Part shown: in pieces, positions 1-42,088 of the stretch
Layout: each line of letters opens with the position of its first letter
Numbering within the stretch: the first letter of the stretch is position 1
DNA from: a virus
Direction: 5' to 3' (one strand)
DNA: 42,088 bases
IMG/VR virus record: IMGVR_UViG_3300046830_000116
Location: 1 to 42,088 of that record
The notes under the pieces: model-generated
Database searches by the model: none
The model's input: the letters and a program-made list of their open reading frames with translations, nothing else
What the model was told of the DNA's origin: nothing
Position numbers and translations under genes: made by a program

Positions 1-21
1 TCTACCAAGGATAATTTTGAG

Positions 22-47
22 GAGAGGGTTGAGCAATCAATCCTCTC
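22..47 (+). terminator. terminator-like hairpin upstream of ribozyme 1
   Basis: GAGAGGGTTGA (22-32) pairs with TCAATCCTCTC (37-47) across a GCAA tetraloop, with one G-U pair. Only three T residues follow, so termination may be weak. A comparable hairpin precedes each of the three ribozyme leaders. Confidence 0.55.
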
Positions 48-55
48 TTTCAAAA

Positions 56-111
56 AACTGTCAGCAAGTGTGTGCTTGCTCTGATGATGGAACAAAAGTT
101 CCGAAACAGTT
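56..111 (+). ncRNA. hammerhead ribozyme 1 (type III)
   Basis: The order of elements is that of a hammerhead with open stem III. Stem III is 56-61 with 106-111 (AACTGT/ACAGTT). The cleavage triplet is GTC, with the cut expected after C62. Stem I is AGCAAG/CTTGCT (63-68, 75-80) with loop TGTGTG. The core CTGATGA is at 81-87, stem II is GGAAC/GTTCC with loop AAAA (89-102), and GAAA is at 103-106. One extra T (88) sits between the core and stem II, which is not canonical. Self-cleavage would leave a 5' end at 63, 80 nt before the ATPase start codon. Confidence 0.85.
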
Positions 112-139
112 CTTTTAACTTTCACAAACTGCGGAGGTG
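112..139 (+). promoter_or_regulatory. sRNA-complementary box plus Shine-Dalgarno, leader 1
   Basis: CTTTTAACTTTC (112-123) follows ribozyme stem III directly, and GGAGGTG is at 133-139. Both are exact reverse complements of GAAAGTTAAAAG and CACCTCC in the small RNA at 5643-5740. The same pair of blocks recurs in leaders 2 and 3. Confidence 0.7.
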
Positions 140-142
140 CAA

Positions 143-1219
143 ATGAGTGAAGAAAACAAAATGATGGAAACCTCTCCATCAAAATCAATGAGGTTAATGA
201 AAAATAATATCGATGCTGGAAAAGTTCCCATGCTTTTAGGTGGTGTCGGTGTTGGTAAATCTGCAATAGTAAATGAGTTCGCTCAGGTGCTAGCTGGAGA
301 TAGAAAAGTGGTTGAGACAATTAGACCTAAGAAAGATGAATTCGGATTCATTGATTTTAGAGCGAGTCTGTACGAGACCATTGAGTTGGGTGGTCTACCT
401 TTTATAGACAATGGAGAACAGAAGAGGGCGTTCCTCGGAAATCTTCCAGTCGCAAATGAGGGTCTACTTTTTATCGATGAGTTCGCACAAGCGACAGCAG
501 ATATGCAGAAGCTTCTCGGACAATTAGTTCATGAGAAAAAGCTGGGCGAGTATCACTTGCCTGAAGGTTGGAATATTGTCATGGCTGGAAACAGAGCGAG
601 TGATAGGTCAGGTGCTAACAAGTTGCTAGCACATATGACCAATAGGTTGTCTCTGATTAATGTCAAGCACGATGTTAATGACTGGCTCGTGTGGGGTTCT
701 GAGAATGGTGTTCATCCATCAATCTTAGGGTTCATAAATTTCATGCCTAAGTTGTTATGGAAGTTCGATGCCAAGGACAGCAATCCTCAACCATCTCCAA
801 GAGCGTGGACAAGGTTGTCTGACATCCTGAAAGTCACACCTGAGAGCGACAAGGATTTACTTCCTTTTCATGCTCAAGGTAATGTCGGTATCGAAGCTGG
901 GTTAGAGTTTATGAATTTCATTACTCTGTCTCAGGATATTCCAAACCTTGCTGACATTGTCGATGGCAAGGAGGTCGATGTTCCTGATGGGTTGGGTCTG
1001 CAATATGCGACTGCTGTTGCTTTGGTCTCGGCTATCCAAGATGCAGACGATAAGTTGAAGCCATCTTACTTCGACAATGCTCTGAAATGGATGGACACTT
1101 TTCCATCGAAAGAGTTCCCTATATTTTTCGGTAGGGCGGTTGTCGGTGCTGTTCCTGATTTGAAAAACACAAAGACTTTCTCTGTGTTCAATTCAGAAAA
1201 CAAGGATGTGCTGATTTAA
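143..1219 (+). CDS. MoxR/CobS-like AAA+ ATPase
   Basis: This 358-residue protein is an AAA+ ATPase of the MoxR/CobS (AAA_5) type. These ATPases use ATP hydrolysis to remodel a partner that often carries a VWA domain. Visible motifs are Walker A GGVGVGKS near residue 35, Walker B LLFIDEF near 110, a sensor-1 region VMAGNRAS near 148 and a likely arginine finger in MTNRL near 168. The start is ATG 143, with GGAGG at 133-137 five bases upstream; an in-frame GTG at 137 lies inside the Shine-Dalgarno and is unlikely. The VWA/metallopeptidase partner is two genes downstream. The leader carries a hammerhead ribozyme and an sRNA-complementary box. CobS-like genes are common in marine phages; the substrate is unknown. 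Confidence 0.85.
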   Translation: MSEENKMMETSPSKSMRLMKNNIDAGKVPMLLGGVGVGKSAIVNEFAQVLAGDRKVVETIRPKKDEFGFIDFRASLYETIELGGLPFIDNGEQKRAFLGNLPVANEGLLFIDEFAQATADMQKLLGQLVHEKKLGEYHLPEGWNIVMAGNRASDRSGANKLLAHMTNRLSLINVKHDVNDWLVWGSENGVHPSILGFINFMPKLLWKFDAKDSNPQPSPRAWTRLSDILKVTPESDKDLLPFHAQGNVGIEAGLEFMNFITLSQDIPNLADIVDGKEVDVPDGLGLQYATAVALVSAIQDADDKLKPSYFDNALKWMDTFPSKEFPIFFGRAVVGAVPDLKNTKTFSVFNSENKDVLI

Positions 1220-1226
1220 CTTGAGA

Positions 1227-1274
1227 GCGTGTGGGAGAAATATTTACCAGTAATATTTTTCCCACCTCGCTTTT
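1227..1274 (+). terminator. terminator hairpin containing the 20-bp palindrome
   Basis: GCG and TGGGA (1227-1236) pair with TCCCA and CGC (1260-1270), and the stem continues with AAATATT/AATATTT (1238-1244, 1252-1258) closed by loop TACCAGT. TTTT follows at 1271-1274. The upper stem is the dispersed palindrome of this genome. The hairpin lies between the ATPase stop and ribozyme 2. Confidence 0.65.
1238..1258. promoter_or_regulatory. dispersed palindrome site 1
   Basis: AAATATTTACCAGTAATATT and one further T: both AT-rich arms around ACCAGT are present, with one extra T in the left arm. The site is intergenic. Confidence 0.6.
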
Positions 1275-1276
1275 GG

Positions 1277-1331
1277 AAACTGTAATCGAGTGGGTACTCG
1301 GTCTGATGATTGCAAAAGCATGAAACAGTTT
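1277..1331 (+). ncRNA. hammerhead ribozyme 2 (type III)
   Basis: Stem III is 1277-1283 with 1325-1331 (AAACTGT/ACAGTTT). The cleavage triplet is GTA, cut expected after A1284. Stem I is ATCGAG/CTCGGT (1285-1290, 1297-1302) with loop TGGGTA. Core CTGATGA is at 1303-1309. Stem II is short, TGC/GCA with loop AAAA (1311-1320), and has a T-T mismatch next to the core. GAAA is at 1322-1325. The stems differ in sequence from ribozyme 1 yet still pair, which argues for a conserved structure. Confidence 0.82.
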
Positions 1332-1359
1332 TTTAACTTTCTTTTATTTTGCGGAGGTG
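1332..1359 (+). promoter_or_regulatory. sRNA-complementary box plus Shine-Dalgarno, leader 2
   Basis: TTTTAACTTTC directly after ribozyme stem III matches 11 of the 12 box positions, and GGAGGTG is at 1353-1359. The spacer between the blocks is 11 nt. Confidence 0.65.
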
Positions 1360-1362
1360 CAT

Positions 1363-2331
1363 ATGAAAAAGAAAAAAATCGATACAGTCTTTCAAGATAC
1401 TTTCACTAAGGTCAGATTTTATTCGTCTGCTATTAGCGGTATCAAAAAAGACAATGGTGCTACCATCGAATTGTCTGCTCTTAAAGATGCGGACTATGAC
1501 TTGGTAGGTGTTAATAAAAAAATCTTTGGTCGTGACATCAACAAAGAGTTCAGACAAATTCAAAATGAATTTAGAAATAAAGTTCTCTATCCAATGACTT
1601 ATCCTTGGAGTGATGGTGGCAAGATGGGTTCTGAGTGGAGGATAGTTTCTAACGAAAAGTATGACTCCTTGATGGCTGGTTTTGAAACTTACAACAAGAA
1701 GTTTTGGAAGTTGGTCGAAAGTGTTCAGAGCAATTACGAGGACATGATTGACGAAGGCATGAAGAGACTCGGTAAGCTTGCTAACAGTAGCGACTACAAA
1801 GAGTGGGAGGACATTGAGCATAAGTTCAATTTCCAAATTACTCCTGATGTTTTTACTTCTTACAATACAAGTAATGACACGAGAGTTAATCTGTCTGAGA
1901 AGCAGAGGAAAGCGATAGAGAATTCTATTGCCTCTAACTACGAAGCTAACTTCAAGTCTTTGTTAGAAGAGGAAAAGAAAACTCTCGAAGAGTCTGTCCA
2001 AAATATCATCGATGCTCTTAAGAAAGATGGGTCAGGAAAATCTTTCTTCAAGGACAGCGTGTTCAAGAATCTGAAAGAGAAAGTTGAGAGGGTCAGAGAC
2101 CTTAACAGAAACATCTATCAGAGTGCTGAGTTGGACAAGGCTATCGACATCATTGTTGGTTCGCTTGCTTCGGTCAATGACATTGACTCATTGAGAGACA
2201 AGGGCGAGATTGGTAAATCTAAAAGAGCCAAGGTCTCGGCTGACATGGAGAAAGCTAAGTCAAGCTTAAATCAAAATACGCTTGGCAAGATTTTCTCAGG
2301 TACTGGATTATCGGAGGGCAACGATGAGTAG
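1363..2331 (+). CDS. unknown protein between the AAA+ and VWA genes
   Basis: I do not recognise this 322-residue protein. It is highly charged, and its second half (from about residue 175) is rich in Glu, Lys and Leu, suggesting long helices or a coiled coil. No signal peptide or membrane segment is visible. The start is ATG 1363 with GGAGG at 1353-1357. The stop overlaps the start of the VWA gene by 8 nt, so the two are probably translationally coupled. Its place between the ATPase and the metallopeptidase-VWA gene suggests a third part of the same complex, by inference only. Confidence 0.8.
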   Translation: MKKKKIDTVFQDTFTKVRFYSSAISGIKKDNGATIELSALKDADYDLVGVNKKIFGRDINKEFRQIQNEFRNKVLYPMTYPWSDGGKMGSEWRIVSNEKYDSLMAGFETYNKKFWKLVESVQSNYEDMIDEGMKRLGKLANSSDYKEWEDIEHKFNFQITPDVFTSYNTSNDTRVNLSEKQRKAIENSIASNYEANFKSLLEEEKKTLEESVQNIIDALKKDGSGKSFFKDSVFKNLKEKVERVRDLNRNIYQSAELDKAIDIIVGSLASVNDIDSLRDKGEIGKSKRAKVSADMEKAKSSLNQNTLGKIFSGTGLSEGNDE

Positions 2332-3865
2332 CTACGATAAATCTAAGAGGGCATTGCATGGTGTCCTCTCTGCCAATGAGGTCATGGTCAAAGCCAAAAG
2401 CAAGTTGATGAATTCCGAATCAGGTCTTGCTTCAATTCTTTTGGGTCTACCTTTGGAAGAGGACAGTTCCTTTGACACGATGGCAACAGATGGGAAGGTA
2501 ATCAAATACAATCCTGACTTTGCTCTCAGTCTGCCAATGGATGAAATCAAAGCTGTTCTAATTCATGAGGCTCTTCATGTTGTATGGGGTCATCATCTTA
2601 GAAGAGGAGACAGACATCCGAAGCTTTGGAACATTGCTACTGACTATGCAATCAATGGCTACATTGTTTATAAGCTTGGCGAACATCTGAATAAGTTGCC
2701 TGAAGGTGCTTTGGTCTCGAACAAGTATGTCAATAAAGATTACTCGGTCATGAGTGCTAATGAAATCTACGACATATTGTTTGGCGATGACGAGGCTCTC
2801 GAAGAGGCTATCGAACAAATGCAACAGCAGATGGGCGATGACTCAGACGAGAACGAAAGTCAGGGTCAGGGTCAAGATGAATCCGAAGAGGATACTCAAG
2901 GCTCAGGCTCAGGCGATGGCGATGAGGAATCCGATGAGGAATCCGAAGGTCAGGGTTCAGGCGGAGATGCAGACGATGATGCAGAAACTGGTGATGACGA
3001 AAATATTACTGGTAATGGTTTGTCCGATGAGCGTTCTCCTCAGACTAATCAATCAGGTCAAATTGATTTGAATGATTTACCTCAGATGGCTGGCGGTGTC
3101 TTTGATATGACTAACGAAGATGGCTCTGAGTTATCTGATAATGAGTTGCAAGAGCAGATAACTAAACTTGATGCTCAGGTAATGATGGCTGAAAAAGTTC
3201 AGGGTATGCTCGTCTCAGGCGGTGCTGGGGTTGATTACCTCGGAGGTCGTAAGTCTGAGTTGGTTGAGCAAGTTGTTCCTTGGGAAGATATGTTCAGAGA
3301 TATGTTCACTAGGGTTCAATCTCAAAACAACACTTGGAAGATGCCTAACCGCAGACACATGGCTCGTGGTATTCATATGCCTAGTAGAGACACCGAACCA
3401 GCTATCAAAAATGTTGTGATGCTGGTTGATGTTTCAGGCTCGACTTATGGAGACAGAGACTCATTCGTGACTGAGGCTCTCGCTATCCTTGAGGAGTTCC
3501 AAGTCAAGAAACTCATGGTCAATAGATATGCTGGTATCTCTCTCAGAAATGAGCAAGGAGAATACTTCGATGTCTACGATACTGACCAAGGAGATGAGAT
3601 GCCTGACAAAGATGAAATCAATTTCAATGGAGATGGAGGTACTAACTTCGATGCACCTTTCAACGCTGTCGAAGAGTTCCTAGACATTGATGAGATTGAT
3701 TTGATTGTTCACTTCTCGGATGGAGAGGGATACTTCAGTCAAGACCACGATGCCTTGCTTGATACTCCAATCTGTCATGTCTTTAGTTATGGTCAAGATG
3801 GCGATAACTATGGCGGTAATGAGATTGAAAAGAAAGGCTTCGGAGAAGTTATCTACATGAGTTAA
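2324..3865 (+). CDS. DUF2201-type metallopeptidase with VWA-like domain (CobT-like)
   Basis: This 513-residue protein combines a zinc-peptidase-like N-terminal domain, with HEALH at residues 81-85 followed by WGHH, and a C-terminal VWA-like domain with the metal-binding DVSGS motif at about 369-373. Between them, around residues 170-230, is a very acidic Gly/Ser/Glu/Asp-rich linker. This arrangement fits the DUF2201 family, which pairs with MoxR-like ATPases much as CobT pairs with CobS. ATG 2324 follows GGAGGG with good spacing and overlaps the preceding stop. Whether it cuts proteins or only binds metal cannot be told from sequence. Confidence 0.82.
   Translation: MSSYDKSKRALHGVLSANEVMVKAKSKLMNSESGLASILLGLPLEEDSSFDTMATDGKVIKYNPDFALSLPMDEIKAVLIHEALHVVWGHHLRRGDRHPKLWNIATDYAINGYIVYKLGEHLNKLPEGALVSNKYVNKDYSVMSANEIYDILFGDDEALEEAIEQMQQQMGDDSDENESQGQGQDESEEDTQGSGSGDGDEESDEESEGQGSGGDADDDAETGDDENITGNGLSDERSPQTNQSGQIDLNDLPQMAGGVFDMTNEDGSELSDNELQEQITKLDAQVMMAEKVQGMLVSGGAGVDYLGGRKSELVEQVVPWEDMFRDMFTRVQSQNNTWKMPNRRHMARGIHMPSRDTEPAIKNVVMLVDVSGSTYGDRDSFVTEALAILEEFQVKKLMVNRYAGISLRNEQGEYFDVYDTDQGDEMPDKDEINFNGDGGTNFDAPFNAVEEFLDIDEIDLIVHFSDGEGYFSQDHDALLDTPICHVFSYGQDGDNYGGNEIEKKGFGEVIYMS
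3001..3016. promoter_or_regulatory. dispersed palindrome site 2
   Basis: AAATATTACTGGTAAT: complete left arm and core, partial right arm, inside the VWA gene. Confidence 0.5.
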
Positions 3866-3881
3866 TCTCAATGAGCGTTCT

Positions 3882-3928
3882 GAGAGGAGGTTTTTAGGGT
3901 GGTAGTAAACCTTAGCCTCCTCTCTTTT
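3882..3928 (+). terminator. intrinsic terminator after the VWA gene
   Basis: GAGAGGAGG (3882-3890) pairs perfectly with CCTCCTCTC (3916-3924), followed by TTTT. An inner GGTTT/AAACC alternative may add structure. It lies 17 nt after the VWA stop codon and upstream of ribozyme 3. Confidence 0.75.
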
Positions 3929-3966
3929 CGCCAGCGAGAGAGCCTCTATGGAGGTCAAATTCAGGA

Positions 3967-4050
3967 AACTGATAGGGAGAATGTGTGTTTTCCCCTGATG
4001 ACTCAATATGAGAGCGTGTAAGCGTTGGTTCAAAAGAACCGAAATCAGTT
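3967..4050 (+). ncRNA. hammerhead ribozyme 3 with stem II insertion
   Basis: Stem III is 3967-3973 with 4044-4050 (AAACTGAT/ATCAGTT pairing, 7 bp). The cleavage triplet is ATA, cut expected after A3974. Stem I is GGGAGAA/TTTTCCC (3975-3981, 3988-3994, one G-U) with loop TGTGTG, identical to ribozyme 1. Core CTGATGA is at 3995-4001. Stem II GGTTC/GAACC with loop AAAA (4027-4040) is preceded by 25 extra bases (4002-4026) that include a small CTCA-ATA-TGAG hairpin. GAAA is at 4041-4044. The insertion makes activity less certain than for copies 1 and 2. Confidence 0.72.
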
Positions 4051-4052
4051 CC

Positions 4053-4075
4053 TTTTAACTTTCAAATGCGAGGTG
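4053..4075 (+). promoter_or_regulatory. sRNA-complementary box plus Shine-Dalgarno, leader 3
   Basis: CTTTTAACTTTC immediately follows ribozyme 3, and GAGGTG lies six bases on. The box matches the small RNA exactly and the Shine-Dalgarno block matches 6 of 7 positions. Confidence 0.65.
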
Positions 4076-4078
4076 CAT

Positions 4079-4258
4079 ATGAAAAAAATATATGAAAAGT
4101 TTTTGAGTCTTTTTAAAACTCAAGGGGTGGAAGATAAACCTTATTATCTTTCGTATGAGAATGGTGGTGTTCTTGTTTTGCACAATCCTGTGGAACAGGG
4201 AGGAGAAAATATTACGAGTAATATTTCCTCAAGCGTCACAAAAACTGGAGGTGCGTAA
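4079..4258 (+). CDS. small unknown protein in ribozyme-led unit 3
   Basis: A 59-residue protein of unknown function with a basic N-terminus (MKKIYEKF). ATG 4079 is chosen because it sits six bases after the GAGGTG ribosome site, just as in leaders 1 and 2; an earlier in-frame ATG at 4025 lies inside the ribozyme and is not credible. The stop shares bases with the next start (TAATG). The gene contains a perfect-armed copy of the dispersed palindrome, read as NITSNIS. Confidence 0.7.
   Translation: MKKIYEKFLSLFKTQGVEDKPYYLSYENGGVLVLHNPVEQGGENITSNISSSVTKTGGA
4207..4226. promoter_or_regulatory. dispersed palindrome site 3 (best copy)
   Basis: AAATATTACGAGTAATATTT: two perfect 9-bp arms around a GA centre. 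This is the most complete copy and it lies inside a coding gene. Confidence 0.65.
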
Positions 4259-4557
4259 TGGCAGAAGTAAAAGAAACAATGTTGTACATGGATGAGCGAG
4301 TTGCTTTGAAGAATGAGGTAAGTGATTTGCTTGATACTATTTCTGTGATAGCTGATGACTTACTTTCTTATCAAGAAAGTATCGACAGACTAGATGGAAT
4401 TAGTCTAGATAAAGTGAGAGACTTGCGAAGGTCACTTATAACTTTCTCTAACATCTGCGAGGGTGGAGTCATTGAAGAGTGTCAAGTTGCTCAGGCATCA
4501 CTTGGTTTCTTAATCAGAGATATTAAGGAAGATAGAAAACAAGGAGGTTCGCTATGA
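4258..4557 (+). CDS. unknown protein, 99 aa
   Basis: This is a small acidic, mostly helical-looking protein with no recognised domain. Its start overlaps the preceding stop and its own stop overlaps the next start by 4 nt, so it is translated as part of the ribozyme-led unit 3. GGAGGTGCG lies just upstream. No signal peptide or membrane segment is visible. Confidence 0.75.
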   Translation: MAEVKETMLYMDERVALKNEVSDLLDTISVIADDLLSYQESIDRLDGISLDKVRDLRRSLITFSNICEGGVIEECQVAQASLGFLIRDIKEDRKQGGSL

Positions 4558-5411
4558 GTATCTTAGATAAGAAATGGAATAGGGAGTCTTTTGATTACAC
4601 AAGCTACCAACATGATATGTATTGGTATGTCAAAGAGTATGGACATTGGATAGACAATAACCTTGACGATGATGAATTATTCAAAGACATGAAGTCTCAT
4701 TTACACAGACTCTGTGAGGAGGATGACAGTTGGGATGAAGTGCTTGCTGATTATCTTGGAGAAGATATACACAAAGTTGAGTATGGAGAGCGAGGCAATT
4801 TCATGCTTCATCATCCTTGCATTATCTCTGTCATGTATCCATCTACAAGGTGGCATATTCATGAGACTAATCTCAGATATTTTTCTAAGCTTGTCGCTTT
4901 GAGAAAAGCTTATCTTGAAAAAGATGTTGATGCTTTTCTCATGATGATAGAAAGACCTTATCGAATACCTGAGTTCATTGCTTGGTGCTTGGATAAAAGA
5001 AACAAGTTGTCTAAGAAAAAATACTGGGAAGTCATTCGTTGGTTATGGACTGATACAGAAAATGTGTACGAACATTTCAAAGAATGGCTCGCTCTGTTAG
5101 TGGACTTCGATACCAAGGAAGTGAGGAAGATGATGGACAAAGAGGATAAGAAAACCTTTGACTCTTTGCCTAATTACTTCATGGTCTTTCGAGGTGGAGA
5201 ACACGAGAATATGTCTTGGACTCTAAGCAAGGAAAAAGCTGAGTGGTTTCAGAATAGATACTCTCACAAAGATGCACAGCTATTTCGTAGGATGGTTAAG
5301 AAAAGCGATGTGCTTGCTTACATCAATGCGAGGAACGAGGAAGAGATTATTCTTAGACCTGACCTTAGTTCTTTTGTTCAGTTCTTGAACGATAAGGAGT
5401 TTTTAGGATAA
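4554..5411 (+). CDS. unknown protein, 285 aa
   Basis: I do not recognise this 285-residue protein. It is rich in Trp, Tyr and charged residues (for example MYWYVKEYGHWIDNN near the N-terminus), looks soluble and lacks signal or membrane segments. AGGAGG precedes ATG 4554. It is the last gene of ribozyme-led unit 3 and is followed within 25 nt by a strong intrinsic terminator. Confidence 0.8.
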   Translation: MSILDKKWNRESFDYTSYQHDMYWYVKEYGHWIDNNLDDDELFKDMKSHLHRLCEEDDSWDEVLADYLGEDIHKVEYGERGNFMLHHPCIISVMYPSTRWHIHETNLRYFSKLVALRKAYLEKDVDAFLMMIERPYRIPEFIAWCLDKRNKLSKKKYWEVIRWLWTDTENVYEHFKEWLALLVDFDTKEVRKMMDKEDKKTFDSLPNYFMVFRGGEHENMSWTLSKEKAEWFQNRYSHKDAQLFRRMVKKSDVLAYINARNEEEIILRPDLSSFVQFLNDKEFLG

Positions 5412-5433
5412 CAAAACCAAGGAAGTAAAAACT

Positions 5434-5483
5434 AGCGGAGGCTATGTGGTATTAATTTACTGCATAGTCTCCGCTTTTTTTTT
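5434..5483 (+). terminator. strong intrinsic terminator
   Basis: AGCGGAGGCTATG (5434-5446) pairs with CATAGTCTCCGCT (5463-5475), with one G-U pair and a 16-nt loop. Nine T residues follow. It ends the unit that finishes at 5411. Confidence 0.9.
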
Positions 5484-5510
5484 GGTCAAAAATCCTCTCC
5501 CGAAAACCAT

Positions 5511-5526
5511 GACTGGTAAATATTTT
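5511..5526. promoter_or_regulatory. dispersed palindrome site 4
   Basis: GACTGGTAAATATTTT: core plus right arm, with the extra A variant. It lies in the gene-free hub upstream of the DnaA boxes. Confidence 0.45.
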
Positions 5527-5574
5527 TTAAAAGTGCAGAAACACTTGGGTGGAAACTGGTGGCAGAAAATTGTA

Positions 5575-5595
5575 TGTGGATAACTCTGTGGATAA
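5575..5595 (-). promoter_or_regulatory. pair of perfect DnaA boxes
   Basis: TGTGGATAA occurs at 5575-5583 and 5587-5595. Its complement TTATCCACA is the consensus DnaA box. Two exact 9-mers 12 bp apart, with no other copy seen in the window, are very unlikely by chance. An AT-rich tract lies at 5519-5530 and the sRNA promoter starts 12 bp downstream. The site may be a replication origin, a DnaA-controlled promoter, or both. Confidence 0.7.
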
Positions 5596-5607
5596 GCTGT
5601 TAATAAT

Positions 5608-5636
5608 TTGACGAGGTGCAAGCCGATTGCTATACT
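5608..5636 (+). promoter_or_regulatory. sigma70-type promoter of the small RNA
   Basis: TTGACG (-35) and TATACT (-10) are separated by exactly 17 bp. The start of transcription is expected near 5643. No start codon with a ribosome site follows before the terminator, so the product is probably an RNA. Confidence 0.85.
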
Positions 5637-5642
5637 ATTTGA

Positions 5643-5740
5643 ACAGCGACAGAAATTGTCGTTATTAAGAAGTGTTTTAACGACACCTCCTAAGAAAGTT
5701 AAAAGTTGAGAGAGGTAATAGACTGCCTCTCTCTTTTTTT
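5643..5740 (+). ncRNA. predicted trans-acting small RNA
   Basis: A ~98-nt transcript is bounded by a strong promoter and a strong terminator, with no credible ORF. TGTCGTTA (5657-5664) pairs with TAACGACA (5678-5685). An alternative CGACA/TGTCG hairpin (5647-5661) excludes it. Just 3' of the main hairpin are CACCTCC (5684-5690), an anti-Shine-Dalgarno sequence, and GAAAGTTAAAAG (5694-5705). These are complementary to the ribosome site and to the CTTTTAACTTTC box of all three ribozyme leaders. The likely role is control of translation of the genes at 143, 1363 and 4079. Pairing is read by eye; expression is inferred. Confidence 0.75.
5708..5740 (+). terminator. intrinsic terminator of the small RNA
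   Basis: GAGAGAGG (5708-5715) pairs perfectly with CCTCTCTC (5726-5733) across a 10-nt loop, followed by seven T residues. Confidence 0.9.
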
Positions 5741-5786
5741 ATATAATGGGTTATTGGTTTATTTTTTTCATACCAATTCTCCCAAT

Positions 5787-5841
5787 GAGGAGGTGCTAGT
5801 ACAAAAGATAATTCTCCAAATTCTCTAGCTAGTGCCTCCTC
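5787..5841 (+). other. long hairpin with a sequestered Shine-Dalgarno-like sequence
   Basis: GAGGAGGTGCTAG (5787-5799) pairs with CTAGTGCCTCCTC (5829-5841) over 13 bp, including two G-U pairs, with a 29-nt loop. The left arm holds AGGAGGTG, but no start codon follows at useful spacing. There is no T-run, so it is not a standard terminator. Its function is unknown. Confidence 0.5.
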
Positions 5842-5853
5842 TCTAAATTAAAA

Positions 5854-5882
5854 TTGAATTACTGATAGCATTTCTCTACAAT
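5854..5882 (+). promoter_or_regulatory. promoter giving a leaderless transcript
   Basis: TTGAAT and TACAAT are 17 bp apart. The expected start of transcription falls on the ATG at 5889, so the mRNA would be leaderless. A direct repeat ATAGCATT (5865-5872 and 5881-5888) overlaps the spacer and the start region and could be an operator. Confidence 0.75.
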
Positions 5883-5888
5883 AGCATT

Positions 5889-6200
5889 ATGTATGCAGTT
5901 GTAAGACACACTTACGAATTAGATTTGCCTGAACCTTTTGTGAAATCTTCTCAGAAAAGTATTGGAAGATGGGTGCATAAGGTGTGGGTACATGACTCTG
6001 AGTTAGATGCTATTGCTCATGCAATTAAATTACTTGACGAACCTCTATTGAAACATGATGAGTGGGCAATGGACATAGCTATAGAACAGTTAAAAAATAA
6101 TAGGTTCTATCAGTTGGGTAAGGAAAGCGTAGCGATAGCAGAAGTAGAACCTTCGCCTGACATAGTGTACTTACATGATAACGATAACCAAATTAATTGA
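5889..6200 (+). CDS. unknown protein, 103 aa, leaderless
   Basis: No family is recognised. This 103-residue protein is soluble-looking, with an HTYELDLPEPF start and an acidic end. There is no ribosome-binding site; the promoter places the transcription start at the ATG. It is followed after 9 nt by the ribbon-helix-helix gene, with which it forms a short operon. That makes a role in early control plausible but unproven. Confidence 0.7.
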   Translation: MYAVVRHTYELDLPEPFVKSSQKSIGRWVHKVWVHDSELDAIAHAIKLLDEPLLKHDEWAMDIAIEQLKNNRFYQLGKESVAIAEVEPSPDIVYLHDNDNQIN

Positions 6201-6209
6201 GGTGGCTAT

Positions 6210-6548
6210 ATGGCTGAGAAAAATTTATATATTAGGTGTGATGAAGAAACCTATGTGAAAGCAAGAGAGTTGGCACAGAAAAATCTTCGCTCTTTAAACA
6301 GACAAGTAATTCATTTAATCAATGAAGCTTATGATAGCGTTGTGAAATCAGAACCGCAGATTGCAGAACCACAACCTATCCAAGATGAAGAAGATGACAA
6401 GTATCTAGGCATGAGCAAGGAGGATTATTATAAACACAGAGACGATGTTCCTCGTGAAGTCTTAGAAGAATGGGAAGGTCAAGGCAAACTTACTCAGTCA
6501 GGTTTAGAAAAGCTTTCTGAAATAAGGAAATCGGACTCGTCTGACTAA
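6210..6548 (+). CDS. ribbon-helix-helix (Arc-type) DNA-binding protein
   Basis: Residues 1-45 (NLYIRCDEETYVKARELAQK onward) fit an Arc/MetJ-like ribbon-helix-helix domain: a short beta strand, then two helices. Such proteins bind DNA as dimers on inverted or direct repeats. The remaining ~65 residues are acidic and probably flexible. GAGGTG lies upstream of ATG 6210. It is the only clear small DNA-binding regulator in the window, so it is a candidate ligand for the dispersed palindrome or for the ATAGCATT repeats at its own promoter. The 3' end overlaps the convergent gene by 59 nt. Confidence 0.7.
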   Translation: MAEKNLYIRCDEETYVKARELAQKNLRSLNRQVIHLINEAYDSVVKSEPQIAEPQPIQDEEDDKYLGMSKEDYYKHRDDVPREVLEEWEGQGKLTQSGLEKLSEIRKSDSSD

Positions 6549-7047
6549 GATACCAAAAGTTTAGCATTGCATCTGAGCAATCAATCACACTATCAAGTTG
6601 CGACTGAGTAATCCTATCAGGGTTCTCAGTCATGACTTTCCAAAACTCTTTCTCCTTCTTACTCCCACAATCTTCCACTAATCTGTTTTGAACTTGGCTG
6701 AGTACAAGTGGTTTTGTATTGACGCTGGGAGAACTATTACTAGTAAATATTTTGTCAAGGTCGCCAGCAGAACTCTGTGGGAAAACTCCTGACCTAGAAA
6801 TCAAACCAAGATATTTGTCACAAACATTGTGTTGCTTCTCGTTGATTAGTTGTTCGGTATAAAGCTTGTCGATGATATGCTGGTCAAAGACTATGGCTCT
6901 ACCAACCTTGGTATTATCAATGCTTCTAACTTCTACCTTGTGTCTCAGATGTAGATAGGAATTTCCTACATCATTTACGATAAGAACTTCCTCAGAAATC
7001 CCAGTCGAAGTCATCTTCTTGTTCTTCAATCTCTCCATACCTTCCAT
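6490..7047 (-). CDS. unknown protein, about 185 aa
   Basis: The function is not recognised. The protein is up to 185 residues. The start is uncertain: ATG codons at 7047, 7038 and 7014 all lie inside the end of the primase-helicase gene and none has a strong ribosome site, so translational coupling is likely. The C-terminal part (KEKEFWKVMTENPDRITQSQ onward) looks helical. The 3' end overlaps the convergent ribbon-helix-helix gene by 59 nt with no terminator between, so the two transcripts would be antisense to each other there. Confidence 0.65.
   Translation of the reverse strand: MEGMERLKNKKMTSTGISEEVLIVNDVGNSYLHLRHKVEVRSIDNTKVGRAIVFDQHIIDKLYTEQLINEKQHNVCDKYLGLISRSGVFPQSSAGDLDKIFTSNSSPSVNTKPLVLSQVQNRLVEDCGSKKEKEFWKVMTENPDRITQSQLDSVIDCSDAMLNFWYLSQTSPISLFQKAFLNLTE
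6736..6752. promoter_or_regulatory. dispersed palindrome site 5
   Basis: ATTACTAGTAAATATTT: central ACTAGT with a partial left and a full right arm, inside the 185-aa gene. Confidence 0.5.
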
Positions 7048-8806
7048 TTACTGCATTGTATTTAAGCTTAACACAGCCAAGTTTAGCGTTCCAATACCAT
7101 CTAGCTTTGGTGCAATGTATTTCTACTGCCTCGTTGCCTCTATGGACTGCTAAACAGACATCAGGTTTGGTACTCCATGCCATTGACTTAGCAATATCAA
7201 GCGGTGTTGGGTGTCCTACTTTCTCTTTGTTGAATGGCTTGCTTGGATGTGCTACGAACCAAACCAAACAATCAGTCTGCTTGGCAAACAGTTGCACCTT
7301 GCTCAACATATCACTAACCATATCTGTTTCTAGAGCATAGCTTTTATCTGAATGTATAAAGTTAAATGGGTCTATCACTAACATCCTACATCCCATCCTT
7401 AGAATACTTGCTTGTGCTTTTTCTAAGACAGCTTCTATTGTCGGCAATCCTCCATCCAAATAATCTTGAAACAATATATGTTCCTCTATCCATGCCGAAG
7501 CATCATTCCTCTCTGACTCTGTCATCCTTTCGTTGTGTCCTTTGAAAAATGGCTTACCAGTTATTATCTGTGCGAGTTGTACGCTGTGAAATGAGGGCGG
7601 TTTTTCAAAGCTAGCATAACAAGTTTTCCAACCATACAGCTTGCCAGCATTGACTATCACTTGGTCGAGGAAAGCAGACTTCCCATGCCCAGCCCATCCA
7701 GTCACGACATAAAGCTGACCAGTCTGAAGTGTGAACAAATCATCTAAAGACTTTATCCCAGTCGATATACCTTGTGGCTTACCATCTTTGTACAAAGTCT
7801 CGAACTCGTCTGAGTAATGCTTCATGCTATGCAATCCATGTAATTCAATAGGTTCTGCATTGAGGACTTGCTTCCTCAGAGTTGCCTCATCTGTGTTGAT
7901 AAGTAATTCATTAGCATCTTTGTATCCTTTGTAATCAACACGATAGCACTTTGCTTTCCCAATCCTTCTGCTCAATTCATGAACTAAACAATCTCCAGCA
8001 GTATCAGTATCTGAAGCTAGTATTATTTTGTCATACTTGTCCAACAAATCTTTGTCGTTCCAAACATACTTGAACCTACCATCTTCACTTGGGTCTACCT
8101 TCCCATCAGTAATCTTATTAGGACTTCCATTTGGCACAGAGAAAACAGAGACATCCATATCTGCCTCCAAGAAAGCTTGCTTGATTGATAAGGCATCCAT
8201 CTCTCCTTCTGTTATAACCAATCCCTCAATCCTTTTGCTTTCGTCTCCTTCCTTTCCCCACAATCTGCTAGCAGAATTTGTCCACCAAAAGTCTTTCTTG
8301 CCATTGGCTGTACGCCATTTACAAGCAGAAACTTTTCCGTTTTCCCAGTATGGAAAACCTATTACCAGTAAATGTTTTGTCTCCTCCCAGACACAATCCA
8401 TGTTTTTGGCGGTATCCAAATCAATCTTTCTATTGCCCAGCCAATCTCCAATCTTCTGCTCGCACTCCGATAGCTTCTCTTCTTTTATTGTACCGACAGA
8501 TATGCTTCCTCCTTTGGAACTCATGATGCTTAGATTACCACTTGTTGGTAGTGTGGCTGATGTTGTTGAGTCGCTTACTATTTCCATACTTCTTTCTCCT
8601 TTTCTAGATATGCCTCCCTTGATATTACAATGATGGCAATAATAGGTAATCATATCTATGCTGATGTTCACACTCAGAGGTGTGTCCTTTTTGTTTTTCT
8701 TTCTTTGGCTAGAACAATTAGGACAGATGATTTTATATTGACCTACCTTAAGACCTGATGTCCTTGGGTTGCTATCAATATGCTGGCGAATTTCTTTCTT
8801 TTCCAT
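6992..8806 (-). CDS. phage primase-helicase (T7 gp4/Twinkle type)
   Basis: This 604-residue protein primes and unwinds DNA at the phage replication fork. A zinc-binding domain is at residues 28-62 (CPNC and CHHC). A TOPRIM domain follows with VITEGEMDAL near 200 and ASDTDTAGD near 260. A RecA-fold helicase domain has Walker A GWAGHGKS near 370 and Walker B-like MLVIDPFNF near 475. Length and order fit the bifunctional family. ATG 8806 has AGGAG seven bases upstream; a GTG two codons earlier is too close to it. The gene follows an iteron-like array, and no DNA polymerase is seen in the window. Confidence 0.93.
   Translation of the reverse strand: MEKKEIRQHIDSNPRTSGLKVGQYKIICPNCSSQRKKNKKDTPLSVNISIDMITYYCHHCNIKGGISRKGERSMEIVSDSTTSATLPTSGNLSIMSSKGGSISVGTIKEEKLSECEQKIGDWLGNRKIDLDTAKNMDCVWEETKHLLVIGFPYWENGKVSACKWRTANGKKDFWWTNSASRLWGKEGDESKRIEGLVITEGEMDALSIKQAFLEADMDVSVFSVPNGSPNKITDGKVDPSEDGRFKYVWNDKDLLDKYDKIILASDTDTAGDCLVHELSRRIGKAKCYRVDYKGYKDANELLINTDEATLRKQVLNAEPIELHGLHSMKHYSDEFETLYKDGKPQGISTGIKSLDDLFTLQTGQLYVVTGWAGHGKSAFLDQVIVNAGKLYGWKTCYASFEKPPSFHSVQLAQIITGKPFFKGHNERMTESERNDASAWIEEHILFQDYLDGGLPTIEAVLEKAQASILRMGCRMLVIDPFNFIHSDKSYALETDMVSDMLSKVQLFAKQTDCLVWFVAHPSKPFNKEKVGHPTPLDIAKSMAWSTKPDVCLAVHRGNEAVEIHCTKARWYWNAKLGCVKLKYNAVNGRYGEIEEQEDDFDWDF
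8361..8378. promoter_or_regulatory. dispersed palindrome site 6
   Basis: ATTACCAGTAAATGTTTT, inside the primase-helicase. It is read in a different codon phase from the other coding copies, which argues against a protein-level cause. Confidence 0.45.
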
Positions 8807-8821
8807 TCTCACTCTCCTATA

Positions 8822-8877
8822 TACTTACTATATATATACTTACTTAAATACTTACTAAGTACCTACTACCACTTACT
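8822..8877. repeat. iteron-like TACTTACT array
   Basis: Five near-identical octamers: TACTTACT at 8822, 8837 and 8849, TACCTACT at 8860 and CACTTACT at 8870. Spacings are 15, 12, 11 and 10 bp, roughly one helical turn. The last copies overlap the stop of the upstream gene. It could be a protein-binding array or origin element next to the primase-helicase, or a repeated AGTAAGTA leader motif in the mRNA. Confidence 0.55.
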
Positions 8878-9117
8878 ATCTACCATGCGATTTATTTCAT
8901 TCGCAAGAACTTTTCTAGACACAAGCGGATAATCATAAAGGTTCTTAACTGCCTCCAAGATATTACTAGAACTAATTTCATATCTCATGCAGAGATTCTT
9001 AAAAGACTCTGACTGGAAATACTCAATAGCTTCTGTGGAAATATCTAGGTTTTTGGAAGCGAGGTCTCGTATTGCTTGTTGCAAAATTTTTTTATCGAGA
9101 TGCTTACCAAAATCCAT
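8866..9117 (-). CDS. unknown small protein, 83 aa, leaderless
   Basis: An unrecognised, helical-looking 83-residue protein begins MDFGKHLDKK. ATG 9117 is chosen because a TTGAAA/TATACT promoter with 17-bp spacing ends eight bases before it, making the ATG the transcription start. A TTG at 9153 would add a Lys-rich tail, but it is the -35 box itself. It is the first gene of the - strand replication operon, ahead of the iteron-like array and primase-helicase, so an initiator or regulator role is possible but unproven. Confidence 0.65.
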   Translation of the reverse strand: MDFGKHLDKKILQQAIRDLASKNLDISTEAIEYFQSESFKNLCMRYEISSSNILEAVKNLYDYPLVSRKVLANEINRMVDSKW

Positions 9118-9124
9118 GAGAGGC

Positions 9125-9153
9125 AGTATAGATTTTTTTTTTATTTTTTTCAA
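9125..9153 (-). promoter_or_regulatory. promoter of the primase-helicase operon (leaderless)
   Basis: On the - strand, TTGAAA (9153-9148) and TATACT (9130-9125) have exactly 17 bp between them. Seven bases later comes ATG 9117, so the transcript should start at or beside the start codon. Confidence 0.8.
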
Positions 9154-9177
9154 ATTTAGTGAACCGCTTTCTCATTT

Positions 9178-9207
9178 TTGTGGTACAGTATGTACATATT
9201 ATATACA
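9178..9207 (+). promoter_or_regulatory. divergent promoter with operator-like inverted repeat
   Basis: TTGTGG (9178-9183) with TATATA or TATACA (9200-9207) at 16-18 bp spacing. GTACA-GTA-TGTAC (9183-9195) is an inverted repeat in the spacer and looks like an operator. The transcript would have only a few bases before ATG 9219. Confidence 0.5.
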
Positions 9208-9218
9208 CATTAACTACT

Positions 9219-9470
9219 ATGAAATACGAAATTGAAAAAGATGTGCCAATGCCTGAGCGTAATGTGAGAGGGAAACCTATCAAGTACGACTTGCCTCTTG
9301 TCGAGATGGATAAGGGAGACCATATCTTTATTAAGATTAGTAAGTCTAAGATTGATAAGGAAATCAAGATAATAAGAAACGCTGTCCATAGGTTTAAATC
9401 TGTGCGACTTGATATGTCGTTCTCTGTTATTAAGATGAAAGGTGGTGTTGGTATATGGCGAACTAACTAA
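9219..9470 (+). CDS. unknown small protein, 83 aa
   Basis: This basic 83-residue protein (MKYEIEKDVPMPERN...) of unknown function is a type common at the head of phage early operons. No ribosome site precedes ATG 9219, and the mapped promoter leaves at most a very short leader. It is the first gene of the + strand recombination operon. Confidence 0.7.
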   Translation: MKYEIEKDVPMPERNVRGKPIKYDLPLVEMDKGDHIFIKISKSKIDKEIKIIRNAVHRFKSVRLDMSFSVIKMKGGVGIWRTN

Positions 9471-9488
9471 CTTTATAAGGGAGGCGAA

Positions 9489-9788
9489 ATGGGATTCGAT
9501 ACACAATGGCAAGAGAGACAAGTCTATCGTTGCATCAAGGTCATTCAAAGAATTCGCAGAAAGAACAGACCTTTATTTATTGAGGACTTCTATACTCTTG
9601 ACGATAAGGTCAAGGAGTTAGTGAAGGAAACCGATAGGTTAAGAAGAAGAATAGAAAGACTTGAAACCAAGCGAGCAGAGTTGAGGGAAGAATTTAACCT
9701 CAAATGGTTTGGTGTAAAGTATTCTCCTTCTACTTGGACATATTGGGCAGAAGCGATTAGAAGGTTCTTTTCTTTACCACAAGATTAA
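9489..9788 (+). CDS. small basic coiled-coil protein, 99 aa
   Basis: No family is recognised. Residues ~38-70 form a charged heptad-like stretch (DDKVKELVKETDRLRRRIER), probably a coiled coil. Net charge is basic, so nucleic-acid binding is possible. GGGAGG precedes ATG 9489, and the stop shares bases with the start of the nuclease gene (TAATG), suggesting coupled translation. Confidence 0.75.
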   Translation: MGFDTQWQERQVYRCIKVIQRIRRKNRPLFIEDFYTLDDKVKELVKETDRLRRRIERLETKRAELREEFNLKWFGVKYSPSTWTYWAEAIRRFFSLPQD

Positions 9789-10678
9789 TGAAGTACACTA
9801 ATAAGAATAACTTGCCTGAAGAGATTGTTCGTGCTGTCCAGCAAGACACATACTCTAAGGGCGAGGCTTCGATAAGCGTGACTGGATTACTCTCTGCACC
9901 TCGACCTAATATCTTGGCGAGAGAACATCACAACGAATTAGTTGTCGATGTATCAGACGAGATATGGAAGATATTAGGAACAGCTTCGCACTACATTATG
10001 GAACAAGCCAACATCGGTCACGAAGGAACGATAACCGAAGAACGCTTGTACTGGAATGTGCGAGGCTGGACTATCTCAGGACAATTTGACTCGATGTCAT
10101 TGAAGGACTCTGCTCTCAGAGATTTGAAAGTCACTTCCTCATGGACTGTGATGCACGCTCTGAAGGAAGGGAAGATTGAATGGGAACAACAGTTGAATTG
10201 TTATGCTTGGTTGTACAAGAAAAATCACAACAAGGATGTTGAGAAGTTGGAGATTATAACCATCAATAGAGATTGGTCTGAGAGACAGAAGCAAAGAAGC
10301 GGTGGGGATTATCCTGATGCTCAGGTATCAGTAATACCTATCAAGCTTTGGACTGAAGAAGAGCAAGAAGAATTCATTGTGTCTAGAGTCAAGGCACATC
10401 AAGAGGCAGATGCTGACTATCTTATTAGTAAGGACTTGCCCTTGTGTACTGACGAGGAACGATGGAAACAAGCTGACTCTTACAGAGTATTGAAGAAAAA
10501 CAGAGTACGAGCAATTCGTGTTCTGAATACCGAAGAGGAAGTGAACGATTTTATTAACAAACAAAACGATAAAGATTTGTATGTGGACTTTGTCAAAGGC
10601 GAGAGTCGTAAGTGCAAAGACTACTGCAATGTCTCACAGTTTTGTAATCAATATGCTATGGAGGTAGCCGATGGATAA
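9788..10678 (+). CDS. RecB/Cas4-like PD-(D/E)XK exonuclease
   Basis: This 296-residue nuclease fits the phage RecB/Cas4-like group, which resects double-stranded ends for single-strand-annealing recombination. Visible are GTASHYIMEQ near 63-72, the catalytic Asp in SGQFDSM near 100, DLKVTSSW near 111-118 (the D-x-K motif) and QQLNCYAWL near 134-142 (the Q-x3-Y motif). A C-terminal C-x3-C-x5-C (CKDYCNVSQFC, near 276) suggests an iron-sulphur cluster as in Cas4 and AddB, although the fourth Cys is not assigned. The annealing protein and SSB-like genes follow. Confidence 0.85.
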   Translation: MKYTNKNNLPEEIVRAVQQDTYSKGEASISVTGLLSAPRPNILAREHHNELVVDVSDEIWKILGTASHYIMEQANIGHEGTITEERLYWNVRGWTISGQFDSMSLKDSALRDLKVTSSWTVMHALKEGKIEWEQQLNCYAWLYKKNHNKDVEKLEIITINRDWSERQKQRSGGDYPDAQVSVIPIKLWTEEEQEEFIVSRVKAHQEADADYLISKDLPLCTDEERWKQADSYRVLKKNRVRAIRVLNTEEEVNDFINKQNDKDLYVDFVKGESRKCKDYCNVSQFCNQYAMEVADG

Positions 10679-10683
10679 AAATA

Positions 10684-10700
10684 AAACTAGTAATATTTAC
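10684..10700. promoter_or_regulatory. dispersed palindrome site 7
   Basis: AAACTAGTAATATTTAC in the 44-nt gap between the exonuclease and annealing-protein genes; core plus full right arm. Confidence 0.5.
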
Positions 10701-10722
10701 TATACAAATCAGGCGGTGGATT

Positions 10723-11403
10723 ATGTCTGATTACAAACAAGTATGGGAGACACTCTCGAAAGTTGATGTCTCAGAGTATGTGGAAGAGAAGATGAACTTG
10801 TCTTATCTTTCATGGAGTAGAGCATGGTACTTACTGTCACAGAACTTTCCTGATGCTAAGTATCTGTATCATGAGCCGAAGAAATTTGAGGATGGCACTT
10901 TAGAAGTTGCTGTCACTATAACCATTGGCGAGTGCAGTCGTTCTGCTACCTTGCCAGTTATGGACTACAAGAACAATGCAATTATCAATCCTGATAGTAG
11001 GCAAATCAACGACAATAAACAGAGATGTTTTACGAAGGCGATTGCCATGTTTGGATTGGGTATATCATTGTACATGGGTTTCTCGGATGACTTGCCTGAC
11101 GAAAGTAAGGACAAGAAGTCTGAGGAAGTAAAAAAGAAAACAGCTAAGAAAGTTGTCAAGATGAAAGAGGAACAGACTCAGAAAGAAGATGAGCCAGCTT
11201 ACGATGAAGGATGGGCAGAAGCTTTCGTTGAGGGTATGTCTTTGATTATCACAGCTTTTGATAACACCGAAGAACTCAGGTCGAACTACAAGTCTAATGC
11301 AAAGCATATCGCTGTATTGGGCGAGAAGTTTCCTGACCATAAGGAAAAGTTAGATACGCTGTTTACAGAAAAAGCCGAAGAACTTAACAAGAAGGAGGGT
11401 TAA
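10723..11403 (+). CDS. Sak3-type (DUF1071) single-strand annealing protein
   Basis: This 226-residue protein matches the pattern of DUF1071/Sak3 annealing proteins: a YLSWSRAWYLL segment near residue 28, then a core ending RCFTKAIAMFGLGISLYMG near 105-124. Such proteins coat resected single strands and anneal homologous sequences during phage recombination. The C-terminal half is Lys/Glu-rich and probably flexible. It sits between the exonuclease and an SSB-like gene, the usual context. GGCGGTG lies upstream of ATG 10723. Confidence 0.8.
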   Translation: MSDYKQVWETLSKVDVSEYVEEKMNLSYLSWSRAWYLLSQNFPDAKYLYHEPKKFEDGTLEVAVTITIGECSRSATLPVMDYKNNAIINPDSRQINDNKQRCFTKAIAMFGLGISLYMGFSDDLPDESKDKKSEEVKKKTAKKVVKMKEEQTQKEDEPAYDEGWAEAFVEGMSLIITAFDNTEELRSNYKSNAKHIAVLGEKFPDHKEKLDTLFTEKAEELNKKEG

Positions 11404-11404
11404 T

Positions 11405-11725
11405 ATGGCAGACGAAAGACCGCAAAGCGATGGTGCAATCTATCAGAACAATTACAAAAAGACTGATAAGCAACCTGATTGGACTGGGAAGATTGAGATA
11501 CACAGAGATACTCTGAAAGAGTTGGTAGAGAAAGTTAAGACTGGAGAACCAGCAGAACTCAGAGTTGCTCTTTGGGATAGGACTAGTAAGAATGGCAACG
11601 ATTACAAGTATGCTCGTCTTGATATTCCTATGAAACAAAATACTGAGACTAAAGCTGAAGAGCCAAAACCTGAAGAGGAGAAGCGAACTCATCCAGTCTT
11701 GGAAGATATTGATGTGCCATTCTAG
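11405..11725 (+). CDS. SSB-like single-stranded DNA-binding protein
   Basis: This 106-residue protein has a short beta-rich part (WTGKIEIHRDTL, LRVALWDRTSKNGNDYKY) and an acidic tail ending EDIDVPF. The tail resembles the C-terminal tip that SSB proteins use to recruit partners. Its position right after the annealing protein supports a single-strand-binding role. It is shorter than cellular SSB, and a full OB fold cannot be confirmed by eye. GGAGGG lies before ATG 11405. Confidence 0.6.
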   Translation: MADERPQSDGAIYQNNYKKTDKQPDWTGKIEIHRDTLKELVEKVKTGEPAELRVALWDRTSKNGNDYKYARLDIPMKQNTETKAEEPKPEEEKRTHPVLEDIDVPF

Positions 11726-11730
11726 TTGTT

Positions 11731-11946
11731 ATGGAATTCGAGTATGACAGCAAGATAGGTTTTGAAGAGAACTTCAAGCTTTGGTACAACGAGAACTCTA
11801 GGGAAAGGAGGGCATATAACCAAGAGCCACATCCTTTTCCTATTGGCAGAAGGATTTTCACAGAACTTTATGGCAATAGAATTCTTGAAAAGAAAGACTT
11901 AACTAATTTTTTTGGAGGTGCAGATGGCACAGAAACAGAGAAGTAA
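11731..11946 (+). CDS. unknown small protein, 71 aa
   Basis: A 71-residue protein rich in Phe, Tyr, Arg and Glu, with no family recognised. Its 3' end overlaps the next gene by 23 nt, and that gene's ribosome site lies inside it. It starts 5 nt after the SSB-like gene and belongs to the same operon. Confidence 0.65.
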   Translation: MEFEYDSKIGFEENFKLWYNENSRERRAYNQEPHPFPIGRRIFTELYGNRILEKKDLTNFFGGADGTETEK

Positions 11947-12202
11947 TCTACCATCATACGATGGCTACCATAAGATATTCGATAGGGTATATGGGATAGT
12001 AGAAAGGAGATTTGAATTTGAGGTTCATGAGGTTTTAGAAACTGTATTCAATGAACTGGAGAAGAAAGAAGAACCAAGCTACTCGGCAATCAAGAACATG
12101 ATGGATGCACTCAAGCAAAGAACTATCAGAGAACTTCAGGACTTTGAAAGCGAGATAGGAGAATTGCTTGAAGGCAGAGCAACAATGGGAGTAGAAGAAT
12201 GA
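11924..12202 (+). CDS. unknown helical protein, 92 aa
   Basis: No family is recognised; mostly charged helical sequence (HEVLETVFNELEKKEEPSYS). ATG 11924 is chosen because GGAGGTG lies at 11914-11920 with five to seven bases of spacing; an in-frame TTG at 11912 lies inside that site. The stop overlaps the next start by 4 nt. Confidence 0.72.
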   Translation: MAQKQRSNLPSYDGYHKIFDRVYGIVERRFEFEVHEVLETVFNELEKKEEPSYSAIKNMMDALKQRTIRELQDFESEIGELLEGRATMGVEE

Positions 12203-12471
12203 GCAGAGGACTTTACACATTTGAGTTATCTATCAATAGGATTGAAGAGATAACAGTTGAGGCTGACAGTCTTGAAGATGCTAAAAGGCAAGTAGACCTA
12301 GCTGATAATGAAGATTGGGAAGTTGTCTATAGCGAAGGAGTTGATTTGACTTGTGTCTGCACACCAGCTATGAGAGACGAGATAGAAGATGCAGAAGTCA
12401 TCGAAGAAAACGCTGACAAATATCAAGCTATCAAATCTGACAACGCAGATGTTTTCACGCAGAAACTTTGA
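12199..12471 (+). CDS. small acidic protein with an ADSLEDA motif, 90 aa
   Basis: The N-terminal half (YTFELSINRIEEITVEADSL, then EDAKRQV) has a strand-strand-helix pattern shared with the product at 13982 (VEAESLEEAVDKL). The two may be distant paralogues of a small phage beta-beta-alpha family. The function is unknown. The start overlaps the previous stop. Confidence 0.7.
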   Translation: MSRGLYTFELSINRIEEITVEADSLEDAKRQVDLADNEDWEVVYSEGVDLTCVCTPAMRDEIEDAEVIEENADKYQAIKSDNADVFTQKL

Positions 12472-12485
12472 CCAGTAATATTTTA
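12471..12485. promoter_or_regulatory. dispersed palindrome site 8
   Basis: ACCAGTAATATTTTA: core and right arm, touching the stop codon of the 90-aa gene in the 24-nt gap that follows. Confidence 0.5.
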
Positions 12486-12495
12486 TGGAGAAGCT

Positions 12496-12633
12496 ATGGA
12501 CAAGATTGATTTTACAAACCTAAAAAGATATTTGACTTTGCTTGATGACTGCATCGGAAGTTGCAACAAAGCAACAGAGTATGCAAAGCATAAAGTTTGG
12601 CAAGAAGTAGAAAGACTTGAGGGGGAAGCATGA
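12496..12633 (+). CDS. very small protein, 45 aa
   Basis: An open frame MDKIDFTNLKRYLTLL... of 45 residues fills the gap between two genes. GGAG lies upstream of ATG 12496, and the stop overlaps the next start (ATGA). It is helical-looking with two Cys in a C-x3-C spacing. No family is recognised; tight coupling supports it as real. Confidence 0.6.
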   Translation: MDKIDFTNLKRYLTLLDDCIGSCNKATEYAKHKVWQEVERLEGEA

Positions 12634-12971
12634 GTGAAGAAGTAATAGAGAATTGGCAACACTTGATTAGAAAGTTAGCACCTCTAATCGAAGATGCGAT
12701 GGTTCAAGTACACACGAAAGAAGCAGAAGTCAAGCAGTTGCAAGCGGTGTTGAAGCTGAAAGCTTTGGATAGTGGTATCAAAACCAATAGTGGTCAGGAG
12801 ACTTATGCTGAAGCATCGGAAGAGTTGAAGGATGCTAGGATAAAAGTTGGGGTAGCCAAAGGAACTCTTGAAGCTATACGAGTAAAGCTGAAGAGTCTTG
12901 AGATTGGCTATGAAATATGGCGAACAAGAGAAGTTTCTCAGAGGAGAGAACAAGCTAGGTATGGTGCTTAG
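12630..12971 (+). CDS. coiled-coil protein, 113 aa
   Basis: Nearly the whole protein is charged helix (for example KEAEVKQLQAVLKLKAL near 30-47), probably a coiled coil. No catalytic motif is visible. Small coiled-coil genes are often found before the Ref nuclease in phage recombination operons, but I cannot assign a function. Translation is coupled to the 45-aa gene by a 4-nt overlap. Confidence 0.72.
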   Translation: MSEEVIENWQHLIRKLAPLIEDAMVQVHTKEAEVKQLQAVLKLKALDSGIKTNSGQETYAEASEELKDARIKVGVAKGTLEAIRVKLKSLEIGYEIWRTREVSQRREQARYGA

Positions 12972-13013
12972 ACTTAATTGGTACTTTGCTAACATCATAC
13001 CTAGTCATAACAC

Positions 13014-13325
13014 ATGAAGGGCAAGACACCTACTAAAGAAGAACAGAAACATATGGACAGAGTAAGAGCGTTGGGTTGTATAGTGTGCCTCAATAATGGG
13101 TATCCAAATACACCAGCAGAAATACATCACATCATAGATGGCGAGAGAAGTCATATGAAAGTCTTGCCTTTGTGTGCCATCCATCATAGGAATGGCAGTC
13201 ACAATCCTCCGATAAGCAGACATCCCAACAAGAAAAGATTTGAAGAAGCTTATGGAACTGAAGAAGAATTGTTAGAGCAAATCAGGCTCTTGCTAGAAGA
13301 AAATATTACTGGTAGTAGTTTATGA
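13014..13325 (+). CDS. Ref-like HNH nuclease
   Basis: This 103-residue protein resembles the P1 Ref family (recombination-enhancing, RecA-dependent nuclease). Visible are GCIVCLNNG near 20, a HHIIDG segment near 43-48, LPLCAIHHRNGSHNP near 57-71 and KKRFEEAYG near 77-85. These give the His/Cys/Asn arrangement of an HNH metal site. P1 Ref cuts DNA at RecA-made D-loops; that this copy acts the same way is an inference. No clear ribosome site precedes ATG 13014. The 3' end carries a palindrome copy and overlaps the next gene by 4 nt. Confidence 0.75.
   Translation: MKGKTPTKEEQKHMDRVRALGCIVCLNNGYPNTPAEIHHIIDGERSHMKVLPLCAIHHRNGSHNPPISRHPNKKRFEEAYGTEEELLEQIRLLLEENITGSSL
13301..13317. promoter_or_regulatory. 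dispersed palindrome site 9
   Basis: AAAATATTACTGGTAGT at the 3' end of the Ref-like gene; left arm and core. Confidence 0.45.
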
Positions 13326-13666
13326 AACCACAATCCGCAAAAGCAAAAGGAAGGAATTTACAAAAATGGTTTGTAGAAAAACTTGTAGAGTTTTTGAAAC
13401 TAGACGAAGAGGATTTAGAGTCAAGACCTATGGGTAGTCAGGGCGAGGATATAATTATGGGCAAGCAATCAAGGAATGTTTTTCCCTACAGTATTGAATG
13501 TAAGAACCAAGAAGCTTTGAATGTATGGAAAGCTTACGAACAAGCTACTGAGAACTGCAAGGGGTATGAACCTTTGGTAGTCATTAAAAGAAACAGAACA
13601 AAGCCACTCGTTGTGGTGGATGCAGAACACTTTATTAAAATATTTATGGAGGTAAATGATGAGTGA
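13322..13666 (+). CDS. Hjc-like PD-(D/E)XK nuclease (probable resolvase)
   Basis: This 114-residue protein starts with a basic AKAKGRNLQKWF segment and carries GSQGEDIIM near 38-46 and PYSIECKNQE near 56-65, the D and E-x-K residues of a PD-(D/E)XK nuclease. Small enzymes of this layout resolve Holliday junctions or cut branched DNA, which fits the recombination operon. Junction specificity is inferred from context. The stop overlaps the next start. Confidence 0.72.
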   Translation: MKPQSAKAKGRNLQKWFVEKLVEFLKLDEEDLESRPMGSQGEDIIMGKQSRNVFPYSIECKNQEALNVWKAYEQATENCKGYEPLVVIKRNRTKPLVVVDAEHFIKIFMEVNDE

Positions 13667-13982
13667 TGTAATAAGAGTGCTAGACGATTTAAAAAAACTA
13701 GCAAAAGAGGATGGTGTGAAATATAACTTTTCAGTAGATGTTGTAGAGCAGTCTGTCGATTTAAGAAACTTTACTATCGAAAGCACCAATCCTATTGGTT
13801 ATGATGAGATGGGCGAAGTTATCGAAGCTTTGGCTCAGGTAGATATATGCACCGATGGAAGCTCTATGCGTTATACAAATGATGAAGGCAACAAAATATT
13901 TGTTATCTTTCATGGCACAGATTATGGCGATGATTCTCAGATAAGTCTTGAAAATCAAATAGACTTTTCAGAGAAAGTATAA
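13659..13982 (+). CDS. unknown protein, 107 aa
   Basis: No family is recognised; an acidic protein of alternating strands and helices. Two ATGs lie back to back (13656 and 13659); the second is chosen for its better six-base spacing from GGAGG (13648-13652). Its stop overlaps the next start (TAATG). Confidence 0.7.
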   Translation: MSDVIRVLDDLKKLAKEDGVKYNFSVDVVEQSVDLRNFTIESTNPIGYDEMGEVIEALAQVDICTDGSSMRYTNDEGNKIFVIFHGTDYGDDSQISLENQIDFSEKV

Positions 13983-14182
13983 TGGTTAGAAAAGTAAAGG
14001 TCATCATGCTTGAAAAGACTTATCAATGCTACCATGTGGAAGCTGAGTCTCTAGAAGAAGCTGTCGATAAACTCATGGATGGGATAGACAATGAAGGCAA
14101 GCCAGTCGAGGATGGTATTGAAAGGACTTGGCGAGATATTGAAGAGACAGAATTCATGGATGAAAACTATCTAGAGATATGA
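13982..14182 (+). CDS. small protein with a VEAESLEEA motif, 66 aa
   Basis: This 66-residue protein shares the strand-strand-SLEEA-helix pattern with the product at 12199 (90 aa), suggesting a small paralogous family. Function unknown. Overlaps at both ends with its neighbours indicate coupled translation. Confidence 0.68.
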   Translation: MVRKVKVIMLEKTYQCYHVEAESLEEAVDKLMDGIDNEGKPVEDGIERTWRDIEETEFMDENYLEI

Positions 14183-14526
14183 GTCTGCTAGCGGAACAAC
14201 TCAAGGAAGAACTCGAAGAACGAAAGAAACATTGGTGGGATTGGCACAAGAAAAATCCTCAAGTGTGGGAAGCGTTTGAAGAGTACACGCTAAGAGCGAT
14301 AGAGTCAGGAAGGAAACATTATTCCCAATGGGCGATTATCAATCGGATACGCTGGGATAGAGAGATAGAAACTCAAGGAGGAGACTTCAAGATTAGTAAT
14401 GATTACATATCTTTCTATGCTAGGTTGTTCCATGCTAGGCATCCACAACACGAAGGGTTCTTTAGAACCAAACCATTCAAAGAAGAAAAGCTGATAGAAA
14501 AACTAGGCGAAGCTTTAGACTTCTAA
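14179..14526 (+). CDS. unknown protein, 115 aa, last gene of the recombination operon
   Basis: This Trp-, Glu- and Lys-rich protein (KKHWWDWHKKNPQVWEAFEE near 16-35) resembles small proteins common in phage recombination regions, but I know no function for it. The start overlaps the previous stop by 4 nt. It ends the + strand block. Confidence 0.7.
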   Translation: MSLLAEQLKEELEERKKHWWDWHKKNPQVWEAFEEYTLRAIESGRKHYSQWAIINRIRWDREIETQGGDFKISNDYISFYARLFHARHPQHEGFFRTKPFKEEKLIEKLGEALDF

Positions 14527-14571
14527 TCCAAAACAACTCCCACCTGCGAGCTAGATTTTTTAGCTCCATTG

Positions 14572-14586
14572 AAAATATTACCAGTC
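14572..14586. promoter_or_regulatory. dispersed palindrome site 10
   Basis: AAAATATTACCAGTC in direct-repeat copy 1; left arm and core. Confidence 0.45.
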
Positions 14587-14662
14587 ATAGTTTGTACTAC
14601 AAGGGTTTCAGTTCTGCTGATTTCTGGCTGTCACCTGCAACCCAGATTTTTCGAGCTTTGAG

Positions 14663-14677
14663 AAAATATTACTAGTC
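14663..14677. promoter_or_regulatory. dispersed palindrome site 11
   Basis: AAAATATTACTAGTC in direct-repeat copy 2; left arm and core. Confidence 0.45.
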
Positions 14678-14711
14678 AATGTTTCACACACAAGTGTTTC
14701 ACGAAAAAAAA

Positions 14712-14769
14712 TAGGGGGTCGAAGGCTGGCTGATGTCGTAAGGGGGTCGAAGGCTGGTTGATGTCGAAG
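14712..14769. repeat. tandem GGGGGTCGAAGGCTGG repeat
   Basis: The unit AGGGGGTCGAAGGCTGGYTG followed by ATGTCG occurs twice in tandem (from 14712 and from 14741), followed by a partial third copy (GAAGGCTAGTCG) that runs into the stop of the giant gene. It is more GC-rich than its surroundings. On the - strand the first copy ends in a T-run, so it may mark the end of the late transcript, though I see no clear stem. Confidence 0.55.
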
Positions 14770-14770
14770 G

Positions 14771-17700
14771 CTAGTCGTAGTTAATATATGTACCAGCTTC
14801 TTTTCTAAGTTCAGGTACTTTAGAAAGTCTTAGGTTTCTTTCCATCTCTAATTGTTCAAGCATCTGTTTCTTAAGCTGAGGACTAATAGTTTCGTTTCTG
14901 TAGACTTTGTCTCTTCTGTCTCTCCACTTAGTCATGTATCTATTCAATGCTAATACTTGTGACCTCGTTCTAATCAGACCTTCGTTGTTCTTTCTGTAAG
15001 CTTCATACTCGTTATATAAGCCTCGTTCTTTAAGTCTGTTAAGGGTTGCTACTACCTTGGCACTTTCTTGTCTCAGTTCGTAGAAATCTTGCTGTAATCC
15101 TCCTCCTATCTCAGAACCTAATACACGCTTCAGGAGAGGTAATTGGTCAATCCTAGGGGGTATGATGTCTTTGCCAGTAGCAAGCCTTAGAGTGCCGTCT
15201 ATTAAGCTTAGAAGGTATCCTCCTAATGTACCGCCATATCCATTTAAAACATACTCTAGTTTTAAAGGAGACATATTGAACGCTCTACCTATTGCTACAG
15301 CTAATTGATTTGTGTTCTCTCGGTACTGCTGGAAATCTTCTAGACCTTCCTCCATATACTGTGGAACGATAGGACTTCTAGTAAAGCCACTTTTATTATC
15401 TACATAAGCTTCATACAAAGGTTTGATAGCTTGAAATCCTAAAGGGTCTACGCCAAAAGTATTTGTGACTGCCCTCAGAGTAGAGTCTCCTAAATCTTCT
15501 AGACTCCCTTTGCCAGCTACAGTATCCATCAATCTCTCAGGTAATGTCTTGAACAAAACTCCTACTTCAAAAGGTACTGGTATCTTTAAAGGTGGTAGGT
15601 CATTACCTGTAAATATCATCCAGTTATCATCTCGTTCTTCTCTTCGTCTAGCACGATACTCAGGTTCATCCGATACAAGAGCATAGTACATAGCTGTTAT
15701 CAACATTAACATTCCACCTCTAGTTATAAATCCAGCTATGACATCTCTTTGTAATTGTGCATCAGGCGTGTTGTCAGAGAGTTTTGTCATAGGTGAGGTG
15801 AAAGTCGCTCCCGGCTGCGATGCAGAATATTTACCAGTCATACTTCTGTACAGTACATCTAGTCCTTGAATTCTTGCGTTCAAGAATGGAATAGCTGTAG
15901 TCACCAACCTGAAGAAAGGATTGCTTCCTCTTCTAGAAAAGTTAATTATTTCTGCGGCTTGGTAAGCGGCTTCGGCTTGACTACCAGTTTCTTCTAATAC
16001 TTTTAGATAGACAGCTTTTCTAGTAGCACCATCTGACTCATAAGTTTTTCTGCCTAAGTAATCCCACAATCTTACTGTTGCATCTATAGGATTAAGAGAA
16101 CCATTGTTTGTTATACCTTCTTCTCTAAGAATTCTTTTTGTGTAATTGACTACACTCACACCATCTGCTGAATAATCATATCCACCTAATACTCCAAATG
16201 TTTCTAGGTCAGATAAATCTTCTTTACCAAATACTTTAAAGTTTTTAAAAGTATCAACGACAGGTGTTATGCCAGCACCACTTGTCACAGCCGCAGATAA
16301 AGTATCTCGCAACATATTGACCAATACAAAACCGGGGTCTCTTGTGACAGTCTCTCTTAATACAGTTGCTGGAAACGCTAATGCTTTTACAATGCCAGCA
16401 TCATCTACCATGCCTAAGTTTTCTAAACCTTTCAAATAAAAGGCATCATCAACTCTAAAGAATCTTCTTCTGCCGTTTACATATGCTGATAGCACATCCA
16501 TACCACTAGCATCTTTTGCATCTATTTCTACTGCTCTTCCAGATAAAACAAAGTTTCTTAATAGTTTTTGTAAGGCATCATTCTTTGAACCAGCAGTAAC
16601 TATTGATAGTTGGTTTCTATAGATTGCTTCTAAGAATGGCACATCGACAGCCTCTTCAGAACCTTTGAGTTTTACATTCAAAGGATTACCAGTCATCATA
16701 CCGCCAGCTATGTTAGGACCTTGAATAGAATCATCTGCCATCTTTCTATAGAAAGGATAATACACAGAGTCATCCTTCCAGATTTGTGCAGTAGACCTAA
16801 GTTCTATTCTGTTTTCAGGCTTAACTCTTTCATTGTAATTTCTAGCAAGCTCTAATATTTCTTCTGGAGTTTTGCCCTTAGTAGATTCAATACCAGCCTT
16901 CTTTAAAGCATCTGTAATTTCTTTTATGTTAGGCTCATTAGATAATATTCCTGAATCAACAGCAAAGTCTATTGTCTTGTTGTTGTATTCTTGAAAGTTA
17001 TCAAAGACTTCTTTTATAAAAAGATAATCCTCTCCTATTTGCAATCCTTGTTCTATCTCTGCTTCTGTAAGTGGAATTGGCTTGCCTTTTTCATTAAGCT
17101 TTTCTCCTCGTCTGGCGATAAAATAAAGCTTGGCTAACTCTTCATAATTAACATTATCGTTTTCAGATTTTTGATATAAGGGTGCAAAAATATTTATAAG
17201 ATTTAGTTTTGAATCTTTTTGTACAGATGTTAGTCCTTTATCTAGTGTGACAAAACCATGCTTTAACATAGAAGCAAAGATACCTTTAGCTTTATCTACC
17301 CAACGCAATGCTTGTATTGCACCTGTTGCGGCATCTGCTTCTAGTGTTCTTAGTGCTTCATTTTTTGTAATGCCCATCCTGACAGATAATTCTTGAACAG
17401 CATTTTTATCTACTATATTTGCTCTTAGTGTAGTAAGCCATCTCCTTACAGGAGTATTATCATTAAGTAAGTCAAGTGCAACTTCTCCATAAGACTGAGT
17501 AGTTCTTGCTGGACCATTAACTTTTTCTACAAGCTTTTCATATTTTTTAGGTACTGGTGCATCTGCCATTTTAAATGCTGGTATATCTAGGTAGTTGTCG
17601 TTGCCACCTTCTTCAAAATCAAAGGCAACCTTAAGAGCAAAACCGCTAGCATTGTTATTAATTCTAGGAATGGCAGTAGGACTAGTGTTAGCTACTTCTG

Positions 17701-20700
17701 CATCAGCCTTGGCTTGTGCTTCTATTATTCCTTTAGTGTCTGTTATTACAGAACTATTACCTTCTTCAAAAGGTTTGGTAGGTGGTGGTGTTATCCCTTG
17801 TTCTTCTGCGAATTTTTCGTAGACTCTGTAGATGGGGAGATAAAGACTGCTGATGGCGGCTCGCTGTACAAAGGATGCGTCTCCGGCAAAACTGGCATCT
17901 GCAAGCGTTTGGATAGCTCCTCGATAGTCGCCTGATTTATGTTCGTAGTATCTTCCTTCTTGTCCATATAGATTAAGATTATACTCTGTTTCTTGTGTTG
18001 GGAAAACCTCTCTAAAAAATTCTGCAAATGTATCTAAATCATTTCGATTGTAGTTTGGTTTGTAAAAACTAGCATCATCAATAAAAGTCACACCATTGGC
18101 ATTTTGATGTGTCATATAAGTAAAGTTTTTAGTATTGTCTCGCTCTTGTACTCTATTAAATATATCTCTTAATTCTTGAGCTTTAAAAGGTTTGCCATCT
18201 CTACGCTCTAAATAAACTCCAGTCTTTTGATAACCTCTTGCTTTGGGTTGAGTGACAATTACAGAGTCTTGTAAAAAAGCATCTCCCATTACTTTAGCTA
18301 CAGCTTCTACAATTACAGGCGGTTGATTAGGTAAAGCTATTTGTGTATTTAAGTTTAGTTCTCCTTCATAAGTTCCAGCAGACACTCCTAATCTGTGTGA
18401 TAGTCCTAAAGTTCTTAAGAATCTATTTGATTGCCCTGCAGTAGTAGCTTGTAGCATATCTTTGTACAACTGATTTCTTGCATCTTGAGATATTATTTTT
18501 CCTACAGGTGCATAACCTCTATCTCTACCAACCATATGTTCAAAGGTAATGAATGTTGCAGCGTTCAACGCTGCTTCCTGCAACACAGAAATATTACCAG
18601 TCGTATTTGTTCCTGTCTGGTTTGTAAAAGTTGGTGAGTAAATAAAGTAATCTTTTAATGGCGTATCCATTTGCCATTGTCCATTTTGCATCATAGCTTT
18701 CATTTCATTTACTTCTGTCTTTGACTTTAAAGCAGATTGTTGAAAGCTACCTTCGTTAGGTACATTAGTTTTATATCTTTGATAACCCCATAGCAAAGCT
18801 TGTATTTGATGTGCTGATGGGAAAATATAATCTTTACCATCAACTCTATATGTTCGGTCTGCTAACAGTTGCATTTGTGCTTCACCAATTTGATAATCTA
18901 AATCGCTGGCAGATGTAGGTTCGTTTCTAAGATTAGGTCTTACTAATCCTAAGTTCCTTATCATGTGTCTATCTATAACTGTAAAAGGTGAGAACCTTCC
19001 TTGTGCTAACTCTTTAATTGTTTGAGCATATGTTGCAGTTTTTTGACCAGTTTTTTTCCTTTCAAATAATCCATCTTGATAAAACTTAACTAGTTTATCT
19101 ATTCGTCTTGGTTCTTTTTTACCAACACTATTTTCTAACAAAGCTTTTTTAAATTGTTTAGGATTAGCAACTGGGTCTATTTTTCTAGCCTCAATCATGG
19201 TACGCAAAGTATCCTTAAAGTTTTGTTCAGGTGTGCCTTGTTCAGAAGTGACTCCAAAGACTCCACTAAACTCTGTGATGTTGGCATCTCCTATAAGTGC
19301 AGGTAATTGCAAAGACCATCTTTGATACCAGTCAGCATCTACACCTAAGCGTATAGCTTCCTTAACTTCATTAGCTAACTGCCTCATATCTTTAAAAGGT
19401 GGTGGAGTTTGTGTGCTAGTTGTTTTAACTTCATCATAAAGATTTCGTAAATCTTCTGCTTTAATATTTATAACACCTTTATCTCTTGCTAGATTTATGA
19501 CTGCAACTTGAGCATCAGACTCTCCCAGTAATGTATCTATATCTAGTGTAGGTTTTAATCTGTAAGCAGGGTCTGCTAAATAACTATCTAAATTATTTGT
19601 TTTTCTTATTGCATCACTATCACTAGCATCTTCTTCACTTACAATTTTTTGAGCATCTTCGGCTCTTAATTCTGAATTCAATAACCTGTCGCCAAAAGCA
19701 TCTGTGTCTCGTCTTGAACGAATAACATTTCTTTCTCTAGCACCAATCACTCCACTATTAATATCTTCTAAAATTTTGACTGGACTTCTAAAGTCACTAT
19801 TAAAAGTTGCTCCAACAAATTCTCTAAAGAAATCTAAAATCTTTTGGAAGATAGTTCTTGTTGGTTTGTTTAAAACTTCAGGATTAGTTGTATGTAATCT
19901 TAATAACTCAGCAACCATTTCTTCTTCAAGCATTGCAGAATCTTCAGCTAATACGCCAGCTTGTACATAATCTTTATAAAGTTCTTCTAATACATTATCA
20001 GGTAATTTTGCTTTAGCTTCTTTTACTAAAGACTCATGTTCTCTTTGCGTAATCAAATCTAAAACACGCAAGCTATGATATACCTCATGAGGAAAAGTTC
20101 CTTGTATTTGTTCTTCAAAGTTTTTTCTATCGTAAGTTTTATTAGGGTCTATTGTTCCCATATAAAAAACTAACTCTTGCATAGCTTTATCTGTTTCTGC
20201 TAAAGGATTAATAGGGTTGCCTTGTGCATCCTTAAGTGTTTTTAAAGCTACTATGTTTCCATTGTCATCTCTTACAGCATTTCTTACTTGTCGCATTTGG
20301 TCTGTAAATCTTAAACCTATGTCATTAAGACCTAATTCATTTAAACGATTTCTTAAATCCTCATAAAGAGAATCATAAGTTTTATTTGTTATAGGGGGGT
20401 CTAAGGCTAGAACTTCAACTTCTGCTGGTTGATTTGCCTCATCGAACTGTCGCTGTTCTTGTTGTTGTAGAAATAAAGGATTACCTTGTACTCGGTTTCC
20501 TACTTTAGTTGCACGACCACTATTAAGTAAATCGTTTTTAAATTTATCTCTTTGTGTTTTTGTGTTTGTTAGATTCTGTGATTTAAAGAAAGCTTGTATT
20601 TCTTTGTCAGTAATTTTGCCATTAACATATCCTTGATAAAAAGCATTAAGTTGTTGTGCTGTATATTGTCTAGGTTTTAAATCAGGTATCTTAGTTAAAG

Positions 20701-22969
20701 TATTAAATCTAGGCAGACCTTGTATTCTAGTCATCAAGAGTTCTTTTTGACCCCTGTTCATTCTAGAAAACTTAGCTTCTCCTGATAATTGAGAGTTAAT
20801 AAAATCAAACTCTGGACTAGTAATATTTCCGTCAATATTTTTAGCTGCTAATATTTCTTCAAAAGCTTCAGGACTTACATCTATTTTATCTTTGTTTCTG
20901 CCAATAGCTTTTATGTTCCCTAACTGCTCGTCTAATCTATAAATTACATTTGCTCTATCAGATAAAGCTTGGTTAAAGTCTTTTGGTTTCAAAAGCTTTT
21001 TGACTTCAGGTATTGTGTAATAGCCTTTCCTTTCTATACCTTTTGCATCTGCTATTTTATATAAATCTTCTATCAAACTACCTTGAGTTTCTTTCATTGC
21101 CTCTTGGATAGGTGAAACAATATCGCCATTATCATAGCGTTCCATAAGGTCTTTTGCTCTTTCAGAACCAAACTCTGCAGTTAGTTCTTTTTTCAGTTGT
21201 GCTTTGGTTTTCTTTCTGCCATTCGGATATTTAGGTGGAATAGCATCTAATGGATAGGCAGGTCTATTTAGAACAGTTAATTTTTCTAGTTCCTTTATTT
21301 TATTTTCATCAAGCGTACCTTCTCCAGTAAGGTCTCTTATCATTTGTGCATTAAGAACTTTTTCTAAGTTTTCTATTTCATCTATTCTAGCTAACTGTTC
21401 TTGCCTTGCTTTGCTATTAGTAGACTCCATAATAGCAACTTTCCTAGCATCAACTTGATTGGCTAAAGGGTCATACAAATTTTGAGTTAGTTTTTGAAGT
21501 GTTGGATTATCTTTCATTCCAACAATATCTGATATTTGACTACCAGTATCCTGTATAAATTTTGTTCTTAATTCATCAGCTACTACTAAAGCATTTTGAG
21601 ATGCCTCTTCCATTGCACCTAATACATCAGGATTTGTTTCAATTAAATTACCATCCCTATCAAAACTCTCTATAGGTATAAAGTGATTGCTGTATTCTGT
21701 TCCTGACACCATGCCAACAACAGAAGAAGAACCATCTTCATTATTTAAAACCTCTACATTTTCTAAGAAAGGAAGTTCTTGTATTTGAGATGTTGTAGCG
21801 TTTGACTCTGGTATTGGTTCGCTTTTTATTAAAGGTCCAAGACTACCATCTTCTCTTTGACTTGCTGCAATAAGAACATCTTCATTTACAAAAGGTACAT
21901 TGTTATCATATATTGATTGTTGTTCTGCTCTTTGTTTTGCTCTTAATTCATCTGCTTTTTTTCTAGACAAAGTTTCTTGTTCTAAATCATAACTTTGACT
22001 AATACGAGCAGGTCCAGCAAACCCTCGTAATACTAAATCAGCAAAAGCACCAACAGCACCACCAGTCACTATGCTATCAAATACAGATTCTCCAACAGGT
22101 AGTTCATCGCTATATACACCAGCAGCTACTGCATCTTGTAATATTTCAGCTAACCCTTCTTGCAATCCTTCTACAGTACCTGTAGCCATAGCAGATTTAA
22201 TTCTATCTAAAACATTAAGTTGTGTTGCACCAGCTTTAGTTATTTTTCTTAATAAGAAAGTAGGTGCAAATATTTCTGTAGCACCAATACCCGCACCTAA
22301 TATTTCAGATAGAATTTCTTGACCTGCACCAACATCTTCACCCAATGCTTCTGCTTGTCGAATTCTTTCACCTTGTCCAGCTATACCTGAAGGCATGGCT
22401 ACACTTAGAGCAGAAGCAGTTTGTACTTTATTTAATCTTTTAGTGACATCATCTAAACTTTTTGTTAGTTTTTCTGTAAGTTTTGGATTTCTTCCTTGCA
22501 ATACACTTTGATTTACTAAACCTTGTAAGTTTTTAGCTTTGCCTGCTAACCCAGTAATTCTTGCTGCAGCAGTACCCGGAATCAAAAATGCAGCAAGAGA
22601 ACCTAAACCTTGTCCAAACTGTGTACTAAATCTTTCTTCGTATCCTTCTGCTGCACCTAAAGCACTTTCATTTATTACTTGTTGTGCATTTCTTAAAGCA
22701 TTGCTAACTGCATTATCATTATCGTTATCAAATAAATTAGCTATACCTTCTCCAGCAGATAAAAAAGTATTTGCTAATCCTCTTGGTATTCCTTTAGCAA
22801 CCTCCGCTAAATCTCCACCAAAAGTAGTTTCAACTGGTTCTGTATAAGGCTCTATAAAGTCAGGATACTCTTGAGCTAAAGTATTTTGTAATCTAATAAG
22901 ATATTGTCTATCAGGATTATCAGGAACATTTACAAATCTACCATCTGGTAAATTATATTTAGTAGACAT
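14771..22969 (-). CDS. giant LPD38-type internal virion protein, 2732 aa
   Basis: This is the largest gene of the window. It resembles the giant polyvalent proteins that marine phages keep in the virion and may inject with the DNA. Near residue 960 is PHEVYHSL, an HExxH zinc-peptidase motif (His961, Glu962, His965). Toward the C-terminus, near 2340-2350, NFSRRGSNPFF and following residues fit the large polyvalent protein-associated domain 38. The N-terminus has hydrophobic glycine/alanine stretches near 120-140 (LGSLAAFLIPGTAAARITG) that could touch a membrane. The rest is long helical sequence. ATG 22969 shares a base with the preceding stop. Ejection or antirestriction roles are inferred from family and position. 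The gene carries several palindrome copies. Confidence 0.8.
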   Translation of the reverse strand: MSTKYNLPDGRFVNVPDNPDRQYLIRLQNTLAQEYPDFIEPYTEPVETTFGGDLAEVAKGIPRGLANTFLSAGEGIANLFDNDNDNAVSNALRNAQQVINESALGAAEGYEERFSTQFGQGLGSLAAFLIPGTAAARITGLAGKAKNLQGLVNQSVLQGRNPKLTEKLTKSLDDVTKRLNKVQTASALSVAMPSGIAGQGERIRQAEALGEDVGAGQEILSEILGAGIGATEIFAPTFLLRKITKAGATQLNVLDRIKSAMATGTVEGLQEGLAEILQDAVAAGVYSDELPVGESVFDSIVTGGAVGAFADLVLRGFAGPARISQSYDLEQETLSRKKADELRAKQRAEQQSIYDNNVPFVNEDVLIAASQREDGSLGPLIKSEPIPESNATTSQIQELPFLENVEVLNNEDGSSSVVGMVSGTEYSNHFIPIESFDRDGNLIETNPDVLGAMEEASQNALVVADELRTKFIQDTGSQISDIVGMKDNPTLQKLTQNLYDPLANQVDARKVAIMESTNSKARQEQLARIDEIENLEKVLNAQMIRDLTGEGTLDENKIKELEKLTVLNRPAYPLDAIPPKYPNGRKKTKAQLKKELTAEFGSERAKDLMERYDNGDIVSPIQEAMKETQGSLIEDLYKIADAKGIERKGYYTIPEVKKLLKPKDFNQALSDRANVIYRLDEQLGNIKAIGRNKDKIDVSPEAFEEILAAKNIDGNITSPEFDFINSQLSGEAKFSRMNRGQKELLMTRIQGLPRFNTLTKIPDLKPRQYTAQQLNAFYQGYVNGKITDKEIQAFFKSQNLTNTKTQRDKFKNDLLNSGRATKVGNRVQGNPLFLQQQEQRQFDEANQPAEVEVLALDPPITNKTYDSLYEDLRNRLNELGLNDIGLRFTDQMRQVRNAVRDDNGNIVALKTLKDAQGNPINPLAETDKAMQELVFYMGTIDPNKTYDRKNFEEQIQGTFPHEVYHSLRVLDLITQREHESLVKEAKAKLPDNVLEELYKDYVQAGVLAEDSAMLEEEMVAELLRLHTTNPEVLNKPTRTIFQKILDFFREFVGATFNSDFRSPVKILEDINSGVIGARERNVIRSRRDTDAFGDRLLNSELRAEDAQKIVSEEDASDSDAIRKTNNLDSYLADPAYRLKPTLDIDTLLGESDAQVAVINLARDKGVINIKAEDLRNLYDEVKTTSTQTPPPFKDMRQLANEVKEAIRLGVDADWYQRWSLQLPALIGDANITEFSGVFGVTSEQGTPEQNFKDTLRTMIEARKIDPVANPKQFKKALLENSVGKKEPRRIDKLVKFYQDGLFERKKTGQKTATYAQTIKELAQGRFSPFTVIDRHMIRNLGLVRPNLRNEPTSASDLDYQIGEAQMQLLADRTYRVDGKDYIFPSAHQIQALLWGYQRYKTNVPNEGSFQQSALKSKTEVNEMKAMMQNGQWQMDTPLKDYFIYSPTFTNQTGTNTTGNISVLQEAALNAATFITFEHMVGRDRGYAPVGKIISQDARNQLYKDMLQATTAGQSNRFLRTLGLSHRLGVSAGTYEGELNLNTQIALPNQPPVIVEAVAKVMGDAFLQDSVIVTQPKARGYQKTGVYLERRDGKPFKAQELRDIFNRVQERDNTKNFTYMTHQNANGVTFIDDASFYKPNYNRNDLDTFAEFFREVFPTQETEYNLNLYGQEGRYYEHKSGDYRGAIQTLADASFAGDASFVQRAAISSLYLPIYRVYEKFAEEQGITPPPTKPFEEGNSSVITDTKGIIEAQAKADAEVANTSPTAIPRINNNASGFALKVAFDFEEGGNDNYLDIPAFKMADAPVPKKYEKLVEKVNGPARTTQSYGEVALDLLNDNTPVRRWLTTLRANIVDKNAVQELSVRMGITKNEALRTLEADAATGAIQALRWVDKAKGIFASMLKHGFVTLDKGLTSVQKDSKLNLINIFAPLYQKSENDNVNYEELAKLYFIARRGEKLNEKGKPIPLTEAEIEQGLQIGEDYLFIKEVFDNFQEYNNKTIDFAVDSGILSNEPNIKEITDALKKAGIESTKGKTPEEILELARNYNERVKPENRIELRSTAQIWKDDSVYYPFYRKMADDSIQGPNIAGGMMTGNPLNVKLKGSEEAVDVPFLEAIYRNQLSIVTAGSKNDALQKLLRNFVLSGRAVEIDAKDASGMDVLSAYVNGRRRFFRVDDAFYLKGLENLGMVDDAGIVKALAFPATVLRETVTRDPGFVLVNMLRDTLSAAVTSGAGITPVVDTFKNFKVFGKEDLSDLETFGVLGGYDYSADGVSVVNYTKRILREEGITNNGSLNPIDATVRLWDYLGRKTYESDGATRKAVYLKVLEETGSQAEAAYQAAEIINFSRRGSNPFFRLVTTAIPFLNARIQGLDVLYRSMTGKYSASQPGATFTSPMTKLSDNTPDAQLQRDVIAGFITRGGMLMLITAMYYALVSDEPEYRARRREERDDNWMIFTGNDLPPLKIPVPFEVGVLFKTLPERLMDTVAGKGSLEDLGDSTLRAVTNTFGVDPLGFQAIKPLYEAYVDNKSGFTRSPIVPQYMEEGLEDFQQYRENTNQLAVAIGRAFNMSPLKLEYVLNGYGGTLGGYLLSLIDGTLRLATGKDIIPPRIDQLPLLKRVLGSEIGGGLQQDFYELRQESAKVVATLNRLKERGLYNEYEAYRKNNEGLIRTRSQVLALNRYMTKWRDRRDKVYRNETISPQLKKQMLEQLEMERNLRLSKVPELRKEAGTYINYD
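15826..15843. promoter_or_regulatory. dispersed palindrome site 12
   Basis: AATATTTACCAGTCATAC inside the giant gene; a weaker ATTACCTGTAAATAT lies at 15602 and ATTACCAGTCAT at 16686. Confidence 0.4.
18589..18606. promoter_or_regulatory. dispersed palindrome site 13
   Basis: AAATATTACCAGTCGTAT inside the giant gene: full left arm and core, imperfect right arm. Confidence 0.45.
20816..20829. promoter_or_regulatory. dispersed palindrome site 14
   Basis: ACTAGTAATATTTC inside the giant gene; core and right arm. It is the rightmost copy found. Confidence 0.45.
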
Positions 22970-24423
22970 TAACTCTCCGCAGGTATTAGTAATTCAGACA
23001 AACCAGCTATTCCTTGTGTATTAGTATTACCGCCAGATAATTTTGCAATGATACTATCTAAAGCTCTTTCAGCATCTTTATATCTTGACGAATCTGTATC
23101 TAATGTGCCTGACAAAACATCAGCTAGTGCATTTATAGCAGCAACATCATTAGCATCTCCTTTTAATTTAGCTTGTTCTGTAGCTTGGTCTAATTTTTTC
23201 AGGTTAATCTGTATATTTAGTTTTGCTAAAGCATCTGCTCTTCTAGTATCTTCAAAGTCTTTAACTTCTTTTCTTTGCTCTCTTCTAGTTGCTGAAAGCT
23301 GTGCAGGTAATCCAGATAATTTGGAGAATATTTCTGAAGGTGTAGCCGAACTACCAATAGCAGTACCCAAAGTCATAAGAACATCTGCATTAAGTTGTTG
23401 TTTCATTTGTGCTTCAGTTCTAGGTTTTTGTGTTCTTTCAGGTAGGTTCAAATCCATATTAGCAAATTTCTTTTTTTCTGCTTCTTCTACAGCAAGTCTT
23501 GCTGCTTCTTTTGTATCTGCTATTTCTTTATCTTCTTGCACTTTAATTGCTTTTGCTAAATCTTCTCTTCTTTCTCCTTCACTTTCTTTTAAAAGACTTT
23601 GTGTATCGACTACAAAATTCTTTCTATTAACTCTAGGGTCTATTTGTTTTTGAAGTCTATCTACTCGTGCTTGTGCTTGTTCAATATAAGAAGTGCCGCC
23701 ACCAAGTCCGCCTCTATCTCCTCTTGCTTTTTGTATTCTTAAATTTTCTTTAGCTTCTTCTAATTGTTTTTGTAAATAATTTAATGTTTTAGATTCTGAT
23801 ATAAATTCTGAAGTACCAGTATTTGTTAAAAATTCAAGTCTATCTTCTGGTTTTTGCATTACAAGTGTTGAGTCTAAATCTGTTTGAGTAGGCGTTAATG
23901 CACTAATGCCGCTCATATCCATATCAAAGTCAGGAGTAGTTGAAAGCATTGGATATGCAGAAACATCTGAACCTTGAAGAGCTTGTTCTCTTTGGTCCAT
24001 AGTTCTTGTTTTTCTTTTCATGTCTAAAAAATCTTGTAAATTATTTGCATAGTCATCGCCATAAATAAAAGTATCAGTTAGTGCAGTTTGATTTCCAGTT
24101 TGATAACTAGTTAATCCGCCATCAGCCATGTTAGAGGAAGGCATATCTCTATTATATACAGTTGGGGGGAGGATACCTGTAGCATCCTGAGACATACCTT
24201 CCAAGCCTTGCCTACTAGGCATAGCAAATTCTTGAACCATTTCTTGTGCAACTGTAGTTTTAGGCATTGGTTCAGATGCTCTACTTCTCATATCAGTTCT
24301 TCTTTTTATCTCTGATATAACTACAAAAGGTGGAAAGCGAGGGTCACTTCCATTAGCTAATTGTATTAGTTCTTCATCAGGAACATATTCTAAGTCTTTT
24401 GCTATCTCTACTAAATTGCTCAT
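22969..24423 (-). CDS. internal virion-type protein, 484 aa
   Basis: The function is not known; the protein resembles the mid-sized internal proteins next to giant virion proteins in marine phages. The N-terminus (SNLVEIAKDLEYVPDEELIQ) looks helical. A glycine-rich part near 100-125 (MADGGLTSYQTG) is followed by long Lys/Glu/Gln-rich helices from about 205 to 390. No signal or membrane segment is seen. Both ends touch or overlap neighbouring genes, in an operon with the giant protein. Confidence 0.72.
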   Translation of the reverse strand: MSNLVEIAKDLEYVPDEELIQLANGSDPRFPPFVVISEIKRRTDMRSRASEPMPKTTVAQEMVQEFAMPSRQGLEGMSQDATGILPPTVYNRDMPSSNMADGGLTSYQTGNQTALTDTFIYGDDYANNLQDFLDMKRKTRTMDQREQALQGSDVSAYPMLSTTPDFDMDMSGISALTPTQTDLDSTLVMQKPEDRLEFLTNTGTSEFISESKTLNYLQKQLEEAKENLRIQKARGDRGGLGGGTSYIEQAQARVDRLQKQIDPRVNRKNFVVDTQSLLKESEGERREDLAKAIKVQEDKEIADTKEAARLAVEEAEKKKFANMDLNLPERTQKPRTEAQMKQQLNADVLMTLGTAIGSSATPSEIFSKLSGLPAQLSATRREQRKEVKDFEDTRRADALAKLNIQINLKKLDQATEQAKLKGDANDVAAINALADVLSGTLDTDSSRYKDAERALDSIIAKLSGGNTNTQGIAGLSELLIPAES

Positions 24424-25379
24424 GATGGTTGTCCTCCAGCACCCGGTTGTAAAGCTCTATAGATGCCAAGTCCTGTAAGACCAGCACCAGTAGCTTGACT
24501 TAATAATCCGGGTTGTCTTTGAAATGTTGATACTGTTTGGTCTGGTTTAATAGGAATACCTTGAAGTACATTGCTAAAGAATCCTATTTGGTCTCTATCA
24601 AAGTCTCTTTGCCTTACAAAATCATCATAACCCATATCAAGACCAGCTTGTCTCATTGCTCTTTCTTGCTCTCCTACTCTACCTAAAGCACCAATTCTAT
24701 TCAAAGCATCTTGTTGTATTAGAGAACCAATATCTGCAAGTGAACGACTACCTTGTATTCCAAGTCTATCTCCAGCTTGTCTTAATTGTTCTTCTTGTAA
24801 ACCTACTTGTCTTTCTCTAGCTAGTTGTTGCATAGCCATATTAAATGCTCTGTCTTGTCCTTTAGCTTGTATATCATCTAATCTTTGTCCTAAGTTTCTT
24901 TCTCTTTCAGATTGCATAATAGCTTCACGATAACCGCCCAAGCCTCCAGATTGTGTAGCTTTAGAAGCTATTTGGTCAGCTTGTATCTCAGAACCTCTCA
25001 TAGCTTCTCTTTTAGCTATATCAATTACATTTTGTTGATATGGATTCATAAACTGACTTATGCCATCTTCAAAAGATAATCTTTCATATGGATTTATATT
25101 TGGTCTGCTTGAAGCTATTTGTCCAAGATTTTCAGAAGCCTGACTAAATTCATCAGGTGTTCCTGCAGTACCAAAACCTCTAGTCATAGCTTGTGATAAA
25201 GCTTCATCAGGTCCAAAGTCTGCAAGCCTTATTCCACCATATGGAGTGTATTGTTGTAAGCTTGATGACTCAGACCTTTGCAAAAGCCTATCAAAATAAG
25301 GCTGTGCAAATGCTGGAAGTTTTGTAGAAAAAACTTCTTGTTTCTGCGGAGTACCACCACCACCTTTAAATCTTCTCAT
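24420..25379 (-). CDS. internal virion-type protein, 319 aa, Gln/Arg-rich
   Basis: This protein starts with a basic glycine patch (MRRFKGGGGTPQKQ) and continues as a helical, Gln- and Arg-rich chain (for example QQLARERQVGLQEEQLRQAG near 188-207), ending in a glycine/alanine-rich tail. Similar genes lie beside internal proteins of marine phages. The exact role is unknown; a packed or ejected virion protein is the likeliest reading. It overlaps the GNAT-like gene by 14 nt. Confidence 0.7.
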   Translation of the reverse strand: MRRFKGGGGTPQKQEVFSTKLPAFAQPYFDRLLQRSESSSLQQYTPYGGIRLADFGPDEALSQAMTRGFGTAGTPDEFSQASENLGQIASSRPNINPYERLSFEDGISQFMNPYQQNVIDIAKREAMRGSEIQADQIASKATQSGGLGGYREAIMQSERERNLGQRLDDIQAKGQDRAFNMAMQQLARERQVGLQEEQLRQAGDRLGIQGSRSLADIGSLIQQDALNRIGALGRVGEQERAMRQAGLDMGYDDFVRQRDFDRDQIGFFSNVLQGIPIKPDQTVSTFQRQPGLLSQATGAGLTGLGIYRALQPGAGGQPS

Positions 25380-25845
25380 CTTCTACCTCAAAATTATATT
25401 CAATGAAAATTGCTAATTTAGACCAATTTCTATCTTTAACCCAATTCCAAAAACCTGCACGACCTATACCTTCAATGCCATCACAACCATCTTTTTTGCC
25501 AACTTCTTCTAAGGCATCAAGAACAGTTGATGCCCAACCTTCCATGTTATTACCTGTTATATGCTCTACGCTCAACATAGTCTTGCCTGTTGGATAAACT
25601 ATTTTTTGTGTAACTGCAATACCACGTATATCAAATGAGCCTGTATCAAATACTATCCAAAGTCTATGACTACCATTTAAACAATCATAAAAAATATCTT
25701 CAGGTCTAATACGACCATTTGAACGCTTACAAGATTTTTCTAAATATTTTTTAGCACCTTCCCAAACTAAAACTAGCTCGTCATTATTTACTATAGAAAA
25801 ATTATATTCTCCAGTAGCTTCGTTTTTTAATGCAACATCATTCAT
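25366..25845 (-). CDS. GNAT-like protein, 159 aa
   Basis: The strand-helix pattern suggests an acyltransferase-like (GNAT) fold: LWIVFDTGSFDIRGIAVTQK around 58-77, then MLSVEHITGNNMEGWASTVL near 87-106, then a helical part with GCDGIEGIGRAGFWNW. Small GNAT-fold proteins occur among podovirus internal proteins and often lack a clear catalytic site. Whether this one binds acetyl-CoA cannot be judged. It overlaps both neighbours. Confidence 0.55.
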   Translation of the reverse strand: MNDVALKNEATGEYNFSIVNNDELVLVWEGAKKYLEKSCKRSNGRIRPEDIFYDCLNGSHRLWIVFDTGSFDIRGIAVTQKIVYPTGKTMLSVEHITGNNMEGWASTVLDALEEVGKKDGCDGIEGIGRAGFWNWVKDRNWSKLAIFIEYNFEVEDEKI

Positions 25846-27677
25846 GCTGGTAACACCTTGCTATTGTCTATAGGTTTAGCTTGTTGTTTAGTGCCATACT
25901 TTTCTGTACGAACTCTATCCATCATGTTATATAGTTCTTTTGCACCAGCATCAGAACTACCATCGCCTAACATAGATACTACATCTGCAGGAACTATAAA
26001 TTCATCTTGAGATACAGCTATGGTTTCTTTACCTCCAATGTTTCCTCTGAGGTCATCATCCATACCGCCATTGCCTTTACCTGCAATCAATCCTTCTGTT
26101 TGTGCATTAGGTATTAAAGACTGTAAAACCTCTTCTCTTAAAGCTAAATAAGCATCTGTTCCATATTTTTCTACAAACTTTTGTACAATGCTGTCATCTT
26201 CTGTTTCTCCCATAATAAAAGCTTTTGCTTCTTTTATTAGTGGGTCAATAGCTGTTTCGCCACCTTCATTAAAAAGATTTTGACTAGCTCTTACATCAGC
26301 TATTTCACCACCTGAATTTACATATTCCTCTAAAATTCCTTCTTTACCAAAAGGTAAAGCAGCTAAAACACTCATAGGAATTCCATTATAGGTAGCTGGT
26401 ATATTATCCAAAGGGTCTTGTTCTGCTGGCAAAGGCAAAGTCTCTAAAGGTTTCATGTTTATTTCAGGACTAGGTATAGCTGATTTTTGTAAATAAGCTG
26501 GTGGTGCAACACCTGTATATTTTTGATAAGGGTCTATAGATGTTTGAGTTGGAACAGTTTTGTAATCAACATCAAATCCACCTTTGCTAAAGTTGTCGTA
26601 AAAATCTGGCATCATTGGTTCTGCTTGAACAGTTCTATTAACATCAGTACCATCTTCCATAATAGTCATTGCTGCAGGGTTCATAGTTGCTGGATTAAAA
26701 TATAAAACTTCAGGATTTATGCCCGGCATATAATCTGTGTTAATTGCATAAGGTCTTTTTTGTCTAGAAATAACTTGCGGTTTTATATCGCCACCTTCGT
26801 TAAATTGTGTAAGACCTCCTGTAGCTGAATACAATATAGGCTCAGGTCTCATCATAGCTTCGTACTCTCTTTGCAATAAATCTTGTCTGTTGCCTTCCGC
26901 TAAATCTTCTTCATATTGCTCTTGTGCTTCTATCATTCCTAAGCCACTACCACCTATTCCCAAAGGTATATAAGCTGCTGGTTGTGCAGCACCTGAAGCT
27001 AAGTTATCAAATACAGAGGTAAACTTACCAAAACCTTCTGTTCCAGTTGTTGGAGTAAAAGCATCTTTAGCAGATGTAAGTAAACTTGTTGGAGGATTAT
27101 CTAAAGCAAATTGTCTTGCTACATCTCCTGCTTGTATACCAGCCTCTTTAGCAGCTTGCGATACAACTTCTTCAGTACCAGCTTTCGCTACTTCTTCAGT
27201 TGCAGTTTTTGCTACTTCTTCTGTTGCAGCTTTGGCTACTTCTTCAGTACCTGCTTTTGCAGCTTCTTCGGCTGCTACTTTTGCAGCTTCTTCTGCAGTA
27301 GCTTTTGCTGTAGCTTGTGCAGCAGCTTCTGCACCTTTAGCGGCAGCACCAGCACCCTGTAATATAGAACCAAATCCATACGAAGTTAGACCAGCTAATA
27401 AACCTTTCTTTAAGTCTCCTTCTAATAAACCTGTTGCTAAACCTGAACCAAGACCAGCACCTACTGGTCCACCAAATACACCACCTACAATACTTGCAGC
27501 AATAGGGATTGCATCACGCAAGCCAAAAGCTTCAGGCAATCCTGTTTCTGGATTGACAGTCATTTGACCCATTTGTGCTAACCCACTTAATTCAGTTGGG
27601 TTCATATGCACAAGAGTAGAGTCTCCATATCTTCCTCTAGAAGCTATGTTTTTAACTTGGCTTTGGATATTATTCAT
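25842..27677 (-). CDS. internal virion-type protein, 611 aa, with 8-residue repeats
   Basis: The N-terminal quarter has glycine-rich hydrophobic helices (PIAASIVGGVFGGPVGAGLG) typical of proteins that may insert into membranes. Six tandem 8-residue units related to EEVAKAAT follow near residues 123-170. The C-terminal part has FNEGG-type segments and ends with an IAVSQDEFIVPADVVSMLGD region common in marine phage proteins. ATG 27677 is chosen, with GAGG upstream; an in-frame TTG at 27704 lies inside the preceding gene. Ejection with the DNA is a guess. Confidence 0.72.
   Translation of the reverse strand: MNNIQSQVKNIASRGRYGDSTLVHMNPTELSGLAQMGQMTVNPETGLPEAFGLRDAIPIAASIVGGVFGGPVGAGLGSGLATGLLEGDLKKGLLAGLTSYGFGSILQGAGAAAKGAEAAAQATAKATAEEAAKVAAEEAAKAGTEEVAKAATEEVAKTATEEVAKAGTEEVVSQAAKEAGIQAGDVARQFALDNPPTSLLTSAKDAFTPTTGTEGFGKFTSVFDNLASGAAQPAAYIPLGIGGSGLGMIEAQEQYEEDLAEGNRQDLLQREYEAMMRPEPILYSATGGLTQFNEGGDIKPQVISRQKRPYAINTDYMPGINPEVLYFNPATMNPAAMTIMEDGTDVNRTVQAEPMMPDFYDNFSKGGFDVDYKTVPTQTSIDPYQKYTGVAPPAYLQKSAIPSPEINMKPLETLPLPAEQDPLDNIPATYNGIPMSVLAALPFGKEGILEEYVNSGGEIADVRASQNLFNEGGETAIDPLIKEAKAFIMGETEDDSIVQKFVEKYGTDAYLALREEVLQSLIPNAQTEGLIAGKGNGGMDDDLRGNIGGKETIAVSQDEFIVPADVVSMLGDGSSDAGAKELYNMMDRVRTEKYGTKQQAKPIDNSKVLPA
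27166..27309 (-). repeat. six tandem 24-bp coding repeats
   Basis: Units of 24 bp starting at 27166, 27190, 27214, 27238, 27262 and 27286 each begin with ACTTCTTC or GCTTCTTC on the + strand and encode variants of EEVAKAAT. The coding frame is kept. Confidence 0.75.
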
Positions 27678-27678
27678 A

Positions 27679-28014
27679 TTATTCCTCAGATGTTTCACAG
27701 CCAAATGCGTTTATACTAAGATTAGCAGTAGACGCATATGCCCTTATTTTATCAGTTTCATTAAGGGTAATGCCAATCACTAATGTATCAGTTGTATTAC
27801 CACTCAATGCTTTGTCGAAAATTAAATAGTCTTTTGTTGCAGTTGCTGAACCTTCAGTAGATACAGAAATTCTGTAGGTTGCTGCACCTGAATCTCTATT
27901 AGCTATTACTATTGAACTAACAGTAGTTTGTGTAGCTGAAGGTACTGTATATAAATCTGTTTCTGTAGTAGCAGCAGGAGCTATTTGTCCTAATACTTTT
28001 AAACTATCAGACAT
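27679..28014 (-). CDS. small beta-rich virion-type protein, 111 aa
   Basis: This Thr/Ser/Ala-rich protein (YTVPSATQTTVSSIVIANRD near 22-41) has the look of a beta-sandwich structural or decoration protein, as seen in many phage tail regions. No specific family is assigned. It overlaps the upstream 68-aa gene by 8 nt. Confidence 0.65.
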   Translation of the reverse strand: MSDSLKVLGQIAPAATTETDLYTVPSATQTTVSSIVIANRDSGAATYRISVSTEGSATATKDYLIFDKALSGNTTDTLVIGITLNETDKIRAYASTANLSINAFGCETSEE

Positions 28015-28213
28015 TTCCTTTAGTACCCATTAATAAAAATTGATGACGCTTTATTGCCTTAGATAATGTAGCAGTTCTTAATGTATCTACATTAGCTAAG
28101 TCATTAAAAATATCTTGTATTATTTGTTCTATAGTTCTTCTAGTCACAAATTCGTTTTCTAATTGATACTCTGTTTCTGGTAATGGTAAAGGTGGTGATG
28201 ATTTAGCTGCCAT
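28007..28213 (-). CDS. unknown small protein, 68 aa
   Basis: A short helical protein (EFVTRRTIEQIIQDIFNDLA near 22-41) of unknown function lies between structural genes and overlaps both. It could be a minor virion or assembly protein. Confidence 0.62.
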   Translation of the reverse strand: MAAKSSPPLPLPETEYQLENEFVTRRTIEQIIQDIFNDLANVDTLRTATLSKAIKRHQFLLMGTKGNV

Positions 28214-30057
28214 TATTTTCTCCCATCAGAACGAATATCAAATCTAGAGTCGCCTAGTCTCCAACGAAAATCTCCAGATTCATTTTCAATGCGAACAGAA
28301 ACTTGTCTTGTTCTGCCTCTTGTATTTGTAAACTGTGTGCTTGGTGTTAAAGAAATAGTAGATAAAGTTGAGCGACTTTCTGCTGGATACCTTCTACCTT
28401 TCAAAGTTAAATTAACAGTATCATTAGAATTGCTAGATTCTAAAAACTCTATGTCTGGAATTACTTTGCTAATAAACATAAATGATTCTCCATCTGGGTC
28501 TAAATCAATATCTGCTGATTCTATATAGGCACTAAAATCAGAACCATCTGCAGTATTCCCAGTTTCATGGTTGTAAAGATAATTATTTTGTGTGTTATCT
28601 AATTTGCCTGTAGCTAATGGAAAGTCTAACAAAGGTGCTGGATTCCATGCAGTTCTTGTATAGCCATCTGCAGTAGTTCCAACAGTCCAAACTTTTTCCG
28701 CATAGTTATAAGTCACATACTTATCTATCTCTGTACTACTTGCAGAAGGATAAAACCAAATAACTTCATTGTGAACTTGATTATGTCCTGCAAAAATTTT
28801 AAATCTTTGTGATTTATTTATGTCGCTAAAAACATGGTCTAGCACAGTACAAGGTATTCTTTCTATATTACCTGTAGCTCTGTAAAAAGCACCATCATCC
28901 ATAAAGTAAACTTGACCACCTACTGCAACTCCTGCTTTAGGTGCAATCATTCCTATTCCTCTAGCTATTTCATTAAAAGAAAAATAAAAAGGACTACCGA
29001 CAAATCTCATAGAAAAAATACTTGTATCAGTAAAAACTAATGTTTCTTGTCTTGTTTGTATAGCACCAATAATTTGACTACCTGATGATAGCTTTACTCC
29101 ACCTGCTGAGTTTGTAGCTGATGGTGTCCAATCAACCATATTCTCTGAGTCAGACCATCTTACAAACAAAGGGTCTACTGTACTGCTTCCAATAGGATTA
29201 CAACCCAAAGCTATTAAATGTCTATCTACATCAGAAGTCATAACTTGAAAAGCAGATATAGGACAATTACTTGCACCAGCTAAAGAACTTGCTAAAACTC
29301 CTCTAGTGCCTAAACCATTTGCTTTTTGCCAGATAAATAAAGGACCACCTCTAGGTACAGCTACTAAATCTTCTCCAAAATTATCTATACTCCATAATCT
29401 TAATTGACTAAAAACAGCAACAGGACTTGTACTACCCCAAGTGCTTTGACCCCATTGTCCTGCACCCCAACCAGTTCCTGCAACAAATACATCTAGACCT
29501 GAGCCATATAAATATGTTCCAACTGTGTTTGAACCACCACCACTACCAGTATGGTCTGAAGCTTGAGCTAAAGTGACTGTATAAGTATTAGTTGTTGTAG
29601 TTTGTATTTGATATTCTTGGTTTAAAACATCAGCAGTAATATTACCACCTACAGCTACCGCACCAGAAAAAATTACATAATCTCCGGGATTTGCATTATG
29701 TGCTGTGTCATTTACTGTTAAAGATGTAGAACCATTTGCTGCTGTAAAAGTCACATCACCTGCAGCAGTTGTATTATCAACAGGTGTAATATCATAAAAA
29801 GTATTACCTTCTTGAATGTACCATTTAAAATGTGTGCCTAATGAATTGAAAGAAGCAAGAGTAGAAGTTTTATATGTATGCAATGCTCTGCAAGTTCCTA
29901 AAAAACTATTGGTTGAATTTTTAGACCAGCCTCCTATTTTTTCAGGTTTGCCAAATCTAAATCTAATTTTATCAGAGTCTCTCCAACCACCTTCATTTGC
30001 ATATGAAGTTAGCTCTTTATTTATTCCGGGTCTAAATTGATATTTAACTAATGCCAT
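28213..30057 (-). CDS. tail/structural protein, 614 aa
   Basis: The protein begins KYQFRPGINKELTSYANEGG and is beta-rich throughout, with a Thr/Gly-rich insert near 95-180 and Trp/Tyr-containing strands that suggest a propeller-like body. Proteins with this N-terminus are recurrent in marine phages, where they are called tail or stabilisation proteins. A virion role is well supported by type and place; the exact position in the tail is not. The start follows the lysozyme stop directly. Confidence 0.7.
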   Translation of the reverse strand: MALVKYQFRPGINKELTSYANEGGWRDSDKIRFRFGKPEKIGGWSKNSTNSFLGTCRALHTYKTSTLASFNSLGTHFKWYIQEGNTFYDITPVDNTTAAGDVTFTAANGSTSLTVNDTAHNANPGDYVIFSGAVAVGGNITADVLNQEYQIQTTTTNTYTVTLAQASDHTGSGGGSNTVGTYLYGSGLDVFVAGTGWGAGQWGQSTWGSTSPVAVFSQLRLWSIDNFGEDLVAVPRGGPLFIWQKANGLGTRGVLASSLAGASNCPISAFQVMTSDVDRHLIALGCNPIGSSTVDPLFVRWSDSENMVDWTPSATNSAGGVKLSSGSQIIGAIQTRQETLVFTDTSIFSMRFVGSPFYFSFNEIARGIGMIAPKAGVAVGGQVYFMDDGAFYRATGNIERIPCTVLDHVFSDINKSQRFKIFAGHNQVHNEVIWFYPSASSTEIDKYVTYNYAEKVWTVGTTADGYTRTAWNPAPLLDFPLATGKLDNTQNNYLYNHETGNTADGSDFSAYIESADIDLDPDGESFMFISKVIPDIEFLESSNSNDTVNLTLKGRRYPAESRSTLSTISLTPSTQFTNTRGRTRQVSVRIENESGDFRWRLGDSRFDIRSDGRK

Positions 30058-30501
30058 TTATACTTCGTGCCAAGGCTCTCCTTGAAAAAGTAAAGCTTCT
30101 GCTTCTCTTCTTCTAACTAATCCTTGTAATACTTCTCCTCCTGCCTTATTCCATCTTTTTATTTGATATGGAACTTCTTCGTACATTTCTTTATTTAAAA
30201 CTTTAAGCATAGTAGAACTGGCTAAATTTGTTGGTCCTAAGTTATATGTCCAACAAACTAAAGCATCAAATTGACATTGCTCTAAATCAACATCAACTAA
30301 ATCTTCTACATAGCCTTCAAACTCTTCAAGCTCTATTTCTAAAAATGCTTCTGCTTCTTCTTTAGATATTTCCATACCTTCAAATACATCTTTAGTGTGA
30401 CCCCAACCTATAGTCCAAACTCCAACACTATCTTGATAAGCTGTAAGTTCTAAGCCTTCAAATTTTTTTATAAGGGCAATACCCTCTTTAGATATTTTCA
30501 T
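30058..30501 (-). CDS. GH24 lysozyme (endolysin)
   Basis: This 147-residue protein is a T4-type lysozyme that cuts peptidoglycan at lysis. The E-x8-D-x5-T catalytic triad is visible as Glu15, Asp24 and Thr30 in KKFEGLELTAYQDSVGVWTI. It is followed by GWGHT and a NLGPTNLASSTML segment typical of the family. ATG 30501 is chosen: GAGG lies upstream and the lysozyme domain starts there, whereas the upstream in-frame ATG at 30561 lies inside the spanin gene. There is no N-terminal signal, so release depends on a holin. Confidence 0.92.
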   Translation of the reverse strand: MKISKEGIALIKKFEGLELTAYQDSVGVWTIGWGHTKDVFEGMEISKEEAEAFLEIELEEFEGYVEDLVDVDLEQCQFDALVCWTYNLGPTNLASSTMLKVLNKEMYEEVPYQIKRWNKAGGEVLQGLVRRREAEALLFQGEPWHEV

Positions 30502-30505
30502 TTTC

Positions 30506-30880
30506 TTATTCCTCGTTGGTAGTGACTTTTCTATAGTAGACCACCACTTCTTTAAGCTCATTTATATACCTCTTAAGTTCTTGCATATTGTAAGCCATTA
30601 ACTCATAGTCAGGAATTGACATAGCTACAAATACTATACGACCTTCCTCTTTTTTTACTCTTTCTAAAAACTCATCAACATTAAGCTCTGATACTACAAA
30701 CCAATAGGGTTCGTTTAAATCTATCTCCCTAGGCATAACTGGTTGAGCTATGGTTCTTTTGAGAGGTTTGCTTATTACATCTACTTGTTTAGGAATCAGG
30801 CTGCAACTGTAAGCCATCATCGAGACCATCAATAATACGACTATCTGCTTCAATGCCATCAAATACTTCTTTAGTTCCAT
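30506..30880 (-). CDS. outer-membrane spanin (o-spanin) lipoprotein
   Basis: This 124-residue protein has a hydrophobic start ending in the lipobox-like MMAYSC (Cys26), then a Pro-containing linker and a C-terminal domain (IVFVAMSIPDYELMAYNMQE near 82-101). Its first 92 nt are nested in the end of the i-spanin gene, the classic Rz/Rz1 layout. Together with the i-spanin it would fuse inner and outer membranes in the last lysis step. It is longer than typical Rz1. Confidence 0.72.
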   Translation of the reverse strand: MELKKYLMALKQIVVLLMVSMMAYSCSLIPKQVDVISKPLKRTIAQPVMPREIDLNEPYWFVVSELNVDEFLERVKKEEGRIVFVAMSIPDYELMAYNMQELKRYINELKEVVVYYRKVTTNEE

Positions 30881-31181
30881 TGTTCACCCTCTTTTCTATC
30901 AACCCCGGTTTAGCTGCTGCTAGCTTGCTAAGATTGTGTCTTTTAAAAATATCAAGATACCTATTCATCTCTAGTTGGATTTCTTGATTTCTTGATTGAA
31001 GTTCTACTAATCCTCGTGTTTGCATTTCAAAATCTTGCTGCATACTTTCTATAGCTTCTTTTTGTTCTTGGTCTCTTAACTCATATGCTTTATTTAAAGA
31101 TTGAAGAGAAGAATTTTGCCAATACAAAAATCCACATATAGCAACCAAAACTGATATAACTCCTAAAAGTATTTTACTCAT
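30789..31181 (-). CDS. inner-membrane spanin (i-spanin)
   Basis: This 130-residue protein has an N-terminal membrane anchor (ILLGVISVLVAICGFLYW near 4-21), then a periplasmic coiled coil (LRDQEQKEAIESMQQDFEMQ), then a conserved-looking HNLSKLAAAKPGLIEKRVN region. This is the Rz pattern of phage spanins. ATG 31181 overlaps the previous stop; a GTG three codons earlier is less likely. The o-spanin gene is nested in its 3' end. Confidence 0.8.
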   Translation of the reverse strand: MSKILLGVISVLVAICGFLYWQNSSLQSLNKAYELRDQEQKEAIESMQQDFEMQTRGLVELQSRNQEIQLEMNRYLDIFKRHNLSKLAAAKPGLIEKRVNNGTKEVFDGIEADSRIIDGLDDGLQLQPDS

Positions 31182-31369
31182 TGACCGCACACCACAAAGA
31201 TTCCATCAACTACTTGACAGTTATCATTCTTATCTACAGTTATTGTTCCTGCAGTTGCTTTGCCTTGCTTCATAATAAAATTATTTGTAGCTTCATCATA
31301 AGCTACGATTGTTTCTGTACAACCTAATAAAAATGCAAATGTAATTATTGTTAATAATATTTTTCTCAT
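31178..31369 (-). CDS. small lipoprotein, 63 aa
   Basis: A signal peptide ends in the lipobox FLLGC (Cys17), followed by a short mature part with two further Cys (NCQVVDGIFVVCGQ) that could form a disulphide. It lies between the FecR-domain gene and the spanins, overlapping both. The function is unknown; it may belong with the lysis genes or with the curli-like set. Confidence 0.65.
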   Translation of the reverse strand: MRKILLTIITFAFLLGCTETIVAYDEATNNFIMKQGKATAGTITVDKNDNCQVVDGIFVVCGQ

Positions 31370-32514
31370 TGACTTTGTTTTATCACTATTACTGATGACC
31401 CTCCACCATTCACTTTAACTTGATTCATTACTCCATCTTGTTCTAATACAACTAAATAACTTTCGCCACTATCTATTTGTATAGATGTTGATTGTGCAAC
31501 TTCTCTTGTAAGTTTTATTTCCTGACCTGAAACTACTGTTGTTATCTGTGTTTTTTGGTCTTGTCCTATACTTGTGCCTTCTATATTTACAGCAGATATT
31601 GTTTGTGTAAGTTCTTCTTCATTATCTAAAACATCAAGCTCTGTAATTATATCAAGTAAATCTTCTAAAAAATTTACATTCAAAGCATCATAATCTAGTT
31701 CTGTAAATTCTAATTCGTCTTTATCTAAAGAGTCATCAGCTAAATAATCAATATCTAATTCACCAAAATCTAACAAGTTGTTATCTTGCTTGCTTTCTGA
31801 TTGCTTTTCTTCTTGTTCTTTATCTTCTTCTGGCGGTGCAATCAACAACATATTATTTATAAAATCCAAAGATAAATCTAATATGACTGGCTTACTTGGC
31901 ATTGCTTCATAAACTCTAGTAGTTGTTGCTTGATATGGCTTGTTTAATATAACTGTTCCAATAGCAGTTGTAACTGATATTTCTCCAGAAGGATTGCCAT
32001 TTTCATCTGGTAATAATATAAATAAACTCTTACCAGTATCAGGTTCTACTGTAATAGTAAAATCTGTACCTCGTATACCAACTACTGCAGAATTAGTTTT
32101 TAACTTAATATTCTTTTTTGATATTGCATTGGTTAAGCTTGAAGTAAATCTAGCTGTTCCCTTTACAAAATTTAAAGCTAACTTTGAATTGTCAGGGTTT
32201 GGGTCAAAAACAAATTCATCTATAACAACCATAGAATGTTCTGTAATTCTTATAGTTGTATCATCTACAAATCTTATACCCATACGACCAGCTTCGGTTT
32301 GTGCTTTGTCGTAAGACTGTATTCCAAAGTCAGTCACTACATCATAATTCTTATCTCTTTCTATCCGAGCATATCCTGATACTTGTTCTACTGTTCCTAT
32401 ATCAACAACTTGTGCTAGTGCCTTGGTCGTTTTGATTGACACAGAAAGTACCATTAGAACCAGAAGAAGTAATCTTGAGCCAATCATTATCAAGTGTACT
32501 TTGTTGTGTGACAT
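31366..32514 (-). CDS. exported FecR-domain protein, up to 382 aa
   Basis: A signal peptide (LLLLVLMVLSVSIKTTKALA) precedes a FecR domain: QVSGYARIERD, then AGRMGIRFVDDTTIRITEHS, then LNFVKGTARFTS, then TNSAVVGIRGTDFTITVE. The later part is acidic (near 230-290) and the tail is beta-rich. In cells, FecR proteins are periplasmic; the role here is unknown. The start may be ATG 32514 or 32487, and both lie within the end of the curlin-like gene, so the signal peptide is coded in an overlapping frame. Confidence 0.75.
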   Translation of the reverse strand: MSHNKVHLIMIGSRLLLLVLMVLSVSIKTTKALAQVVDIGTVEQVSGYARIERDKNYDVVTDFGIQSYDKAQTEAGRMGIRFVDDTTIRITEHSMVVIDEFVFDPNPDNSKLALNFVKGTARFTSSLTNAISKKNIKLKTNSAVVGIRGTDFTITVEPDTGKSLFILLPDENGNPSGEISVTTAIGTVILNKPYQATTTRVYEAMPSKPVILDLSLDFINNMLLIAPPEEDKEQEEKQSESKQDNNLLDFGELDIDYLADDSLDKDELEFTELDYDALNVNFLEDLLDIITELDVLDNEEELTQTISAVNIEGTSIGQDQKTQITTVVSGQEIKLTREVAQSTSIQIDSGESYLVVLEQDGVMNQVKVNGGGSSVIVIKQSQ

Positions 32515-33109
32515 TTATAGTTCTTGAGCCTCCAGTATGTGTCAAATGAAAATATGCACCTTGGTAGCCATCTCCATCAAAAGTGACTGTATTATCAGAG
32601 CCACTTATGTTCATATAGTTTGTAGCTAAGTCTTGGTCTATAGAAGAAGTGATGCTGTTGTTTGAACCATTTATAGTCCAGTCTAAATCTAATGTTGATG
32701 CCATTGCATTAGTAGCTTGATTCAAAGTAAAAGCATTTGAAGAGCCAGATACTTGTACATTTATATTTGAACTATCTGCACCATAAGTGTTATCTGGGTC
32801 TGTTTGCATAGCAAATGTATTGGAATCTCCTGTGAATTCAAAGAAACCTGTATAGCTATCTGCATATATATCGCCTCTAAATAAATTAGAGTTACCTAGT
32901 TGATTGATGTCTAAAGTCATTGTTGCACCATCTAAATCTAAAGCGGTCATCGAACCAGCAGTTGCAGTTGAACCACCAATTAAGTTTCCAGAACCTAATT
33001 GCTCTATATCTAAATTAGCTGTAGCTCCAGTTTGGTCAATAGATATTTCATTGTCTGCAACAAAAATATTTATTGATAACAAAAATATAACTGGTAATAG
33101 TTTTATCAT
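32402..33109 (-). CDS. curlin-repeat protein (CsgA/CsgB-like)
   Basis: A signal peptide (KLLPVIFLLSINIFVA) is followed by repeats with the curlin pattern of Gln, Gly and Asn at fixed spacing: LDIEQLGSGNLI, LDINQLGNSNLF, then more degenerate INVQVSGSSNAFTLNQ, WTINGSNNSITSSIDQ, MNISGSDNTVTF and INVTQQ. The protein is Ser/Thr/Asn/Asp-rich. In bacteria such proteins are exported through CsgG and form amyloid fibres. The csgG and csgF homologues lie directly upstream with 4-nt overlap, which supports an export substrate. Whether it polymerises is unknown. Confidence 0.75.
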   Translation of the reverse strand: MIKLLPVIFLLSINIFVADNEISIDQTGATANLDIEQLGSGNLIGGSTATAGSMTALDLDGATMTLDINQLGNSNLFRGDIYADSYTGFFEFTGDSNTFAMQTDPDNTYGADSSNINVQVSGSSNAFTLNQATNAMASTLDLDWTINGSNNSITSSIDQDLATNYMNISGSDNTVTFDGDGYQGAYFHLTHTGGSRTINVTQQSTLDNDWLKITSSGSNGTFCVNQNDQGTSTSC

Positions 33110-33909
33110 TCCTTATAACTCCAAAATTTTTTTTGAATTCCTTTTTCTATAGTAGCTAATATTGCTTCTTCTATAGCAGACTGCAATGCTATCGTAACGC
33201 TTTCGTTTTCAACATCGCCATTTTCTATTTCAATTAGCTCTGTTCTATTTTCTATAAATCTAAATCCATCTTGATTTGTGCCAACACTAAGAATACTTTT
33301 TGTTATAGAAACTTCTATCAATACTCTGCCTGTTAATACAGATACAGTTCTTAATGATAAAGTTACAGTATCTTGTTTATACTCTTTAGAAGCACCTATA
33401 CCTAATAACCTTGCACCTCTACCACCGCTTCTAGTATTAGTTTCATAACCTATAATTGCACCTTCCATTATCAAACCTGCAAACATTAATGGCTTAAGCT
33501 TTTGCGGGTCATCAAAAGATTCTCTTGTGCTTCTTATAAGCTGTCTTTCTTTTGTAAGATTATCTAAACCTATTCTTTCTACAACTTCAAAAAACTCTCC
33601 ACCTGAAACTTCTTTTAATGTTTTTATAAGCAAAACATAAGGTGCTTGTGTGACTGCTGTACTGAATGTTGCAAAACTATTATTACTTCTTCTTTGCCCA
33701 GTTTGGTCTGTAAACGAAGTTGGATATACAGCAACTATAGGTTTCTTTTTGGCAGCAGGCGTTTCAGTAATTTTTTTATTAATAACACCAACCCTTTCAG
33801 GATACTTTGATATTTCTTTATTAGGCAAAGCATCATCATAAAAAACAGTACAGCTAGAAAGTAAAACTATTGAGAGGAAAAGTAATAACTGTTTGTTTAT
33901 TATCTTCAT
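33106..33909 (-). CDS. csgG: CsgG-like curli secretion channel lipoprotein
   Basis: This 267-residue protein aligns by eye along most of E. coli CsgG. It has the lipobox LLSSC (Cys20), then VAVYPTSFTDQTGQ, SFATFSTAVTQAPYVLLIKT and LKEVSGGEFFEVVERIGLDN, then the channel-forming MEGAIIGYETNTRSGGRGAR with LLGIGASKEY, then TVTLSLRTVSVLTG and ITKSILSV. CsgG forms a nonameric outer-membrane pore for curli subunits. The csgF-like gene overlaps upstream by 56 nt and the curlin-like gene follows. It could export the curlin-like protein or serve as a lysis-stage or surface pore; the sequence does not tell. Confidence 0.9.
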   Translation of the reverse strand: MKIINKQLLLFLSIVLLSSCTVFYDDALPNKEISKYPERVGVINKKITETPAAKKKPIVAVYPTSFTDQTGQRRSNNSFATFSTAVTQAPYVLLIKTLKEVSGGEFFEVVERIGLDNLTKERQLIRSTRESFDDPQKLKPLMFAGLIMEGAIIGYETNTRSGGRGARLLGIGASKEYKQDTVTLSLRTVSVLTGRVLIEVSITKSILSVGTNQDGFRFIENRTELIEIENGDVENESVTIALQSAIEEAILATIEKGIQKKFWSYKE

Positions 33910-34396
33910 TAGTAACTGTTAGTGTAATATTTGTAGTGTCTACCTTATAATCAATAGTGTTTCCTTCTAACTCTATTGTTCCATTATCTTGCGGAGTCTC
34001 TCCAAATAACTTTTCTACAAGTTGTTGTGAAAGTTTGGCATAAACTCTAGTTTCAAAATTTCTTATAAATCTAGCTGTAGTAGTGTTTTGTTCATCTCTT
34101 TCTGCTTGTTCTACTAAGGCTTCTACTTCTTCTTGTATAGTTTTGTATCTAGTATGTTCTTGATTTTCTATTGTTAAATAATGTTGCGATGTATTAACTC
34201 CTGAAAAACTAGGAGACTTAAACTTGAAAGTCATCTCACTAGCTAATGCTAGATTTACACAAAATGCTATGACTATAAACAAACCAACATACATACAAAT
34301 AATTAAAGCTAAATCTTTATCTCTTGCTTTTTTTCTAGCAACTAGTTCTGCTTTAGAAGGTCTGCCTCTTTTTCTTTTAATCTTTTCTTTGGTCAT
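33854..34396 (-). CDS. csgF: CsgF-like protein with an AT-hook-like N-terminal extension
   Basis: The mature part begins SEMTFKFKSPSFSGVNTSQH, close to the TMTFQFRNPNFGG start of CsgF, and ends with a strand-rich domain (NTIDYKVDTTNITLTVTNED). CsgF caps the CsgG pore and couples secretion to fibre nucleation. Ahead of the signal segment (residues 29-52, cleavage after ALA) is an unusual basic stretch of about 28 residues, KRKRGRPSKAELVARKKARD, containing the GRP core of AT-hooks. CsgF of E. coli lacks this. The extension might be a cytoplasmic anchor or DNA-binding leader, or the true start may be Met35. Confidence 0.82.
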   Translation of the reverse strand: MTKEKIKRKRGRPSKAELVARKKARDKDLALIICMYVGLFIVIAFCVNLALASEMTFKFKSPSFSGVNTSQHYLTIENQEHTRYKTIQEEVEALVEQAERDEQNTTTARFIRNFETRVYAKLSQQLVEKLFGETPQDNGTIELEGNTIDYKVDTTNITLTVTNEDNKQTVITFPLNSFTF

Positions 34397-34727
34397 CTCT
34401 ATCTGCCTTTGCTATTTTATCGTTCTGTACAAGATTAGGCACACCTAACATAGTCTTTAACAAAGTATCTTGTCTAATAATTTCATTATCAACACTTCTA
34501 ACTCTGTCAATTAAGGCAATTAATATTCCATGTTGTGCTTCTAATTTAGCATCTAATCTACCTTCCATAGCTTTGAGTTGTTCGTTCACTTTGTCATCAA
34601 CAACATCTATTTTAGATTCCATGCCATCTATGATTCTATTAATTAATTTCCAAACAAATACACCTAGTCCTAATGCTGCAGCAACAGGAAATCCTAACTC
34701 AGTAATTAACTTTACAATATCATCCAT
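34377..34727 (-). CDS. XhlA/BhlA-like membrane protein, candidate holin
   Basis: This 116-residue protein has one membrane segment near the N-terminus (FPVAAALGLGVFVWKLINRI near 13-32) followed by an amphipathic coiled coil (VNEQLKAMEGRLDAKLEAQH). This topology is that of XhlA or BhlA-type holin-associated proteins. The lysozyme in this window has no signal, so a holin is needed; this is one of several small membrane proteins that could serve. It overlaps SNase upstream and csgF downstream. Confidence 0.55.
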   Translation of the reverse strand: MDDIVKLITELGFPVAAALGLGVFVWKLINRIIDGMESKIDVVDDKVNEQLKAMEGRLDAKLEAQHGILIALIDRVRSVDNEIIRQDTLLKTMLGVPNLVQNDKIAKADRDDQRKD

Positions 34728-35145
34728 CTACTGGCTCAAAGAGACCCATTTCAATTAGCTTGGTTCTATTAGCTTGATGTACAGCTTCTATTGCTGTTTT
34801 ATTTTGTCCAAAGTATTTTGCTGCTAAGTGTGCATCTATCATTGCTTCGTTTACATCTTCTCCATCACAAACAACTGTTCCTAATACTCTGCCAAACTTA
34901 CCTCTTGAATCTCTCAACTTAGTTCTTATTACAACTGTATCTGCACCTTCTACAGCCATTTTTAAAAAAGCTGCAGACATTTTGCCTCTAGCTTTTTCGT
35001 CTTTATTTCTAGTTCTTGACTCAGGCGTATCAATCCCAAAAAGTCTTACTCTTGTTTTATAAAGAACAGAAAAACCTAAATCTAGCGTGACATCTATAGT
35101 GTCACCATCAACAACTCTATCTACTGTGCATTTGTATTCATACAT
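34720..35145 (-). CDS. staphylococcal nuclease-like (SNase) endonuclease
   Basis: This 141-residue protein has the SNase (thermonuclease) fold signature: VDRVVDGDTIDVTLDLGF near 8-25, TRVRLFGIDTPESRTRNKDE near 31-50 and GKFGRVLGTVVCDGEDVNEA near 86-105. These contain the catalytic Asp, Arg, Glu and Arg. The family cleaves DNA and RNA with calcium. No signal peptide is seen, so it probably acts in the host cytoplasm, perhaps in host DNA breakdown. Small overlapping genes flank it. Confidence 0.88.
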   Translation of the reverse strand: MYEYKCTVDRVVDGDTIDVTLDLGFSVLYKTRVRLFGIDTPESRTRNKDEKARGKMSAAFLKMAVEGADTVVIRTKLRDSRGKFGRVLGTVVCDGEDVNEAMIDAHLAAKYFGQNKTAIEAVHQANRTKLIEMGLFEPVDG

Positions 35146-35287
35146 TGTATTTCCTGTTTTCTTTTAAATATTTTAAATAAGCTTTCATATTTCTTTCTAC
35201 TCTTCTATCCGCCCATATTTTTAAACTAATAAGACCTGATAAAAATAAAAGATTAATACCTATGGCTATGACAAGGTCGTAGTCCAT
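35138..35287 (-). CDS. small membrane protein, 49 aa
   Basis: An open frame MDYDLVIAIGINLLFLSGLI... with one hydrophobic segment (residues 5-24) and a basic tail (RRVERNMKAYLKYLKENRKY). It overlaps the SNase start and the stop of the next gene upstream. The topology is like that of small phage inner-membrane lysis or superinfection proteins; no family is assigned. Confidence 0.68.
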   Translation of the reverse strand: MDYDLVIAIGINLLFLSGLISLKIWADRRVERNMKAYLKYLKENRKYNV

Positions 35288-35466
35288 TAGTGCATAGAAA
35301 CTTCTATGTTGTCATCTTCTATTGCAAGAAGCGAATCAAGTTCTCCAATAACTGTGACTCCTTTTCTCTTAGCAGTTTTTTCTGCTATCTCTCTGCTCTC
35401 TGCAATTATATCTGGACCATCATGAGTCTCTCCTTTGTAAGTAAACTCTGTTAAAAATATTCTCAT
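35287..35466 (-). CDS. unknown small protein, 59 aa
   Basis: A short soluble protein (MRIFLTEFTYKGETHDGPDI...) of unknown function. It starts with a strand, then a helix containing AESREIAEKTAKRKGV, then an acidic end. Start and stop overlap the neighbours, which supports translation. Confidence 0.65.
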   Translation of the reverse strand: MRIFLTEFTYKGETHDGPDIIAESREIAEKTAKRKGVTVIGELDSLLAIEDDNIEVSMH

Positions 35467-35639
35467 ATTACCCTCGCTAAAACTTCTATAGATGCCATTG
35501 TTGCATATAGACCTACAATCAAAAGCTCTATACGAACAAATCTTTTATTACCTTCATCAAGTCTTTTTTCTATATTTTCGTATCTAATAGAACATTCTCT
35601 TTCGTGTGAATGTATCTTATTAAGTGCTTCATTACTCAT
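35463..35639 (-). CDS. small membrane protein, 58 aa
   Basis: Charged helix (KIHSHERECSIRYENIEKRL) followed by a hydrophobic segment near 38-55 (RIELLIVGLYATMASIEVLA). This could be a C-terminal membrane anchor. Function unknown; another candidate for the missing holin. Overlaps at both ends. Confidence 0.65.
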   Translation of the reverse strand: MSNEALNKIHSHERECSIRYENIEKRLDEGNKRFVRIELLIVGLYATMASIEVLARVI

Positions 35640-36034
35640 TATTTATTATCATCTATTGTTGTTCGTGCCTCTGCTCTTTTTGTAGAAATGTCAGAAGGAA
35701 TAGCTTTTCCTGTGTCTGCTTTTCTAACAACATACCAATCAGTATCTTTCAAATATTTTTGTGCAGTACCTACAGCATCTGATTTGTCTTGAGCTACTTT
35801 GTTAGTTTTAGTATCACTAGACATTGCTTTAAATTTGTTTATCGAATTTGTACTTGCAGCTTCATCAACATCAAAAACTGTTTGCAAACATTCACCTAAG
35901 TTAGCAAAACCAAACTCAGTTTCTTTACCTGAGATTACAACACCATCAGAATCAATTATTTCTTGTTCTTCAAGTGCAACACAATGTTCAATTAAATTTA
36001 TTTCTTGTTCTGTTAAACCTGTTTTATCTATCAT
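35639..36034 (-). CDS. tail-fibre-associated small protein, 131 aa
   Basis: The protein (MIDKTGLTEQEINLIEHCVA...) ends with WYVVRKADTGKAIPSDISTK, a segment met in small proteins near phage tail fibres. A fibre-assembly role is possible. ATG 36034 overlaps the stop of the fibre gene; a TTG at 36049 is less likely. Confidence 0.6.
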   Translation of the reverse strand: MIDKTGLTEQEINLIEHCVALEEQEIIDSDGVVISGKETEFGFANLGECLQTVFDVDEAASTNSINKFKAMSSDTKTNKVAQDKSDAVGTAQKYLKDTDWYVVRKADTGKAIPSDISTKRAEARTTIDDNK

Positions 36035-37347
36035 TAGTACATTCTCCAAGCTGATAAGTAAGCATTAGAAAAATATTGAGTAGAATTTTGACTACTTACA
36101 TATCTATATCTAACTTCTTCTCCTGCATAAAATCTAATTCCAATATAATAAGTACCACTTAAAGTAATTTGCCCTTCTGCTATAAATGTAGTTGTACTCC
36201 AATCTCCAATAGCACTACCCATACCATCTACTAAATGACTGTTAGCATTTCCTGAATGAGCTAAAAACATATAAGTTGTATCTGCAGTATCACTTGCATA
36301 CCTGCCTAAAGAAGCAGAGCCTCTTATATACCATGTACCTGTGCCTAATGTTATATAGTTTCCTGTGACACTTGTTCCGTTATAACCATACCTTACTGTT
36401 GTTCCTAATGGATGCCAAAAATATCCCGAAGCTGCTGTGCCTAATCCTGATGGCGGAGTTGAGTAATCTCGTTTTAAAACATCAGGAGCTCTGTTTACAG
36501 CACTTGAGCTTGAAGATAAAAAGCCTGATGAACTGTTATGTCTTAAATCTCCTGTAATTGTGCTTGATGCAGTAACTGTAGTGACACTTGGAGTTGATGA
36601 AAGAGCCAAAGTTGGAGTACCAGAAGTGCCACCTCCTGTTAAATTACTACCTGCAGTTACTCCTGTAATATCTCCCTTTGAGTCTAGTTGAGATTGAATA
36701 TTAGAAGAAACTCCATTCAAATGTAAAAACTCAGCATTACTAATAGTTCCATCTGCAATTTTTGCAGCATCTATATCTGCTCCAGACTTTATATTAGAAT
36801 CATCTATATTAGTTAAGCTATTACCTGTTCCATCTGCATCAAAAGTTTTATTAAGAAATGTTGTGGTACTATCCGCACTTATAGGAGTAACTCCGCCTAT
36901 AGTTGCATTAGAAGATAAACTTACATAATCTAAACAATCTATAACTGCAGCACTAGAACCTGCTCCATCAAGTATAACCATTTTTGTCATACCATTTGGA
37001 ATAGTGACTGTTGCACCTGAGCCTTGTTTAATTATTATTGATTGATTTCCTGATGTTCCATTTCTTATCAACATCATTTTAGAAATCGTGGTTGGATTTA
37101 TAGTTAAGGTTCTTGTTGCACTTAATGAAGGAGTAGAAGTGACTAAGATAAACATTTTTCTATATAAGTGCGAAGCTTGATTTACTGTGACAGTTTGGTC
37201 AGCATCACTTCCAAAAGTTGCACCTGTGCCATAAGAGAAAGCTTCTCCTATTAGCTCTAAATTTACATTAGTAGTATCACCCCATGTACCACTACCTTCA
37301 CCAGTAGCTAGTTCGGTTAATACTAAATCGTTATCATAACTTGGCAT
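36034..37347 (-). CDS. tail-fibre protein, 437 aa
   Basis: The N-terminus (MPSYDNDLVLTELATGEGSG, then TWGDTTNVNLELIGEAFSYG) is that of a widespread marine phage tail-fibre type. The middle is Ser/Thr/Gly-rich (LSLSSN-type and GNSLTNIDDSNIKSGADIDA repeats). The C-terminal ~130 residues form a distinct beta domain (TTVRYGYNGTSVTGNYITLG) that is probably the receptor-binding or cap part. The host receptor is unknown. Confidence 0.8.
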   Translation of the reverse strand: MPSYDNDLVLTELATGEGSGTWGDTTNVNLELIGEAFSYGTGATFGSDADQTVTVNQASHLYRKMFILVTSTPSLSATRTLTINPTTISKMMLIRNGTSGNQSIIIKQGSGATVTIPNGMTKMVILDGAGSSAAVIDCLDYVSLSSNATIGGVTPISADSTTTFLNKTFDADGTGNSLTNIDDSNIKSGADIDAAKIADGTISNAEFLHLNGVSSNIQSQLDSKGDITGVTAGSNLTGGGTSGTPTLALSSTPSVTTVTASSTITGDLRHNSSSGFLSSSSSAVNRAPDVLKRDYSTPPSGLGTAASGYFWHPLGTTVRYGYNGTSVTGNYITLGTGTWYIRGSASLGRYASDTADTTYMFLAHSGNANSHLVDGMGSAIGDWSTTTFIAEGQITLSGTYYIGIRFYAGEEVRYRYVSSQNSTQYFSNAYLSAWRMY

Positions 37348-37362
37348 AATTTACCTCTTTGA

Positions 37363-38097
37363 TTATGCGACCTCATTCCAATCTGGACTTTGAGAATCAT
37401 TTACTGTACTCCAAGAAGGAGTTTGTGAATCACTAACTGGTGTAAAGTTTGAACTTTGGTCATCATCAACTTTACTCCAAATTCTTACATTACCTATTGC
37501 ACCCGAAACTGCAACACCGCTAACTCCTACAACTGCTTTTGCAATTACTGTTTCATTACCTATAGCAGATGTTGCTGATACACCTGTAGGCACTATATTG
37601 TTTTCTGTAATTAAAGATTCATTACCTAAAGCTGTAGTAGCAGATACACTTCCTATTTGTGCTGCAGTCACATTACAATCTGCAGTTATTGTTTCATTTC
37701 CAAGTGCAGATACTTTAGCATCAGAAGAAACTCCTTGAACTGCACCACCAAATACAACTGCGTTTCCTACTGCTGTTGTTCCTGTAATAGTATCGGTATC
37801 AAATGTATTTGCTACGCTTACAACTGCACCTGCAGTATTTTGTAAATTACCAACAGAACTTGTTGCTGATACTCCTGTTATAGGCGGTGTCGTAGTAGCT
37901 GTAAATGTAGTAGTTCCTACTGAAGTTGTTGCTTGTAATCCAGAAATATCTTCATGTATTCTTGCACCTGCACTTGCTACAACTGTGCCCACAGACATTA
38001 CTCCTACATTTGTTGCAACAGTTACTATTATATTAGGACCTGTTGCTGTTCCTAAAGATGCAAAAGGTGCTTGTGCAAATGCACTTAATCCAAACAT
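37363..38097 (-). CDS. repeat-rich tail-fibre-associated protein, 244 aa
   Basis: This Thr/Val/Ser/Gly-rich protein is made of degenerate ~20-residue repeats such as PTGVSATSAIGNETVIAKA and QIGSVSATTALGNESLI. It ends with repeated DSQTPSWSTVNDSQSPDWNE motifs. Proteins of this type recur beside fibres in marine phages. It could be a fibre shaft or adhesin. The start follows the previous stop directly. Confidence 0.72.
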   Translation of the reverse strand: MFGLSAFAQAPFASLGTATGPNIIVTVATNVGVMSVGTVVASAGARIHEDISGLQATTSVGTTTFTATTTPPITGVSATSSVGNLQNTAGAVVSVANTFDTDTITGTTAVGNAVVFGGAVQGVSSDAKVSALGNETITADCNVTAAQIGSVSATTALGNESLITENNIVPTGVSATSAIGNETVIAKAVVGVSGVAVSGAIGNVRIWSKVDDDQSSNFTPVSDSQTPSWSTVNDSQSPDWNEVA

Positions 38098-38358
38098 TTA
38101 ATTACCTGATAAGAATTGATATACAGGTCCATATGCAATATCTGTTCCAAAAAAAGTATTTAATAAAAATATTGCTCCATTTATAAATACAATCTTTGTT
38201 CCAACTACAATAAAAACTATCCAACCGATTGTTAATAACAGACCATGTTTTTGATAAAACTCTTTTACTTTCCTAATTATTGGAAAGTTCCATCGACCTT
38301 CTGTAAAAGCTGTATTCAATACAGGCATTAAATAAAATAATTTATTTTTTATATTCAA
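38098..38358 (-). CDS. small membrane protein, up to 86 aa
   Basis: One long or two short hydrophobic segments lie near 40-68 (LLLTIGWIVFIVVGTKIVFI, NGAIFLLNTFF), with a basic N-terminal part. The start is probably TTG 38358, with GGAG nine bases upstream, since no ATG occurs before codon 11. Function unknown; a holin or membrane accessory is possible. Confidence 0.58.
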   Translation of the reverse strand: MNIKNKLFYLMPVLNTAFTEGRWNFPIIRKVKEFYQKHGLLLTIGWIVFIVVGTKIVFINGAIFLLNTFFGTDIAYGPVYQFLSGN

Positions 38359-38359
38359 C

Positions 38360-38479
38360 TTAATAAGCTCCTAGCATCATTGCAAAAGGAATTAATTCAT
38401 AATAAACAAGTGCAACAGTTGCTGTAATAATGACTCCTGATAAGAATCCGCCTAAAAGTGTTAATAATTTAGATGCCAT
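38360..38479 (-). CDS. very small membrane protein, 39 aa
   Basis: The open frame MASKLLTLLGGFLSGVIITA... is almost entirely one hydrophobic segment. GGAGGAA lies before ATG 38479. It overlaps the COQ4-like gene by 11 nt and is followed at once by another small membrane protein. Function unknown. Confidence 0.62.
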   Translation of the reverse strand: MASKLLTLLGGFLSGVIITATVALVYYELIPFAMMLGAY

Positions 38480-39248
38480 AGTTCCTCCTTTTATTCCATT
38501 CTAAATACTGTATAGGTTGTTCAAAACCAAATTCTTTCCTCAAATCATCTACATCTTTTTTTAAAAAATATAATAAAGAGTGTTCAATTAAATTATTTTT
38601 ATTTACTTTTTCTCCAATTTTTAATGCCTCTTTTAATATAAAAAAAGGTTTTAATGATTTTGCTTTCCAAGCTACTCTACAAGTAACCAAAAAACTTACA
38701 TATAACAATCCAATGTTCTTTACTTGTTTCCAAGTTACTGCTTGTATTAAAGCTTCTCCAAAAGGTGAAGTGTCATATTGAAACAAAACATGATACAAAT
38801 CATGTGTAAAAAATATATGTCTGCCAACATTCATTCTAAGTTTGTGAATTCTTTCATCAGAAATCATATCTACATCTAATATATCTTCTTTGTATCTTTC
38901 ATTATAAAGCTCATCAAATGTCCAATCTTTGTAAAATTTATGTAATTGTTTGCCTGCAGTATTTTTTGGCAAACTTTTTAAATATTTCATATTAGAAATT
39001 TTTGGCAGTATTTTTTCTTTACAATAATTAACATCATTCCAATCTAAACCTAATGCAATATTTATTCTAGTTGGAGAACTTGTAAAATTTTTACGCATTT
39101 TTTTTCTTGTTAAAAACATTAACTGTGTGTACAAAGATTGTAATTCTGCAAGTCTTGCTTTGGATTCTGGTTGAGATTCTCTTTGTTCAGAAGCATCTCT
39201 TAATAAAATTGATATTGATAATTTAATGAATGTAAATAAATTGAACAT
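38469..39248 (-). CDS. COQ4-like protein
   Basis: This 259-residue protein carries the zinc-binding signature of the COQ4 family: HDLYH at 149-153 followed after 11 residues by Glu165 (HDLYHVLFQYDTSPFGEALI). The upstream segment YLKSLPKNTAGKQLHKFYKD fits the LP-x-G-T-x-G region of the family. COQ4 takes part in ubiquinone (coenzyme Q) synthesis, reportedly in removing the ring carboxyl group. A phage copy among tail-fibre genes is unusual. It could be an auxiliary metabolic gene that supports host respiration, or a family member with another role. Confidence 0.75.
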   Translation of the reverse strand: MFNLFTFIKLSISILLRDASEQRESQPESKARLAELQSLYTQLMFLTRKKMRKNFTSSPTRINIALGLDWNDVNYCKEKILPKISNMKYLKSLPKNTAGKQLHKFYKDWTFDELYNERYKEDILDVDMISDERIHKLRMNVGRHIFFTHDLYHVLFQYDTSPFGEALIQAVTWKQVKNIGLLYVSFLVTCRVAWKAKSLKPFFILKEALKIGEKVNKNNLIEHSLLYFLKKDVDDLRKEFGFEQPIQYLEWNKRRNYGI

Positions 39249-39249
39249 C

Positions 39250-39981
39250 TTATTTAGCTATAGTTACAATCCTAGCTACTTTTGATGATTCATTTTTAAT
39301 AGCAATTTCTGAACTTGAAATTCTTTTTACATCATATTGTTCTATTTGTGTTTCGCCTATAGAACAGTTTTGCGAAAAGAAGATATAAAACAAATTAACA
39401 TTTTCTCGTTTTACTGTTTTAATTTGTCCTGCATCAATATCTAATAATTTTAAATTGTAACCTTCTTTTTCAGTCATAAAACAAAGAAACCTTGTATCAT
39501 CTTCTAGTGCCGTTTGAGCAGCGTATCTACCATTAATATGCCATTTAGCAGAACGAGGATATATAACATCAAAATCCGCACCAAATTTGTAAGAAGTTAA
39601 AAGTTCTTTATTTGCAACTGCTTCTTCTACTGTGCTTTCTGTATATTCTCCATTTTTAATTTTGTCGTCTGCAGTAATATCTTTCCATCTTTGGATATCA
39701 CTAGCTTGTATTCCATCTTCTTCTTTCCATCTTTGACAAGATTGAATTTTACCTTGTATCAAAACAAAATGATTAGGTCGATATACAACATGAGGACTAA
39801 CTTCATCAACAATATGTTCATCTAGTTCAGCAGTAGTTTCACTAAAATAAAGCAAACCTTCTTCAAAAGTATCTCGACTTTGTATATCTCCTTTATTTCC
39901 TGTAGTTACTGTTACTTGAAATTCATCATCTATAACTTTATGAGTTTCTGGAATCCAATTAAAATCAAATCTTACTGTCAT
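39250..39981 (-). CDS. unknown protein, 243 aa
   Basis: No family is recognised. Strand-rich with aromatic and acidic residues (ETHKVIDDEFQVTVTTGNKG near 12-31), no signal or membrane segment. It is tightly coupled to the genes on both sides, between a COQ4-like and a fibre-associated gene. A structural or a metabolic role would both fit. Confidence 0.68.
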   Translation of the reverse strand: MTVRFDFNWIPETHKVIDDEFQVTVTTGNKGDIQSRDTFEEGLLYFSETTAELDEHIVDEVSPHVVYRPNHFVLIQGKIQSCQRWKEEDGIQASDIQRWKDITADDKIKNGEYTESTVEEAVANKELLTSYKFGADFDVIYPRSAKWHINGRYAAQTALEDDTRFLCFMTEKEGYNLKLLDIDAGQIKTVKRENVNLFYIFFSQNCSIGETQIEQYDVKRISSSEIAIKNESSKVARIVTIAK

Positions 39982-40214
39982 TATATTTCCTCCGATACAA
40001 TTTTTTTTGCATTAGCATCTACATTAAATATGTCGTATATATTTTCTTGTGTAATGTGTCTGAAAAATTCTTGTTTAATGTGTACTTCTTCATAACCTTC
40101 AAACATAGATTTAGGTTTACGAATAGCAATTCCTCTATAATCACAACGATATACTATTGTTCCATTATCAGCAGTTTCTTCGTAATAAATAATATCTTCT
40201 GCTTTTTCAACCAT
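39981..40214 (-). CDS. unknown protein, 77 aa
   Basis: A small acidic protein (MVEKAEDIIYYEETADNGTI...). ATG 40214 shares a base with the preceding stop (TAATG), which makes it the better start than one eight codons earlier. No family recognised; part of the fibre-region operon. Confidence 0.62.
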   Translation of the reverse strand: MVEKAEDIIYYEETADNGTIVYRCDYRGIAIRKPKSMFEGYEEVHIKQEFFRHITQENIYDIFNVDANAKKIVSEEI

Positions 40215-41002
40215 TATTTTGTAATACTTATATTCCAAGTACCTGACATATTAACATTCGTATTAGTAGCAGTGGTCCAACTAAAAGTTGTATATGCTCC
40301 GATTCCAGGATAAGTACCTTGAATAGACCATTGTTTGCCAGTTATCCATCCACTGTTTTGATGAGTATCACTTCCATAAAGTCTAGTTGTAGGAACTCCA
40401 TCTTTAGCAGGAACATCAATATAACGAAAAGGACAAGTTGAAGTATTCCAATTAGCTCCTGCATTGTAATTAGTTCCCCATGTTCCACCTATAGCTAATG
40501 CAAAGTTAAGATTACCCCAAGCTCCATTGTTTGTTTTGGATTGCGAAGCCCAAAAACCAGCAGTATAACGATTTGTAGTTGTAGGATTATTATCAGTTCC
40601 TCTAAAGTGATTAAAAGATATTGCACCAGAAGAAGGTATTTGTCCTGCATTTCCTACTTGGTCTATACCTTCTTTAAATGCGTAAGTAAGGGTTGACTGT
40701 CCTCCAATATAAGGATAAGCAGTGCTACTTCCTAACTGTGACATTTTTCGCCCAAACTGACGATAATAACCATTATATGCTGGAGTCCCTGGAACACCTT
40801 TACTTCCAGGTACTGCTGGAAAATATATATTTGTGCTTGAATAAGCTACTGCATTAGCAACAGTAACAGGATTATTATTACTATTCAAATTTCCTGCATA
40901 GTATTCACTCATACTGTCAGGAGGCTGACCACTTGTTCCACCATAACTCCATTCTGTTCGGATGTTAGTCATTGAAACAGAACCTGATGCAGGTATCGTC
41001 AT
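40214..41002 (-). CDS. tail-fibre/adhesin protein, 262 aa
   Basis: It starts MTIPASGSVSMTNIRTEWSY and contains IPSSGAISFNHFRGTDNN near 125, both hallmark segments of a recurrent marine phage fibre-region protein. The rest is Gly, Ser, Tyr, Asn and Trp-rich and likely beta-structured. It probably forms part of a receptor-binding fibre or tip. It overlaps the S74 fibre gene by 4 nt. Confidence 0.75.
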   Translation of the reverse strand: MTIPASGSVSMTNIRTEWSYGGTSGQPPDSMSEYYAGNLNSNNNPVTVANAVAYSSTNIYFPAVPGSKGVPGTPAYNGYYRQFGRKMSQLGSSTAYPYIGGQSTLTYAFKEGIDQVGNAGQIPSSGAISFNHFRGTDNNPTTTNRYTAGFWASQSKTNNGAWGNLNFALAIGGTWGTNYNAGANWNTSTCPFRYIDVPAKDGVPTTRLYGSDTHQNSGWITGKQWSIQGTYPGIGAYTTFSWTTATNTNVNMSGTWNISITK

Positions 41003-42088
41003 CCCTTAACCTCTAGTTCTTTTACTTTAGCTGTAAGAGTTTCTATTTGTTCTTGTTGTTCTTTAATTGCTTCTACTAATAACCCTACTGTGTTGCCATA
41101 ACGAATAGCTAAATGTTCTTCTGGTTTTTCTCCTTTTGTTTCATCTACTATAGTTTCAGCGGTATAAACCGCTTCTGGTAATACTTTTTCTAAATCTTGT
41201 GCTATCAGTCCTGTACTCTTTTCTCCATCTTTTTTGTAGGTAAAGGTAACACCTTTTAAGTCTTTTATTTTTTCAATAGGATTTTTTATAACTTCTATGT
41301 TTTCTTTTAGTCTAATATCTGAAACACTTCCATACGCTGTTACATTTCCTTCTGTTGTAAAATTACCACTAGAATCTATTACGGCTTTATCGTCTCCACT
41401 TCCTGAATTATAAGTTCTAAAATAATGGCTATTAGTTGTCTGATAATAGTTATGGTTTCCATGAGCTTGAATTTTATGTGCTTTTTCTCCTGTCCAATTT
41501 CCAGTAGTAAAAGTAATATCGGTGTTAGCCTCTACATTCATACCACCATAAGCAAGAATTCTTCCTGCATCAGACATATCTATTCTTGCAGCAACAATAC
41601 CTGAGCCACCATCATTTCCTAAAAATACAAAATCTTTATCTTGAATTGAAGCAGTTAAATTAAAATTTGAAGAGCCACTTTCAATGTTTCCCCATTCAGT
41701 TCCATCATCTTTAAATCTTATATGTTCTCCACCAGCATCTAAAATAATATCTCCTACAACATCTAAATTTAAATCTCCAGAAGCATTGCTAACAGTTGGT
41801 GCAGCACCTAGTGCTATATTGTCAGAGCCATCTTCTACTACAGCTTTACTTGCAGGTAATGTACAAAATACATCTTTAGTTCCTGCAGAGAAATTTACTG
41901 CGGAGTCAGAGTTAGAACTACTTATTATTGTAGTTCTTGATAATGTGTCTGGAGAAGCGTCAGTGACTGTGCCTAAACCAACTTCAAACTCATCTGCAGT
42001 TTGATGAACAATAGCATAATAACAAGTATTGGAATTACCTATACCTGCTACAAAGGATTCAAAACCTGTCTCAGCACCTGCTAAATCT
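40999..42088 (-). CDS. tail fibre/tailspike with S74 intramolecular chaperone (5' partial)
   Basis: The frame is open to the right edge, so the N-terminus is missing; an ATG at 41577 is internal. The visible 362 residues are beta-rich fibre (for example NIESGSSNFNLTASIQDKDF) ending in a peptidase S74 domain of about 110 residues. That domain starts at SDIRLKENIEVIKNPIEKIK and includes GVTFTYKKDGEKSTGLIAQD, then LEKVLPEAV. It closes with a coiled coil (EAIKEQQEQIETLTAKVKEL). S74 domains help trimers fold and then cut themselves off before the Ser-Asp site. Confidence 0.88.
   Translation of the reverse strand, partial: DLAGAETGFESFVAGIGNSNTCYYAIVHQTADEFEVGLGTVTDASPDTLSRTTIISSSNSDSAVNFSAGTKDVFCTLPASKAVVEDGSDNIALGAAPTVSNASGDLNLDVVGDIILDAGGEHIRFKDDGTEWGNIESGSSNFNLTASIQDKDFVFLGNDGGSGIVAARIDMSDAGRILAYGGMNVEANTDITFTTGNWTGEKAHKIQAHGNHNYYQTTNSHYFRTYNSGSGDDKAVIDSSGNFTTEGNVTAYGSVSDIRLKENIEVIKNPIEKIKDLKGVTFTYKKDGEKSTGLIAQDLEKVLPEAVYTAETIVDETKGEKPEEHLAIRYGNTVGLLVEAIKEQQEQIETLTAKVKELEVKG

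Follow-up and report, generated by a model that had tools for sequence, protein, structure and literature searches.

The question raised by this locus is whether twin DnaA boxes in a phage genome mark a replication origin or serve another function, such as the control of a neighbouring small RNA gene. Both possibilities were put forward in the initial annotation of the analysed stretch of DNA (42,088 bases, hereafter the window), in which two exact boxes 12 bp apart on the complement strand were reported beside an AT-rich run, a palindrome copy and the promoter of a small RNA (sRNA). All of these elements were found: the boxes occupy positions 5575-5583 and 5587-5595, the palindrome copy positions 5512-5530, and the AT-rich run and the promoter lie next to them (Table 1). 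At both exact boxes the + strand reads TGTGGATAA, which corresponds to TTATCCACA on the - strand, and the boxes start 12 bp apart, leaving a gap of 3 bp. The window contains no further exact copy of TTATCCACA (Markov expectation of 0.23-0.45 for the whole window). The looser consensus TTWTNCACA shows no window-wide enrichment (4 found vs 6.7 expected), and therefore the signal consists of the tandem exact pair and its conservation. Together with a weak third box, the exact boxes form an array with 11-12 bp steps, whose register to the -35 hexamer of a sigma-70-type promoter is fixed. Judged from the sequence, the DnaA-box observation is thus correct and far from chance.

Table 1. Coordinates of the features of the window discussed in the text.
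Feature	Position	Strand	Description
MoxR-like AAA+ ATPase gene leader	113-145	+	predicted sRNA target; UUUUAACUUUC..GGAGGUGC..AUG
Leader of gene 1363-2331	1331-1365	+	predicted sRNA target; 10-nt contiguous seed match
Leader of gene starting at 4079	4053-4081	+	predicted sRNA target, by complementarity
Upstream terminator	5434-5483	+	intrinsic, closes the left (+) early operon; 18-pair stem and T run; nearly invariant in 8 contigs
AT-rich palindrome copy	5509-5530		AAATATTTACYRGTAAATATTT with half site ACTGGTAAATATTTTT; most relatives have it upstream of their boxes
DnaA box 1	5575-5583	-	exact TTATCCACA; -35 lies 33 bp downstream
DnaA box 2	5587-5595	-	exact TTATCCACA; -35 lies 21 bp downstream
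Weak third box	5598-5606	-	TGTTAATAA on the + strand; -35 lies 10 bp downstream
Sigma-70-type promoter	5608-5636	+	TTGACG (5608)-17-TATACT (5631); 10/12 matches; TG before the -10; conserved in close contigs
Predicted sRNA (~100 nt)	5643-5740	+	5' hairpin, CACCUCC linker (anti-Shine-Dalgarno), terminator hairpin and U run
Anti-SD and seed	5683-5705	+	ACACCUCCUAAGAAAGUUAAAAG; complementary to early-gene leaders
sRNA intrinsic terminator	5708-5740	+	hairpin with U run
Iteron-like array	8822-8868	-	4 copies of WAGTARGTA, AT-rich (8818-8870), directly upstream of the primase-helicase gene

The phage group was characterized through its relatives. For the first 25 kb of the window no near DNA match to known phages was obtained, and a host search revealed no relative among genome contigs. 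A circular-looking relative has a length of 58,929 bp and a 20-bp end repeat, which points to the window being a fragment. Cultured phages with the same portal protein (Pelagibacter phages HTVC023P and HTVC027P, and DSL-LC04) encode a DNA polymerase of their own and differ in the replication module.

Conservation in relatives had been proposed as a check on the boxes. Among eight aligned close contigs (the window and seven relatives), both boxes are present in six and a single box, in the form TGTGAATAA, in the other two; there is hardly any variation in the boxes, the promoter or the 3' portion of the RNA in this set, and the sequence just upstream and the 5' hairpin of the RNA are variable. 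A profile search yielded 80 loci, with primase-helicase identity from 98% down to ~49%, and many of these relatives have two to four DnaA boxes, on the same strand, at the equivalent site 1.2-1.7 kb beyond the helicase gene. Of the 75 uncultured phages in the tree set, 40 have DnaA boxes only, 13 NrdR-like boxes only (described below), 9 both types and 13 neither, the last class holding by the box rules used. Boxes in the same orientation are thus present at the syntenic place in 49 of the 75 phages, at primase-helicase identities down to ~50%. Within 34 dereplicated loci, 46 DnaA-consensus boxes were counted in 40.8 kb of syntenic region vs 57 in 363 kb elsewhere, and same-strand pairs separated by at most 70 bp numbered 31 vs 0; the spacings are chiefly 11, 12 and 23 bp.

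The twin-box pattern was found in at least 120 contigs of a viral collection vs 6 for the reversed control, and the earlier remark that DnaA boxes are known but uncommon in phages needs to be qualified to that extent. Among the other twin-box viral contigs, a promoter-like site abuts the boxes in 4 of 125 and CCTCC follows downstream in none of the 125, so that the complete arrangement was not encountered outside this phage group.

Most substitutions in box 2 affect the W and N positions of TTWTNCACA, while boxes 1 and 3 are more variable; at the third position L006 has TGTGAATAG, and relatives show consensus matches or near-matches. This pattern bears on the idea that the repeats bind a phage protein (e.g. 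the ribbon-helix-helix-like product of gene 6210-6548) and resemble DnaA boxes by convergence. That gene adjoins the site and is syntenic in relatives, and further operator-like palindromes are present, but exact TTATCCACA dominates even in phages whose helicases share only ~50% identity, and many of the variant boxes still fit the DnaA consensus; we consider such an operator highly unlikely.

The box site is placed between the terminator of the left + operon and an sRNA-sized unit, whose promoter is among the two best + strand promoter matches within positions 1-15000; transcription of the sRNA would start near 5643. As at DnaA-regulated promoters, high-affinity boxes lie near the promoter, with two exact boxes and one weak box abutting the -35. 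In dereplicated variants the box starts are located 12, 23 and 35 bp upstream of the -35 (15, 14 and 12 variants, respectively), and in the window 10, 21 and 33 bp upstream. Such phasing to the -35 is what a transcription regulator would be expected to show. It is not needed if the array titrates host DnaA and thereby stops host initiation, with the adjacent promoter being incidental, and neither is the NrdR-like replacement described below. The boxes are of high affinity and multi-copy phage DNA would offer many sites; however, there are only two or three boxes per genome, and titration appears decidedly unlikely.

Other sequence elements accompany these promoters. Copies of the palindrome AAATATTTACYRGTAAATATTT start at 1238, 5512, 6739 and 15825 in the window and also occur near the hub in relatives; this palindrome is possibly an operator of a phage DNA-binding protein. 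Many promoters of relatives (e.g. L161 and L216) have a TTGCA-N-TGCAA-type inverted repeat over the -35, possibly a further operator.

In sister clades, paired CwAyATnTwG cores stand beside the -35 of the equivalent promoter. The region contains thirteen such NrdR-like core pairs, of which 12 have a spacing of 31-32 bp, compared with 0 pairs in 332 kb elsewhere; the core expression tolerated C at one consensus T, and the motif, unlike the spacing, was partly shaped by these data. NrdR sites consist of two 16-bp boxes with 15-16 bp spacers (PMC12176259, PMC12051234), described as lying ~31-32 bp apart (PMC2892513), and the putative operators of the sister phages have the same layout, i.e. two palindromic boxes at 31-32 bp with a 15-16 bp spacer at a promoter. 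Both kinds of box occur in nine phages (L161-L164, L166, L186, L188, L193 and L202), with the NrdR-like pair upstream of the DnaA boxes, and on the tree of 75 phages no fewer than five transitions between the states DnaA, NrdR and both are required. In E. coli, nrdAB is under the control of DnaA as well as NrdR (PMC8203912, PMC12176259). No phage-encoded match to Bac_DnaA_C or to the ATP-cone was found in 15 large relatives, and thus the regulators would be host proteins. The open-licence literature searched contained no report of NrdR boxes in phages.

If the boxes were a DnaA-dependent origin, DnaA would open the AT-rich palindrome side, followed by loading of the host replisome and the phage primase-helicase; the sRNA promoter would then supply transcriptional activation or a primer, as at oriLambda. 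Strong boxes in tandem and in one orientation fit this idea, as does the AT-rich palindrome found nearby in many relatives. Moreover, the group has a primase-helicase, but the 15 large relatives yielded no match to DNA_pol_A, just as they yielded none to Bac_DnaA_C or the ATP-cone, so that host replication proteins are probably needed. However, the least stable DNA beside the boxes reaches only the top 10-34% in duplex instability, which means that the box cluster is not flanked by an unusually unstable unwinding element of the oriC type. DnaA-trios, expected within 16 bp of a box (PMC8287927), are likewise not a feature of the site: the pattern occurs in 10 of 17 relatives vs 43% in shuffles, i.e. 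near background, and is absent from the window. Furthermore, related phages with the same primase-helicase lack the boxes or have them swapped. The GC-skew check suggested in the initial annotation placed the turning point ~7 kb from the boxes, where it is explained by gene direction, which the skew tracks. GC skew was dropped as an origin test: on either strand the coding-strand GC3 skew is positive, and the cumulative skew reverses inside the helicase operon.

A better candidate origin in sequence terms is the iteron-like array directly upstream of the primase-helicase gene (Table 1), which coincides with the least stable DNA of the early region. WAGTARGTA occurs 79 times in 6.6 kb vs 17 times in 390 kb elsewhere, a ratio that is descriptive, the motif having been read off the same region. 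These iterons near the helicase gene are common to the DnaA and NrdR clades, and are conserved in phages with both types and in many boxless ones. Instability, DnaA-trios, box-less relatives and iterons all speak against the claim that replication starts at the boxes, which are probably not the phage replication origin; we judge a DnaA-dependent origin at this place unlikely. An origin can overlap a DnaA-activated promoter, as oriLambda does (PMC8203912), so the two roles are not exclusive. Of the two functions initially proposed, control of the sRNA by DnaA is supported, by the fixed -35 register and the NrdR-like swap in sister clades, and a replication origin is not, as a primary role.

The predicted sRNA has its own promoter, a terminator and a CCUCC linker outside the main hairpins, as would an anti-SD sRNA. 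It folds with an MFE of -30.8 kcal/mol (z -4.9), and the 3' part of its linker (AGAAAGTTAAAAG onwards) is invariant in the 8 contigs despite the diverging 5' half. In most of 26 sRNA variants a CCUCC linker connects a 5' hairpin to a terminator. The probability that CCUCC is unpaired is 0.43 in the window (i.e. partly unpaired) and up to 1.0 in relatives, and in many variants it is mostly unpaired. CCTCC is located downstream of the promoter in 14 of 16 dereplicated box-bearing loci vs 0.9 expected. No Rfam family matched the sRNA at the gathering score, and locally one match at chance level was obtained; in the open-licence literature searched no report of DnaA boxes driving a phage sRNA was found. 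Two further elements follow the sRNA. A hairpin, GAGGAGGTGCTAG..CTAGTGCCTCCTC (5787-5841), lies between it and the next gene, and its GGAGGTG could also pair with the sRNA. A promoter-like TTGAAT..TACAAT (5854-5889) ends 7 bp before the ATG at 5889; a transcript from this site would possibly be leaderless and escape the anti-SD RNA.

The element ACACCUCCUAAGAAAGUUAAAAG is complementary in two parts to the leaders UUUUAACUUUC..GGAGGUG at 113, 1331 and 4053, which precede three genes of one operon, the first being the MoxR-like ATPase gene. An unrestricted duplex-energy leader test, run first, was not significant (p = 0.066). A restricted test of contiguous matches, with hammerhead/CAG-type leaders and trimmed sRNA linkers chosen after that value was seen, gave 7.5 nt for the sRNA linkers of 23 phages against their own leaders and 5.7 nt for swapped ones (permutation p ~2e-5, with phylogenetically related rows). 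Because of this later choice of leader definition, the co-varying complementarity is supportive rather than conclusive of an sRNA that acts in trans on early leaders. The MoxR-like gene leader also contains a hammerhead-ribozyme-like three-way junction (CUGAUGA..GAAA) at 55-117, and hammerhead-like cores precede early genes in many relatives. The hammerhead-like leader was not called by Rfam, and low-threshold matches were at chance level.

It is quite probable, on sequence grounds, that the boxes form a host-DnaA-controlled promoter of a phage sRNA, i.e. that this sRNA is under transcriptional control by host sensors of replication and dNTPs. From the box array, its fixed register, the promoter, the terminator, the sRNA architecture, the NrdR-like swap and the co-varying complementarity, all read directly in the DNA, we infer DnaA or NrdR binding, the direction of regulation, target repression and infection timing. 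With the boxes acting as a DnaA-binding regulatory array of the sRNA promoter, host DnaA would occupy the two strong boxes and spread to the weak box nearest the promoter, contacting RNA polymerase or covering the -35, and the DnaA level or its ATP/ADP state would thus set sRNA transcription. By analogy with nrdAB of E. coli (PMC8203912), transcription would be activated at low DnaA and repressed by a DnaA-ATP filament, and the sign in the phage may differ. By means of its anti-SD and seed, the sRNA would in turn base-pair with early-gene leaders, including that of the MoxR-like ATPase operon, and block their translation.

Each piece of this arrangement has a precedent. Yfr1 of marine cyanobacteria resembles the phage sRNA in being short and in having a C/U-rich anti-SD stretch flanked by a 5' hairpin and a terminator, but it is a cellular gene with a different linker. 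To our knowledge, no DnaA or NrdR boxes are associated with Yfr1. The E. coli nrdAB operon has tandem DnaA and NrdR boxes upstream of one promoter (PMC8203912, PMC12176259), at which DnaA activates or represses depending on its nucleotide state (PMC8203912); in the phages, by contrast, the product is an sRNA, and individual phages keep DnaA boxes, NrdR-like boxes or both. At oriLambda phage transcription is also stimulated by host DnaA (PMC8203912), but there it activates the origin, whereas the locus described here would produce a short terminated RNA; no initiator gene was recognised near the boxes. The CcnA ncRNA at oriC of Caulobacter likewise lies beside DnaA boxes and targets 5' UTRs (PMC8959179), but it is chromosomal and proposed to be activated by CtrA, and CCUCC is absent from the text of PMC8959179.

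More broadly, we see about an even chance that in this widespread group of uncultured, mostly aquatic phages an sRNA promoter is wired interchangeably to DnaA or NrdR, both of them host sensors of the state of DNA synthesis, and that the sRNA silences early operons, whose messages often have hammerhead-like leaders, tuning early expression to host replication or dNTP supply. The sRNA-target network proposed here is directly testable and, if the proposal is true, the locus warns against taking every DnaA box in a phage as the sign of an origin. These phages would then read either the replication licence (DnaA) or the dNTP gauge (NrdR) of the host to set a regulatory RNA, and the repeated exchange of the two sensors at a single promoter would constitute a natural experiment on what phages need to sense.

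Follow-up and report, generated by a model that had tools for sequence, protein, structure and literature searches.

A candidate phage small RNA complementary to hammerhead ribozyme leaders and co-varying with them across lineages

What might a short stretch of phage DNA be for, if it has its own promoter and terminator, no gene, and complements of the start regions of several ribozyme-led genes of the same genome? The window, by which we mean the whole stretch of DNA analysed here (an IMG/VR virus record, 42,088 bases long), raises this question at positions 5643-5740. We observe at this locus the anatomy of a small RNA gene and complementarity to the leaders, stronger for leaders with hammerheads than for other start regions; the pairing is also conserved and has co-evolved across lineages. 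We consider it very probable that the locus encodes a trans-acting antisense small RNA of the phage, serving a set of mRNAs with ribozyme leaders; its expression, cleavage of the leaders, repression and the timing in infection are inferred.

The small RNA gene and the leaders it matches

An earlier, sequence-only reading of this DNA had placed a promoter and a terminator but no gene at 5643-5740, and had described CACCTCC and a 12-nt box lying 3 nt apart. Both descriptions hold: a promoter and terminator scan recovers the signals, no open reading frame of at least 60 aa was found across the region, and CACCTCC and GAAAGTTAAAAG are indeed separated by 3 nt (Table 1). The unit sits between the terminator of the upstream operon and a gene at 5889. 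The predicted fold of the 98-nt RNA has a hairpin at the 5' end, a second, weaker one and the terminator, and is more stable than those of shuffled sequences. An independent gene with its own promoter and terminator is one criterion for a trans-encoded antisense small RNA, met here as far as sequence can tell; the other, conserved and co-varying complementarity to targets encoded elsewhere, is met as well. No family reached its gathering score in an Rfam scan of 5600-5870, the highest hit being sraA (20 bits, E = 0.77); with only sub-threshold scores, assignment to c4 antisense RNA or to another Rfam small RNA was rejected.

Table 1. Features of the small RNA locus and of the hammerhead leaders, in coordinates of the window
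Feature	Position	Strand	Sequence	Evidence or remark
Type III hammerhead, leader 1	56-111	+	core CUGAUGA/GAAA	core and stems; predicted cleavage after C62; Rfam Hammerhead_3 E = 6.2e-5 (86-nt search)
Leader 1 target	112-139	+	CTTTTAACTTTC 112-123 (12/12); GGAGGTG 133-139 (7/7)	precedes AAA ATPase gene starting at 143
Type III hammerhead, leader 2	1278-1330	+		core and stems
Leader 2 target	1330-1359	+	TTTTTAACTTTC 1330-1341 (11/12); GGAGGTG 1353-1359 (7/7)	precedes gene starting at 1363
Type III hammerhead, leader 3, extended stem II	3967-4050	+		core and stems
Leader 3 target	4052-4075	+	CTTTTAACTTTC 4052-4063 (12/12); GAGGTG 4070-4075 (6/7)	precedes gene starting at 4079
Upstream operon terminator	5434-5484	+		strong stem-loop 5434-5475 plus T-run; separates operon from small RNA
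Sigma-70-like promoter, extended -10	5608-5636	+	-35 TTGACG 5608-5613; spacer 17 bp; -10 TATACT 5631-5636, preceded by TG	promoter scan; kept in close relatives, -10 altered in L009
Candidate trans-acting small RNA gene, ~98 nt	5643-5740	+		promoter/terminator scan; fold z = -4.2; 8 close relatives; same position in distant lineages
Small RNA 5' hairpin	5645-5663	+		fold; relatives show consistent changes and, in the loop, an insertion of 18 nt; absent from L009; other lineages also have a 5' hairpin
Complement of leader Shine-Dalgarno	5684-5690	+	CACCUCC (DNA CACCTCC)	kept in L009 despite differing flanks
Pairing box, complement of leader box	5694-5705	+	GAAAGUUAAAAG (DNA GAAAGTTAAAAG)	unchanged among close relatives; varies together with the leaders in distant ones
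Small RNA intrinsic terminator	5708-5740	+		stem-loop 5708-5733; T-run to 5740

Two further elements flank the gene. At 5575-5595, just 5' of its promoter, the minus strand carries two perfect DnaA boxes (TTATCCACA); the window has no others that are perfect, and DnaA-like boxes are also found upstream of the RNA in L326, L336, L302, L363, L365, L381 and L384. The boxes possibly mark an origin of replication or a means by which DnaA controls the RNA. A TATAAT promoter overlaps the small RNA terminator, and downstream of this promoter lies a long hairpin (5786-5841) with GGAGGTG in its 5' strand, whose stem is kept through G-C/G-U/A-U changes in L009 and L046; a sponge or an RNase III site is possible.

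The window hammerheads are assigned to type III by their core (CUGANGA, GAAA), three stems, NUH site and open stem III, and their self-cleavage is inferred. Our strict hammerhead detector gave no match in 20 shuffled windows. Leader 1 scores 28.9 bits against Rfam Hammerhead_3, so that the gathering score of 48.5 is not met; the hammerheads were missed in an Rfam search of the whole window at E values up to 1, and one was found when a short region was searched. Many type III hammerheads carry an extra U between A9 and stem II. The complement counts that the earlier reading had given for the three leaders are correct, and the sole box mismatch, in leader 2, is a T (U) opposite a G of the small RNA, which permits a G-U pair. 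Its placing of the box directly 3' of ribozyme stem III agrees with leaders 1 and 3, where the box starts at, or one base past, the 3' strand of that stem. Its figure of three ribozyme leaders is right for the window but too low for the phage group, which has four: the close relatives (11 related contigs) show a further leader 0 upstream of the window's first base. An 18-nt dispersed repeat resembling ATTACTRGTAAATATTTT also occurs in this DNA, at 1237-1254, 5509-5526, 6736-6753, 8361-8378 and elsewhere (8 matches with up to 3 mismatches, 0.6 expected); it is present in relatives too, sometimes as stem III of a type I hammerhead.

The small RNA is present in all eight close relatives that reach the region. 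L009 differs in the 5' half of the RNA, where the hairpin is lost and the spacer measures 5 rather than 3 nt; both boxes are intact. The leader boxes of the close relatives vary only at positions 1 and 12, from C to T opposite G in the RNA, and the linkers between box and Shine-Dalgarno (SD) sequence differ in length and in sequence. A candidate twelfth close relative, L030, was rejected as a chance match.

Pairing preference within genomes

When pairing was scored against the start regions of the window, a check that the sequence-only reading had proposed, the three hammerhead leaders came out as the top three of 49 SD-type start regions in a duplex-energy ranking. Elsewhere, hammerhead leaders hold the top three of 16 places (L296), the top two of 29 (L295) and the top one of 16 (L302), and of 73 hammerhead leaders pooled from 21 loci, 95% pair better than the SD start regions without a hammerhead in their own locus do on average. 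The hammerhead leaders of L298 are not ranked above its other start regions, and in lineage B (L298-L301) shuffles are clearly beaten mainly at leader 1.

Plain duplex energies calculated with the full leader are misleading because self-structure is ignored; co-folding and permutation were used instead. A co-folding scan of the whole stretch puts the leaders in the best ~1-2% of 4,200 windows, not at the top, and would not by itself have singled them out. Each by itself, leaders 1 and 2 do not surpass controls in which the part before the SD was dinucleotide-shuffled (0.15 and 0.13), and scanning the whole window for the 12-mer with up to two mismatches gives 10 sites where 12.7 are expected, which is weak by chance alone. 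It is the position of the leaders and the co-evolution in relatives, rather than the rarity of the 12-mer, that exceed chance.

One other start region of the window, 11924 (11914-11924, GGAGGTGC), pairs about as well as the hammerhead leaders and has no recognised hammerhead; it is a good fourth, and may be a target lacking a ribozyme. Conversely, an unrelated 52-kb phage contig (L150:255-350) has a canonical type III hammerhead leader with GGAGGTGC and no pairing box. A hammerhead leader, even one with a strong SD, thus does not by itself imply the box.

Co-variation of the RNA and the leaders across lineages

More distant phages were recruited through profiles of the neighbouring protein and of the VWA/DUF2201 protein, the VWA proteins being ~34-50% identical and their sample consisting of the best 80 of 542 VWA relatives in IMG/VR. 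The family that emerges comprises uncultured, mostly marine phages. Among the matches listed, our detector finds type III hammerhead leaders before the same genes in 81 of 86 loci, and an RNA candidate lies at the same position in 40 of the 46 loci whose sequence continues for 3 kb or more beyond the VWA gene. Its order is usually a 5' hairpin, followed by NCCTCC, box and terminator; in three of the remaining six loci (L378, L392 and L396) a similar sequence had been overlooked by the terminator filter. Candidates were picked by requiring CCTCC or CACCTC before the terminator, so the anti-SD part is there partly by construction; the box and the SD flanks are unbiased by this choice. The distant RNAs aligned too poorly in MAFFT for a covariance model to be built on them. 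In lineage C, a type I hammerhead replaces the type III hammerhead before moxR without loss of the pairing box. Besides the type III ones, as many as three type I hammerheads precede genes of this region in L337-L397.

Outside the family, those pattern matches that were examined (L073 and L030) were rejected as coding or chance. GenBank phages yielded no DNA relative of the window's first 8 kb and no relative of the neighbouring gene, and none of this gene was found in bacterial genomes either; in the stretches examined of the terminase relatives DSL-LC04, 023Pt_psg01, HTVC027P and HTVC023P and of Roseobacter phage CRP-7, our detector found no hammerheads. As to the rest of the window, a phage gene in the structural region (33854-34396) matches the Pfam family CsgF (curli secretion, E = 4e-15), and a 2,732-aa open reading frame with an LPD38 domain (14771-22969) probably encodes an ejected virion protein.

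Across the lineages of the family the two partners change together. The window pairs leader CTTTTAACTTTC with RNA GAAAGTTAAAAG, L302 pairs leaders CTTTTAACTA with RNA TAGTTAAAAG, and lineage C pairs leaders ATCTAACTAA and CTAACTAACT with RNA AAGTTAGTTAGAT; among the paired changes are CTTTTAACTT in the leader and AAGTTAAAAG in the RNA for the window, and ATCTAACTAA and TTAGTTAGAT for lineage C. The flank of the SD part co-varies as well, with RNAs carrying ACCTCC (ACCUCC) facing GGAGGT (GGAGGU) and RNAs carrying TCCTCC (UCCUCC) facing GGAGGA. In a permutation test, each leader was scored against the RNA of each lineage, and the RNAs were then shuffled among lineages. With 15 lineages, the mean cognate duplex energy was -19.2 kcal/mol, compared to -15.3 (sd 0.74) for the permuted sets, and none of 20,000 permutations was as low. 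With only 8 conservative, deliberately separated lineages, p was 1.7e-4, and 1.1e-3 when the SD part was removed on both sides. Co-folding of the full RNA, with self-structure included, gave -13.5 for cognate pairs and -9.3 (sd 0.86) kcal/mol for permuted ones (0 of 40,000 as low), the cognate RNA being the best in 7 of the 8 lineages. These permutations assume exchangeable lineages, which is not strictly true, and the lineages are not fully independent. The proposal that one phage RNA pairs with several ribozyme leaders as a regulon is supported by this co-divergence in several lineages. A search of related phages for the same pairing and for compensatory changes had been suggested, and both were found; independent divergence of RNA and leader boxes in relatives, which would have refuted the proposal, is the opposite of what is seen.

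That an A-rich small RNA should match U-rich, SD-bearing leaders by chance is barely credible in view of the cross-lineage permutations (p ~1e-3 to <1e-4) and the ranking within genomes, even if leaders 1 and 2, taken one at a time, are not significantly better than shuffles and the 12-mer is not rare in the window at two mismatches. Conservation of the box for its own sake is another reading: it could be an A/U-rich translation enhancer (an S1 site or an 'epsilon'-type element), with the RNA having arisen as an inverted copy of a leader. The window box does sit 5' of a strong SD and contains UUUAACUUU, which we take to resemble an element of the T7 gene 10 leader, and the reverse strand of 5684-5705 reads like a leader. 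We nonetheless hold this very unlikely; the box differs between lineages and follows the small RNA, so that a T7 gene 10 'epsilon' enhancer, a UUAACUUUA-type element independent of any trans RNA, was rejected, and a general enhancer would not predict cognate specificity.

Two other explanations accept the pairing and dispute its purpose. The leaders might be sponges titrating a small RNA whose main targets are host mRNAs; in favour, ACCUCC is able to pair with many strong SDs, and the lineage A RNA keeps CCTCCTAAGAAA, a perfect fit to a lineage-B leader and to nothing else in the window. This we find highly improbable, as it is phage genes that start at these leaders, with the SDs at the centre of the pairing. 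Alternatively, the RNA might activate or protect the leaders without repression, by shielding the processed 5' region from RNases or by aiding the folding of the ribozyme. The window box adjoins stem III, on which the duplex could stack, and the boxed region is inferred to be single-stranded and exposed to nucleases. We consider this unlikely, since the duplex includes the SD in the lineages examined and should therefore exclude ribosomes, and since the box is kept where type I replaces type III before moxR.

Proposed mechanism and relation to known systems

We thus prefer an antisense RNA that acts in trans on the ribozyme leaders. It would probably be transcribed by the host sigma-70 polymerase from its own promoter, with the anti-SD sequence (CACCUCC) and the pairing box predicted to be mostly open or weakly folded between the 5' hairpin and the intrinsic terminator. 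The RNA may then base-pair with a two-part site, box plus SD, in the hammerhead leaders of several phage mRNAs; the putative target units comprise the AAA ATPase gene, the VWA/metallopeptidase gene together with the gene of unknown function ahead of it, and a small gene, to which relatives add a fourth. Such pairing would cover the ribosome-binding site, with coordinated translational repression as the most likely outcome, and perhaps mRNA decay. Translational repression is the simplest reading because the pairing takes in the SD in the lineages examined, and it remains an inference. The ribozymes, for their part, would cut a longer transcript into units, so that each gene gains a short leader with a common address for the RNA.

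The sequence-only reading had also raised an effect of pairing on ribozyme folding, for which we find no support. The window duplex stops at the edge of stem III and abuts it without entering, and the type I moxR leader of lineage C has the same box; pairing therefore seems tied to the start region of the mRNA and not to ribozyme chemistry. With less assurance, we lean towards a wider generalisation: in a large clade of phages, hammerheads cut polycistronic RNA into single-gene mRNAs that share a box-plus-SD address, one small RNA switches the set, and address and reader co-evolve fast, giving a code private to each lineage.

If so, a single RNA could switch off several ribozyme-processed genes together, or control them in some other way. 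The phage would then encode an RNA regulon with multiple targets, inferred from compensatory changes that occur naturally in many lineages, each with a pairing code of its own. What hammerheads do in phages has been described as unresolved (PMC6155905, PMC3088659), and a co-evolving small RNA partner suggests a concrete, testable function for the ribozyme products, namely short mRNAs with a common regulatory address. Phage hammerheads (PMC3088659, PMC6155905) and phage antisense RNAs acting on ribosome-binding sites (PMC12197685) are already known; neither their coupling nor a small RNA devoted to hammerhead leaders was found described in the literature searched.

Prophage hammerhead clusters of several types flank single genes or short gene blocks, and the task suggested for them is the division of long phage transcripts into mRNAs the length of a gene (Perreault et al. 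2011, PMC3088659). The phages studied here likewise have several hammerheads of several types, and that proposal is consistent with our reading; the passages of that paper examined mention no small RNA partner, whereas here a fixed order of hammerhead, box and SD is matched by a trans RNA. Theta (HDV-like) ribozymes, which are self-cleaving, occur in gut phages and are linked to tRNA-based recoding, belong to a different class from the window hammerheads, the common trait being self-cleaving ribozymes in phages (PMC10879173).

The RNA itself also has known counterparts. Hfq-type trans-encoded small RNAs usually place their seed before an intrinsic terminator that ends in a U-tail, and the small RNA described here has this layout. 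VpdS of VP882 and lambda PreS are phage-made, trans-acting small RNAs of the Hfq-type class (PMC12197685); the targets found here, in contrast, are the phage's own hammerhead leaders. The short phage RNAs c4 (P1/P7) and sar (P22) pair with ant mRNA and block its translation, c4 doing so around the ribosome-binding site; each is described for this one gene and without ribozymes, whereas the RNA described here matches three or four distinct leaders in trans (PMC12197685).
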